Source: Neolentinus lepideus HHB14362 ss-1
Lineage: Eukaryota > Basidiomycota > Agaricomycetes > Gloeophyllales > Gloeophyllaceae
Assembly: GCA_001632425.1 (NCBI GenBank)
Contig: KV425587.1
Coordinates: forward strand, 1 to 60,661
DNA: 60,661 nucleotides
Direction of reading: 5' to 3'
Positions within the stretch are counted from its first letter, which is position 1; each line of letters begins with the position of its first letter. The notes beneath the pieces were generated by a model that saw only the letters and a list, made by a program, of their open reading frames with translations, had not been told where the DNA came from and made no database searches. Positions 1 to 60,661 of the stretch are shown here, piece by piece. Both the position numbers and the translations under genes were made by a program.

Positions 1-369
1 CATGGGTGAATTGTTCAAATCACACCTGTTCGAGCGTGCCTACACGTACGGCATCAAGCAGCATATTCTTTCCATCCGTGGCAGGGTAAGCCATAGTATT
101 TTTCAATATTAATTTAAGCTGACGAAAATTCATAGGGTCTAATGTTGGGTGTACAACTCGTGTTGCCCGATTCAATAATTGAAGACGGCACCCTGGCACA
201 GAAAGTCCAGGCCATCATGTTCGATAAACACAAGGTGATTATTGAACGCGGCGGGCGGCACGGCTCGGTGCTACGTGTGTTGCCTCCTCTGACAATATCT
301 TCCGAGGAAGTGCATGACGCTGCTGACCTTCTGGCACGGAGCATTGCAGAGGCAGTCGGAGCAAATTAG
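1..369 (+). CDS. 3' end of a second class III aminotransferase copy (5' part off window)
   Basis: Two exons are visible, 1-86 and 137-369 (TAG at 367-369), separated by a 50 bp intron that is identical in sequence to the last intron of the complete aminotransferase at 25665-27232. The encoded C-terminus differs from that gene at only a few residues, for example HD for VD and RS for RG near the end. The reading frame is open, so this may be a functional paralogue whose first two thirds lie left of the window, or a truncated duplicate. The intact gene belongs to the class III PLP-dependent aminotransferases; this piece covers only the C-terminal small domain, without the PLP lysine. The DNA after the stop is far more diverged between the copies than the coding part. 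Which of the two cases holds cannot be decided from the window. Confidence 0.75.
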
Positions 370-950
370 TGACTGGTTTCTCATGATTGAATTTTTGTAA
401 TCTTCATCTCACAAGTGTCATTCCGGTGAAGCTTGAATGGTAGTGCCGAGTTACGGCAGGTCATGCCGGGGCAGCAGTCGATGATTTATTCAACTCCATA
501 ATGCCGACAACGTAGTAATATTCAGCATGTACAGCGTAGCAATCAAGTTTGAGTCGATTTTGCAAGTTGACTGCATCGCGCTTTCACGTGCCAAATTCTT
601 GAGCTGCACCCAATAATGAAAGTTCTGTTGCGACAACAAATGTCCACAGTCGCACAGTACTGGTTACATCCCCGAGCAGGAGCGAAGGTTAGTCGGCGCT
701 TCTCCAGTAATTGATAGAACTCTGATGCCAATTACTGTCGACGCCACAATCATTTTATTTAAATCTCGTGCTACATGATAGATATTGCGCGCCATTGCTA
801 ATCTTACGCAGGGACGACGCCATGTCCTTTATACACACTTTCGGATTTGAGAGTGATTGCGGATGCATGAGTTCTCAGGGGCGAGGAATTTGAGCGCAAT
901 AAAGCTCGGATCCTCTAGATATAAATCGCTCTTATCTTCTCAAATATGTG

Positions 951-1039
951 TTACTATCATTACTAGTAGTTAATTGGTAACGCAATACCAAGTTCTGAAG
1001 ATCATGGCGACAGCCACAATGAATATGTAATGATAGTAT
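951..1039. mobile_element. Short MITE-like inverted-repeat element
   Basis: TTACTATCATTAC at 951-963 is mirrored by GTAATGATAGTAT at 1027-1039, giving 12-13 bp terminal inverted repeats around a core of about 63 bp without an ORF. The segment lies in the left duplication arm and has no counterpart in the right arm, which is what a lineage-specific insertion would give. The superfamily is not clear. Confidence 0.55.
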
Positions 1040-1047
1040 CATAGACT

Positions 1048-1236
1048 TGCGAGAAAGAGTTGATCCGGGATGGTACAGCCACTGCGTGCTGATAGGTACA
1101 GTGATCGGACCACGCTCACGTTTTTAGGAGACCGACGACGCAAGTTGTTGCATCGTTCGAGCCCGTCGCTGCGCAGATTTATGACTTATAAATACAATCC
1201 CTCTGCGGTCGGATGATGAAACATGGTCAGCCGATT
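1048..1236 (+). promoter_or_regulatory. Blocks of intergenic DNA conserved between the two duplication arms
   Basis: Two blocks, 1048-1100 and about 1150-1236, are nearly identical to the reverse complement of 24900-24953 and 24519-24612 in the right arm, while the DNA between them has diverged and gained insertions. The second block contains a TTATAAAT core. In the right arm these blocks lie upstream of the ABC transporter start, so they may be promoter or regulatory sequence. That is inference from differential conservation only. Confidence 0.35.
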
Positions 1237-1797
1237 GTAAAATGTGATTATTGCTAATGGAGTTGTCGGAGACAGTGCATTTGACATGAGAGCATTCCCA
1301 TCATAACGGTCCGGCACATCACCAGCCAGGTACTAACTACGCTCAACGATGATCTACAGCCGTCGGCCGTCAATCAGCCCCTCGATTTCTCTAGGTTGTC
1401 TGCTTGCCCTTGTGCATGACTCAAATATTGCCTTATGAACATCGCCATCTCTGCATAGGAACCAGACCTGAGGATGCATCGATCAGTCTTTACACTCAAG
1501 AGTGAGCGTATCGCCGAACCTCTTGGGTACCTGGGTGCCGAGAAGTCGTGGAACTTTATTTTATAGTAAAGTCTACAAGTATTTAGATGTCCAACTCAAA
1601 ATCCGCTTCTATTGGTCACTACAAAATGTCTACAAAACGCGAATTGTAGTGTCAGTTAGTTGCATAGCCACACGATCGCGTTTCCGACGCGTGCACTGCG
1701 GCGTTAGCGCCCACAACGAGGCTTCACCGTGTTGGGTCGTTCACTTACCACCACTCTCTTCAGATTCCTGCAGGACTTGCATTCAGACAAAACTAAC

Positions 1798-4126
1798 ATG
1801 CAACCAACCGATACAACACAGAACCTGCGGAAGACGGTACGCAGATTTAAGGATCCCATTCATGACTACAGTACGTATAAAGGATATGGATGTCCCATTG
1901 CTGATTTGCGCGACTTCGCAGTTCCAATATGTGCCAAAACGAGTGCATTTATTGACACGTACGCACACTCCCTGACCTTAATAGGCTGTCACGCATATGC
2001 ATACGTCTCGGTCATTCTAGTCGGCCATTCCAACGCCTGCGATCGATCAAGCAGCTCGGCACATCATACTATGTATGGCCTGGTGCATCACACAATCGTT
2101 TCGAGCATTGCTTGGGTAGGAGATCGTCGGAATTGTGAGATCGTTAGCTGATTTGCCTTTGCAGGCGTCGCTCATCTGGCCAGACTGATGGCTGAACACC
2201 TCCAGCATGAACAGCCCGAGCTTGGGATCACGGACAGAGACATGACTTGTATCGAGCTGGCTGGACTTTGCCATGATCTTGGACACGGACCCTGGAGTCA
2301 CGTCTGGGACGGTCAATTCATTCCGAAGGCGCTGTACGTCATTCACGCCATTCACGACTTTGCAGTATAATTGAGAAAGAGAAGGCCAGGCATGAAGTGG
2401 CAACACGAAGATGCCTCTGAAATGATGTTCGACTATTTGGTGAGGGATAACAATATCGACATTCCCGAGGAAGATGTTGCATTCGTCAAAGCGCTCATTG
2501 CTGGGGACCCCAAACGATGCGGGTCAGTTGATGATGGCCGTGATGCCGCGGAGGACTGAATATTCGACCAGAGGAACGGAGAAACCGTTTTTATTTGAGA
2601 TTGTCGCAAACAAGCGCAATGGAATAGACGTCGACAAGTAAGCAGTTATCTCCAAAGTGGGGAGATGTCCTGAACAAAAGGCCATTGTCTCGCAGGTTTG
2701 ATTACATTGCTCGGGACTCGCATGGCATTGGTGAAAAGGGGAATATTTCTTTGACAAGGTAGGACAGTTGAGTCTCCAACATGACTTGAGAATCCGGATA
2801 ACACGTTCCATAGACTGATCCACTCCGCCCGTGTCATCGACGACCAAATTTGCTACGACATCAAGGACGCCAATCAACTGTATGAGCTGTGCTATACCCG
2901 CTTCAGCCTGCACAAGCGCATATACAATCACAAGACAGGTGTGTCGTACCTACAACCGTCTCGGAGCACCAGTCAATAAGATAGCTACTAGCTAAAGCCA
3001 TCGAATACATGATCATAGACGCACTGCTGGCAGCCGAGCCACACATGAAGATCGCGGAGCAAGTCTTCAACCCGGAAAAATATGTATATCTTACGGACGA
3101 CCTCATGTCTCGCATCGAGATGTCAGAGGACCCAGTGAGCGGCCATATCTGCCAAATGATGGACAATTATTCTGATCATCTCGAGTACAGGAACTAGAGG
3201 AATCTCGCGCGATCTTCGACCGCATCCGCATACGCGACCTCTATAAGTGCGTCGACTACAAAGTCTTTGAGTGGACGTATCAAGATTTGTGTCGGGAGTA
3301 CATTACGCCCGAGAAGATCGTAGAGGCTGCGAAGAACCTCGCCGTCACGCGTCCGACCACTGATGCTGACGTTGCCGAGCTCTCTGCAAAGCACGTCATT
3401 GTCGATTTGTGCCCAATGCACTATGGCATGAAGGACAGGAACCCGCTGGATTTTATTAAGTTTTACTCGAAGAGAAATGCGGATCGTGAGTATGTTTACA
3501 TCTCTCTATAAGATGCCAGGTCTAATGTGTCTCAGGCTGCGAGAACGCCGGCCCGGGAGACATGTCCTACCTCATGCCTAGCGTATTTAGCGAAGTCCTC
3601 CTTCGTGTATACACAAAGGATGAACGGTATGTTCCCCATCTGAGGTACTTTCGCCTACGTTCTGACCTTGCACAGATTCTATGGCATCATTCAGGCCGGT
3701 TACCGCGCCGTCCTCGCCAACATGCCCGAAATCACACCGGACGACGCTCTCCCCAACTCTCATTCAACCGACACGGCTCCAGCCACGGACACTGCTGGCA
3801 TTACCTCCTTCAATAGCGAGGGCGATCTTGCGGCTATGTTCCGGGACAACACCCCTCCGCCCTCCTCCCACGTTCCTGCTCTGCCTGAGTCGAGCATCTC
3901 CTCTAGTAGCAGGGTATTTGGCAGGTCGCAGAGTGGTCCGGTGCTGTCTGGAAGAGGGTTGACTGCAGGGAGGTCGATATCGAGGCACAATCCGTTCACG
4001 ACCGTGGATACGGAATATAAGGGGCATAAGAGGAATAGATCCACGGCAGAGCCGAACGAGGATGGCGGTGGTTCGTCCAAAAAGACAAAAAAAGCTTCTG
4101 CAGCTGGAGTGAGCCGATTGAAATGA
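1798..4126 (+). CDS. SAMHD1-like HD-domain dNTP triphosphohydrolase
   Basis: Multi-exon gene. The first introns are 1871-1921, 1959-2020, 2116-2164 and 2334-2384; several more follow. The spliced N-terminus gives [10 protein letters not shown], then [47 protein letters not shown] and [10 protein letters not shown], all in the order of the SAMHD1 catalytic core. The metal-binding H, HD and D of HD phosphohydrolases are present (H of NRFEH, HD of CHDLGHG, D of IARDS). The family hydrolyses dNTPs to nucleoside plus triphosphate, usually as an allosteric tetramer. There is no SAM domain before the core: the protein starts only about 15 residues before the conserved block. The C-terminal 150 residues are Ser/Pro-rich and end in a basic KKTKK-type stretch that could be a nuclear signal. 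The start chosen is the ATG at 1798, the first in frame with the conserved block. Confidence 0.88.
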
Positions 4127-4784
4127 GATGACTTAGGTGGTCTTAGAACGCCGTGCGTTGGAGGTATTCATTTCCTTCTGCAAGTTTCGCATTGCTCGAT
4201 GTACTGTGGTGTTTTGTTAGGGTATCTTACTGGCTCAGATAGTTGGACTGCTCGCGTCTTTTCCCCTTATCATGGACATGTAGCATATCAAACGGTATCA
4301 CTCTCGCATAGACTTTCATACGTTAGATGAATTTCACGGTTTTTGCAACTTAGTTGATGCGCAACTGAAGCCACTGCTGCAACAAATATTGCCACGAGGG
4401 ACAAATACAAGCAAAGAACACCTCGGTGGCTACGTTCTCGCGATGCTCGAACTTTCCTCCTCAGGCTGTCGCCAGAATGGTAAGTTCCTTGAAGGGAGCG
4501 CGGAACACGATTGCCCCCATACTTGTGCTGTCGATTTTCTTGCACCAGCGCTAGCTTTACAGCGGCACGATGGAGACACCGGTGGGGAAACGTCAACTTC
4601 GCACTGCTTTCAGTCCGCACTGTTCGAGTCCTTGGGCGGTTAACTGAGGTGCTTGGCATGTCAGTCAGCCGCTCGAGTACCCGAATGACCGTTAGTGGTC
4701 CATATCTCAATAGGCGGACAAAACACGCTGATTCTGTCCGTCCGACGAGTCAGCCAAGCTCTCTAGATCTCCTACTTAGGCACC
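4127..4784. other. Intergenic, no feature recognised
   Basis: Between the SAMHD1-like gene and the next + strand gene. The open frames here overlap on both strands without family motifs or a coherent splice pattern. It presumably holds the terminator of the first gene and the promoter of the next. Confidence 0.4.
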
Positions 4785-5809
4785 ATGGTTGTCGCCCGCA
4801 GCGTCTTGCACTGCCAAGTCGTCGAGCGTCAAGTCAATCGGAGTCATCCATGCTCCACGTCATCTGGTGATCATAATCAGGATGGCAGCGACTTCGAGTG
4901 CATATACGCCACCTCAGGTCGCAGACGGGAACAAGGTCAAGGACACGGAGAGCTCGAGGCAGGGACGCTCGAGAGGCTCAAGATGGCTTGCGGTGCGATG
5001 AAGCTTGGGGGTTCCGGAGGCGAGGTACGATTCCCCGACCCTGAGCCTGTGAGTGAATAAGTGCGATCTGACGTGCTGCTTTATGCCAGCTTATGCCCAA
5101 TATTAAGTTAGCCTCGCACTGGGAGGTCTACCCGAACCTGAACGTGCCCGCCTCGCCTACTATTAAAGAGTTTGACTCGAAGGACTCATTTCCGCTACTT
5201 TGCATCCTCGCGAGCTCATTGTCCGAGGACAAGCTGCCACCTAGCCCTAGCAAACCGGCTGCGAGTGAACAAGAGGGCAAGTCGAATAAGATGGAACGGG
5301 ATAGCAAGCCTAGTACGGGGAAAGAGGAGGACGAGCCGAGCACAGCAGAGGTTGCAGCTCCTATACCGAGACAACCTGGGGCAATACCTCCAACTATCCC
5401 GAAGCACATGCCCTCCTTGTCACGCACCTCTACTGCCACATCCACGTCGTCCTCCATTCCAGCCACCCCCACCGAGCCGTTGACTCCCTCAATCCCCCAA
5501 GTGGCCGTCCCGTCCAAGCTGCAGCCCGCGCCGCCTGGTCCTCCCGTATCCGAGCTTCACATCCTCTACACCACCAAACCCCTCAGCCAACCGGCGTCTC
5601 TTCCACCAACCCTCGTCCCCTCGCCTTCCCATCCGCTTTCACTGAAAGCCCAGCAGTGCCTCGCGCAATCGCACATCGACGCTGTCCTGGCGTCCTACGA
5701 TGAGGCGCAGGTACACATCGACTCGGTGATCCGCAAGTACGAGATGCGTAGGCAGGAAGGGCTGGTCAGGCTCATGGCGTCGCGGGAAGATGTGTCGCCG
5801 AAGATTTGA
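4785..5809 (+). CDS. Hypothetical Pro/Ser/Thr-rich protein
   Basis: The main exon is 5091-5809, preceded by a clear intron at 5049-5090 (GTGAGT..CAG) that joins in frame to an upstream exon ending ..RFPDPEP. The upstream exon is open from the ATG at 4785, but an ATG at 4882 in another frame looks equally natural, so the true 5' end and any further intron are unresolved. The product is a low-complexity, probably disordered protein (runs of Ser, Pro, Thr and Ala), with a charged, helix-prone C-terminal 60 residues around HIDAVLASYDEAQ and YEMRRQEGLV. No family is recognised and no function is proposed. Confidence 0.45.
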
Positions 5810-6577
5810 ACAAGGTTTCACCATTTCTTTGCGTTGCTATCGGACTTATATCTGCTTTTACACTGCATTAATGGATTATATTAGCATCATATTATCCTTC
5901 TCGCGTATCAAGTCAGTCTGTATCTATTATTCAATATTTATATGTTCAATTGGGAGGTTTAAATAAATTCAACAATACAGGCGTAGTGATGATGATGTCA
6001 TTGTTCATGCTTCTTTCGATCGACACCCGATTAAATTCCCGAATTCAGCATATCGGTTGCCTTACTGGGCTACCTGACCTTTGCGAATGTCACACCCTTT
6101 CACGTCCCAAAGGTATATAAAGTACAGAAGGGGGCGGATTCTCTTCCCCTCTTGTCGCTCTGCCATCACCATCTTCAACTTCGGCCTGTAGCGCCGCCTC
6201 ATCCCCCACGCGCATGCGCTTGTCGGTGCTGTACATATAACGAGTTAAGTACCGCTCGAGTAGAGCAATCTTACGGATTTCTATGAAAATCATTGACACG
6301 ATCCATCCCAGCCTTGCGGTCAGTGTTCTTCATAGAGCGCAACTTCACAGCCTCTAACATTACTATCCTGAAGAAGTATCAGAGTCTCACGCACCCATGG
6401 AAATGTCAGTGTGTTATATTTAGATCTTGCGCCACTGCACCCTGCCGCTAACGCGCCTCCCGTTGCTCTCCTGACTGGCTTTCGTAATCCACTGTCTATC
6501 AGTTCAGGCAGAAACTCTCGACTAAATAGACTTGGTAAAGTTCAGACTGTTATTGCTGCGATCTCTTGCGGACTGCG
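5810..6577. other. Intergenic / putative promoter and 5' leader
   Basis: No coding gene seen. A TATATAAA box lies at 6114-6121, about 460 bp before the next start codon, so the following gene may have a long or spliced 5' leader. Confidence 0.4.
6114..6121 (+). promoter_or_regulatory. Putative TATA box
   Basis: TATATAAA in the gap before the inositol 5-phosphatase gene. The distance to the ATG at 6578 is long, so assignment to that gene is tentative. Confidence 0.3.
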
Positions 6578-9500
6578 ATGTCGGACTCGGAGGCTTCGAC
6601 GGTCGAATCTACTCCCCGGGAAGGCGTTTCCTCCCTCCGCTCTCGATTCGAGAAGTTATCATCAGAAAATGTTACTGGGTCTGGATCGTCCCTGAAGCCT
6701 CCATCAACACCGTCGAGTACTTACCTGGATCCTTCGGCCGGCCGTCCTCGTGCTTTATCCAACTTGCAGCAACAAAACTCTTCGTCCGATACAAAGCATC
6801 TCCGCACCAGCTCGTCCTCTTCTGATCTCAGACAGAAACGACCGCCTCCTCCACCCCCTGCCCGAACCCCCTCTCCCACTATTTCGCCCTTGCTACGTGC
6901 AGCGCACAGTCCGAATGCAATCGTTGTTCCCAGCATATCAGAGCCGTCCCCCCAGACTGCCAGCAGGAGTGTATTACTCAATCGGAAGCCGCCTCCACTG
7001 CCTTCGGGGAAAGCGGTGAATGGGAATGGCGACGGAGTAGAGCACGCTGAAGAAGAAGTCACTGCGCGTCTGGGCAGTGTGGCAAGTTTAATCAGTCAAT
7101 TCGGGTAAGTCGCTGATCATTGCACTTACCCCTGGTTTGATGCTCGTGATTGCGCTCTCAAGGCGGCTGTGTTCGCTGCGCCTGATTTGACCCATCTAAT
7201 GGGTCAACTCTGAAATAACCGACGCTGCTTGCTGTGCGAGACCCAATGGATTCCTTCGATGCTGTGGTATTTTGATTATGATTTCATGTTTCCTTGATCT
7301 GTGTTCCATGTCACGGCTCGACCTTGGATGACACTCGCTGGGGTTAGGGTTAGCCCTTGATTCACTGCTTTCGCCTTATATTGTCTGGAATTTTGGATGA
7401 TTGAGATTTATGCTTGTAATATAGTGCACAAAATTTGTCTTCTGTCGCTTCTCCTTCGCCGCGGGATACTCATGGACCAGTGTGAGTAGTTACCTCCTCC
7501 TTCGAAATTTCCCGTGTTCAACACGTCTGCATCCTCGGCGGACTTTCTTGCAGGAATCCATCGCCTAAGTCACCACCTTATCCGCCGCCCCGACTATCTC
7601 TAGGCAATGCATCTGAATCACTCTCGATCGTTTCAACTCCTATTAGTCCACCGTCTCCTAAATTACGACCTCGTCCCCCTCTTGCAAGACCATCTCCTAC
7701 TCCAGGCGATAGTGACCTTCCAAATCAGTCTGGGTGAGCGCTGTTTGACTTCCGGGAGTTCTGGGAGATATAATCTGACCATATGTAGACCTCCCTCTCC
7801 TAGATTACAACCCAAACTGGCGCCACCACCTCCAAGAATATCTCCAACCCCAGCCGATAGTCATCTTCCAATTCCGCCCGGGTAAGCAAACATCTGCTTA
7901 TCCGATGGCCAAATACATAATAACATGCGACAGACCGCCTTCCCCCAGGTTACACCCGAAACCTGCTCCCCCTCCTCCCAGATCCTCGGACATAAAAGTA
8001 CTTGCAAGGTTTGAGGGCCCAATTCATCTAACCACTACGTTGTCTTATATCCGCGTAGCACGACATCTCCCCGACCATCCTCGCATTCGCTGCCGCCCTC
8101 ACGGCCGTCAGTCCATACTCCCGAGTATGGAAGAAGCAATGGGTGAGTGCTCGTTTCGACCTTCAGTACTAGGAAGGAAGGCCTGGGTCGCTCGTTTGGT
8201 GACCTTAAATATCATACTTTTATTGTCTACGTTACCCCTTACAATCTCTTTGCCCTGCACTGCCATCTACTATTTATCTTTTCTCTTGTATATGACCGTG
8301 ATTTCTGATGATGTCCTGACGCAGGACACCATCCCCGATACCAGCTTCTCGTCCTGTCCCACCTCCTCGCCAATCTGTGACATCACCCGATATCCAAGTC
8401 GAAAGCCCCTTCTCCGACGACTCCTCTTCATCTGAGGCAGGCTCGAGCACGAGTCCCTCCCGCCATGGTTCTGAATCGACAAGCCCGCCTCAACTCCCAC
8501 CCCGACAACAGACCCATCCGCCGCCGCTGCCCCGTCGTCGTCCAAATTCTGATACTCTTCCGCCTCCTCCAACGCGCACCATTGCGCTAGGTGACAAGCT
8601 CCCACCACCAAGACGACCGACGACCCCCTCCTCTTCGGAGGAAGAGGAGGAGGAGAAGGTCGATCCGACGGGGATGCCGGATACGAGTCGGGCATCACGC
8701 CGGCCTCCTGGGGTGGGCATTACGACTGACCGCATACCAGTGCCGAGTCACTCGGAGGTGGCCGTGTATGGGCGAATCGTCGTCGTTGCACACTCGTACA
8801 AGATAAGGGTTTGGGAGGTCGGCGGTGCGGAGGTGCCTCGATGGGAGGTGGATCTGAAAGACGTGCTGAGAGAGTGGAAGGTCAAGGAGAAGGAGGTGAA
8901 GGTGTGCAGTGTCGAGTTCCTGGGTGTGGGTGGGCTCGTCTGGGTTGGGACGAAGGAGGGTCACTTGGTGGAGCTGGATGTGAAGGAGGGTGTCGTGGCA
9001 GGTGTAAAGCTCTCTGCTCACACCCATGGTGTCACGCATATCTTCCGGATTGCCAGGATGATGGTGACTATGGATGATAGCGGGAAGGTGCTTGTGTTTG
9101 CGCCTGACGAGGGGAGCGGAGAGATGAGGTTGACGGGTACTCAGCCCCGCGTGGTCAGGGTCGCGGATAAGCAGGAGTTTGCGAGGATCATTGGAGGGAA
9201 GCTCTGGATGAGCGCGAGGATGGACCCTGGTGGTGGGACCGGTGTGAGTGGCACGAGCTCGAGGGGCCCCATTGTCCGTGTCTACGACATCCTCACTCCT
9301 GGATCCTCCGGACGGTCATTGTTGCCTACCGAGCATGTAGGCAACGTTACCTGCGGTACTGTGCTCTCCTCAGAACCCGACCTAGCATACCTGGGACACG
9401 AAGGCGGGTTCATTAGCATCTGGGGCCTGAATGGTGAAGCAGATGGGATGCCGAGGTGTCTGGAAGTGATGAAGATTTCCACGTCGGACGTGTTATGCCT

Positions 9501-11099
9501 GGAAGGCGTGAACGACCGGTTGTGGGCGGGAGGCCGGAAGGGCATGATTGCTGCTTATGATGTGACTGCTAAACCGTGGGTGATGACCAACAATTGGAAT
9601 GCGCATGCGGACCTCCCCGTTACAAGGCTTGCGGTGGATCCGTGGAGCATCGACAAACTTGGGCGACTTTGTGTGATCAGCGTAGGCAGAGATGAGAGGG
9701 TGAAGTTTTGGGATGGTTTGCTGGCCGAAAACTGGATCGGTCAGTCCTGAGTTCGTGTACTGTTGACGTCGACTGACTTTGCATTGTATAGATCAAGAGC
9801 TCCTCAAACGAGAGGACGAATTTAGCGGCTTCCGTGACCTTAGTGTCTTGATCGTCTCCTGGAATGTCGATGCTGCCAAACCAGACGCGCTCGCTGGAAG
9901 CCCTGAGAACGTCAATTTCCTCGACACAGTTCTCCATACCGTTGACTCGCCCGACATTATCGCCTTTGGCTTCCAAGAACTCATTGACCTCGAGAGCCGG
10001 AAAATGGCAGCGAAGTCAGTCCTTCTTGGTGGTAAGAAGAAAGCTGCGGATGGAACGATATCCGAAAAGGTCTCTTCGGCGTATAAGAAGTGGTATGACA
10101 AACTTGTACTTGCTGTCAGGCTGGCAATGCCTCCAGAGACTCCGTATACGGTCATACATACGGAGAACTTGGTTGGGCTGTTCAGTTGTATATTCGTCAA
10201 GAATACAGAGAGGTTCTCGTTGAAGGACGTGGCTATCACTACGATCAAACGGGGCATGGGTGGTAGATACGGCAACAAGGTACACCTTTCCCTTGTCTGT
10301 CAATAGGAGATGTCCACCCTAATCTCTTCCATCTGTAGGGAGGTATTGTCGCTCGCTTCATAATCGACGATACTTCAATATGCTTTATTAATTGCCATCT
10401 TGCCGCTGGACAACACCACGTACGCCAGCGTAATGCTGATGTCGCCGCTATGCTTGAGGAGAAAGCCGTCTTCCCTGCCACGGATACTGCTTACCAGGAC
10501 CCGGTTGCCTATGTTGGTGGAGGCGATGGATCCATGGTTTTGGATCACGAAATTGTCTTCGTAGGTTACCTCTTGATTTGCACGTGCGAATATTTCTCAT
10601 TCAACGTTCACAGTTCAATGGTGACATGAATTATCGTATTGACCAACGTCGCGAAGCTGTCGCGGCAGCGGTTCGTGCCGGCGAATACGACTACCTCATT
10701 GCTCACGATCAGTTGACGTACCAAATGAAAACCAATCGTGGGTTCCGCCTTCGGACATTCCACGAAGGACCTCTCTCCTTTGCCCCCACTTACAAGTACG
10801 ACCGGAGGTCAGACGAATACGATACCTCTGAGAAGCGGCGGATACCTGCATGGTGCGATCGCATCCTCTGGCGGTCGCGACATCCTCAACGGGTGGAACA
10901 ACTACATTATCAGCGGTATGAAGCTGATGTATCCGACCATCGGCCTATTTCTGCTGGCTTCCAGATGACTGTCAAGTCTGTGAACCGTGAGAAGAGGGCG
11001 CGGGTGAAAGACGAGGTTCGGGAATTGTGGGAGTTACAGGAGCACAACCTCCTCATTGCTGCGAGGGAGTTTTATGTCAGCCAGGCTATAATTTGCTAG
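6578..11099 (+). CDS. Inositol polyphosphate 5-phosphatase with proline-rich and WD40-like N-terminal regions
   Basis: Multi-exon. Exons near the start are 6578-7104, 7425-7481, 7554-7733, 7789-7881 and 7934-7997; near the end they are up to 9739, 9792-10279, 10339-10560 and 10614-11099. The first 350 or so residues are disordered and rich in PPPP and PPSPRL motifs. A beta-propeller-like region follows, coded mainly at 8740-9740 (VVAHSYKIRVWEV, GTKEGHLVELDV, GRDERVKFWDG). The C-terminal domain is an inositol polyphosphate 5-phosphatase of the DNase I-like fold: WNVDAAKPD, GFQEL, GGRYGNKG, NCHLAAGQ, FNGDMNYRID, PAWCDRILW and DVSDHRPI. These carry the family's Asn/Asp/His catalytic and Mg-binding residues. 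The expected reaction is removal of the 5-phosphate from phosphoinositides or soluble inositol phosphates at membranes. The WD40 plus 5-phosphatase order recalls plant 5PTase12-14 proteins. The proline motifs suggest SH3-domain partners. The start is the first ATG of the conserved open exon. Confidence 0.88.
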
Positions 11100-11441
11100 G
11101 CTTTGAAGGGTGCCATGATTATTGGATGGAGCAACAAGTAGAATATCCGGACTCTCCTTCTGGACAGTAATTGTCATTGTATTTTCTGAACCTGTACTCT
11201 AGTCTGTAGATAAACGCGTGTTGTTGCTGTTTATAATGGTGTAATTGATCTCGGTCTCGTTCTCGTTTGAAATATGCATGCAGACTCGTCAATAATTGTG
11301 GCGTACGCGTGAGCACAAATATATGCAAATACACAGCCAAGGAAAACTGGAGCGGAATTTGACCTCTTGAGCTCTCTTGTTTCTGAGCCATATAGGCTAC
11401 TACTATACGCTATCCCAGAGTCGTGCCTACTCTCAAGGTTC

Positions 11442-13385
11442 ATGTCTTCGATCCGCAACGCCTATCTTAACACCTCTTTGCGAACTTTCATGAGATCAGC
11501 TGGATGTGTCAGTCGACCGTGTCCACAAGTTATCCACAGGAATGCGTCGACTGCTACAAGAAGAGCCCGAAAATTGCTGTCCCAAGGACGAGCTCAGACT
11601 GAGGGTATGGCATCTGCAAACGCTGTAGGGACGGCGCGTGTCAATAACCTGCTGTTGTCCGTGAAGAGGTATCTGGAATCAGCGGAAGATGAAGAGAAGG
11701 CGTTAGGGATTTGCTATTCCAGATTGTCTGCCTTTGAGGGGTGTCATAGGGCTACTGCTCATGAAAAGGCCGTGCTCTTGTTCATGGAATATGAGCACTA
11801 CGAGGATGCGTTCAGCATCTATGAAAATATGACCAAAGAAGGTCTGTTACCCTCCGCTGCTTTGCGTGCTCGTATGCTTGCCCTTAGTATGGCATTTAGC
11901 CTCATGAAAGAAGACGAAGCGATGGATGGCTTCCAGCGACTATTCGCCGAAGGCCAGGTCGATGAGCGGACTCTTCGAGAGGTGCTTCAGTTCATGGAGG
12001 CAGAGCTCGGCGCAGAATTTTCATTCATCCGAACCATTGCGAAAATATACTCCAATTCTCGAGGCAAAGGCTTCAAGTTTGGAGAAGCTATGTCAAGCTA
12101 CCTTGTATACGCGAATCTCGCCGCCGACGTGCCAGAAGGTGCCGACGTTGCGGTTCACGAGTATGCCGAGGGACAAAAAATGAAGAACAAGGTCCCTGAG
12201 CCCGACGTATATACTGCGCGTCTCGATGCGCTGTTGGAGTCCGATAATTACTCTGGGGAAGACGTTGATGCAATTCTGGCCAGCATGGAGCGGGATGGCG
12301 TCGAGCCCGACATGCATGTATTCAACATCCTCATGGAGTGCGAAGTCCGCAATCACCGCTACCCCAAGGCTTTCGAGCTTTACGAATATTCAATGGCCCA
12401 TCAGAATGAGAAACTTCGCCCCGACGCGTTCACGTTCGCCCATCTTTTCAAAGCCCTTTGGAGGCTCCACCAACCCCGAAATGCACATACAAGGAAGTAT
12501 AAACGATCTACGGAGACGATCTCCCCACGCGCTTTGTTCCGCTCTATGATCAGCTCTCACTTCCAGGCTACGCAGCACTCGTCCAGCAGGTCTTCGACCT
12601 ACATCACGACTCCCGTCCTCAACCTTGCACTGTTCACCTTCCTCCAAGCTAATGACTATCCCGCTGCCTTCATCACGGCGCGCTCCTTTCGGGCCTGCGG
12701 CCTTGATGTGAACCACAGAACGTTCTCGAAATCATTTGATATCCTGATAGGCCGGATCTTCCGCGACGTACGCGTGCCCCCACGGCACCCCATACGACAG
12801 TGGATGAATCGCTTCCTGGGTTACCCGCTTGGGCCGTGCTTAAAAGCGTCTACCTCTGAAGCAGAGGTGCTGGCCATGATCATCGGGATCGGCAAGGAGC
12901 CCAGGTTGAGCATCTTTTCACCTGACTACCGCATGCCCGACTTTGAGGCGGACCTGACGGCGATTCTCAAGAGGGAAGCTTCAGGCGAATTGCGGACCGT
13001 GGTCGAATCCGAGGGTAAAAGATATACCGTTAAACCAGCCAAGATGTTCCAGAAGGAGTTCGAAGATGAAGCCTTGATAGAACCAGAGACTGACGGGACT
13101 AAGGACAAGTCCGAAGAGGAGCCACATCCTTTGCCTTTGCTAGCATCTTTGGGAGAGGACGATCCAGCTCAACCCCATATTATTTCGGAGGAGCAGGACT
13201 CACTCAATATGACGAGTTTAGAGCGGATTCTGCGCCGGGCTACACTAGCCGCTCTTCCTGAAGGTGCGGATGATCATCCAGCGAAGTCGGTTTCTGCTGC
13301 AATCTTGGAGGCAAAGAAAGATATGATCTCACCAAAAAGAGAGAAACATCTCAATGAACGGCAGTCGGACTCTGCGGAGGTTTGA
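11442..13385 (+). CDS. Mitochondrial pentatricopeptide-repeat (PPR) protein
   Basis: Intronless, 647 residues from the ATG at 11442. The N-terminus is Arg/Ser/Thr-rich and poor in acidic residues, as in mitochondrial presequences. PPR-type helical hairpins are visible, for example around PDVYTARLDALL, GVEPDMHVFNILME and LRPDAFTFAHLFKAL, spaced by about 35 residues (roughly residues 240-360). Such proteins bind organellar RNA and act in processing, stability or translation of mitochondrial transcripts. The C-terminal 200 residues have no repeat signature and become acidic and Ser-rich. The specific fungal PPR orthologue is not identified. Confidence 0.8.
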   Translation: MSSIRNAYLNTSLRTFMRSAGCVSRPCPQVIHRNASTATRRARKLLSQGRAQTEGMASANAVGTARVNNLLLSVKRYLESAEDEEKALGICYSRLSAFEGCHRATAHEKAVLLFMEYEHYEDAFSIYENMTKEGLLPSAALRARMLALSMAFSLMKEDEAMDGFQRLFAEGQVDERTLREVLQFMEAELGAEFSFIRTIAKIYSNSRGKGFKFGEAMSSYLVYANLAADVPEGADVAVHEYAEGQKMKNKVPEPDVYTARLDALLESDNYSGEDVDAILASMERDGVEPDMHVFNILMECEVRNHRYPKAFELYEYSMAHQNEKLRPDAFTFAHLFKALWRLHQPRNAHTRKYKRSTETISPRALFRSMISSHFQATQHSSSRSSTYITTPVLNLALFTFLQANDYPAAFITARSFRACGLDVNHRTFSKSFDILIGRIFRDVRVPPRHPIRQWMNRFLGYPLGPCLKASTSEAEVLAMIIGIGKEPRLSIFSPDYRMPDFEADLTAILKREASGELRTVVESEGKRYTVKPAKMFQKEFEDEALIEPETDGTKDKSEEEPHPLPLLASLGEDDPAQPHIISEEQDSLNMTSLERILRRATLAALPEGADDHPAKSVSAAILEAKKDMISPKREKHLNERQSDSAEV

Positions 13386-14027
13386 CTGTAATCATAGTCG
13401 ACCGCTGCATCACTCCTTGTGCCGGTATGCTTGGTTTTCTTCGTCGCTGCCAAACTTATGCCCATTGCAGAACATTGCAGAGACCGGAGGTGCTCGTAAT
13501 ACAGGACGGATGCGATGTTTTTGAGATGTCACTGGTGTCTAAACATTATCAGCCGAGATAATTAGGCAGATTTTCATATAGTCGCAATATAATTAATCTC
13601 CTCTCAATGAAGTAGGCAAACGTACGACAGCAGTGTAGGAAGTGCTTTGTATTCTCCGGTCTGCCTTGTCGGCTACTAGTGTCGCCCATACTTTAGCCGT
13701 GGAAAAAAGGAACATTCGCCGCCAAAGTCAACAAGCCACACACAACCGTCTATCATACCCGAGGAGTTTCGATACTTGAAGTCATGAGTGAATACCAGCG
13801 ACGCGGATTCCTCGTCGAAAAGACTTCGGGCCACCTCGAGCGAGAAACGCGTGACGCACCTGTGACCATAGTTGTCATGTGATCCGCGTCGATGTTCATC
13901 TCGGACTCCTTCGTATTCGTTCAAACTTCAAGCCATGCTTCACTATCACTAAGTCGACAACACTGTATTATCCGCCTGGGAGTCTTTCTGAAACTTTCTC
14001 TTGTCTCTGGAAGGCAAGGCAGCTACG
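13386..14027. other. Intergenic, no feature recognised
   Basis: Separates two + strand genes. The short open frames on both strands lack motifs and splice sites consistent with a gene. Confidence 0.4.
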
Positions 14028-15713
14028 ATGTCCTTGCTCAAGAAGATATTTCATCGCAAAACAAGATCCGAAAGCGCCATGGACATCTACTGGCCGCGGC
14101 GGGCGCCTGTCGAAGACGACGTATACGTAGGATATGGAGACATGGATTGCTGCGATGTGACTAGTGGGAATTACACTCCGTCCGGATCTCAGGCTGGATT
14201 TACTAGTGACTCGTCTGACTCCTCTATGGCTATGAGCTCGGCCCTGGTGGAGAGGAACCCGAAGGTCCTGGCTCTACAGGAGCGCCTAAGACATCTTGAG
14301 ACAGCTAACGGCCGCATGAAAACAGACATCTCATCATACAAGCTTAAGAAGAAGAGAGCTCTCAAGACTTGCCCCAGCGTCACATTCAAGACGAAGACTC
14401 AGTCTCTGCAGAGGCAGCTCGATCAAACGAAACGTACTCTGAAGAGACGAACAGGCTCCATAGGTCCCTCCGCGCGAGCGATTTACTCTATGCTGACTGC
14501 TCTCTCTCAAGGCCGAGCTCCTCAACACGGTCTTCTGGCATACATCAAGCGCAGCGCTCGCCGCGACCCCTCCAGTATCTGGCAACTAGTCCTTCGTGAT
14601 CCGCCCCTCCTCGGTGCTCGTCACACTATCCACGTCAACACGCACGCTCTACTGTGGTTCATGTCTAGAAGAAAGGAACAATTTCGCAAGAGCAGGAGTG
14701 TCTATTGGAGACGAGAGATACATCCGCTCGATTATGTTATTGCCCCTTCTCCGTCCAGTTTGTCATCTATCTTTGAGGTTCTGTCACAGGACAGGCAAGA
14801 TGCGCTGAATAGGCTGTTCGAGAAGCGTCGGCGAGGGCTGAAGGCAGTGGTCAGAGATCCAGTCCTCACGTCTAACAGTTCTGCGACCTCCGTTGTCACC
14901 ATTATGCCCACATTTCGCTCGAGGCCACCGACGACGCCCACTCATGCCTCTTACAGACTTAAAGCCGGTCCCTCGAGTGGCTCGGTCAGCATTCTCGTGA
15001 GCGATGCCAGTGCTTATAGCGGCATCGCCAGCTGCTCTTCGTACGCGGACTCTGTATACTCGGGCATTTATAAGGGTCTGTCGCGCTCTCAGGATGTGTG
15101 CCTGTCGATCCCTGCGTCTGCATCCGGCGCACGCTCGTCTGCGATCCCTCGATCGTCTACATCAAGAAGAAGTTTGGTACAGGCTGCGAATGTCCAGCTC
15201 GGAGCTATCGATGAAGAAAGACTCAGCGTCTCTCCGGAACAAATGCGGAATGAGTTCGAAGGGGACATGGACTCTCCCGGCCAGGACCTTAAGATAAGAA
15301 GGATCCCGTCTTTCGATGCTCCTCTAATGCACTCGACACCAATCAGTCGGCCTCTCGTCAGTTCTACGCCAATCATCCCGGACGATCCTATATGTGCTAG
15401 CCCCGCACCGGTTCGGGACAAGTCAGATTCGTCACTGCCATCCACGCCGCTGGCGCCGATTAGTAATAGTAATAGTAACAAGACGTTGTCTTCACTGTCG
15501 TCACCGATACCCGATAGGAACAAGCTGAGCTCTCCTCCTCTACCGACAGGAAACAGGTTGGGCTCCCCGTCACGGAAGATACCTAGTAAACAACTTAGCT
15601 CTCCTTCGTCAGCAACACCGGACAAGTCGACTGGCTCTCTACGGTTGGCACCACCGTCTAGGCTCCCAGTCCTGAAGGCTCGGAAATCTACTTGCAGCAT
15701 TAGACCAGAATAA
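14028..15713 (+). CDS. Hypothetical Ser/Pro-rich protein
   Basis: Single open exon of 561 residues from the ATG at 14028 (MSLLKKIFHRKTRSES). A possible short coiled coil lies around residues 75-140 (LALQERLRHLETANGR, then LQRQLDQTKRTLK). It is followed by a more ordered basic segment of about 130 residues with several Trp and Arg (SIWQLVLRDPP, YWRREIHPLDYV). The last 270 residues are low-complexity with repeated SSP and SP motifs, candidate sites for proline-directed kinases. No known family is recognised. The long uninterrupted frame, compositional structure and lack of a competing antisense gene support it as real. Confidence 0.65.
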   Translation: MSLLKKIFHRKTRSESAMDIYWPRRAPVEDDVYVGYGDMDCCDVTSGNYTPSGSQAGFTSDSSDSSMAMSSALVERNPKVLALQERLRHLETANGRMKTDISSYKLKKKRALKTCPSVTFKTKTQSLQRQLDQTKRTLKRRTGSIGPSARAIYSMLTALSQGRAPQHGLLAYIKRSARRDPSSIWQLVLRDPPLLGARHTIHVNTHALLWFMSRRKEQFRKSRSVYWRREIHPLDYVIAPSPSSLSSIFEVLSQDRQDALNRLFEKRRRGLKAVVRDPVLTSNSSATSVVTIMPTFRSRPPTTPTHASYRLKAGPSSGSVSILVSDASAYSGIASCSSYADSVYSGIYKGLSRSQDVCLSIPASASGARSSAIPRSSTSRRSLVQAANVQLGAIDEERLSVSPEQMRNEFEGDMDSPGQDLKIRRIPSFDAPLMHSTPISRPLVSSTPIIPDDPICASPAPVRDKSDSSLPSTPLAPISNSNSNKTLSSLSSPIPDRNKLSSPPLPTGNRLGSPSRKIPSKQLSSPSSATPDKSTGSLRLAPPSRLPVLKARKSTCSIRPE

Positions 15714-16342
15714 TGCATATGATTAAATATTTAGGGGGCGGAGTATGGGTTTGGTTTTTGGTTTTTTTACGTAGTTTTGTGAGGCTACTATCTAGTTCTG
15801 CTAAATGGGATCCGTCAGACCACCTAATCCTCTAGTATCTCAGTCTGCCTATCACCGAAGAGACGAATGGTTTTCAAGTTCGTCAGGATCAGCGGGGATG
15901 TCACCGACATCATCGTTCCAAACCTCCATCCACAAATTATTACATATGTAATCCTTTGTTCCTTCACATCATATCTCCTGCGTCTCCTCCCGCTTATATA
16001 AAGGCAGACCCTTCCAACGACCACAAGGCTTTCTTTTCCTTCTTCCCCCGTGTTGTCCTCTGTTTGCCCGAGTCTCCTTGATAGAGATCGTTCAGCTTCC
16101 CTCAACAGTCTCTGAAGTCTTTCATCGTCTATTAGACTTTGTTCAGCCTGTCACTTCTGAACGACTCCCACACTAAGTAGCCAAAATATCCCACAATAAG
16201 CAAAGAAACTTCTCACGGCAATTGTCTGGCATAGCATTACGTTTACGACTATCTCTAGATCTGTTATTAAGCCCGACAGTTTCGAGTCACGGCACCAGGT
16301 TTCAACCTGAGTCTGTAACGTCTTGGTCCCGACTCTATACTC
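15714..16342. other. Intergenic / promoter and leader of the TCF25-like gene
   Basis: No coding gene seen. It holds the TATATAAA sequence at 15995-16002, followed by a pyrimidine-rich stretch typical of fungal transcription start regions. Confidence 0.4.
15995..16002 (+). promoter_or_regulatory. Putative TATA box of the TCF25-like gene
   Basis: TATATAAA followed within 40 bp by C/T-rich DNA. It sits 341 bp before the ATG at 16343, implying a leader of about 300 nt. Confidence 0.4.
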
Positions 16343-19289
16343 ATGCCTCCTCGTCTAAATAAACGACAGCAGCGCGAGCTAGAAGAACTATCTGCGCTAG
16401 GAGGAACAGCCAATGTCGAAGAGGATGCGTCTAGTGAGGATGGGGTGAAGGCACAGCCGAAAGTAGGCCAAGGGACAGGATTTGCTGCAGTGCGTCTCGA
16501 CAAATCTTATTCCTGTCCAAGTCTAACACATGTCATTGCTTAGCTTTTGCAGCCAGAAAACGATGAAGATGATAGCGATGAGGGTGAGGAGAGTGTGGCG
16601 CGGCCCAAATCTAAGAAGGTGCGTGCCGCATTGGGATAGCGCCATCTGCGGGGTATTTGATGAAGGCGGAAGTAGTCGAAGAAGAAAAAGAAGAAAGCTG
16701 GAGGTGCATCCGCCAGTATTGCCACTCCTGCTATACCTACGCCGGAAACTGCGAGCCCTGCTCCTGGACCGTCGAAGAAGGACCGCAAAGCCGCGAAGAA
16801 GGCGAAAGCTAAGGGGAGGGATGTTGACGAAATAGACAGGGTCCTCGAAGAACTATCCATCAGGTGTGTACTTCATCCCCGTGCACTTTCCATTCCGACT
16901 AACCTGACCCAGATATCCCGACATGAAGACCGCGTCTGAACCGTCCTCTTATACTTCCTCTGTCTCCTTCTCCTCTCTCCTCAGTATCAACTCTGCACAT
17001 CTAGATCCAAATGCGGAACTGCGCAGACTTTTTGGCTCGAAGGTCGTCCCCTCGGCCTCTTCCAAAAGCAAGGTTCGTTCGACCCTCACCCGGCCAAAGG
17101 ATGGTTGGTGGCCCGCTAAGCTCCGAGAAGGCTTATCATTGCGTGCATTGGACGATGCTGAAGCCGAGGCGAAGAGGACAAGGTGGGGATGGCAGGTGGA
17201 GAGGGACGAGAAATGGCACACGGTTGTATATGATAAGCGGTATAGGAGCGTTACTGCAGGATTTGTTACAACGGTAATGGCAGGAGGTACCGATAGATGT
17301 ATTAGCCAGCGCTTCGGATGCTGATGGCGCTGCCTCTTAGATCCTGAAGGGTTTTGGCGTATCTTGAGCAAATTTCCGTATCAAGCCGACACGCTGCTTC
17401 AGCTTGCAGAAACTTACCGCTATCGAGATGGCGAGTTTCTACTCTTATCTTGTCTGCTTCTCCAAACTTACACCCAGGGTCTCTTCTTCAGAGCACGCAC
17501 AAGCCACTGACTTTGCCGAACGGGCACTCTTCGCGTACGAACGCGCCTTCACCGGAACAAACTTCATGAGTGGCGTGAATAGACTCGACTTTGACCGCGT
17601 GGAGAATCGACCGTTCTTCCTGGCAGTGCATCGACTTATTTTGTACGTGTCTTCTGTCTTGCTCCTGCTAGCTTCGTGTAAATGATGCTGCCAAGGGACC
17701 TGCAGCGGCGAGGTTGCCCCCGGACCGCGTTCGAGTTTGCTAAACTGCTCTACTCGCTCGACCCGGCGGCCGACCCACACGGCGCGCTGCTGCACCTCGA
17801 CTCGCTCGCAGTGAAGGCGGGAGGCACGGACTGGTTGATTGAGGTGTATGATTTCTTCAATGATATGAAGAAGGTCAGTGAGCTAGAAGGTGAGGAGTCG
17901 GATGGGTTTGTCTCATCAGTAGCTATGACATTCAGGATGAAAATGGCAAGCGGTGGCAAGGGCGGATGGACCCCAGTGTGTTGCCTGGATGGATGTATTC
18001 GCGGGCGCTGGCGTTGCGGATGAAAGAGTACGCTAATAAGAGCGAGGTCTATCCTATTTCGATCGTGTTTCATTGATTTGCTCACTTAATGTCCATGCAG
18101 GATCATGGCCGTAGCGACAGTGCTTTGCAAGACGCCGTGTGCGCGTTCCCGAGCGTGGTCCCCCTTCTGGCAGACAAAGCAGACATTGCGCTCTCGAGTG
18201 AAGTCAGGAGCCACCGGTTCTTCCGCGTGCAGACGGGATCTAAGTGAGATAGTTGCTCGGGTTCAAGCCCGTAACTATCATCCTAATATATCCTTTGCGT
18301 AGCGTCCAAGCAGAGAACGTCGCCTACCTTTTATCTCACCTATACGCTCTGCGTGCCTCAGCTCTGTGGAAGCAGAACTCAGCATATGGCTCCTGGATCG
18401 CACACACCGCGCAATCTCTCCTCTCGAACCCCACCGACACCAAGCCATCCAAGTTTGCGACACTCTTCTCAGCACCCACCCTAGCATACTCTGTCTACCG
18501 CCATGTCATTATACTCGAGTCGTCCTCGCCGACTTATCGCTCGCTGTTCTCGTTCCTTCCGAGAGAGGCGCTGGCGGGTCCTGGGAGGCAGCTGGCCTGC
18601 GATCCGCTACCGCCGCCGACGAAGGTGAGTGGATACGACGAGAAGTACTTTGAGGGTGTTAGTGCGTGGGAAGAGGGCGCGGGGCGGAGGGATAGGAGGG
18701 AGGAGGAGAGGGTGCGAAGGTATATACAGGTATGAGTTGGTCCTCATTTTGTCAGCAATTTTCCTCACTGCGCGCTGCTATGGTATGGCAACAGGCGATA
18801 TTGGATGCCAACCCTCAGCTAGCACAACAGTTCCCGGGCGGGTGGGCGCAGTTATTGCAGACCGCGGCACAGATGGGTGAAGGTGGGTTGGAGGACCTGA
18901 TCTTCAATGTGGCGCAGGAGATGCCGGGTGCGGGCGCGGGTCTGGAGATGCCTGGCGGGATGCCGGAGGTGGAGATGCAGTTCTTGGATGAGATTGAGGA
19001 AGATGGGCAGGAAGAGACTGCCGAAGTGCCTGCACGCGACGATGATCAGGGTGAGGCAGAGGAGGAGGAGGAGGATGACGAGGGAGAAGAAGTAAATGTG
19101 GCCGTGAGTTTCTTGATGTTTCGAGGGCGCTGACTGAAGATCCGGGCCTGCCAGTCCACGCCCGTACGTTTTATTAGGAACTTTATGACCCGCCTCTGGG
19201 GCGGCTGGGCGGCTGACGAAGAAGATGACGAGTCTACATTGAGTGATGAAGACGATGGGCGGCCTGTGCGCGGTGGAGACGTTGATTAA
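16343..19289 (+). CDS. TCF25: TCF25/Rqc1 family protein (ribosome quality control)
   Basis: About ten exons; clear introns include 16490-16543 and one ending at 19154. The N-terminus starts MPPRLNKRQQRELEEL, the hallmark of TCF25/Nulp1 proteins, then an acidic stretch and a Lys-rich stretch (SKKKKKKAGG). The TCF25 domain follows: DPNAELRRLFG, DGWWPAKLREGLS, FWRILSKFPYQADTLLQLAE, FTGTNFMSGVNRLDFDRVENR, RGCPRTAFEFAKLLYSLDP and AENVAYLLSHLYALRA. In yeast the family member Rqc1 works in the ribosome-associated quality-control complex, helping ubiquitylate nascent chains on stalled 60S subunits. The C-terminus is acidic (EEEEEDDEGEE) and ends RLWGGWAADEEDD. It runs convergently into the ABC transporter, with a gap of about 210 bp between the stop codons. 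Confidence 0.88.
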
Positions 19290-19502
19290 GTTTACGGAAG
19301 TGTAAGTTTTGGAGAAGAATGCGATTAGTGTATTACTTCAGTCAGTATTGTAGCAATCAGAACAATGTGGAGTGTGATGGTGAGTAATGATTTGTATGCT
19401 ATTGTCTCGTAGTAACCCTTCGTGGTCCTTTCAGAAGGAACTCCCTAGCAAACTAGGACAGAGCGATCGGACACACTAACTAGTAATTATAGTGTGTTGA
19501 TC

Positions 19503-22500
19503 TTAGAGATCCCCATCCTGCTGCTGTGTAGCGTTGACCATCTGCGCGAAGAGGCCGTCCTGTTTGGACAGAAGTTCACTTGGAGAGCCTACTTCCGCAA
19601 TCTCGCCTTTGTTGAGCACAACGATCCGGTCACAGTCCATGACGGTTTCCAGTCGATGAGCAATGGTAAGAATTGTTGCGTGGGCCAGATTCTCCCTGAC
19701 CAAGTTCGTGATGTTCGCACTCGCTGCGTTATCCAGACTTGCAGTCGCCTCGTCAAGAATGACAACCTTGGGTTCCCCGAGCAGGGCCGCAGCGACAATT
19801 ACAAGCTGGCGATGGCCCTGAGACAGGTTCTTCCCACCTGCGGTAAGCTCCATATTCAGATCGAAAGATTCGAGGCCAACCAAGGCGAGCATGGACAGGA
19901 GAGCGGCGTCTGTGGCTTGCCCGAGAGGGTCAAGATTGGATCGAAGGGTCCCGCTGAACAGACCCGAATCTTGCGAGACGCAGGCAATGCTGCTTCGTAA
20001 TTTCTGGACAGGCAGTCCGCGGATATCTGGAGGGTGAAAACTGTCAGAGATGGTTTGGGCCCAGGGCGAGAAGCATACCTATGCCGTCTATTTGCACCAT
20101 TCCCCCGTATTCGACGAGGCGTAGCATGGCAGACAGTAAGGTCGACTTCCCGCTGCCCGTTCGGCCCACGATACCAATATTTTCACCGCTACGAATATCG
20201 AGACTACTGATCTCCAATGCTGCGACGTCCGGACGCGACGGATACTTGACTATCATGTTATTGATCAAGATAGCGCCTGCCGAGGGCCAAGAAGGAGGGA
20301 TATCCCTCAACGCCGGTGTCAATGCGCCCTCAGATGGTAGGTCATAGCAGTATTCGTCTAGCCTCTCTACGGCGTTCATGTTGCTCTCGACCTCTGCGGT
20401 GCTCCGAATCAGAGCGTTGACCTCGTTCGTCAATGCAAAGGCCGAGCTGAGGGCTAAGCCGACTAGGGATCCGGACGCCGACGTCGCTGAGCTAATGAGA
20501 ACCATCGCCAGGGTGACCAGCGATGCGAAGAGCTCGATGCGAAGGAGTAGCCACAGTTCCGCGGAGCGGGAGATGTAGAAGGGTCGATTGGAAAAATCGA
20601 GTAGTTGGAGTGCTGTCTCGTGAGCAGACTCCACTCGGTTGAACGACTTCAGGACTATTGCCCCTTCCAAAGTTTCGGAAACATAGGCGTACAGCGGCGA
20701 CCTGTTTTTGGAAGTCAAGCGCTTGAGCTCGATATTCGCGCTGTGGAATATATACTCTTAAGTGAGTCCACGGTCGCTCGACGGTAAAGTGACTGATTAC
20801 TCACCCCCTGTAGAACGCGTAGATGAGGTAATATATCAAACCCAGAACCGGTACCGTGATTGCTAGATAAGGGCTCGGCCAGCACATGACGATTACCAAC
20901 CCAGCAATGATGAACACTCCTGTGACGACGTTGAAGACCCATACGTATAGCTCGTGGTCAACACCGTTGACATCCTTGCTAAATCGATTCATGATACGCC
21001 CGACGGGATTCGTCTCGAAGAAATGCAAGGGTGCGTGGGCTACTTTGTCTAAAGCCAACTGGTGATAGATGATGCATGCCCTGTATGTCGCAGTAACGAC
21101 GGACATATTGCCAAGCGCTAAAGAGAGTAAGACTCTAGACATAGAATCGTAAGAGGTGTACTCACTCAAGAAGATACAAACGGCAACGCCAATGAGGCCG
21201 TACGCGAGAAGGTACTTTTGATTGGAGATGTGGAAGCTATTGTCATCCCACCAATACAACCAGAGGTTGGAAATAACTATGACCCGAATGAGGTAAGCGT
21301 TCATCATGAAGTCTAGGTAAGACGCACCGACTGCTGTCTGTTGAACTACGAGTATTACCAGGAGGACTACCACAGTCGTAAAGCCACCAGTCGCTCTAAT
21401 GTACCTCAGATATGTTGGCCAAGACACATGACCCTTTCGTCTGCCTTCGGTGACGACGATCTCGTCCTCATCGTCTTCGTCGTCGGCATTCGACAACTCT
21501 ATACTCTCCTCGTTGGATTGCTCTATTTTGTGGATATTGTGGCCCACGTTCGCTATGTCGTGTAACTTTGCTTCGTTGAGAGATGCCAAGATCTCAGTGG
21601 GTTGTCCATTCTCAACTATCGATCCGTTAGATACCACGTATACCTGATCCGCGCCATCTGCTAGTTTCACATCATGGGTAATTAGTAGAACGGTTTTACT
21701 CTTCAGGTACTGAATGGTCGCCTTGAACACTCTGGCCGAAACACGGGCGTCGAGGGCAGAGAAGGTATCGTCCAGAAGATATATATCTACGCCCTCTCGC
21801 TTCAGCACAAACTATTGACTCATCCACGGTGAATAACACACCTGAATCACTGTACAGAGCCCTAGCAAGAGCAATACGCGCCTGCTGCCCTCCACTAAGA
21901 TTTGCAGCTCCTTCAGCGACTTGCGATTTGGCCCCGTGAGGAAGTTGTGCAAGGTCGTCGGTCAGCTCGCAAACTCTGAGGACGGCATTGAAGCGTGCGT
22001 GATCCATAGGTAGACCGAACAAAATATTTCCTTCGATTGTCTGGGTGAGCAACCATGGCTTCTGGGTCAAGTACGCAATCGTTCCTTGGTGGGATACCTA
22101 ACAAGGACGTTAGGTTGCTTAGCCCGATGGGAATACCAAACGCCACGCACTAATCCCGAGACGAGCTCGAGTTGTCCTGCAATGGCCGACAAGAGAGATG
22201 TCTTCCCTGAGCCTACACCTCCTAGGACGACCACGAAACCTCCAACGGGTACTCGCAGGGAAATATCCTTCAACACAGACTCATTGACTTCAACCGAATT
22301 GACATCCGACTTCGATTTCTGCCTGCTTTTGAACAAGAGATTCAGGAAACCGGGGTCTTCCTCAGACGACTCTTCTCCAGTCCTGGACTTGGGCCATCTC
22401 ATGCTTGCATTCATGATCTCAATTGCGTAACTGAGCTGGTCTGATGTGCCAGAAGGTTCCTTTTCTGAGACAATCTCGGATGTTTCGCGAGCTTGAAAGA

Positions 22501-24291
22501 GTTTGCAGGTGCGATCCCATGACACTTTGGCTTGTATGAAAGACCTAGAAGTGCAGTTAATGGACAATGCTTGATTTGATAGATGCTCAATGCAATACTT
22601 ACGACACCAGCTGTGGCAGGAAGTTCAATGGCTCCAGCAATTGTGAGAACAGGGTGAGGGCTGGGAACACGACTGTGGCATCTAACCCATCACGCAGACT
22701 CGAGTATACGATGAAGGTGAACAGGGGCAAGAGAACAGCAGAACACTGCGAGGCGGAGAACAACCCGATGGAGAAGAAGTTCTCTAATCGGACAAACTTC
22801 AGCTGCTTTGAGCGGACTGACGAGATCAAGGACAGCACGTATGGCTCCAATGCTCTGAGCTTGATGATCTTGATGCCTACGAGCGTACATATAAGTCATC
22901 GCACGCCGAGCTCTGTATATATGTCACCGCAGCGAACCTTGCAACATTTCCCGGGTTAATCCGAGCCGTTTGTCCACCACTTCCATTTCGGTTCCGGTAA
23001 GGTTGTACATGAAAGGTGTGATGACAGTTTGTATAAAGATGATGACGATCATGCTTCCGATGCCTGCCCAGATGGCGCGACCGAGGTATCCAGACAATAG
23101 GACGACTGAGACGATCAGCTGCACAATCAAGCCCCAGAATTGTTGCACTAATCAATCGATCCCAAGCAAGTCATTTAACACACAAGTCTTGATGTAGACA
23201 TTACTTACTGTTCTCTATAGCGATACCGATCCGCTCGCTATCCACGTTGATAACGTTCATCACGTTGCCCACAGGGTGGTTCGCGGCTTCTTGATTGTCG
23301 AGACGAAACGATTTCTGGTAAGCGCCGATGATCACCGCCGACTGCATGTTGAGCTGCAATTCTCGCATAATCGACGTTGAGCTTTGAATAAATATGCTCT
23401 TTGACGCCTAATAACATCTAGTATCAGCATCGTGCTCGCTGTATATGATATGAGAATTACTTGTAACGCAAAGAGTATGAAGGCAAGCCCAACGCCGGTA
23501 TGTATACGCATATTTGGACTCACGAATGAGGAGACTGGTGGGCTCTGGTTGCTCAGGTACAGAATTGTCTGCTGAACGAAAATCGGTAGAGTGAGACCAC
23601 AAGCCACCCCGCATCCGTAAAGTATCGCTGCAGCTATCCTGGGACGTCTCTATCATCACTACCACGCCCATGCCACGACAGATGATCCTTACCATTGAAA
23701 CCAGTACGGTCGCACCATCGCACGCAAAAGAGAGGGAGGCTTCGCACTGGCATCGGCATCCTTGGATCGCTGCCAGTCGAGGATGCCTTTCTCGTATGGG
23801 TCCAAGATCCGCTTTTTAATATAGGAAGCGAGCATGGGCCTGCGGAGGAGGTACAGGTCCTCCTCGAACAACTGGCGGCGGGCGCCTTGCCTGCGCACGG
23901 TGGGTCAGCAGGATATTGTATTAATGTCTGGGATACCGTACGTGCCATATCAGCGGAGTCAGCCATTCTAGGGTGAAGAACGAGAAGATGTTCGGGTTGA
24001 CGGTTTTGCTCGTCTGCACGCGCACTGGCTGAGCATCGACGGTAGAGATGGAAGGCGTAAAGGCCTTCTCCTCCTCCTTCTCGATGGCGCTCTGATCTGT
24101 GTCCGTGCCCGATGCAGTCAAAGTGGGAACATCCATGGCAGTAGCAGAGGACCAAAGACAAGTGGGTGGCTTTTGATGCTCTGCGCAAACGTCACCCCAG
24201 GTACTACTCTTTCCGAAGCTGTGCGCTCACCTTGAACCACGGGCGATGGTGCAATTCCACTCACGGAGTAGCCCTGATCTCCCGTCCCCAT
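19503..24291 (-). CDS. ABCC-type (MRP-like) full ABC transporter
   Basis: Minus-strand gene with many short introns, of the usual ABCC full-transporter size. The first exon is 24291-24231 (MGTGDQGYSV), joined across a 50 bp intron to an exon at 24180 containing MDVPTLTASGTD. TMD1 runs from about 23.9 to 22.6 kb. NBD1 has Walker A GGVGSGKTS, Q-loop LTQKPWLLT, signature NLSGGQQARIALARAL and Walker B DIYLLDDTFSALD. A long acidic linker (DDEDDEDE) follows. TMD2 includes FFETNPVGRIMNRFSKDV. NBD2 has Walker A GRTGSGKST, signature NLSQGHRQL and Walker B VVILDEATASLD with H-loop TIAHRLE. The product should be a plasma or vacuolar membrane exporter. Next to an NRPS and an aminotransferase on the same strand, product efflux or self-protection is the likely role. 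The NBD2 signature is degenerate. An out-of-frame ATG at 24311 precedes the proposed start. Confidence 0.88.
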
Positions 24292-24518
24292 GCAGAGATG
24301 GCGATGTTCATAAGGCAATATTTGAAGCACACACGAGGGCAAGGGGATAACCTGGAGAAATCGAGTGTTGATGAATCGGGTTGATTGACTGTCGAGCGTA
24401 GTTAGTGGTTTGTACCTGGATGGTGATGTGTCGGATTGTCACAGTGATGGGAATGCTCCCATGTCAAACGCACTACTTGAACCGTGTTTCAGAGAACTCC
24501 ATTAGCAATAAATCATAG

Positions 24519-24953
24519 TCGGCTGACCGTGTTTCATGATCCGACCGCAGAGGGATTGGATTTATAATTCGTAAATCTGCGCAGCGTCGGGCTCGAACGA
24601 GTATCGATGCAACAAATGCGAGCAACTGGATCCGATCACTTACCGAAATTCGGCAGATGTCACGGTCACATTGTCTATTAACGAAACCATTTTTTGGTTG
24701 CAAAAAAATGTCGATTTTGGAGCTGTTTTCCAATACTAACTTCATTTCTTTGGCTCTACTCTGTAAATTATATCTCTGGACACTGAGTACCTATCCCCGA
24801 CAAAAATTGGAAATTGACGAAATTCACAAGCTGTCACAGATCACATGAATGGACCAGATGAGTCACGTGTCACCGTGGGTGCCGAACCGATCGAAACCGT
24901 ACCTATCAGCATGCAGTGGCTGTACCATCCCGGATCAACTCTTTCTCACTTGC
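24519..24953 (-). promoter_or_regulatory. Upstream region of the ABC transporter with conserved blocks
   Basis: Blocks 24519-24612 and 24900-24953 are kept almost unchanged in the left arm although surrounding DNA has diverged. They lie 230-660 bp upstream of the transporter start on its strand. The first contains a TTATAAAT sequence that could serve as a core promoter. The function is inferred from conservation only. Confidence 0.35.
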
Positions 24954-24962
24954 AGTCTATCA

Positions 24963-25030
24963 CACTTCGGGAGTTGCACTCTTTTGGACCCCGCAAAAGG
25001 TTGATCGGAAGGGATATCGAAAAGGTTATA
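24963..25030. mobile_element. Remnant of the CACTKCGGGAGT MITE family
   Basis: CACTTCGGGAGTTGCACTC followed by GCAAAAGGTTGATC matches the end and inner arm of the intact element at 60221-60350. The insertion is absent from the left duplication arm at the equivalent place, and its terminus coincides with the breakpoint of similarity between the arms. Only one end is recognisable. Confidence 0.55.
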
Positions 25031-25664
25031 TTTAAGAATACATTCTAGAGGGCTCAAAGAAACTCGCCCCTGAGAACTCATGCACCCACAATTGCCCGGG
25101 CAGACTCTCAAATCTGAGTGCGTGTATGGAGGATATGGCGTTGTCCTTGCGTAATATTAGCGATGACGCGCAATAACCATTATGTAGCACGAAATTTACA
25201 ATGAAATGATGGTGGCGTCGACAGTAGTTGGCATCAGAATTCTATTAATATTTACTAGACAAGCGCCGACTAACCTTCGCCCCTGCTCGGGAATGTAACC
25301 AGTACTGTGTGACTATGAACATTTGTCGTCGCAACAAATTATTGGGTGTGGCTCGAGGATTTTGCACGTGAAAGCGCCATGCAGTCGACTTGAAACATCG
25401 ACACAAACTTGATTGCTACACTGTACGTGCTGAATACCAATATTACTACGTGTCAACATTATGGAGTTGAACAAATCATGGACTGCTGTCCCGACATGAC
25501 CTGCCGTAACTCGGTACTACCCTTCCAAAACAACATTACAATATTGTTTCGCAGTCAGCCATGCGTCGGAATAACTCATTATCAGAAAAACAAACGTCCA
25601 AGCTTCACCGGAATGACACTTGTGAGACTAAGATTACAAGAATCCAATCACGAGAAGACAGATA

Positions 25665-27232
25665 CTAATTTGCTCCGACTGCCTCTGCAATGCCCCGTGC
25701 CAGAAGGTCAGCAGCGTCAACCACTTCCTCGGAGGATATTGTCAGAGGTGGCAGGACACGTAGCACCGAGCCGTGCCGCCCACCGCGTTCAATAATCACC
25801 TTGTGTTTATCGAACATGATGGCCTGGACTTTCTGTGCCAGGGTGCCGTCTTCAATTATTGAATCGGGCAACACGAGTTGTACACCCAACATTAGACCCT
25901 ATGAATTTTCGTCAGCTTAAATTAATATTGAAAAATACTATGGCTTACCCTGCCACGGATGGAAAGAATATGCTGCTTGATGCCGTACGTGTAGGCACGC
26001 TCGAACAGGTGTGATTTGAACAATTCACCCATGCGCGCCGCATGCTCCCACATCCTCGTTTCACGCATGTGAGCAAGAACACGGGCACCAGTGACAAGCG
26101 CAAGCTGATTGCCTCTGAACGTCCCGGCGTGGCTCCCGGGCTGCCACTTGTCCAATTTTTGATCGTAGACGATGCACGCTAGCGGCATGCTGCCCCCGAC
26201 TAATTATAGCTCTAAGTATCCGAGTGCGTGGGAAGAATAACGTGATGTAGATCTCACCGGCTTTGGACATGACGATGACGTCAGGTATCACGCCCGCATA
26301 CTCGAAGGCGAAGGGCGTGCCGCTCCTGGCAAACCCGCTTTGGACTTCGTCGAATATGAGCGGGATATCGTGCTCAGTGGCAAGGCGCCGCAGTCGTTTC
26401 AGCCACTCCCTGGGCGCGGGCACGACCCCGCCTTCGCCTTGGATGCACTCGACAATGATTCCAGCGGGCTTTGTCATTCCACTCTCCGGGTCAGCAAGCT
26501 TGGTTTCGAGCAGCGACGCGCACAGGTCGGCAGTAACCTTGCTGTCGGTAACGCTCGAGCCAAAAGGCGACTTGTCGGGGTGCGGGAAGGGGAAGAACGC
26601 AATATCCGCTAGCGCACCCGTCTTGAGCTGCGATTTTGTGTCGGTGTTGCCCATGGCGGCGAGAGAGCCGGAAGTGTGCCCGTGGTAGCCGCCGTCGAAG
26701 GCGATGATGGTGGACCTCCCGGTCGCGATGCGGACGAGCTTCATGGCGGCTTCGACGGCGTCGGAGCCCGAGGGCGAGGTGAACTGGATCTTGCCGGTGG
26801 ACGAGAGCGGGGCGGGGATCCAGCGCCACAGCTCTTGGACGAAGGCTGTCTTTGCGGTCGTTGCGAGGTCCAGACATTGTTGTGGGAGCTGGGAATCTAC
26901 GTAGTCGAGGATAGCTTGACGGACGATGGGGTGATTGTGACCCAGGGGAAGTGCACCTGCGCACTGAAGAAGGTCGAGATACTTGTTCCCTGTGTTATCT
27001 TGTCAGATGTCTGCAATAATCACTTTGCATTGGATGGCGTACCGTCCGTGTCGTACAACCAAATGCCGTCGCCCTTGGCAAAGGTGCAAGGGAATCTGCG
27101 AGCATAGGTGCGTGCATTGGACTCTACAGACGATAAAGCGAACGGCACGACAGCACCGTGACCACCGTTGGTTTCTTTGTGAATGGCATCAGATTCGATG
27201 AGGCGACTAGTAGACTCGGCAACTGGAGACAT
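25665..27232 (-). CDS. Class III PLP aminotransferase, diaminobutyrate-aminotransferase-like
   Basis: Four exons (27232-27043, 26998-26258, 26199-25949, 25898-25665) sum to 1,416 bp, giving 471 residues in frame. Class III features: YDTDDNTGNKYLDLLQCAG, GALPLGHNHP, FTSPSGSDAVEAAMKLVR, GGYHGHT, IIVECIQGEGG, IFDEVQSGFARSG, PLP lysine in MSKAVGG, and GTFRGNQLALVTG. The GTFRGN motif and overall order resemble the Dat/EctB group, which transfers an amino group from glutamate to aspartate semialdehyde to give L-2,4-diaminobutyrate. 4-Aminobutyrate or ornithine aminotransferase activity cannot be excluded. It is divergent from the NRPS across a 1.24 kb shared intergenic region and lies upstream of the ABC transporter on the same strand, so it may supply an unusual amino acid to the NRPS. 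No mitochondrial presequence is evident, so a cytosolic location is likely. Its 3' end is duplicated at 1-369. Confidence 0.87.
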
Positions 27233-28474
27233 GGCGAATGGGGCTCAGTACGAGGTCAAGAACGACTTTAAAATCTTCACGCAGTCACAGTGACAGCGCT
27301 GGACTATTCACTGTAGCATAATAGCTGGTTCATCTGATATTGAACCGTTGGGGAGTCGGGCTCGGGCGTGTCTCACAGCGCCGATTTCCACCAAGTGTAC
27401 AATAGTCAGTCGCAATTCCATTCCAGACATCCGTGGTTACTGGATCATTTCGTGGGATGTGCAAGTCTGGAATCTGGATGCATCTCAGTGGCAGGGCACA
27501 TGCCGTTCAGTGAAGGGATGATTCAGGCCGGTGCCTCAGACACCAAACGTACCTGTTGAGGATGGAGGTCCGATCATCAGCAACGCTGCGCATACTTTAC
27601 GCAAATCGCGATCAAGGTTTCAGCCCTGCTCGCTAAAGCTGTCCAGGAGCATGTGGAAGTGCGCGTCTGTGGGATGCGGGTCTCGGATTAGAGATATTAA
27701 AAATCAAGACAGCTCACATTTGTTTGAAATGATATGTCGCAATTTGATGGGCACGGAGCCACACAAGACAGCCACATTTGTTCGAATGACTGTGACAGTA
27801 TCACGTCTGTAACAGCGCGATGCCGGCGGCAATCGGTTGATCGCCTTTGGCATGATTTACAGGGACGCGTCTCGGTCTGTACTGCCTTGCTGCTAAGTTT
27901 CTTTAAATCTCGAGGTGATCGCGACGAATTTCAGCTTCAGATCTGCCGCAGCTACAATGTTCTGAAAGGGTACAAATAAACGTTTCTATGCTTTTCAACG
28001 GTGCCCAATGTCCTCGGTCTCCACCGTGCTACAGGCGAGTTTCACAGGCCGGTCTGTTTTGAAATGATGCATCAAGGTTACTGGATCGTCGAGGGACAGT
28101 TAACCTCTATGATAGAAGTCCCCAGGATCACTTACTGATGCAACGTGATTAATGTGCCGTGTCAGACAGACCGATGCGTCGCCAAACGGAGATACCCAGG
28201 AGCTGGCGGGCAGTACGCGCTGCATACTTTTCACAGTCACAGTAATGATGGTGCCTAAGTGCCGACGGACCGCGGAGGCACAGGTGAGCACACAAAGTAC
28301 TCGAATGGTCGCGTCACTGTATGAGGACGGGACCGGGAGGTCTGTATAAGACCTCCTGCTCCCCCGCTCTCTGTCAAACAATTTCGACCCTTGAGCCAAC
28401 CGCTCCGAACAGTTTGTCGTCGCCACTAATAATAACTGCCCGTCTTTTTGAGCTACAAGTTACTTTACCGCATA
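27233..28474. promoter_or_regulatory. Bidirectional promoter region between aminotransferase and NRPS
   Basis: No gene seen in 1.24 kb. A 25-26 bp imperfect direct repeat (AAGACAGCTCACATTTGTTT-type) occurs at 27706-27731 and 27765-27789. A TATAAG box at 28345-28350, set in a near palindrome (28339-28355, AGGTCTGTATAAGACCT), is placed about 125 bp before the NRPS start. This is the natural site for co-regulation of the two genes. Confidence 0.45.
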
Positions 28475-31400
28475 ATGTCTACCCTATCATTAAAGTGGGT
28501 TTTCTTTGACATACATGGGCGATATGTGGTGATATTGACAGAACATGCAGACCCTGTCCGACAGAGTCCGGTGGCTCCTCTCGCATCGATCCGCCGCGTC
28601 TTCCAGTCGAAGTTGCAAAAGCCGTCGCTCACGCGGTCTTTCTCGAGCCCGGGGAGAGCATAGCGTACGTGTCGGCCGCTACGCCTATGCAGGCGGACAT
28701 GCTCAGCGTCACTGCTCTGCACGCGCGCGCGTACGTGGGCTCGACGGTGTGGTCCATCAACGCTGTCGTCGAACCTGAACGAGCGCAGGCCGCGTGGAGT
28801 GCGGTGGTCGCGGGCAATGGCATCTTGCGCAGCCAGTTTGTGGCCAACGGGCATGGTATTTTCCGTGTCGAGTTGGGGGAGGTGCATCCGAGTCGGACGG
28901 AGCTGCAGCGGCTCTGCTGGGACGATGACGACGTTGAGGTCATCCAAGAAGGGTATATAAAAAATGAGGCCAAAGTGATTAATATACTCGCGGAGGTACG
29001 TTACCTCTAGCCGATACATAAACTGTATGCTGATTGTTTGCACAAGGGGACGAAGCAGACTGTGGTGACGGCTGGTCTTGCCCCTCTTCCGAAGCAGAAT
29101 AGTTCGCGTTTCGTCGTCACCATGCATCACGCAATGTTCGACGCAGCTTCGCTCAAAATGCTCATCGAAGATTTCATCTCTGCGTTATCCGGTCTCCCCA
29201 TCAGTCGGCCTTCGTTTGCTCAGTATGAAGCACACATTTCGTCAGTCCAGGACCGCGAAGAGGCGAAGAAGTTCTGGACCGAATATTTGGCGGACGCACC
29301 GTTCGACAAGGCGTCGGATGCAGCTGCGTCTGGGAGACGCATGCGACGTCTACCCGAGTTTCCGGTAGGGAATGTCAAAGAGCTCCAGAGGGCCGCCCGC
29401 GCTCTGGGGACCACTGCACCGAGTTTGATTCGCACAGTCTGGGCACTGACCCTCGTCTTAACTACTTCCGAATATAGCCACATTTTTACCGAGGTATTCA
29501 GCGGTAGAGACACTCCTCTCGCCGATGTGGACCGGTACGTCGTCAGTTCGGTTTTAGACGATCATGGTTCTGATGATCTTTGATAGGATCATGGGCCCAA
29601 CTATCTCCACCCTCCCTTTCCGAGCCGAAGTGAAGCCTACTCAGACCATCAAGGAACTCGCCGAAATTTTACAGGAAGGCTACTTTGACATTATCTCTCA
29701 TCGGCAGGTCTCTCTAGGGGAACTATCGCAGTGGCTCAATGTCAAACAGGCCAAGCTGTTCCGGACCTTTATCACCCTCAACTTCGTTGTTCAGAACGCT
29801 CAGATGGGCGAATATGACACCGAGTTCTTGAGGCACATTTCACCAGTCGAGTTCGAATTGGCTGCCGAATTCAACAACAAAAACGGCGTTCTGTATACTT
29901 TGATATCGCACGACTTGAACGTGGTGCCGCACGAGACGGCATTGACGGCAAAACGACATCTCCCTGCTGTTTTGCAGAGTTTCCTCGACAACGCCGAAAC
30001 GAACTTTGCAGAGCGAACTACTATCCAGGATTTTGTGAAGGCACAGATAGCTCAGGAGGTGTTACGTGTCCTGCCATTCGAAGAGGGAGAGAAAAGGCCG
30101 GTGCCGTACACTAGTGTCATCGAAGGGTTCCTTGCGCAGGCTCAGCGAGATCCGGACGCCATAGCTGTCGAAGAGAGTGCACGTCATCTCACCTATGGCG
30201 AATTAGAGAGACGAAGCGAAGGCCTGGCTCATCAGCTGATAGCCCTTGGTGTCGGGAAAGGTTGTCTCATCCCTGTGCTTGTGCACAGGGAGATAACGAT
30301 GGTGGTTGGGATCATGGCAATCCTCCGTGCGGGTGCCGCATACCTGCCGATTGACGAGGAGACTCCCAGCGCTAGGATTCGGAGCCTCATAAGAGACTGT
30401 CGCGCAGATGTCATGGTAGTGACGTCCAGGCAAGCGTTGCATGACCCGCCGGAAGCGTTCAAAGACGATCTGAAGGAAGTCTTCATTGTCACCGAGCGCG
30501 AAGGCCGTGAAGTGCGCAGGGAGGCGCCGCTACCTGTCGTAGACGCTTCGGACCCCGCGTTCGGGATTGGGTCGTCTGGGACGACGGGTACACCCAAAGT
30601 CAGCATAAGCCGCCACCAGCCGCTGGTGAACGTGCTCCATGAGTCCGCGGGAAGCTGGCTGTCCTCTCCTGGAGACCGTGTCGGGAACTTCATGGGTCTC
30701 GCATTTGACTGCTGCGTCGGTGAAATATTCTCCACCCTCATGTTCGGCGCCACTCTTGTCCTGCGTGATGACAATGTTGATTGGGAGAGCACCATTGAGA
30801 CTCTGGACTATCTCCAATTCACTCCCACCGGTCTTCAGCGAGTGAAACCCCGGTCGTTCCCGAAACTCAAGCGTATCACGCTTGCTGGTGAACCTGTACC
30901 TGCCGCGTTGCTCAAGGCTTGGCTTGACGTTGTGCCCACTATCATAAACATATATGGGCCCAGCGAGTGTACCGTTCATACTAGTTCCGCTACGCTGCGA
31001 CAGGACCAGGATATCACAGTCGGCAGGCCCATCCCCAACGTCATTTGTCGTATTCTTGACGATAATATGCAACGGGTGCCTATCGGCATGAAAGGTGAAC
31101 TCTGGATTGGCGGGTATGGCGTTGGAATTGGGTACCTGAACAAGCCGGATTTGACGGCGAAGAAGTTTATCGCTGATCCGTATTGTGAAGGCGGGAGATT
31201 GTATGCCTCCGGTGACATGTGTAGATGGACTGAGGACGGAAGCATTTACTATATCGGTCGCAAGGATCTTCACGACGACATCAAAGTCAAGGGTCGTCGT
31301 TTGAACCTGGACGAAGTTTCGTATGTCATCTCACAGCACCCGGAAGTCAAGTTCGTTGCGGTTTTCGTCAAGGATGAGAGAATCATTGCGTTCATTGCTC

Positions 31401-34400
31401 CGAAAAGTGTGGATATCGACGGAGTACGGGACTCCTGCGCCGAGGTGCTACCCCATTACATGGTCCCGGACGTGTTCAAGGCCGTCAGCCAGTCAGACCT
31501 GCCAATGACGCGTAATGGAAAGGTGGATAGAAATGAGCTCGAGAAATTACTTGTCGAAGCGGCACCTACTGACATGAGAGCTCCTTCCTCAACAGTGTCG
31601 AAACTGGTTGCCAAGGTCTGGGCTGAGGTCCTTGGAATCGACGTGTCCATGATCGGAATGGATACCTCATTTTTCCAGTTGCCAAACGGCGACAGTATCA
31701 CAGCCGTCAGGGTGGCAGCCGCCCTCACGGCCGCCGGTCACAAAGTTTCCGCCTCGCAAATATTCAAGTTACAAACCATCTCGAAGCTGGAAAGCTATCT
31801 TGGCGTGTCGGCAGTAGCCGCACCAGTCGTGCCTGTCATTCCGAAGACAAAGCCTCAAATACCGTCATCGGTCTCCTTCAGTACGGTGGCGGCTGTGATG
31901 GCAGAACTTCGACATGTTGGTATCAGAGAGGATACAATCCAGGACATTTTGCCAGCAAATCAGCTGCAGACCGGCTTAATTCTCGCGCTTATGCAGGACA
32001 GATCAAAATACGCTACTGGACGTATGTGGAAAGTACGGTCCGATCGACCCATTGATGTCAGCAGGCTCAGCATATCCTGGAAGCGCCTTTTGAATCACCA
32101 CTCTAGCCTTCGAACCAGATTTGTCACGACGCAAGACGGGGTCTTCCAAGTAAGTAAATTTTATATGTCTTCTATCGTTGTTCGCTCATGCTGACGACGT
32201 GTATACAAGGTGGTAGTGGAAGATGCTGACCAACGAGCTCCTTTGGTATTGGGTCAGAAAGACGAAACCGAATGTCGTCAACTTCTCCATCAGGATCTCC
32301 AGCGTGGTTTCGAGCTCGGTCAACCCATGGCTCGTCTTACGATCATCAAGGGATCGAATGGCTCTGCAAACTTCATAATTATGACCCTTCACCATTCTAT
32401 TTATGATGGCTGGTCCATGGGCATCGTTAAATCGGATCTCCGAGCATTTTGCTATACGATACCACCTAGCCCAGCACCCTCGTATAGAACCTTCACCGAT
32501 TATATCCTAAGCGCCTCTGAGGCGGACGCGGAAGTCTACTGGACGAAGTACCTGGATGGTGTTATACCCTCGGACAGTTTGTCTCTCCCTGCATCTCCAA
32601 CGTCCGGAAAGTCGAACACGGTCAATCGGCTCATACGCATCCCTCCCGAGTCCATGCGAGCGGCGTGTGTCCGCTTTGGTATCACGCAAGCTACCCTGGT
32701 GAACGCTTCCTGGGCAGTGATACTCAAGCTTTATCTCAATCGTGAAGACGTTATTTTCGGGAACGTGCAAGCTGGGCGGAGTGTCCCAGTGCCTGATGTC
32801 GACAAGATGGTCGGCCTCCTTCTCGCAACCGTCCCCGTTAGGATTCGGTTTGAGCGGGGCATGACTATTCGCGACCTTCTGAGCAACGTGCAATCTTCGT
32901 ACATGGGAAGCTTGGATCATTGTCATGCGGGTCTTGTCAATATCCAGAAATGGGCTCGTCAGGATGGTCACATGTCTCTCTTTCATACACTAGTAACGTT
33001 CGGCACCGCGGAGGCGAAGGACTCGTCGAAGACTGATGCCTTCATTCTGGAGGACCGGTGTTGGTTGGGAGACGTTACTGAATACGGGGCGGACTTGACA
33101 TTCGTTCCGCACGAGGAAGGATTACAACTTGAGTTCGTTCATAATCCGAACATGATTGACCAAGTTGCAACCACGGACATCGTCGATGAACTGGAGCACT
33201 TGCTCAGGGTTATGGTCTCCCCTGAAAATGACGGTATGGTAGTCGACGACATTCCGCTTTCCGTGGATCAAATGCGACGATTCCGAGAGTTCGGGTATGG
33301 CGGTGCATCTACAACACCATTCCAGACCATGCATGGCGGTTTCATTTCTGCGGCGTCGAAATATACAGACCATGTTGCGCTAGAACATTACGGTATGAAG
33401 ATCACGTACCGGGAACTGGACAACTGGACCAATCACTTAGCTTGTCAGTTGCAGAAGACTTTGGGGATAGTGCCGGGAAAGTTTGTTGGACTCCTGGTGG
33501 ACCGAAGTATCGAGTTCGTGGTAGGCATGTTGGCAGTCGTCAAGGCTGGAACCGCGTTCGTTCCCTTGGATGTCACATTTCCAGAGGAACGTATCCGCTA
33601 TATGATGTCTGCAGCGTACATCACGTATGTACTGACGACGGAAGCCATCCATCACGAGAGGGCGCATCTTCTCGAGGGCCTGCCGTATGGGTTTATTGGA
33701 ACTACGCCTTCAAAAAAATCAGATTTGCCTAAAGATATTGCTCACGGGGAAGACTTGTCTTACATCATCTTTTCCTCTGGTACCACAGGCAAGCCAAAAC
33801 CGATCGCATGCCATCACTCTGGCGCCGTCAACAACATCTGGTTCCACCCGGCGATGAAACACATACGTCCAGACACTCGTATTGGTCAGATGCTAGCCAT
33901 TAGCTTTGACGGGACTCTCCAGGAGGTTTTCGGAGGACTGTTCACTGGGGCAACAGTAGTGATACGTGAAGAAGATGCGTTTTCTACGATCAAGAAGCTC
34001 GACGTGCTCAGCCTCACACCTAGTGGTTTACAGCAGCTGGATCCATACGATCATCCGAATCTGAAATGTATTTTCACTTGTGGAGAGGCTCTTCCCAAGT
34101 CTCTAGTTGACAAGTGGAGCACGAAAGTGGCACTGTACTCTGATTATGGTCCGACCGAATGCTGCATCAGTACGTCGTGCAATTCCACTCCGTACTCGGG
34201 TGATATGCCCATCACGCTTGGCCGACCGTTCCCAAACATGAGTATGTATGTCCTGAATGGCGAAACTCGGCGACCTGTCCCTATAGGTGTCACAGGAGAG
34301 CTGTTTATTGGTGGAGTGGGTGTAGCTGCCGGAGGTTATTATGGAAGATCTGATCTCACGAACGCGAAGTTCGTTCAGGATCCATTTATGCCGGCCGGTA

Positions 34401-37400
34401 ATCCAAGAGAAATGATGTACCGAGCTGGCGACTTGGTGCGTTGGCTGCCGCATGGCGAGTTGCAATTCCACGGGAGAGATGATACACAAGTAAGTGCCAT
34501 GTTGTTGGCTATGGTATAATGCGCTTACGTAGAAGCACAGGTGAAACTGAAGGGATACCGAATCGAGCTCGAAGAGGTGGCCTCAGTAATGAGGGGTGTC
34601 ACGGGCGTGGACGATGCTCTTGCTATGATCCGAGGGACGAATAATGGACAAATTCTGGTCGGATTTGTCTCGTCGAAGACTGTCGACGTTGAGGCTGTGC
34701 GCCGTGCTTGCATGACGTCTTTGCCATCATATGAGATTCCGTCCGAGATTATATGTCTCCCCGAGTTCCCGATGACAAGCATCGGGAAGATAGATCGCAG
34801 CCGTCTGAGCCGTATTGAGGCGCCAAAATCGACAGAATCTCCTGCATCCCCCACCGAGCTGGCCGTCCAGCGTGCAATTGCTGCTACCCTTGGTATTCCT
34901 GTCGACACGGTTGGCCGGCAGACATCATTCCTTGCTCTCGGCGGCGACAGCATCAGCGCCATCAGACTTATGTCGAAGGCTCGAGCGGAGGGACTTAATC
35001 TCACGGTTTCTCAAATATTTAAGTCGCCAACGGTTGCAGCACTAGCTGAGATAGTGGGCGACGCTCAGAAGCCGACTATTAAGTCCCCGCACTTCCAAGG
35101 GGAAATTACTGGAGACGTCCCTCTATCACCTGCCCAGGCTCGCTTCTTGACGAACGCGAAACAGTTGCACCACTATAATCAAAGCCGTCTTTGTCGACTC
35201 AAGCGCCGACTGGAGTTTGCCGACCTTCAGCAAGCAATACCACGTTTGTTGATGCAACATGATATGTTAAGGGCTAGGTTCCAACGAAACGGCAATGAAT
35301 GGAACCAAGTTGTTGCTCCTGCCGGGACCGAGACTAATACGGCTTCAGTCCAGCATATCCAAGTCCAAGGGGATGTGCACGATGAAGTGCTGCGGTTGAG
35401 TAAGACTCTCAACATTCTGGAGGGACCGCTGTTCCTCATTGCATTGATCGAAGTGAGTCCGCAACGCGGAGCCGCCAACAGCTGAACTGATCTTTGTCTC
35501 CAGGACATTGAACACCAGTACCTCTTTGTCGCAGTCCATCACCTGATTGTGGATATCGTATCATTCAATGTTTTGCTTGAAGATCTTGAAAGGGCTCTTC
35601 TCATGATGAAGCTTGAGCCGAAGACCACTCCTTTCGGCGCATGGACAAGACACCTGTCGAGATTTGCGGATACTTACAATCCGCAAGAGTGGACCAGATT
35701 CTTGTCGAACGATGCAGATGGTTCTGTATTCACCAAGTCCCAAGGGTGTGTAGGGTGGCCGCAATAGTTCTGCACATATCTGATCTTATTCGTCGAAACA
35801 GTTTATCCACTGGACGGCGGAAGACCATCAAATCCGTTCTGCCCATGCAGCTATGTGAAGGCCTGAACGCATTAAATGTGGCCTACGATTGCAATACGCA
35901 GGATGTTGTATTGACGGCATTGACCTTAGCTTTCCATGAACTCACTAGTCTGGGTCCTTTCGGCATCTGCGTAGAGTCGCATGGTCGGAGTGTGTTCGCC
36001 GAGGACATGGACATATCTAGGACAGTCGGGTGGTTCACTTCCACGTATCCTGTCATCTTGGACCTTCGTTCAATGCGGTGTACCGAAGATGCACTTCGGG
36101 CTGTGCGGGACCAGCTTCGTTCGGTACCAGATCAGGGCACCTCGTACGAAATGCTCAAGTATTGCACATCTCGAACAGATGCATCCCTGATCAAACGACG
36201 CTCTCTCCCGCACATAGAATTCAACTACTTTGGACAGGCAGCGAGCGTCAAGTCGGAGCTCCTTGAACCTATCGACCTGCCACTCGATGTGGACCTTGAC
36301 GTCGACAATGTCGATTTCGGGATTGTCTGTTCGGTATACCTGGAAGAGCATGGCGGCATGGTCATCGAGTTTTACTTTGATCCAGGGTTGTACGACGAAA
36401 CTATCTTGGCGCGATTTGGACAGGAATGGACGTCCCGTATGGAAATCATTCTGACCAGCTCTTCTTTGCCACCTCACTTGCCTGTCGTTGCCACTGGTGC
36501 AGTCGACAAGGGGACGTTTGACGAAATCGACGCCGAACTCTCCGCTGCCGGTCTGATGCCCTCAGATATTGAAGACTTGTGGAAAGCCACTGCTGCACAG
36601 TCTGCGTTCTTCCTAAGCCTTATGAAGGCCTCCGATCAGTACGTCTCGCAGACCATCTACGAGTTTACCGGAGGAATCAGTGAGCAGGATCTCATCAGGG
36701 CCTGGAAGGCTCTGGTGAGTGTCAACGTCAATTTCCGAAGTACCTTTGTCAATACTTCTGAAGGATTGTATCAAGTCGTGTTGCGATCCTCGGCGGCGTC
36801 GTCTAATGTGACCGTTCTGCAGTGGCCTGAAGAGCGAATGGATGAGATCCAGACGAGCTTCCTGCATGAAGATCTCTCTCTTGGTTTCGATACCAGCTCG
36901 CCGTACTTTGCGCGGATGACCATTGCTCGTATAGGTTCAACGAATCGATGGCGCTGCGTTTGGACACAGCACCACTCTATCAGTGATGGGTGGTCTCATG
37001 CCCTGGAGTTTGAAGACTTTTTAAAGGGATGCAGTGGTAAGCGACTGACTGCGCGGAAGCCGTCTTTCAAGGACTATGCGATGCAATTAAATGCCATCGA
37101 GTCAGCTGCAGCTCGTGTTTACTGGCGACAGGACCTGTTCCGTGACCACAAATGCTCCCCGTTCCAATTCCCAGAGCCCTTACCTTCTGATTCTCACCAC
37201 GGCCTTGCAGATGTCTCGATCAGCAAGAGAACTTCCAATGTGATGGGACCTCTCTCCCGCTTATGCTCGAGCGTCGAGACAACACTCTCTACCCTTTTGA
37301 GAGCGATATGGGCGTTAACGGTATACCACTATACAAAAGAGCAGACGGTTATCTTTGGTGCAATAGTCTCTGGACGCGATGCTGTGATCGATGATGCAGA

Positions 37401-40400
37401 CCAAATTCTTGGGACGTTGGTCAACACAGTACCTGTGGCTGCCCGAATCGATTCGCATGGAACGCTCTTGTCTCTGCTTCGGGATCTCCATAACCAGCAT
37501 GTGGAATCCCTGGCGCACAATCATGCGACACTGAGGGATATCATGAAATGGAATGAGATCTCCGATCTCACGTCGTTCTTCACCACAACCCTAACCTTCC
37601 AGGTAAGTAGAGACGATACACGTCTTAAGTGTCTGAGCTTGACAGGAGTTTTTAGAATTTCCCTGCGACGGAATCGAACGACAGTCTACCATTCGACGTG
37701 CAAGTCATACAAGCCATCGAGAACACCGAGTTCGACATCAATGTCAACTTGATGTGCGTCGAAGATGCCATCGAGGTTCTCATGACCTTCAACTCGCACA
37801 AATTTGATGTTCACCACGCCCGTGGTGTCGCAGAGAAGTTCGTGGATTTACTGGAGCTAATCTCCGGACCTAGCTTCTCCATCGCCACTCCCCTGAAGGA
37901 CTTGAACTCTGTGAGCCAATTTGATCTTGCGCGCTTACAAGAAATGGAAATTGGTGAGCCCATGGAGCTTACCTATCAATGCGTACATCACGGCTTCGAA
38001 GCACACGCTCGCCGACAGCCGCGAGCTGTTGCCGCCGAGCACGGAGAAGAGACCATTACCTACGGAGAACTGAACCGTCTCGCTGATGCTGTCGCTCATA
38101 GGCTTCAGCAAGAAGGCGTGAAGCGAGGTGACATGGTCCCCTTGATTACCACTCGATCAATTGACATGGTGATCGCCATCATGGCCATACTCAAAGCTGG
38201 TGCTGCTTACGTACCAATTGATAAAGATTACCCAACAGCCAGGATCGAAGACATTCTCGTCTCGGTCAACCCAACCGTTGCGTTGTGTCATCCTTCGACG
38301 GAGCATGCAGTACCAGGAGCCACCACGCGTGTCATCTCAATCTCACGGACATCGGCCTCACTATTGCCCCAGTTAAAGCCCCGTTCAGTTTTGGTAGATC
38401 GTGATGATCCAGCGTACGTGATTTTCACGAGCGGAACGACTGGTGCGTTTTATATGACTGTAATTATTGTTGGCAGATCTGACCTCTGCGACAGGTAAAC
38501 CTAAGGGTGTGATATGTGTGCATCGAAGTCTAGTGAATGTTGTGATGCAGAGTCCCCGTGCCTTCGGCACTGGTCCAGGCAGCCGGGGAGCCAGCATACT
38601 GTCTGTCTCGTTCGATATGGGTACCTGGGAAGTTCAGTCGTGTCTATTCAATGGAGCAACAGTAGTCATGCGTAGTAAGCAAATTTTCCTTCTTCTCTGC
38701 GACCGGTCTTTAACAGCTATGCAGAGGGGCCCACGCTTGATGTCCTCCGAACGGTGGACACTGTTTTTATCACCCCTACCATCCTCTCTCAGCTCTCCAG
38801 AGATGACCTGCCCAACATCAAGAGTATCGCTGTATCAGGAGAACCATGCCCCGCACAATTGATCCAAACGTGGGCGCCTCACGTCCGATTCTACAACTCG
38901 TGCGCACCTTCGGAAACGACAATCATATCCTTCTTGGACCAGATGCGTGTTGACCGACGCATCACTATGGGTAAACCACTACCCAACGTCAGATGCTATA
39001 TCCTGGATCCGGCAACGATGAAGCGTGTTCCCTTCGGGTGCAAGGGAGAGGTGTTCATCAGTGGCACCTGCGTCGGCCGAGGATATCTAAAAATGCCGCA
39101 GCTCACTTCTGAGAAATTCCTGCCAGATCCTTTCACTCCTGGCCTGACAATGTTTAGGTCTGGCGACGTCGGAAGATGGACGGAGTGGGGAGGTGTCGAA
39201 CACTTCGGCCGAATGGACGATCAAGTGAAAGTGAAGGGCTTCCGAATCGAGCTGTTGGAGGTTGCGAATGCTCTGCGTCACCACAAGGATGTCCAGCAAG
39301 CAGTCGCCTTGGTTAAGAACGGTAACCTCGTCGCCTTCGTCACCCCTGAAAGTGTGGACGTCTTGGGCGCCCAAGATACGGCTGCCAGATATGTACCCGA
39401 GTACATGGTGCCCTCAAAAGTAACAGCTGTGCGAGTTCTTCCAATGAATCGCAACGGCAAAGTCGATAAGGAAGCTCTGCTTAACCTCGACCAGGCGCCA
39501 AAGGAGAGCAAGAAAGCCACGCATTCGTTGGATGATGTTCAAAGAATGTACGCGGAGATCTGGGCGTCTGTCCTTAAAGTAGATGCTCGTACTATAAAGG
39601 GTGATACCACCTTCAAAGAGCTCGGAGGTGACAGGTAAGGCAGTTACATTCGTCTGCAACAGAATGTCCTCTCAACGTCTTTTTCCATCCAGCATTAGTG
39701 CTTTGCGCGTCGTTGCTGCCGCTAAGAAGCGTGGCTTCAGTGTCAAGCCTAGTCAGGTCGCCGATCGTAAGACCTCTCTAAGCGCCCTCGCTGGTGCCAG
39801 TACAGGCAGCCCCGCTGAATCACAAACTTCGCTTGTTCCCTCGAAGCCCGCGAAGATACCAACGTCTGGCGATACGCCCTTGTCACCCGTCATGAGATGG
39901 TATTTTTCCCTGAACTGGAGGAATGTTGGCTGGTGGAATCAGAGTTTCTGTGTGACACCACGCCAGCGCATCACTTACAGTTCCTTCTCGCAAGCTGTGG
40001 GAGAGATAGTCAGGAATCACGATATTCTGCGGGCCACGTACCGGAAGCAGGGCGGTTCTTGGTCTCAGGTAATCGTACCTGAGACAGAGCACACTGTTGC
40101 AGTCAAGCATATCACAGTCTCGTCGTTCGACGAACTAGACTCGCATGTGAGAAAGCTTCAGCAAGAGATCGACGTATACCATGGCCCACTCTATCAGGCT
40201 GTACTCTTCGAGGACGCGTCTCAGCAACGAATCTGGATAGCTGTGCACCACATCTGTATTGACTTGGTCAGTTGGCGTATTCTTATGGAGGACTTGGAGC
40301 TTCTACTCCGTGGTGAGAAACTCGGACCGAAGACGACTTCCTTCCATGAATGGAGTCATCGTCTGCAGCAATATGCTTCAGCACTGAATCCCGCATCTTT

Positions 40401-41919
40401 CATCGAGTACTCGAGGAGCCTTCTCGTGGACAATGACGCCTTCGTCAGGAGACTACTACGCCCTGGTGCACCATCACTCGCTGTCGTTGAAAGAGGCCGC
40501 GAGATGGCTATAGGCATGGCCTCAATCTCCATCGGTTCTGGCATCGAAGATCTCTTGAACAGAGGCAACCAATTCTACAACACAGGCGACCAAGACTTGC
40601 TCCTCGCTGCGCTCCTCATGTCCATTCGGACTCGATTCGGCAGCATCGCTGTTCCACTCGCCATCGTGAGCCATGGTCGCGTACCATACGCCGAAGACCT
40701 GGATGTCTCTCGCAGTATCGGGTGGTTTAGCACGAGCAACGGCAGCCCGCACACGTTCGATCTCTCCGGCACACCCACGGATGTCGCCTCGCTGGTTGAG
40801 TACGTCCAGACGTCGCTCTCCTCATTCGCCCAGGAGGGCTTCGACTACCAGGCTGTGCGCTGGCTCACCGAGGCAGGCGAGCACGACCGCGATCTTCGCA
40901 GCGCTGACGCGGACGTGTGCTTCAACTACTTCGGGCGGTGGCAGGTGTTCGCCAAGGACGCGTTCTTCAAAGAGGACGGGGAGAGCATCCGGAACCCGGC
41001 AAACTACGCGGACGTCGAGATCCTGCACAAGCCACTTTCGATTACTGGGCAGGTTACGCCTGAAGGGACATTGCAGATGGATGCGGAGTTTTACAGCGAG
41101 ACGTATGATGCGGAGGTGATCAAAGATGTTATGGAGGGGTGTAAGGCGAGTCTGCGCGAGATATTCACAGCGGCGCAGTTGAATCCTCCTGCGGACCTAT
41201 TCATGTCGCCGTCGCTCGCTGCCTCCACATCTGCGGTGGAAGAGGCTCCTGCACCTCAAGTAACAGCGGATGCAGAACTCGAGCAAGTGCGCGTCTCGCT
41301 ACCTGGAGGGCTTCTCGAGTCGCCGGAATTGTCTCACTTGCACCTTCCCATCCCGGATATTGCCATCAGCCTCCCGACTCCGATCCAGAAGGAAGCTACT
41401 ACCCCACACCTCTCCATATTCGACACCCTCGAGCGACCGGCTCTCTCGCACGCCGTGTCGACGAGTTCCACTGTATTCGAGACCGACCCGCACGAGTCAG
41501 CCAGGTTCGACGCCGTTACTGATCATGGCCGCCACGAGGAGTCGAAGATGGAGACTGAGACTCGAGAGCGCCGGCGCCGCCCGTCGTCGGAGCGGACCGC
41601 GGTCTCGAGAGAGAGACAGTATGATGACGGGCGCGAACCGGCAGCGCTCGAGCGTATCGTCGCGAACGTGCTTGCGCTCGTCAACACCGTCCTGGAAGGC
41701 AACCGCGCGCTGAGTCCTGCTAAGGAGGGTGACTCGCCTGTCTTACTTCATCCTCAACAGCCCGCAACGCGATTTGGGATCGCCACCGGCAACTCGGACG
41801 CGCTGCTACTCATAGGACTGGGATCGCTCGTGATGGGCTTGACGGCGGTGCTTTCGGCGGTGGTGTTGATGAACGCGGGGCTGCTCGCGGGCTTGGTGAT
41901 CTTGGTTGCTAGAGCATGA
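28475..41919 (+). CDS. Three-module non-ribosomal peptide synthetase with C-terminal membrane tail
   Basis: Twelve exons: 28475-28494, 28542-28995, 29047-29534, 29587-32149, 32210-34489, 34541-35452, 35504-35745, 35802-37602, 37656-38442, 38495-38674, 38725-39634, 39693-41919. They total 12,864 bp in frame, giving 4,287 residues. Order: C1 (about 50-490; HHAMFD at 185), A1 (490-1000), T1 (Ser1024, NGDSI), C2 (HHSIYDG at 1236), A2 (1543-2040), T2 (Ser2072, GGDSI), E1 (2122-2560; HHLIVD at 2251, ESHGR, FNYFGQ), C3 (HHSISDG at 2710), A3 (3027-3520), T3 (Ser3546, GGDSI), E2 (3603-4050; HHICIDLVSW at 3731, VSHGR, FNYFGR). A charged linker follows, then a hydrophobic tail (4248-4287). A domains activate amino acids as adenylates, T domains carry them on phosphopantetheine, C domains condense and E domains invert stereochemistry. 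All three A domains keep SGTTG and a C-terminal GK(V/I)D lysine. There is no TE, reductase or terminal C domain, so the release mechanism is unknown. Three residues are expected. A cytosolic enzyme tail-anchored in a membrane is inferred. Confidence 0.93.
41799..41916 (+). other. Hydrophobic C-terminal tail of the NRPS (predicted membrane anchor)
   Basis: The last 40 codons contain almost only Leu, Val, Ala, Gly, Ile, Met, Ser and Thr, with no charged residue between Asp4248 and the final Arg. This is long enough for one transmembrane helix or a tight hairpin. It follows a linker of about 190 residues rich in Arg, Glu and Ser. A lone C-terminal helix is typical of tail-anchored proteins facing the cytosol. 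Confidence 0.75.
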
Positions 41920-43917
41920 TTGTATTGCTGTCTTCTTATTCTTGAATTTGTGAGTGATTTGGTTGGAGTTCTACTACGACGACAGCTGACCACCCTCATG
42001 CGATTTCAGCGTTCAGTTTGGTGTGGAATAGTGGATCGCTGTCCTTCTGCATTTCTGTCCTTTCCTTGTGCGCACCATGGACATGGTGTATACGTTTCTG
42101 TCTATTTTAATTTACTGTCCCTGACCGTACATACTGTCGTTCTCTATATCCCAGTCTCTCGCTGCAGCATCTGTGATTCATTCTCTAGTATTATTTGGTC
42201 TGATACTGAACCCTCTGCTGTAATTATACTGTATACTCGCGTCTTCATACGTAATCAATCTATTTATCTCCTCAGTTCTCCCTGAAAAACGTTCGCTTGG
42301 AACACTTCGGGAGTCCCACTCCTTAAGCTCTAAGGACCTGCTCGAGCGTCAATGTTGCCGTCGTTGGAGAATGAGGCCTATCGCCGGGTCACGGCAGAGT
42401 CGGAAGCGGGTTACCCCAATTTCAGCATTTTCACCAACATTTTGCATGGTACAAAAGACTGCAACTCCCGCTGCGGAAGTTCCACCAGATGTACAACGTC
42501 AGCGTACTTGGTGATGATCAGTTACTAAAGTCAACCCGCTGGCTGTCCATGGTAAGGGTGAAGAAATCAGCCAAAGACGATACGACGCGGGCGCGCTTGC
42601 CCCGAGCAGTCGGTTGCCCGAAGGGCAATCGCGTGCTGTACAACCCGTAAATACAAGTCTTATATACGATTTTCTTATCATCCCGAATATGGGCGCCTCC
42701 GGCGCCAACCCCCCTCGACCACATGCTCGCACGTGAGCTCGACCCGAATCCCGAATTCCAACAAAGGGTCGGTCGGCGAGAAGGTAGACTTCCTTGGCAC
42801 CACCGCGAGGTAGGAAGAGAGAATGAAAATTCATGTAACTGCGATGCCATGTTTCACGACGACTTGAGGAAACCTGGCTGTTGTGAGCCTTCGGCTCTGG
42901 CTGGGTGTAGCCCGGGGTTCGTCCCGCAGAAACTGCACGTTTCTGGCCACAGAGCTTCGGTGCGGATTCCGATTGGCCGCCACCCGCCAGTGGCTTTCAG
43001 CCACATCGGCGTCTCGGCAGCCCGACGGCCGTCGCCGCACCGGTCTCCCCCAACCCAGCGAAATCGTACTCAACATCGTGCTACGTCGATTTCGTGTCGT
43101 TCTGCTTCTTAGCTCAGTCAGATAGGTACATTCCCGTATCTACCTTCTCCCTTTCCTCGCTCCCTGCCCGCACCCTAGCTTGGAGCCACTGTGTTTGGAG
43201 CGGAGATCCAACGCTGTCACACTTGGTGGCGGATGCGGAGAAGGACGCTCTGTATTTCTGCAATTCAAACCCTTCTGTATCGATATTCACCAATCGGAAG
43301 ACATAGGTCCATCTGTGTGCATACAAATGTTTTAAGTTTGGTAATTTGGGCTGATTGGTGAAGTGGCTAGCTTAGGATCTGCCAGATACACGAATTTTGT
43401 GTGACGTGTACACAAATGTTCTGGCATCCCATCTTAAAATGGGATACCATTTTCGCATTTCTGAATCGATACATACCACAGAAATGTACCAAAGATTGTA
43501 TATACCAAGTTTCAAGTCATTCCATTCAGTGTTGAAGGCACAGGAAGTGATTTTGTGTGTAGAGAACATTCATACCCCCGCAGAAGAACTACCCATGTGA
43601 TAGTATACATATTCTGCACTTTCCATAAACCCCACTTTCCGCTTTGATAGTCTTCAAGCATGTCACTAAATAGCGAGTCATATTATAACGTGATATTATA
43701 AGGTATCTGGACTTGGATGTCAAGACCCTGAGGCCGAAGCTTGAAGCTCTACCGGGATGCCGCACCATGATTTTGTACAACAAAGATGAGTGAAACAAGA
43801 AAAGACAAACAGATGATATCTAAAGATACAATGGCGAGTAAGACAACAGTTCGCTAAACTAAGTTAACAAGTCCGACACTATGGTGCAGTTACTGGATTG
43901 GCGTATCAGCGGAGCTC
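41920..43917. other. Gene-poor interval after the NRPS
   Basis: No supported gene in 2 kb. It contains the MITE-like remnant at 42301-42482. Open frames between 42.5 and 43.3 kb are GC-rich and overlap on both strands without family motifs. Confidence 0.4.
42301..42482. mobile_element. Degenerate member of the CACTKCGGGAGT MITE family
   Basis: AACACTTCGGGAGTCCCACT at 42301-42320 is mirrored imperfectly by GACTGCAACTCCCGCTGCGGAAGTT at 42458-42482. The inside retains CAACATTTTGCA, shared with the intact copy at 60221-60350. There is no ORF. The core is longer and unlike that of the intact copy. Confidence 0.5.
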
Positions 43918-45373
43918 TCACATGTAACGGATTCCTGGGGACATACCAGTGGCAGCAGCCACGACCGGCGCCGGGACACCTTGAACACTGTCACTGCCGA
44001 GTGGCGGAGGTCCCAATGAGCCCATGACTGCCTCTGCATCAGCGTCGTCCTCCTCTTCCTCCTGGTCTCCAGAAGCATCTGCAGAACCGCTGCCGTTCCG
44101 GTCATTGTATTCGCGATCCACAGCGGACACAGCGGACACAGTGACACCCTCCTGCCCAACGGAACCCGGTAGAACAACCTTTGGCGGCACCTCACCCCGC
44201 CTACCCTCAATTCTCCTCACGAAATCTCCCCACATCTCGCGCTCACCATTACCTAGCGAGCCAACACCCTTCCCCGCGCGCTTCCACACCCCGCGGTGAC
44301 GGCATACTGTGCTCTTCACGTACCGCGTCCCGAAGACGCGCTCAAACGCGACGCGCTGCGTGATCGACGGCGTCTGGGTCATCAGCCCGTCCATCTGCGC
44401 GAACCCAAGCGTCACTTCTGCGACCGTGTAGTCGTTTGGCCAGCGCTTCACTGCGGGCGGGTGTCCGTGAAACGCCGGTGCCGCCCCCTGTCCCTGGGTC
44501 GCGTGTGGGTGTTGGGGAGTCTGGTGGGGGAAGGGAGGAGGAAACGAGGGAGGGAGAGCCATGAGCGGTGCGGCGGCATATTGGGCTAGTCCGGCTTGAT
44601 ATGGGTAGACATGCGTTATGTGACCGTGCGCGCCAAGGGGACTTGCGCCTGCTATGTGGCCAGGTGGACTCGACAGGTTCTGGGGGTATGTCTGAGTCGG
44701 ATGTTGGACTATGTAGGGATGTTGGCTGAACTCGGTAATATGGTACTTGGCCGCGGGAGATGCAGAAGCTGAAGGTTCGTCTGGCGCTGATCGTTTCTTC
44801 CCCGCTACTGGTTGGAACTTTACTGCCTTCTGGGTCTTATTATTTGTGGTGAATGGCGACGGCATTGGGGTCTGTGGATCCTTTGCTTTGGCCTGCAATG
44901 CCAACTCCTCACCCAGACCCACGCATTCTTCCTCGTTCAGCCCAACAAATAGGCTCTTCCGCACCTTATAGAGAAGCCGTTGTTCGCTTTCCACAGACCG
45001 GACAGTCGTGATCATATGTTGTTCCCATTGACCAGTACGGTCATTATAGGCGTCAATGTACGATTCTGCGCTGAGGTTTAGCTCTGAGACCAGCTGAGGG
45101 AAGTGTGACATCTGGAATAGCGGAAACGACGGAACATGGTGATTTAGCCTAATAGGGTTCGCACCAGGCTGCTCGAACATTAATACTTGATTAGTAGCAG
45201 AAGCGCAGTGAGTCTACCTTGTACCAGATTACGAGAGTGATAGACCGCTTTAGCGAGTCTGCCATGTCCGTTTGAGTCTTTGCGTCCGTTTCCTGGCCAT
45301 CTTGATTCTGCGCCGCTAAATGGGGCTTGACGGCATCGCTCAAGGACGTCTCAGCGGTATTCGGCGCCTCCAT
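43918..45373 (-). CDS. Conserved-looking hypothetical protein with Pro/His-rich middle
   Basis: Two exons, 45373-45218 and 45168-43918, joined across a 49 bp intron with a CTAATC branch site, give 468 residues in frame; the junction reads WYK/PGANPIRLNHHVP. An N-terminal ordered part (AESYIDAYNDRTGQWEQHM, LYKVRKSLFVGLNEEE) leads to a Pro/His/Ala-rich linker. A compact basic segment of about 70 residues follows (RWPNDYTVAEVTLGFAQMD, QRVAFERVFGTRYVKST, CRHRGVWKRA), then an acidic tail. The middle segment has the look of a nucleic-acid- or chromatin-binding domain, but no known family is recognised. A nuclear role would be a guess. The start at 45373 is the first ATG upstream in frame. Confidence 0.7.
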
Positions 45374-45487
45374 AGTTCTGGCGACGACAGCAACGCAATA
45401 CAATTAACATCGTCGATAAGGAATTGGCCATCGCCCAGCGACCCACAGCGATGAAGGCAACAGATGAGTAGTGAGTGTGCTGAAGAC

Positions 45488-45976
45488 TCACGATGTAATG
45501 CGAGACTCACGATGGGTTCCGTCGGTGCTGCAAGGCCTGTTTCGGAGCTGTGCAGGGACGTTATGGACGTTGTGACGGACGGCCAGGTTCCGGTCCATCC
45601 TTCCCACGCCGGATTCCCACGCGCAGGCCAACTCGTCTGGGAGACCTGCCGGCAACTTCCTGGACCAGCTTGCCTTTGTGGTGAACAAGAATCTTGAGCT
45701 CAGGTAGAGTACCAAAATAAACATCATAGCGCCTTTCAGTCTTGAATATTTGGATTTTGACTTTGTTCCTGAAAGACTAGTGTGCCAGGCACTAGAGTGA
45801 TTTTTGCGAGAATAGTGATCGCCGCGCCAGGGCGCTGGTGAATTGCGATTAATCTCAAGTGCACGTAGAAAATAAATATCAATCTGCACTAGGGCTCGGC
45901 GAGAGAGACGCTGACCTTTTGAGTTTGGCTGATGCGATGCGTATGCGGGAGGTGGTCCGGGGTGCGTCAGTGTCAT
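45488..45976 (-). CDS. Doubtful hypothetical ORF
   Basis: 162-codon open frame starting MTLTHPGPPPAYASHQPN, a PPPAY-type opening common in small fungal membrane or adaptor proteins. It contains a hydrophobic segment (AMMFILVLYLSS). A GTCAGC..TAG intron could interrupt it after the first 20 codons. No family match is recognised, so it may be non-coding. Confidence 0.2.
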   Translation of the reverse strand: MTLTHPGPPPAYASHQPNSKGQRLSRRALVQIDIYFLRALEINRNSPAPWRGDHYSRKNHSSAWHTSLSGTKSKSKYSRLKGAMMFILVLYLSSRFLFTTKASWSRKLPAGLPDELACAWESGVGRMDRNLAVRHNVHNVPAQLRNRPCSTDGTHRESRITS

Positions 45977-46871
45977 ATATTATCGATGAGTGCGAACTCG
46001 AACATCCAAGAGAACAGCTTTCCGTTTTCTTTTAGTGTAAGGCGGACGGGAAAGGCTTGCTAAACGAAGAGGGAGGCATGTCATTTGGAAGACGAATCTC
46101 TACACATGATTAATTGATGCCTCGTAGATATCTTCACTCAGCTGTAGGCGATCGTGCATTGAATTCGAGGAAGAATATTGTTGACTCCGCCACCATTCTT
46201 CGTTATTTGAGTCTTAGTTTATGAGATTGGCAGTAAGTTGTCCAGAAAATTGGAAGTGACATACCAAGAAGTTCTCTTGTGGACCTGATTTCCGATTTGT
46301 GCCAGCATAAACCAAAAGCGTCAGCATAGAATCACTTCCCCTGGTATCAGAGTGGTATGCATAATTCGATCCTCCATGACGCAAATTTATGCAGGGGTAC
46401 TGATAATATTTGTCTTGCCTCCATCAGTCATTCTCGCACACTAGACTCGGTCTCTTGCCTCCAAGCAATAATAAAGCGTCAATCTCGGTTCTGTTTTTTA
46501 TATGCATGTCTGTCCTTGATAAGACAAAATAGGTATCACCATCCAATGCGCAAGCAACCTTCTGTTGCACGACGGTGGTGTAACTCCCTCGATCCTCGGC
46601 ATCATCCACGGCAGAAAAAATAATGTTGTATACATTGAGCGCAATGGAGAATGCCTCAGAACTTGGCGTTATTGACGTTAGTACTCTTGGTGCATGTCAC
46701 TGTCAAGGTGCAGAGGAGTGTCACGACGCGACCTCCACACGTGATCATCTAAAAATGACATAAATGGTATCTGCGTGACTTTCGCTGTGACTTGCACTTA
46801 TTTCATCTCAACACGTTAGCACTTTCAAAATTGTGGCTTCGCTTACTTTGACTTGACGTCAGGCTTTCGCA

Positions 46872-46947
46872 GAACAAATAAGTTACTGGGAGACGTCAGT
46901 CCGCGGACAGTCCTAGGACAGTCCGTTCCCGAGTAACTTATTTGTCC
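46872..46947. mobile_element. Short palindromic (hairpin) element
   Basis: GAACAAATAAGTTACTGGGA at 46873-46892 is mirrored by TCCCGAGTAACTTATTTGTC at 46927-46946. The loop is itself symmetrical around TCCTAGGA, with GGACAGTCC units. The whole 75 bp could fold as a hairpin, as expected of a small MITE. Confidence 0.6.
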
Positions 46948-47355
46948 GTATTTGATGTTGGTCACGGACAGCGCGACGGTTATTTTTACTACATGTGGTG
47001 TAAGAGAGTCCCGCCCTCCCTTCTTATGGTAACTCCGCCCGCTACCAAACACATCAAGTCAGTGTTGACCGAGCTGAATGCACCGCTTCGTAAGGTGCAC
47101 AAAGCGCTCAATATTAGCCGTGGCAGAGATGAAAGTTGAGTTGGCTCAGCACGGGCAAAGAGTGCAGCCAGAGTCGCCACCATCGCACGATGTTCGACTC
47201 TCGAGTGCCGCAGGCGCTGCAACTCATGCTTGGCGCATCAATGTGGCAGTGCTTTCTGCGCGTCGGTGAGTCCGAATAGAGGTCAAACTACCCACGCCAC
47301 AGGTGGAAACCGTCGCTATCGAATATGTCTTGTGTTCTCGGACTGCTGACTAAGC

Positions 47356-47408
47356 CGGACAGTCCGCGGACTGTCGTTTCCCAGTGACTTACTTGCTCTC
47401 GGCTTTCG
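47356..47408. repeat. Diverged copy of the GGACAGTCC palindromic element
   Basis: GACAGTCCGCGGACTGTC at 47358-47375 is a perfect 18 bp palindrome. It is followed by TTTCCCAGTGACTTACTTG, resembling the arm of the element at 46872-46947. The flanking GGCTTTCG is also shared. Only one arm is preserved. Confidence 0.45.
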
Positions 47409-47798
47409 TGCACCGAAAATATGGATCTCTTGCCATCGGCCACTTGATGACTGCTTATATACCAGGAAAGCTGACGCGAATACTCTGCAACGCTGGCACT
47501 TGTGCTGAGACAAATGATGGCAATATGTGAACCCTACAGGTCTTCCGAGCGTAAAAGGGTCTGGCGAGCTGCGTACCTGCCATAAATACAAAGCTGCTCT
47601 GGCATATACAGTAATGCTGCATCCATAGATGGACCGCAGGAAGTCACGTAACCGAACGGCCGCAGGATCTTTAGCGGCTGTTCAGAAGATGGGCGGGCAT
47701 AAGAGATATAAGAATTACAGGTCGTGAAAGATCTTCTCGGATATAGTGTTGCACTCGCTACGTTTTCATGACCCTACTCCCTTGTGCCTTCGCTGACA

Positions 47799-49270
47799 AT
47801 GTCGATGTTCGGCGCTCCCGCTCCTTCCCCAACCAAGCTCGAGCACTACCGTCAGCTCGCCCCGCGCCCCGCGATCCCTTCCAACTTGGTGTGATGAGCA
47901 TAGGCGACAAGTGGAAGAAATTCCGCTTCGGACCCATGGACAAGGAGTCGTTGTTCGAACTTCTGGATGCGTACTTCGACGCTGGCGGGAACTTTATTGA
48001 TATCGCTACGAGCTAGTGAGTACCGTTTGGGTGTATTAGTGTTCTTTTCTGAGATATTTATATCCAGAACGGCTCGTCGGAGGAGTTCATCGGTGAGTGG
48101 GCCCAGCAGAGGGGGATCCGGGACCAGCTGATTATCTCTACCAAGGTACGTGCTCTGCCCTTCGTTCTCTCTCTCAGAACTCTGACTATCAAGGGTATTT
48201 TAGTACAGCAACAACTTCCAAGCTGCCAACCCTAACGTCAAGCAATGCGTCAACTTCCTCGGCAATAACCTCAAGAACCTGAAGCTCAGCGTCGAAGAGA
48301 GCCTCCGGCGACTAAGGACGTCGTACATCGACATCCTGTACCTGCACTTCTGGGACTTGCACACTAAGATAGAGGAGGTGATGGACGGGCTGCATATGCT
48401 GGTGTTGTCAGGGAAGGTCTTGTACCTCGTGCGTTTCATTCGCGTTTTCTTTGTTCAGGTCTTGTTTCTGAGCTGTCGAAACCTACACATGAAGGGCATT
48501 TCAGACTCTCCGTCTTGGCTCGTCACCAAAGCCAACGTCTATGCGAAATACACCGGAAAAACGCCTTTCGTCGTCTACCAACAGTCTATTCGATCCTGCA
48601 GCGCGACATCGAGCGCGATATTCTGCCAATGCGCCGGTACGAAGGTGTGTATCCGTCCTGGTGACGGCCCGCCCCCCGCTCCATTCTTTTCATACTTACG
48701 CTCGTCCTCATCTGGCCATTTTGATTTTGACTTCCTTATATCTGCAGGCCTTGCTTTAACATTCTGGAATTCTCGCGCAAGGCCACTCAAGATCTGATGC
48801 GGAGGAAGATAAGCGAAAACAATCGGGAGAAACGGCCGTGTCAGGGTGCTCGGCGGATGGAAGCGCACACCGGGCGAAAAGAAGGTGTGTGATGCGCTCG
48901 AGATCGTCGCAAAGCAGGTTGGGTGAAGAGTATTCAAGCTGGTGGGTCCACCATGGAGCGCCTCCTGGTATTTCTGACATACAACTGCATTGCACGGCAG
49001 TTGTGATTGCCTATACGATGCACAAAGCGCCCTTCGTCTTCCCCATCATCGGCGGGCGCAAGGTCGAGCTGCGAGCACCTCCATGCGAACATCGAGGCGC
49101 TTGACATCGGCTCTCGAAAGAACAGATCGCTCATCTTGAAGGAATTTTGCCGTTTGACAAGGGGTTCCCGCAGAATATGATCGTAAGTGCAGCGATGTTG
49201 AGTGAGCGTCGAAAGTCATTAATGATTGCGTGTCGCAGGGAGTGTATGGGACCTACTTGTTCCTACTGAA
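47799..49270 (+). pseudogene. Decayed aldo/keto reductase (aryl-alcohol dehydrogenase type)
   Basis: Fragments in the correct order of a fungal [136 protein letters not shown] and, near the end, KEQIAHLEGILPFDKGFPQNM. It is broken by a 1 bp loss near 47889, a lost splice acceptor near 48064, a deletion with frame change near 48580, and further shifts in the last third. The Asp of GGNFID and the Tyr expected after ATS are the family's active-site region; the Tyr codon is split at the damaged junction. Family members reduce aldehydes with NADPH. Here the damage predicts no working enzyme. Confidence 0.8.
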
Positions 49271-49440
49271 GTCATTCGCACAACAAGTATATTAATTACA
49301 TGCACATTGACATACTTTATGAGATAATTAATCGTATGAGTATTTTGACACCAACCGGTTGCAATGATCGGCCACACAATATATATGATTGTGGAGTACA
49401 TTACAATTCAGCATACGCCTACCCAAATGTCCCTGCTCGA

Positions 49441-50202
49441 TCATACCATCGTAGTGGGCGCAGGCGTCCTCCTATTTCGACCTCTCTTCGACTTCCCTTC
49501 CAACTCCTCCGACGGCTTCGCGGATATAACTTCGGCCGGGCTGAACCAGAATAGCGGATATCGTCGCTGTATATTATCTACCAACAACGCCACCGCCAAT
49601 ACAAGCGTCGACGATAGCAGCACTACGGGCAGATAATACCAGCCGATCTCGTAGACTTCTTGGTTCACCGCTGCGAGCAGAGCGGTGGCCCCCGCAGGTG
49701 GGTGTGTTGTACCGGTGATTTGCATGACCACAGTGGCGGTGGCCGCGGATAGAGCGCCAGCTATCCAGCGTATTGAGTCGAGACGTTGTTTGTCGGGCAT
49801 AAGCTCGAATAGTTTGGTGATAATTACACCGATGAGTGCAGACAGGAAGTGCCCTCCGATCAGAGAGCGGGGTTGGGATAGCGGTGCTTCTATTGCGCCA
49901 TAGACAAGGACTGCAGAAGCACCCTATTTCCATGAAAGAAGTAACGAGTAAGTATAAGATAAATTATGAGGAGAAAAATTGCTACTGACGTAGCTGGCAA
50001 TAACACCTGGTACATGTCGTCGCAGGAAATAGTGCGAATAGTTAAAGACAGCTTGCAAGACACATAGACCGCTAAATGCGCCAATGAATGACCAGAACCA
50101 GACTATATGACTTGGTTGCTTCTTTGGAGGAGTAGGTCTGTATCCCACCCAGTGCGTGAGCCACAGTGGATATCGATCGAGTGGGTGGGTACGCGTGGAC
50201 AT
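49441..50202 (-). CDS. HPP-family integral membrane protein
   Basis: Exons 50202-49990 and 49923-49441 join across a 66 bp intron to give 231 residues in frame. The N-terminal RYPLWLTHWVGYR, the GASAVLVYGAIEAPLSQPR segment, and TGTTHPPAGATALLAAV, which holds the HPP signature, identify the HPP family. Four to five hydrophobic helices are visible (WFWSFIGAFSGLCVLQAVF, FLSALIGVIITKLF, WYYLPVVLLSSTLVLAVALL). Related proteins in cyanobacteria and chloroplasts transport nitrite; the role in fungi is unsettled. The C-terminus is short and basic. It is transcribed toward the reductase pseudogene. Confidence 0.88.
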
Positions 50203-50674
50203 ATTGCACTCGAGGTTGCTGGATCGACGTCCAGAGACTCTGCACGAAGCTCACTGGCGCTATATAAGCTCTGACGATCGAGGAAAAGTGTGCGCCCATT
50301 ATTGGGAAAATGACGAAATCATTGCACCTATCACGTTTCAATCTGCATCCGACCCCGAGCAGTAGATCCGAAACTACCGACAAGTAAGCCGAAGGAGTCG
50401 GATGAGAGAGGGAGTTGGAGGGAGACGCCCACCAGTTTGACTTGGCAAGTCGATAATTCCGAAAGGCCATGATGTTACTTAACGCTCAGAGTGGCATCGG
50501 GCTCGGTGAGATGACCATAGATGACAAAACATGGGAATATTACCATCCGAGTGTACCCGATTCATTTTTTAAACCACTGAGTGGTAGAGAGCCTCACAGT
50601 CCACTTTGTAAAGTGCCTGTATTCACGGAAACGATCTTTTTCAGAAAATGCAGGAGGTACATGTTGCACTTCGA

Positions 50675-51032
50675 GTATCGGAAAGATTATGTACAAGAAT
50701 GTGTGCATTTAGTGTCGATCAAAATGTAGTATTCTACTGCACCTCAAAATAGAGTAAAAAATACTATCTTTGGCTGTACCTACCAAAAATTGTCTTAAAT
50801 ATAGTTCTAATATTATATATTATTTAGACCGCATTTATAGTATATCCCGGCAGGGCTGCACCAACCGGAATATAATATTTTGGAAATATAAAAAGGTGTC
50901 ATTAGAATATACAATATTACAATTACATTTCAGACAATTTTGGTAGGTACAGACAAAGATAATATTTTTCACTCTATTTTGAGGTGCAGTTTTGATCACC
51001 GAATTCATTCTCGTGTATAAACTTTCCGATAC
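50675..51032. repeat. Outer inverted repeat enclosing the 255 bp MITE
   Basis: GTATCGGAAAG..GTACAAGAATG at 50675-50701 is mirrored by CATTCTCGTGTATAAACTTTCCGATAC at 51006-51032, and GATCAAAA near 50717 is mirrored by TTTTGATC at 50989-50996. This looks like an older palindromic element into which the inner MITE inserted. Confidence 0.5.
50736..50990. mobile_element. 255 bp MITE with about 60 bp terminal inverted repeats
   Basis: ACTGCACCTCAAAATAGAGT at 50736-50755 begins an arm of about 60 bp mirrored, with a few mismatches, by the stretch ending CTCTATTTTGAGGTGCAGT at 50990. The centre is AT-rich without an ORF. The termini are CTGCACC/GGTGCAG. The target duplication is unclear (possibly TA). 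High arm identity suggests fairly recent activity. Confidence 0.8.
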
Positions 51033-51178
51033 CAATTTCATTCAACCTTTTGCTAGGCCCAACTGCAGACACTAGTGCTGAATCGGTGTGCCCCGGCGTG
51101 AGAACATATTTCGAACTCCGAGTGGTTACAAATTCTTAAGCGTATCACGAGATACTTGACTTCTTCCATCTTTCCGTC

Positions 51179-53224
51179 ATGTCTGACCTTGATGCTGACC
51201 TCTATGGAGGTAAGGATGCGCTACCAGGCGAATCATACCTTTTTGACCCATTTTGCTAAGATCTGTACGGCAACGACGAGGCTGACTTCGTTGCTGACGC
51301 CAAGGACTTGTCGAAGCAGGAACTTGAAGATTTTCCCCCAGCGGAAGATGAGAATCCCGAGCCAGAGCAGTCGCCAGCGCCAGTACCGTCATCTTTGCAA
51401 ACCTCAGTAAAGCCTCAAGTGGTACAAACGACGCCCGCCACTCCTGTACAGAAACCGCAAGCAGTGCAGAGCTACAGCTCGAATTCGGAGACACAGCAGA
51501 TCCCGACGTATCAGGAGCGAACTGAGTACAGCATGCCCTCGCCTCCGCGGCAGCAAAATGGCAACAGTCAATACATACCTGTATCTGAACACCGGAGCGT
51601 CAGGCCATCGGAGATGAAGGACGAAGGGTGAGTCATTATTCTCAATGAGCGCTAACATGGTGGCCAAGACTGGAGTGGTGAAGTCGTGTCATGTGGTTCG
51701 GGGTCGCCGGCGTAGCTCTCATAGTCGTCGTCTTGCCTCGCGCTAGCTACGGATCTCTGTCGACTAGGACTAGCTCTAGCGTTCCGTTCTCTAGTCTAAG
51801 CTAGGCAGCTACACAGCTAGGCCACAAGGCCCTCTAAGCTAGGCTAGCACTCGAGAAACACGCAGTCACTACACAGTAGAGTCCCCCCATTTTCTATCTT
51901 GTGTCATAACGCCTCCTGTTCTAGGTTACCGATACTAATACCATTCCTTGCCTTCATATGTCGCGTGTCCAACGTCGCCGTTCCCCTCAATGTCTTGATT
52001 GTCCTGTGTCTGGCTACTCGCAGCAAAATGTTCATTGGCGGGCTGAACTGGGATACGACGGATGGTAGTTATCGTATTTCTATATACCTAATGTAGTGCT
52101 GAATCTACATCTGTGATTCCAGAGACTCTCAGAAACTACTTCACGCAGTTTGGTAAAGTTGACGCCTGCACGATCATGCGAGATGCTGCTGGTCGCTCGC
52201 GATGCTTTGCGTTCTTGACCTTTGAAGATCCGGCATCAGTAAATGCCGTCATGGTTCGGGAGCATGTTCTCGACGGTAAAATAGTGCGTAGCGCCTACGC
52301 TGCGTTTTATACCAGTGCCTGAACAACTTGACTGCAGATTGACCCCAAGCGAGCCATTCCTCGTCAAGAGCATCAGCGAGCAACGAAGCTCTTCATTGGT
52401 GGTCTGGCTGGCAGCGTCACCTCCGAGTCCATGCGGGAGTTTTTCTCGCAGTTCGGCAAGGTCATTGATTCCACGGTCATGTTGGATCGTGAGACAGGTC
52501 GAAGCAAAGGCTTCGGGTTCGTTTCGTTTGAAGACGCCGACGTCACGCCCATCCTTGGTTTCGGCAAGCTCGAGATTGATGGCAAGCTGGTGAGCTTAAG
52601 GCTATACCTAATCTTCATCGATAAGGCTGCTGACTTCTATTCCAGATCGATGTGAAGCTTGCGGAGCCGCGGCATAAACGCGACTTTAACGAGGGCGGCG
52701 CAGCTGGAGGCAGCGGGGCTGGTCGCGGTGGCCAGGGATACAGCAGCGGAACCAGCGGGGGCAGCTACAGTGGCCAAGCCGGAGGCGGGTACGGCACCAG
52801 CCAGACGCCTGGGCCTGTCGCGCAGCAAAGTCCAGCGGGCAACACCCCCTTCGATCCGCAGGCGCTGGCAGCGCTCTACACCCGCATGTTTCAAATGACG
52901 GGTGGAGGAATGACCCCGATGATGGGCGGCGTCATGAACCCGATGATGGGAGGTATGGGCGGTGTGTATGCCGGTGGCCCAGGTATGGGCATGGGCATGA
53001 ACAGAAGCCCTATGGGACCTATGGGCGGCAACCCTGCTATGACTATGGGCCGAGGTATGGGCGGACCCGGGATGCCTGGTATGATGCAAGGCGGCGGTAT
53101 GGGGGGCAATATACCTCGCGGACCGAGGGGCTTTGGTCCGGGAGGTCCGGGAGGTCAGACAGGTGTCGGCCCGCAGAGAACAGGCCAGAGAGGTCAGCAT
53201 GGCTACCATCCTTACGCTCGGTGA
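51179..53224 (+). CDS. HRP1: HRP1/Nab4-like RNA-binding protein with two RRMs
   Basis: Exons include 51179-51209, 51261-51627 and one from 52024, with further introns inside and after the RRMs. The N-terminus is acidic (MSDLDADLYG), followed by a Gln/Pro/Ser-rich linker. RRM1 has KMFIGGLNWDTT and RCFAFLTF; the link HVLDGKIIDPKRAIPR is highly characteristic of Hrp1. RRM2 has KLFIGGLAG and KGFGFVSFED, then DVKLAEPRHKRD. The C-terminal 150 residues are Gly/Met-rich with MGPM/GMG repeats and RGG-like sites. In yeast Hrp1 (cleavage factor IB) binds the UA-rich efficiency element and joins Rna14/Rna15 in mRNA 3'-end formation; it also shuttles to the cytoplasm. RNP1 of RRM1 has Cys and Ala where Gly is usual. 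A 396 bp intron (51628-52023) is far longer than others in the window. Confidence 0.88.
51628..52023 (+). other. Unusually long intron with a CTAG-rich segment
   Basis: Bounded by GTGAGT and CTCGCAG and in frame across the junction (GG/C AAA ATG). At 51748-51855 it holds about nine CTAG tetramers, a density not seen elsewhere in the window. A TGTCATG at about 51688 and a TGTCATAAC near 51902 could mark an inserted element such as a solo LTR, but no target duplication was confirmed. Confidence 0.5.
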
Positions 53225-53826
53225 TGCTTGGGCGCAGATTTCTCATATGCTAAGTACTTGGACGTTGACATCCGCCTCCGCTCCGTTATATTGTAGTTAG
53301 TTGCTTTTTATGAAATGTTGTCTTATTACCATATGCACATTACCTGTGATCCGAAGAAAGCAACGTGACTTGGTCGCCTGGAATTCGAAGTCGAAGTCAA
53401 TCTAGAAATCGCCGCGCGCAATACCAATCTCGACATAAACTCCATAGCGGGAGTCAATGTGAGCAACTGGACAATACGTGAGATACATCATTTGCGCAGG
53501 CATTGATGCATTCAAGGTGTCCGGTGGGTTATGTATTCAGACGTGGCACATTGTACCATGTTTGCCTGGCACGGGGCAGCTGGTTGGACTTTCAATGCAT
53601 AACCCGCCAAGTTCGAGAACCTCGACAGCGGCTCCCGCAAACAGCCAGCCATCTAGTACGAAGGAGAATGCAGAGGCATCATCGACAGAATAGATGGATT
53701 TTATATCCAGTGCATTTTTTACACTGCACATCGCCTCGGAAGACAAGGATACGAAACGCCATAGTTTGAACCAATACATGAGTCCATAGTGCATAAGCAT
53801 ACTACTGTGCGTGTTACAACCGTTCT
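53225..53826. other. Convergent intergenic region, nothing recognised
   Basis: 3' flanks of the HRP1-like and RNA14 genes. No ORF with motifs and no clear repeat. Confidence 0.4.
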
Positions 53827-56800
53827 TTAGTAGCGTCTTCCACCGCGACCTCCACCCGGGCCCTGGTATGGTCCGTAATCGGGAGGTGGTCGTGCTGAAT
53901 AATATTCAGTCAATTGAACAACAGACGACATAGTTTAGAATTACTCACTTGGTCTTGGCGGCGGAGGCGGCGGAGATCGCGATCTTGTTACACTAGGAAT
54001 AATAGCGTTGCGGAATACCTGCATTAGATCATCTGTTCGGAACGCGGGTTCTAATGTAACACTTTCAGCATACGTGATTGCGTCGCAGCACATAACGACA
54101 TACCACCATACGCGTTGAAAGCCGCCGCAGATGGCAGCTGCCCGACGAACCACGTGAGAATCTGAGGCAATGCCGTTGGTTTTTCTTCCTCCCTCTCTGG
54201 CTCTGGTCTTCGCAGTGGAGGACCCCGCCGGTCACGTTCTCTGTCCCATGCAGGACTTCCATAACGACGCGGCGGCCCATCCCACCTATCGCGGTCTCGG
54301 TCACGGGGAGGAGGAGACGCCCTAGCCCTCTTGTGAAGAGGGGGTCCATCACCCTGTCTGCTGGCGCCTTCGTCCCGTCTTTTGTAGTCAGGGGAAGGGG
54401 CGCGTTTGTGTCCCGAAGACGGCTGCTGCGTCTGGAACGCAGCGTTCGCGTTGGGATCCTTAGAGGCGGCGAGTAGAGACTGCAGAGTGTCAGAACGGCC
54501 GGCTAGAGCGTTACTAGTAGAACTCGTCGAAGCTGCTGCTGCGGGCTGCCTGGCGAACGCGAAGCCAAGGTCCCGGGCAGCGATCACGTCGGTCCCAAGG
54601 TACGTATGGCGTTGTGCAAAGCGTTTAATGGGAGGATCTGGATGTGCATCAATGAGGCTCTACACCATCCAAAAGATTATTGGACGTACCGGTAGGATAC
54701 ACTTCAGATATACGCTTCTCCAGGTTTAGTGCAGTCTCCAGGTTTTGGTACTGGTAAACGTATCTAGCCCACCGCTCCCAGAGGGGACGCGCTTTATCTG
54801 GAGGGAAAGTACCAATAACTCGCTCAAACAACGCGCGTGCATCTAAGCGGAACAATCGTGAGCGGGATCAGAACATTGCTTTCATGGCGGAACCTTACTA
54901 TTTTCGTCGTTGATGGATATAAGGAACGCAAGGTAACGAAGAACAAACTCCACTTCGTTCCCAAACATCTTTAGCCCGGCCTCGAAAATCCGGCTCGTTG
55001 CCAGGGTTTCCTTCTGACAGTGATATTCCATGAGGGCTGTGAGATCGACCTCAGTGCCTAATCCGTACGGAACAAAAGAAGGACTCTCGATCGTACCGTG
55101 AGCCTCATACACTTCCCAAGATGTCCATCGGTCTTTCCTGGCACGAGCGAAGATAGAGCGGGCACTCTTCTCATTTTCGGCACGGCGAGCAAAGCGTATG
55201 TACATTATATACACTAACCCGTATTCAGTCCGTCGGTCGGCGAGTTCTTTGGTCTTGGTCGGAGTCTCGTCGGAGCTCTGAGAGTTGAAGGACGAGTTGT
55301 TCGAAGCCGGACCGCCACTACCTTGCCAAACTGCTGCAGCCGTTACGCCGTTAGTCCCACCCCCATTGCCGTTACCGGCCATCGGCATGTTAGCATTGAA
55401 TGAAGGTTGTGGCGTGATCTTTTTCTCGAGCTCATCCAGTTCCTTGCTGAGTGTCTCAAGGAACTTCTCGTACACTTTGTGTACCTTTTCTTTCTCGCCT
55501 CGAATCTCAAGCTCCTCCGCATAAGCCAGGTTGAGTAAGAAACTAGAGAAATAATTTAGCAACGGCCGGGGCGAACATACTGTGTTGACCGACCTCGATG
55601 GATTGCCTTCGATACCGGCCTCAAGAAGGGCTACAGCCTCTTGTTGCTTGCCTATACTTTTAGTCCATACATAAGCCATATACCTGGACAACGCATCAGC
55701 ACAGTCTGCAGCCACTGACGACTACAGGTCCCACCAGATTTCCGCAAAGAACCGCATTCTGATAACGGCTTTCCGGTATACCATCTGCACCCGCTGAATG
55801 AACGTAGCCTTGTCCTTCTCCTCGATATCCAACGGATTGCTTTCCTCCCACTTAAGATATGCTTTCCACTGTCCGACAAGCGCACGTTCCGGCGGTGTGA
55901 ACGTGGGCGGCGATGGCAGGTGGAGATGCGGTCGCCCACTGCTCGTCGGCGGTGCAGGTGGGAACAGCAGCGCTACGTGTCTCTGCAGTTGGCGGTATGC
56001 GGTGCGCGCTTGGACGTTCGACGGCGATAGGTCCGAGATGAACTTCTTGCCCTAGAGTAGCCGGATCGTACAGACCATGGAAAGAAGCACAACGTGAACG
56101 ATACGTACCGTGACCTTGTTCAGACCCATTTCAAACGTCTCGTAATCTGTCCATAGCTTGTCAAGGTTTTCGAGCGGGATAGGGATCGCACGGTGATAAA
56201 TCTTCCGGAGCGCGTCCATCTTCTGTTGTTCCTCCCAGGTCGTGCTGATCTAATCCTAGCGTCTGAGACGACTGTGTTCTGCCTCGGTGTGTACACGACG
56301 CACCTCTCGCGACTTGATGAACTGAATATAATCGCTCCATATCTCCCCACTGTCCTTATCCTGGCCGACTGTTTTCAGTGCGAACTCGTATGCTTTCTGC
56401 ACTTCATCACGCGTCGCTGGAGACGTGTTCATCCGCCTAGCCGTCTATCAGACCTGCGCCTGACCGACCGAGCGCGTCATGACTGACCTGACGTATGTAA
56501 GGTAGAACTTCCATAGCTCAACATCGGGCGAAGTCCTCAGGAACTTTATGAACAGCGCTTGCGCTTGCTGAAACTCTCCCGAGTCGAGGAAATGCGTGAT
56601 GTACGCGATCTGAGCAGCAGACTTGATAAAACACAGGTAAGACACGATAATCAGGCACGAAGGTGAACTTTGCGAACAGTGTTGGGGTACGTCTGCAGTA
56701 ACGAGTCGTACGCCTTCTTAATCTTCTCAATATCGCCGGAACTCTCAGCCAAGTCAACGAGCTTGTGCCACGCATCTGTATCGTGCGGGTTGTCGTGAAG

Positions 56801-57046
56801 GCGCGTTTGCACCAAGTCCCATTCCGAAGGCGGTTCAGCTGGCTCGGCTGGTTCAGTCGCAACAGTTTCCATTGATGCGCCGTTTTCATTTGCATCTCCA
56901 TTGTCGTAGGCTGCTATCGTTTCTTGACTGCCTTCACCCGGTTGAAGTTGGTTGTTCTGAAGCGCCTGCAATGCATTCAGGATATCTTCCGTTTGCTCTG
57001 TCTTCTGTCCGACATCGCTGAAAGACACGTCTTGCGGTTCAGACAT
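53827..57046 (-). CDS. RNA14: RNA14 / CstF-77 homologue (mRNA 3'-end processing)
   Basis: Minus-strand multi-exon gene from the ATG at 57046 (MSEPQDVSF) to TAA at 53827. The N-terminal acidic region is followed by HAT (half-a-TPR) repeats, e.g. [35 protein letters not shown] and a later block [44 protein letters not shown] and [13 protein letters not shown]. These are classic Suf/CstF-77 signatures. The C-terminal part is Arg/Asp/Pro-rich ([17 protein letters not shown]) and ends with [16 protein letters not shown] and DLMQVFRNA, equivalent to the monkeytail region that binds Rna15/CstF-64. The protein scaffolds cleavage factor IA in the nucleus. It is convergent with the HRP1-like gene, whose product acts in the same machinery. 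Confidence 0.88.
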
Positions 57047-58586
57047 AAGGAAACCGTCGCAACGCACGGCGTTCAAAGGGTCGAGGTGGTGAGTTGGAAA
57101 GTTAAATTCCAGGAAAATAGGAATATTTTACTGCGTTTCCCACGGCAATAAATCCTAATAACTTGAAATAAACCGTGACAGTGGTCAACGTTCAGTACTT
57201 GCTTCGTGCGTTTCGCCATCGTTTTGCACGTCGAGGTCGACTTCAGTGGCATGTATCTTTCGTATAAGGCCCTTCATATTCTGTGATTGTTTTCCCATGG
57301 ACTGGCCCACTCTGACTCGACCCGGACCCGCAGGAAACGTTCCTTTATATTGGCTCCGGAAATCCTTATACGGGCCTTGATGCGCTGATGCACGTCCGAC
57401 ATCGAACAATGTTCTTTTCTCTTAGAGTTCAAGTGGTGAGTCTCTGGCTATTACTTGTAAGTTACACGATCATCCAAGATATTTCAGAGGTCATGGATAT
57501 TGCTCCGACGAGATCGGTTTTGTGGTAGCGCGATTGTGGATGTGCTTCAAAAAGAGGGGTACGCCCACGTCTGGCATTATAGACTGAAACTGATTCTGAT
57601 GATGCGTGTACACGAGGAAGTCCGGAGGAAATCTATGTATGCGGTGTTGATCATCACTGAGTTGGCCGAGTCCCGGCAGCAATTTGGGTGATATTCGTGA
57701 AGTGGACCACCGGATGTCACTCTGATGCCTGCTAGACACCCCTATTTTCTTGATCGCCGGTTCCAGCGGAGACACCCTATCGCCCACCTATACGGCAATG
57801 CATCGACAGTGTTCTCAATTCACAAAGTCTGGATAGGATCATAGAGAGACATGTCCCCAATGTGAGTATTCTCACAACGATGCTACGCTAAGCGACTGCC
57901 TACGATCTGCTGTAACACAAGGGCATCCGTAAATGTTACAGACTCCCCGGGACTGCTTTTCTAATAGCTTAACAGGACTCGAGCTAAGATGCGGGACGCC
58001 CCGGAGACGCGCGCACAACGTCTCTTTGATGGCCCTGATGTATCGGTGCTATTAGGATCAGCAAAGAGACGTTAGAAAAATGCGAGAGACCCACTTGGAA
58101 GAAGTAATGCGTGGCGCGACCGTCATCCCAGTTTCCCATACGACCGTCACGATCACTGTGCCATATCCAACTATTTCCTAGCCTTGCATGTCCAGGCATT
58201 CTTCCCGCATTACATTCAGGCCACTCAAGGCGGGCGTTTATCGGTAGGATGCGAAACTCTAACACGGGGTATATTGAATCTCGCATCCTACCGGAATAGG
58301 CTGTGTGGTCCTAGACGCCTGACATCAAGCAAAGCCTATGAGCTGTTAGCAGAAGCAGTGGTCCTAGAGGCCTTTCACCTTCATCGAAGTGGATGAGGGA
58401 TGCTGATATCACATCCATTCCTCATTCATTTTTTATTTCGATAGGCTGTTCGCTACTGCCTGCGGAATAGCGTTGCACCGCTTTCTGTGAGGCGGCCCGA
58501 TCAGATCCTGATCGACATCCGCTTTTAGAAGGGAGGGGTCTTGATTGTAATTGCCGGCGACCACCTACCCGCAAATTTCGTGCAAG
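57047..58586. other. Intergenic, no supported gene
   Basis: Upstream regions of RNA14 and the PDX2-like gene. A short minus-strand frame at 57185-57409 lacks an ATG and a family. A 12 bp inverted repeat pair (GGTAGGATGCGA / TCGCATCCTACC) lies at about 58245-58294. Nothing else recognised. Confidence 0.4.
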
Positions 58587-59505
58587 ATGTCGAGCGCCAG
58601 TTCGACCCTCATTGCTACCGTCGGTATCCTCGGTCAGTGTCAACTACTACTCTAATGCCTTGCAATAGACTGATGGTCAGCTTTAGCGCTGCAGGGAGCA
58701 TTCGCGGAGCATCAGACGATCCTGCAGCGGCTGTCGATTAAGCGCAGGGTCATCGTGGTACTGGTTCGGACTGCGGAGGATCTGGCGAAATGTGATGCCT
58801 TGATCATTCCGGGAGGAGGTACGTTCGTCAGATGTTATGCTGTCCATGATGCTAAGTGTTCAGCAGAGTCGACGACTATGGCGATACTGGCTCGATCGGC
58901 GGGCCTTCTGGAGCCGCTGAGAGAGTTTTTACGGACGAAAGTAGTATGGGGAACCTGTGCAGGAGCTATTCTTTTGTCTACGTCCGTAGAGAATGCGAAG
59001 AAAGGTGGACAGGAGCTGTTAGGTGGTATCTCGGTGAAGATTGCTCGGAATGGCTGGGGCTCGCAGGTGAAGCTATTTGTTGATTCATGGTCACACGATA
59101 GCTCATATATCTGTAGGTGGAGTCCTTTGAGGCCGCTCTTGAGGTTGAGGGACTCCGCGACTCGAGCCGACCATATACGGGTGTCTTCATTCGTGCGCCT
59201 GTGCGTGAAAAGATTATTCGCGCCGTTTCGTCATACTGACTCATGTCCGGAAATAGGTGGTTCTTGAGCTTACTCCGTCTCCTTTAGACCCGCCAATAGA
59301 GATTATTGCCCGTCTGTCTCCTCAGTGCCTCCCACGCTCGCATGACCTGCCGCAGGCGGATATAGCTGCCGGATCTGACCCACGGACTATTGTCGCCCTT
59401 CGTCAGGGGCACCATCTGCTCACTACGTTCCATCCGGAGCTTACGGATGATAACCGGTTTCATGAATACTTCATACAACAGTGTGTTCTACCATCGTTGG
59501 CTTGA
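58587..59505 (+). CDS. PDX2: PDX2/SNO1-type glutaminase subunit of pyridoxal 5'-phosphate synthase
   Basis: Five exons (58587-58632, 58687-58818, 58867-59066, 59117-59200, 59257-59505) sum to 711 bp, giving 236 residues. Class I glutamine amidotransferase of the PdxT type: VGILALQGAFAEH, IPGGESTTM, WGTCAGAILL with the nucleophile Cys, GGISVKIARNGWGSQ, GVFIRAP and TTFHPELTDDNRFH with the catalytic His/Glu. It hydrolyses glutamine and channels ammonia to the PDX1/SNZ synthase, which makes pyridoxal 5'-phosphate from ribose 5-phosphate and glyceraldehyde 3-phosphate in the cytosol. Splicing at CTC/G..CG CTG CAG restores the conserved LALQGAF. The Lys usually found in the V-x-x-x-K segment is replaced by a basic KRRVIVVLVR stretch. 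Confidence 0.92.
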
Positions 59506-60661
59506 CCATTGGTCTATTGTCCGGGCAGCTGTGTATTAGATTATAATTTTGGATATCGGTATTGTGTCGCGATTGTCATGACATTGTACACCGCGCAGCT
59601 AATAAGCGCGGCTGGCTGTCGCGATTATTTCAGGAAACATCGGAGTAACAATATTAACTAGTAGTGGACCCCGGCCTGCGCCACTATACTAAACAACTCG
59701 CGTTATTAGTATCTATAACTAACAACTCGCTTGGTAAATGTACAAGTTCTTGTATCTTGGAATTATAACCTCGATCCTCAGGAAAGTATGAAGAATGCGA
59801 GCTTTAGTCTCTAATCTGGATAGAGGATTACCACTTCCGATTTCCGTTTGATCGACTGCTGCACCTTTGTATGTCAGATCTCTCTTTATGTCGCCTACTT
59901 GTTCACATTCAGGCGTATAAAGCCGGCGCCTCACTCAAGGGGTCGATCCTTGTATATAATAAGTGACCATCTAAGTTTCTCTCTTTCCTTCTTAGTTTCT
60001 TCCTCATGCGGACCAAGCATTCAGTGCTCGGTGCTCAGCGCTCAGCTTTGGAACATAATACTTTTCAAGAAGGAATTCCTTCCACATGTGCATGCACTCT
60101 GTTACTTCTGGCATAAAGTAGTATTCTGTAACCTGGAGGTAGCCAGGGTCAACTCAGTTAGGAGACTGGCGTTCCCAGACGTGTCAATTTGCACCGTCGG
60201 CATTCCCGCAGACGGTATAACACTGCGGGAGTCCCACTCTTTGAGGACCTGCAAAATGTTGATCAAAAGGTATTTCTCATCCTCTGATTGGCTGATAATA
60301 CCTTTTGATCAACATTTTGCAGGCTGTTAAAGACTGAGTTTCCCACAGTGTAAGGTCAAGGGGCCGACACCGGGAGTTGCCGGCACACGGGGTAGGGGGA
60401 GGGGGGGGTCTTTATCAGGACTTTCTGCAGACCCCCTTATTTGGACTGCTAGTGACCACAGATAGATGATTCGAAGCCCATACAATCTCAGAATAGTATA
60501 AAATAGCTATAGTGGACTACCAGCATTTCTTTCACTGGCAGGCAGGTCGAGGAAGACGTGCCACTATGCTGTTTGACCTTGTTTGGCGTCGTCGCTTAGT
60601 TTCCCATTAATGAAGGCTGGCTAGAAAACTTAGTCTTCATTCATGTCATAATATTATCTGA
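59506..60661. other. Intergenic to window end, with one MITE
   Basis: No gene seen. It contains the intact MITE at 60221-60350, a G-rich run at 60391-60408 and AT-rich DNA. Confidence 0.4.
60221..60350. mobile_element. Intact 130 bp MITE with TAA target duplication
   Basis: CACTGCGGGAGTCCCACTCT at the left end and its mirror ending CCCACAGTG at 60350 are extended inward by a perfect arm GCAAAATGTTGATCAAAAGG / CCTTTTGATCAACATTTTGC, leaving a loop of about 18 bp. TAA stands on both sides (60218-60220 and 60351-60353). A 3 bp TWA duplication with CACTG..CAGTG ends suggests a PIF/Harbinger-related MITE. Relatives sit at 24963-25030 and 42301-42482. Confidence 0.85.

Follow-up and report, generated by a model that had tools for sequence, protein, structure and literature searches.

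The basidiomycete Neolentinus lepideus HHB14362 ss-1 carries, inside an inverted duplication of about 18 kb, a divergently transcribed gene pair coding for a class III aminotransferase (AT) and a three-module non-ribosomal peptide synthetase (NRPS), the last epimerisation domain of which has lost its catalytic glutamate and precedes a hydrophobic tail. We propose that a lineage-restricted fungal non-ribosomal peptide pathway is built around this pair, in which the AT would supply diaminobutyrate, one residue would be epimerised and the enzyme would be tethered; taken as a whole, this best explanation has in our judgement about an even chance of being correct.

The window, i.e. the entire 60,661-nucleotide stretch analyzed (positions 1-60,661 of contig KV425587.1, hereafter C37), holds an ABCC transporter gene next to the pair. 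Splice-aware gene prediction, with the long exons of the NRPS as training set, placed the three genes at 19503-24502 (minus), 25665-27232 (minus) and 28321-41919 (plus; 4,287 codons including the stop), with no housekeeping gene between them. The deposited N. lepideus NRPS model P0001, to which the window contains an exact spliced match, shifts the start to 28475. The preliminary description had assigned the DNA to a basidiomycete and noted the three genes together, and both observations are borne out, the latter by independent prediction and the deposited NRPS model. As the NRPS is 99% identical to the deposited protein and 49-79% identical to its relatives, a chance origin is of no concern. 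The gene models are:

19503-24180, minus strand: ABCC-type transporter (predicted model to 24502; likely start methionine near 24136, by eye)
27043-27232, 26258-26989, 25949-26199, 25665-25898, minus strand: class III AT copy 1, four exons
27233-28474: intergenic region shared by the divergent AT and NRPS genes
28475-41919, plus strand: NRPS copy 1, 12 exons, 4,284 amino acids (spliced match to P0001, Pfam by exon, gene prediction)
28475-28494, 28551-28995, 29047-29534, 29587-32149, 32210-34489, 34541-35452, plus strand: NRPS copy 1, exons 1-6
35504-35745, 35802-37602, 37656-38442, 38495-38674, 38725-39634, 39693-41919, plus strand: NRPS copy 1, exons 7-12

In-frame stops at 32192, 34517 and 35483 each lie inside a GT-AG intron of 51-60 bases, and recoding or a pseudogene was rejected on this ground; minus-strand predictions at 8270-9937, 30203-33768 and 36070-41999 (scores 17.6-23.5) lie over plus-strand genes and were taken as shadows. 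A predicted TCF25-type gene (16343-20000, plus), the last exons of which are doubtful, overlaps the 3' end of the transporter gene. Scans of the window for tRNAs and Rfam families returned no match.

The NRPS has the domain order C-A-T-C-A-T-E-C-A-T-E. Exon-by-exon Pfam searches (PF00668, PF00501, PF13193, PF00550) recovered C-A-T-C-A-T-(C/E)-C-A-(C/E); the third T, which is split by an intron, was missed by the scan and read by eye (FKELGGDSISALRV), and with it C, A and T domains bearing their core motifs recur in repeated modules, as in multimodular fungal NRPSs. Both C/E domains are of the E type, by their position in a tree and by alignment to the E domains of the solved TycA, bacitracin synthase and PvdL chains. 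The three modules and two E-type domains of the preliminary description are thus supported. All domains lie on the plus strand:

28650-30049: C1, HHAMFDAAS, start approximate (PF00668 pieces 29095-29538 and 29579-30049; residues 41-461)
30134-31138: A1, pocket code read as DCGQTAIVH(K) (PF00501; code via motif anchors)
31607-31801: T1 carrier domain (PF00550)
31940-33211: C2, HHSIYDGWS (PF00668)
33350-34333: A2, code DGQSFCDIS(K), the same in three species (PF00501; code via motif anchors)
34865-35053: T2 carrier domain (PF00550)
35111-36459: E1 epimerisation domain, catalytic Glu in VESHGR (aligned to TycA E; E clade)
36583-37871: C3, HHSISDGWS (PF00668)
37995-39089: A3, code DMWFASSII(K), A5 motif NSCAPSE (PF00501; code via motif anchors)
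39868-41169: E2, E-type, Val replacing the catalytic Glu in IVSHGR (PF00668; alignment; tree)
41788-41916: C-terminal hydrophobic tail, possible membrane anchor (hydropathy)

In a tree built from 15 focus C/E domains together with 222 of the 754 others recovered, the three species (N. lepideus, Heliocybe sulcata and Omphalotus olearius) form a clade for each of the five C/E domains, with support 1.0. C1-C3 fall inside a mostly fungal C-domain group, the inner nodes of which are weak (C1+C2 0.138; several 0.70-0.79); a bacterial origin of the NRPS, which we considered, is not supported by this grouping with fungal C domains.

The earlier expectation of two epimerisations is weakened by the last E domain. 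Glu precedes [GS]HGR in 106 of 110 E-labelled domains, and Val stands there in exactly the three E2 domains. E1 combines HHxxxD with the catalytic Glu, which it retains in all three species; E2 has Val in its place in all three and, for this reason, is probably not an epimerase. That both E domains are active, giving a product with two D-residues, would accord with the HHxxxDxVSW motif kept by E2 and its place in the E clade (a 60-tip group with support 1.0), but the loss of the catalytic Glu from the EGHGR-type motif of E2 in three of three species, against its retention in E1, makes this decidedly unlikely. Hydrophobicity over 19 residues peaks within the C-terminal tail of the NRPS, and likewise in the two relatives; by Kyte-Doolittle score, the sole measure applied to the tail, the values are 2.44, 2.59 and 2.55, versus 2.02, 1.97 and 2.16 for the runners-up within folded domains. 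From this we infer that the tail probably anchors the NRPS in a membrane. Downstream of E2, neither a thioesterase nor a reductase nor a terminal C domain was seen.

The AT and the NRPS are present twice, contig C135 joining C37 through 251 identical bases (C135 41542-41792 and C37 1-251):

24284-42302: duplicated segment (inverted copy at C135:25269-41792 plus C37:1-1462)
1-369, plus strand: 3' end of the second AT copy (remainder on C135:40343-41792; the ORF closes in the window)
1-1462, plus strand: eroded end of the inverted copy of 24284-26033 (self-BLAST pieces, 96% down to 78%)

We rejected the alternative that these are allelic contigs, given this identical overlap and the second AT copy that spans the join; further, the two copies lie in opposite orientation, with outer flanks that do not match. 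The strain is presumably a single-spore isolate, as the name "ss-1" suggests. Both copies are intact with open frames, and purifying selection acts between the copies of both genes (dN/dS 0.186 for the NRPS and 0.102 for the AT). Two tracts are identical between the copies, one of 1,116 columns that starts at 27093 and runs into the AT/NRPS intergenic region and one of 848 columns; in 5,000 shuffles the longest identical tract never exceeded 690 columns. Gene conversion fits these tracts, but read collapse in assembly could also yield them. The locus is hence better described not as a compact three-gene cluster but as a divergent AT-NRPS pair present twice, with the transporter coding region outside the duplicated unit. 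Out of sight of the preliminary description were the second, inverted copy, the relatives already in databases, the degeneration of the final E domain and the hydrophobic tail.

The AT scores 435.3 bits against the diaminobutyrate transaminase model TIGR00709 (cut-off 401.6), which upholds its assignment as a diaminobutyrate-type enzyme and removes the label "divergent". Its three best solved relatives are the diaminobutyrate transaminases 6rl5, 9s1q and 9s1p, and it has an aligned SK at what we take to be the PLP lysine site. It thus resembles diaminobutyrate-2-oxoglutarate transaminase (TIGR00709; 6rl5) in score and in this SK, and differs as an intron-bearing fungal gene adjoining an NRPS, with a putative activity. 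In the AT tree all fungal entries group together (0.997) and are next joined by three further entries, P0123, P0126 and P0127 (0.997); the nearest named non-fungal relatives among the matches listed are bacterial. Because no other named fungal protein stands beside the fungal entries among the best 120 AT matches listed, transfer of the AT from bacteria appears likely.

Among the adenylation domains, the A2 and A3 pockets are conserved among the three species and that of A1 is not; correspondingly, identity to the Omphalotus NRPS is 66% for A2 and 63% for A3 versus 47% for A1 and 35% for C1. With its polar pocket, which contains Asp322 and does not vary among the three species, A2 might tentatively be regarded as the likeliest diaminobutyrate site. 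Compared with solved structures, A2 is nearest to linear gramicidin synthase A and TycA/GrsA, which does not reveal the substrate. The codes of A1-A3 match none known to us, those for diaminobutyrate included. This is one of the points that would favor a peptide pathway in which the AT supplies a different omega-amino building block or belongs to a different path; the others are that the AT falls below the cut-offs of four narrower diaminobutyrate transaminase models (scores/cut-offs 495/671, 432/753, 383/438 and, for EctB, 359.5/552) and that no Heliocybe AT is found among the best 120 AT matches listed, the P0121 cluster having three members. Against it, the AT passes TIGR00709, Omphalotus has relatives of both proteins, and the two genes are divergent neighbors, co-duplicated and both under purifying selection. 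We consider it possible but rather unlikely, and prefer diaminobutyrate supply.

The claim of a candidate new pathway has to be narrowed, as relatives of both proteins are already deposited, by name only, from Omphalotus olearius: the putative NRPS Q2VJ19 (49% identity over 84%) and the putative aminotransferase Amo1 (Q2VIS5; 68% identical to the AT). This NRPS orthologue shares the order C2-A2-T-E1-C3-A3-T-E2, the Val of E2 and a similar hydrophobic tail, but carries one more A-T following module 1 (4,762 amino acids) and an A1 pocket changed at four places. In Heliocybe sulcata, P0002 (named acetyl-CoA synthetase-like) is 79% identical with the same domain order and three identical pocket codes, but its last carrier domain is doubled (T-T, by eye). 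The E domain of tyrocidine synthetase A/gramicidin S synthetase 1, an enzyme that likewise terminates in an E domain, is matched by E1 and E2 over most of its length; in N. lepideus, by contrast, the final E lacks the catalytic Glu and the hydrophobic tail follows. Two ABC-adenylation fusions considered as cluster relatives were dropped for their weak adenylation match to the NRPS (P0249, 25% at 1e-5; P0246, none at 1e-3). No description of the NRPS or its product was found in the open-access literature searched, including the available portions of PMC13126170, PMC2823734, PMC2644324, PMC8358039, PMC7725599, PMC7399148 and PMC4332364; the Eisfeld 2009 chapter on Omphalotus A domains may cover Q2VJ19. 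New here are the inverted AT-NRPS duplication, the TIGR00709 assignment of the AT, the Val of E2, the hydrophobic tail and the conservation of A2 and A3.

One might consider an unusually arranged hydroxamate siderophore synthetase, since the NRPS appears to be the only one with condensation domains in the genome (a lower-bound search) and the basidiomycete NRPS reports named in the available part of PMC8358039 are ferrichrome ones. The ferrichrome synthetases (Sid2, Fer3, Fso1) are likewise large multimodular fungal NRPSs. Their type consists of A-T-C units with terminal T-C repeats and has no E domains, an order from which the N. lepideus enzyme, with E domains and no terminal T-C repeats, differs. 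Moreover, an exon-by-exon search of the genome for ornithine N5-oxygenase gave only two matches, which scored 24.4 and 23.8 bits against a cut-off of 21.3, and the neighboring gene codes for a transaminase rather than an oxygenase or acyltransferase. We therefore regard a siderophore as highly improbable, and the distinction from ferrichrome synthetases drawn earlier stands.

The place of the transporter, which the deposited model shortens to 1,114 amino acids, is less clear. Its coding region lies outside the duplicated segment (with the start read by eye), and a 59% identical relative occurs in Mycena epipterygia, for which no NRPS of this type is found among the best 120 NRPS matches listed; the pump may hence not be dedicated to the pathway. 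Conversely, no other gene is predicted between it and the AT, and the Heliocybe NRPS P0002 and transporter P0242 both lie on contigs of 1,540,913 bases, a further prior record of the supposedly new set. That it is an unrelated neighbor is a sizeable possibility, somewhat short of an even chance.

Bringing these observations together, we propose that the AT most likely converts aspartate semialdehyde and glutamate to L-2,4-diaminobutyrate, as its family suggests. The NRPS would activate three residues, which C2 and C3 would join, and E1 would epimerise residue 2; the N-terminal C1, its HHxxxD intact, may add an acyl cap or take an upstream piece. E2 may now serve docking or release, and as no release domain was seen after it, freeing the peptide would need another protein or hydrolysis. 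The product would be a short peptide, epimerised at one residue and probably including diaminobutyrate, and the neighboring ABCC pump may export it or sequester it in a compartment. A bolder version, in which a membrane-anchored NRPS with an epimerase-dead E2, kept since the Gloeophyllales/Omphalotus split as a release or hand-over module, makes D-diaminobutyrate peptides with a bacterially acquired transaminase, is speculative and on balance unlikely.

To our knowledge, few basidiomycete NRPS products are known. The family described here spans Gloeophyllales and Omphalotus, with a likely non-protein amino acid enzyme adjoining the NRPS. According to the available portion of the review PMC7725599, such peptides are largely under-represented in basidiomycete studies. 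Being apparently the sole C-domain NRPS of N. lepideus, this enzyme would allow a clean search for its product through gene deletion, provided both copies are gone, and the conserved Glu-less terminal E domain with its hydrophobic tail raises a testable question of how the peptide is released.

The window takes up positions 1-60,661 of a contig that spans 272,126 bases, in a 33.8 Mb genome of 168 contigs. On it a simple splice-aware gene finder, with the exons of the NRPS as its training set, predicts the following genes:

Predicted genes of the NRPS locus (window coordinates)
19503-24502, minus strand, ABC transporter
25665-27232, minus strand, class III aminotransferase (AT), four exons from the spliced match to the AT
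28321-41919, plus strand, NRPS

The product predicted for the NRPS is 99% identical to a deposited protein of Neolentinus lepideus HHB14362 ss-1, a basidiomycete belonging to the Gloeophyllales. Splicing that reproduces this deposited protein exactly refined the NRPS start to 28475 and gave 12 exons. Introns of the NRPS and AT are 50-60 bases long with GT-AG ends, and the in-frame stops within the long NRPS frame are intronic. Three minus-strand predictions overlying plus-strand genes were discarded as shadows. In the Pfam scan of the flanks, 5 of the 10 submitted stretches matched anything, one of these hitting below-cut-off WD40 models alone; inositol-phosphatase-type, PPR and TCF25 domains occur in stretches to the left of the transporter and a Rna14/Suf-type stretch lies at a greater distance to the right of the NRPS, with no gene of these types predicted by the gene finder between transporter and NRPS. 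The exon-by-exon Pfam order of the NRPS is C-A-T-C-A-T-(C/E)-C-A-(C/E), the last T, split by an intron, having been identified by eye. The anatomy given in the preliminary description from sequence alone, a three-module NRPS of the order C-A-T-C-A-T-E-C-A-T-E together with an aminotransferase and an ABC exporter, was correct. Elsewhere in the window, two short stretches (50736-50990 and 60220-60351) match their own reverse complements at 75-78% and are possible palindromic elements.

The inverted, conserved duplication of the AT-NRPS pair is new. Positions 1-251 of the window's contig equal 41542-41792 of a second contig, C135, on which window 25783-42302 has an inverted match at 97.7%; furthermore, a decayed copy of 24284-26033 occupies window 1-1462 in inverted orientation. 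From this overlap and the inverted matches it follows that the AT and NRPS are present twice as mirror images, with arms ~23 kb apart. The second AT gene spans the contig join with its frame open through to the stop, and the second NRPS copy shares all 12 exons with the first and exceeds it by two codons. With stop codons counted, dN/dS between the copies is 0.186 for the NRPS (4,285 codons) and 0.102 for the AT (469 codons). Identity between the arms is patchy, from 100% at 27134-28133 and 93% at 29134-30133 to 82-83% in the AT-side flank (24284-25598), and the longest identical runs, of 1,116 and 848 columns, are above every one of 5,000 shuffles (maximum 690). Gene conversion between the arms would best explain both the patchiness and the long runs, the alternative being that the runs reflect read collapse in assembly. 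C135 also carries a single open frame for a 1,605-residue Copia-type retrotransposon polyprotein (8476-13293, minus strand; predictions L009-L010) and, downstream of the second NRPS copy, a predicted protein resembling cyclopropane-fatty-acid-synthase-type methyltransferases (18957-21249, plus strand), both read by eye.

Sixteen of the 18 condensation-domain matches in the genome fall evenly into the window NRPS and its C135 copy (8 each); the other two, read by eye from predictions, belong to an aminoadipate-reductase-like gene (contig C9) and an acyltransferase-like gene (contig C7). Since this exon-by-exon search of the whole genome, a lower bound, found no condensation-domain NRPS beyond the two copies, no ferrichrome synthetase is visible. 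Searches of the same kind gave two matches near 24 bits for ornithine oxygenase, two for phosphopantetheinyl transferase, and one close locus for the transporter, other loci reaching 48% or below over short stretches.

A protein search with the NRPS gave 615 matches at E up to 0.001 from 1,546 candidates. Among the 120 listed, N. lepideus itself, Heliocybe sulcata (79%) and Omphalotus olearius (Q2VJ19, 49%) stand apart, all others being at 29% identity or below. Compared with the N. lepideus enzyme, that of Omphalotus carries an extra A-T after module 1, whereas in that of Heliocybe (P0002) the last T, before the terminal E domain, is doubled (by eye; residues about 3500-3710). For the transporter (1,713 matches from 7,990 candidates, 120 listed), the best of the listed matches beyond N. 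lepideus are from Heliocybe (83%) and Mycena epipterygia (59%), the remainder being at 37% or below. Heliocybe NRPS and transporter both lie on contigs of 1,540,913 bases, which we take as one contig. In two distant relatives of the transporter, P0246 (Astraeus odoratus) and P0249 (a JGI entry), the ABCC transporter carries an adenylation domain and a carrier-like stretch fused at its N-terminus.

The AT scored 435.3 against TIGR00709, passing the family cut-off of 401.6, and fell below the cut-offs of four narrower models, EctB included; its top three solved relatives are diaminobutyrate transaminases. Among the 120 listed of 7,675 matches (8,000 candidates), the entries with fungal names are those of N. 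lepideus and Omphalotus ('Amo1', 68%) alone, all other names given being bacterial. The fungal entries form one clade (0.997), which three further entries are next to join.

Pocket codes were extracted via motif anchors in GrsA numbering:

Pocket codes of the adenylation domains (motif anchors)
A1, DCGQTAIVH(K)
A2, DGQSFCDIS(K)
A3, DMWFASSII(K)

None of the three is known to match an established code. The A2 code is the same in all three species, while those of Omphalotus differ at one position in A3 and four in A1. Over the whole domain, identity to the Omphalotus counterpart is 66% for A2 and 63% for A3, and 35-51% for the remaining six domains in the comparison. Based on its polar pocket and Asp322, our guess is that A2 might be a diaminobutyrate site. 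Such codes deserve low weight, because the ten-residue code is reported in PMC2644324 to fail for fungal ferrichrome synthetases.

The 120 listed NRPS matches contain 769 condensation-type domains, of which 237 entered a tree (15 from the three orthologues and 222 chosen from the other 754). Both the internal (E1) and terminal (E2) epimerization-type domains fall within a 60-tip clade (support 1.0) that includes all 35 sampled non-fungal and all eight fungal E domains together with 11 rule-labelled C domains. C1, C2, C3, E1 and E2 each form a three-species clade (1.0), with E1 sister to E2 (0.892) and the C domains inside a largely fungal group whose inner nodes are weakly supported. Alignment to solved E domains places Glu in E1 and Val in E2 at the EGHGR-type motif position, a Glu that we take to be catalytic from work on TycA and GrsA. 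It is kept in 106 of the 110 E-labelled domains among the listed matches, a label that required a [GS]HGR motif, so that domains lacking the motif altogether fall outside the 110. Three of the remaining four, with Val, are the E2 domains of the three orthologues, and the fourth, with Asp, is a doubtful E call; the solved TycA chain 9bfg has Ala aligned there. The Glu-less terminal E domain is new; as the HHxxxD histidines are retained, some E2 activity is possible.

A hydrophobic tail, likewise new, follows: the extreme C-terminus is the most hydrophobic 19-residue stretch in all three orthologous NRPSs (Kyte-Doolittle 2.44, 2.59 and 2.55; runners-up 2.02, 1.97 and 2.16). Sharing one open exon with E2 in the window NRPS, it is not a splice artefact, and the second copy likewise terminates in VARA. 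Neither Pfam on the exons of the window NRPS nor the Pfam list of the deposited protein (P0001) shows a release domain downstream of E2.

We found no description of the NRPS or its product in the open-access papers searched, and such peptides are under-represented in basidiomycete studies according to PMC7725599. The pathway proposed as a candidate new one looks real and is uncharacterised in those papers, but it is already on record, with relatives deposited from Heliocybe and Omphalotus. Its synthetase belongs to a small NRPS family found in at least three mushroom genera.
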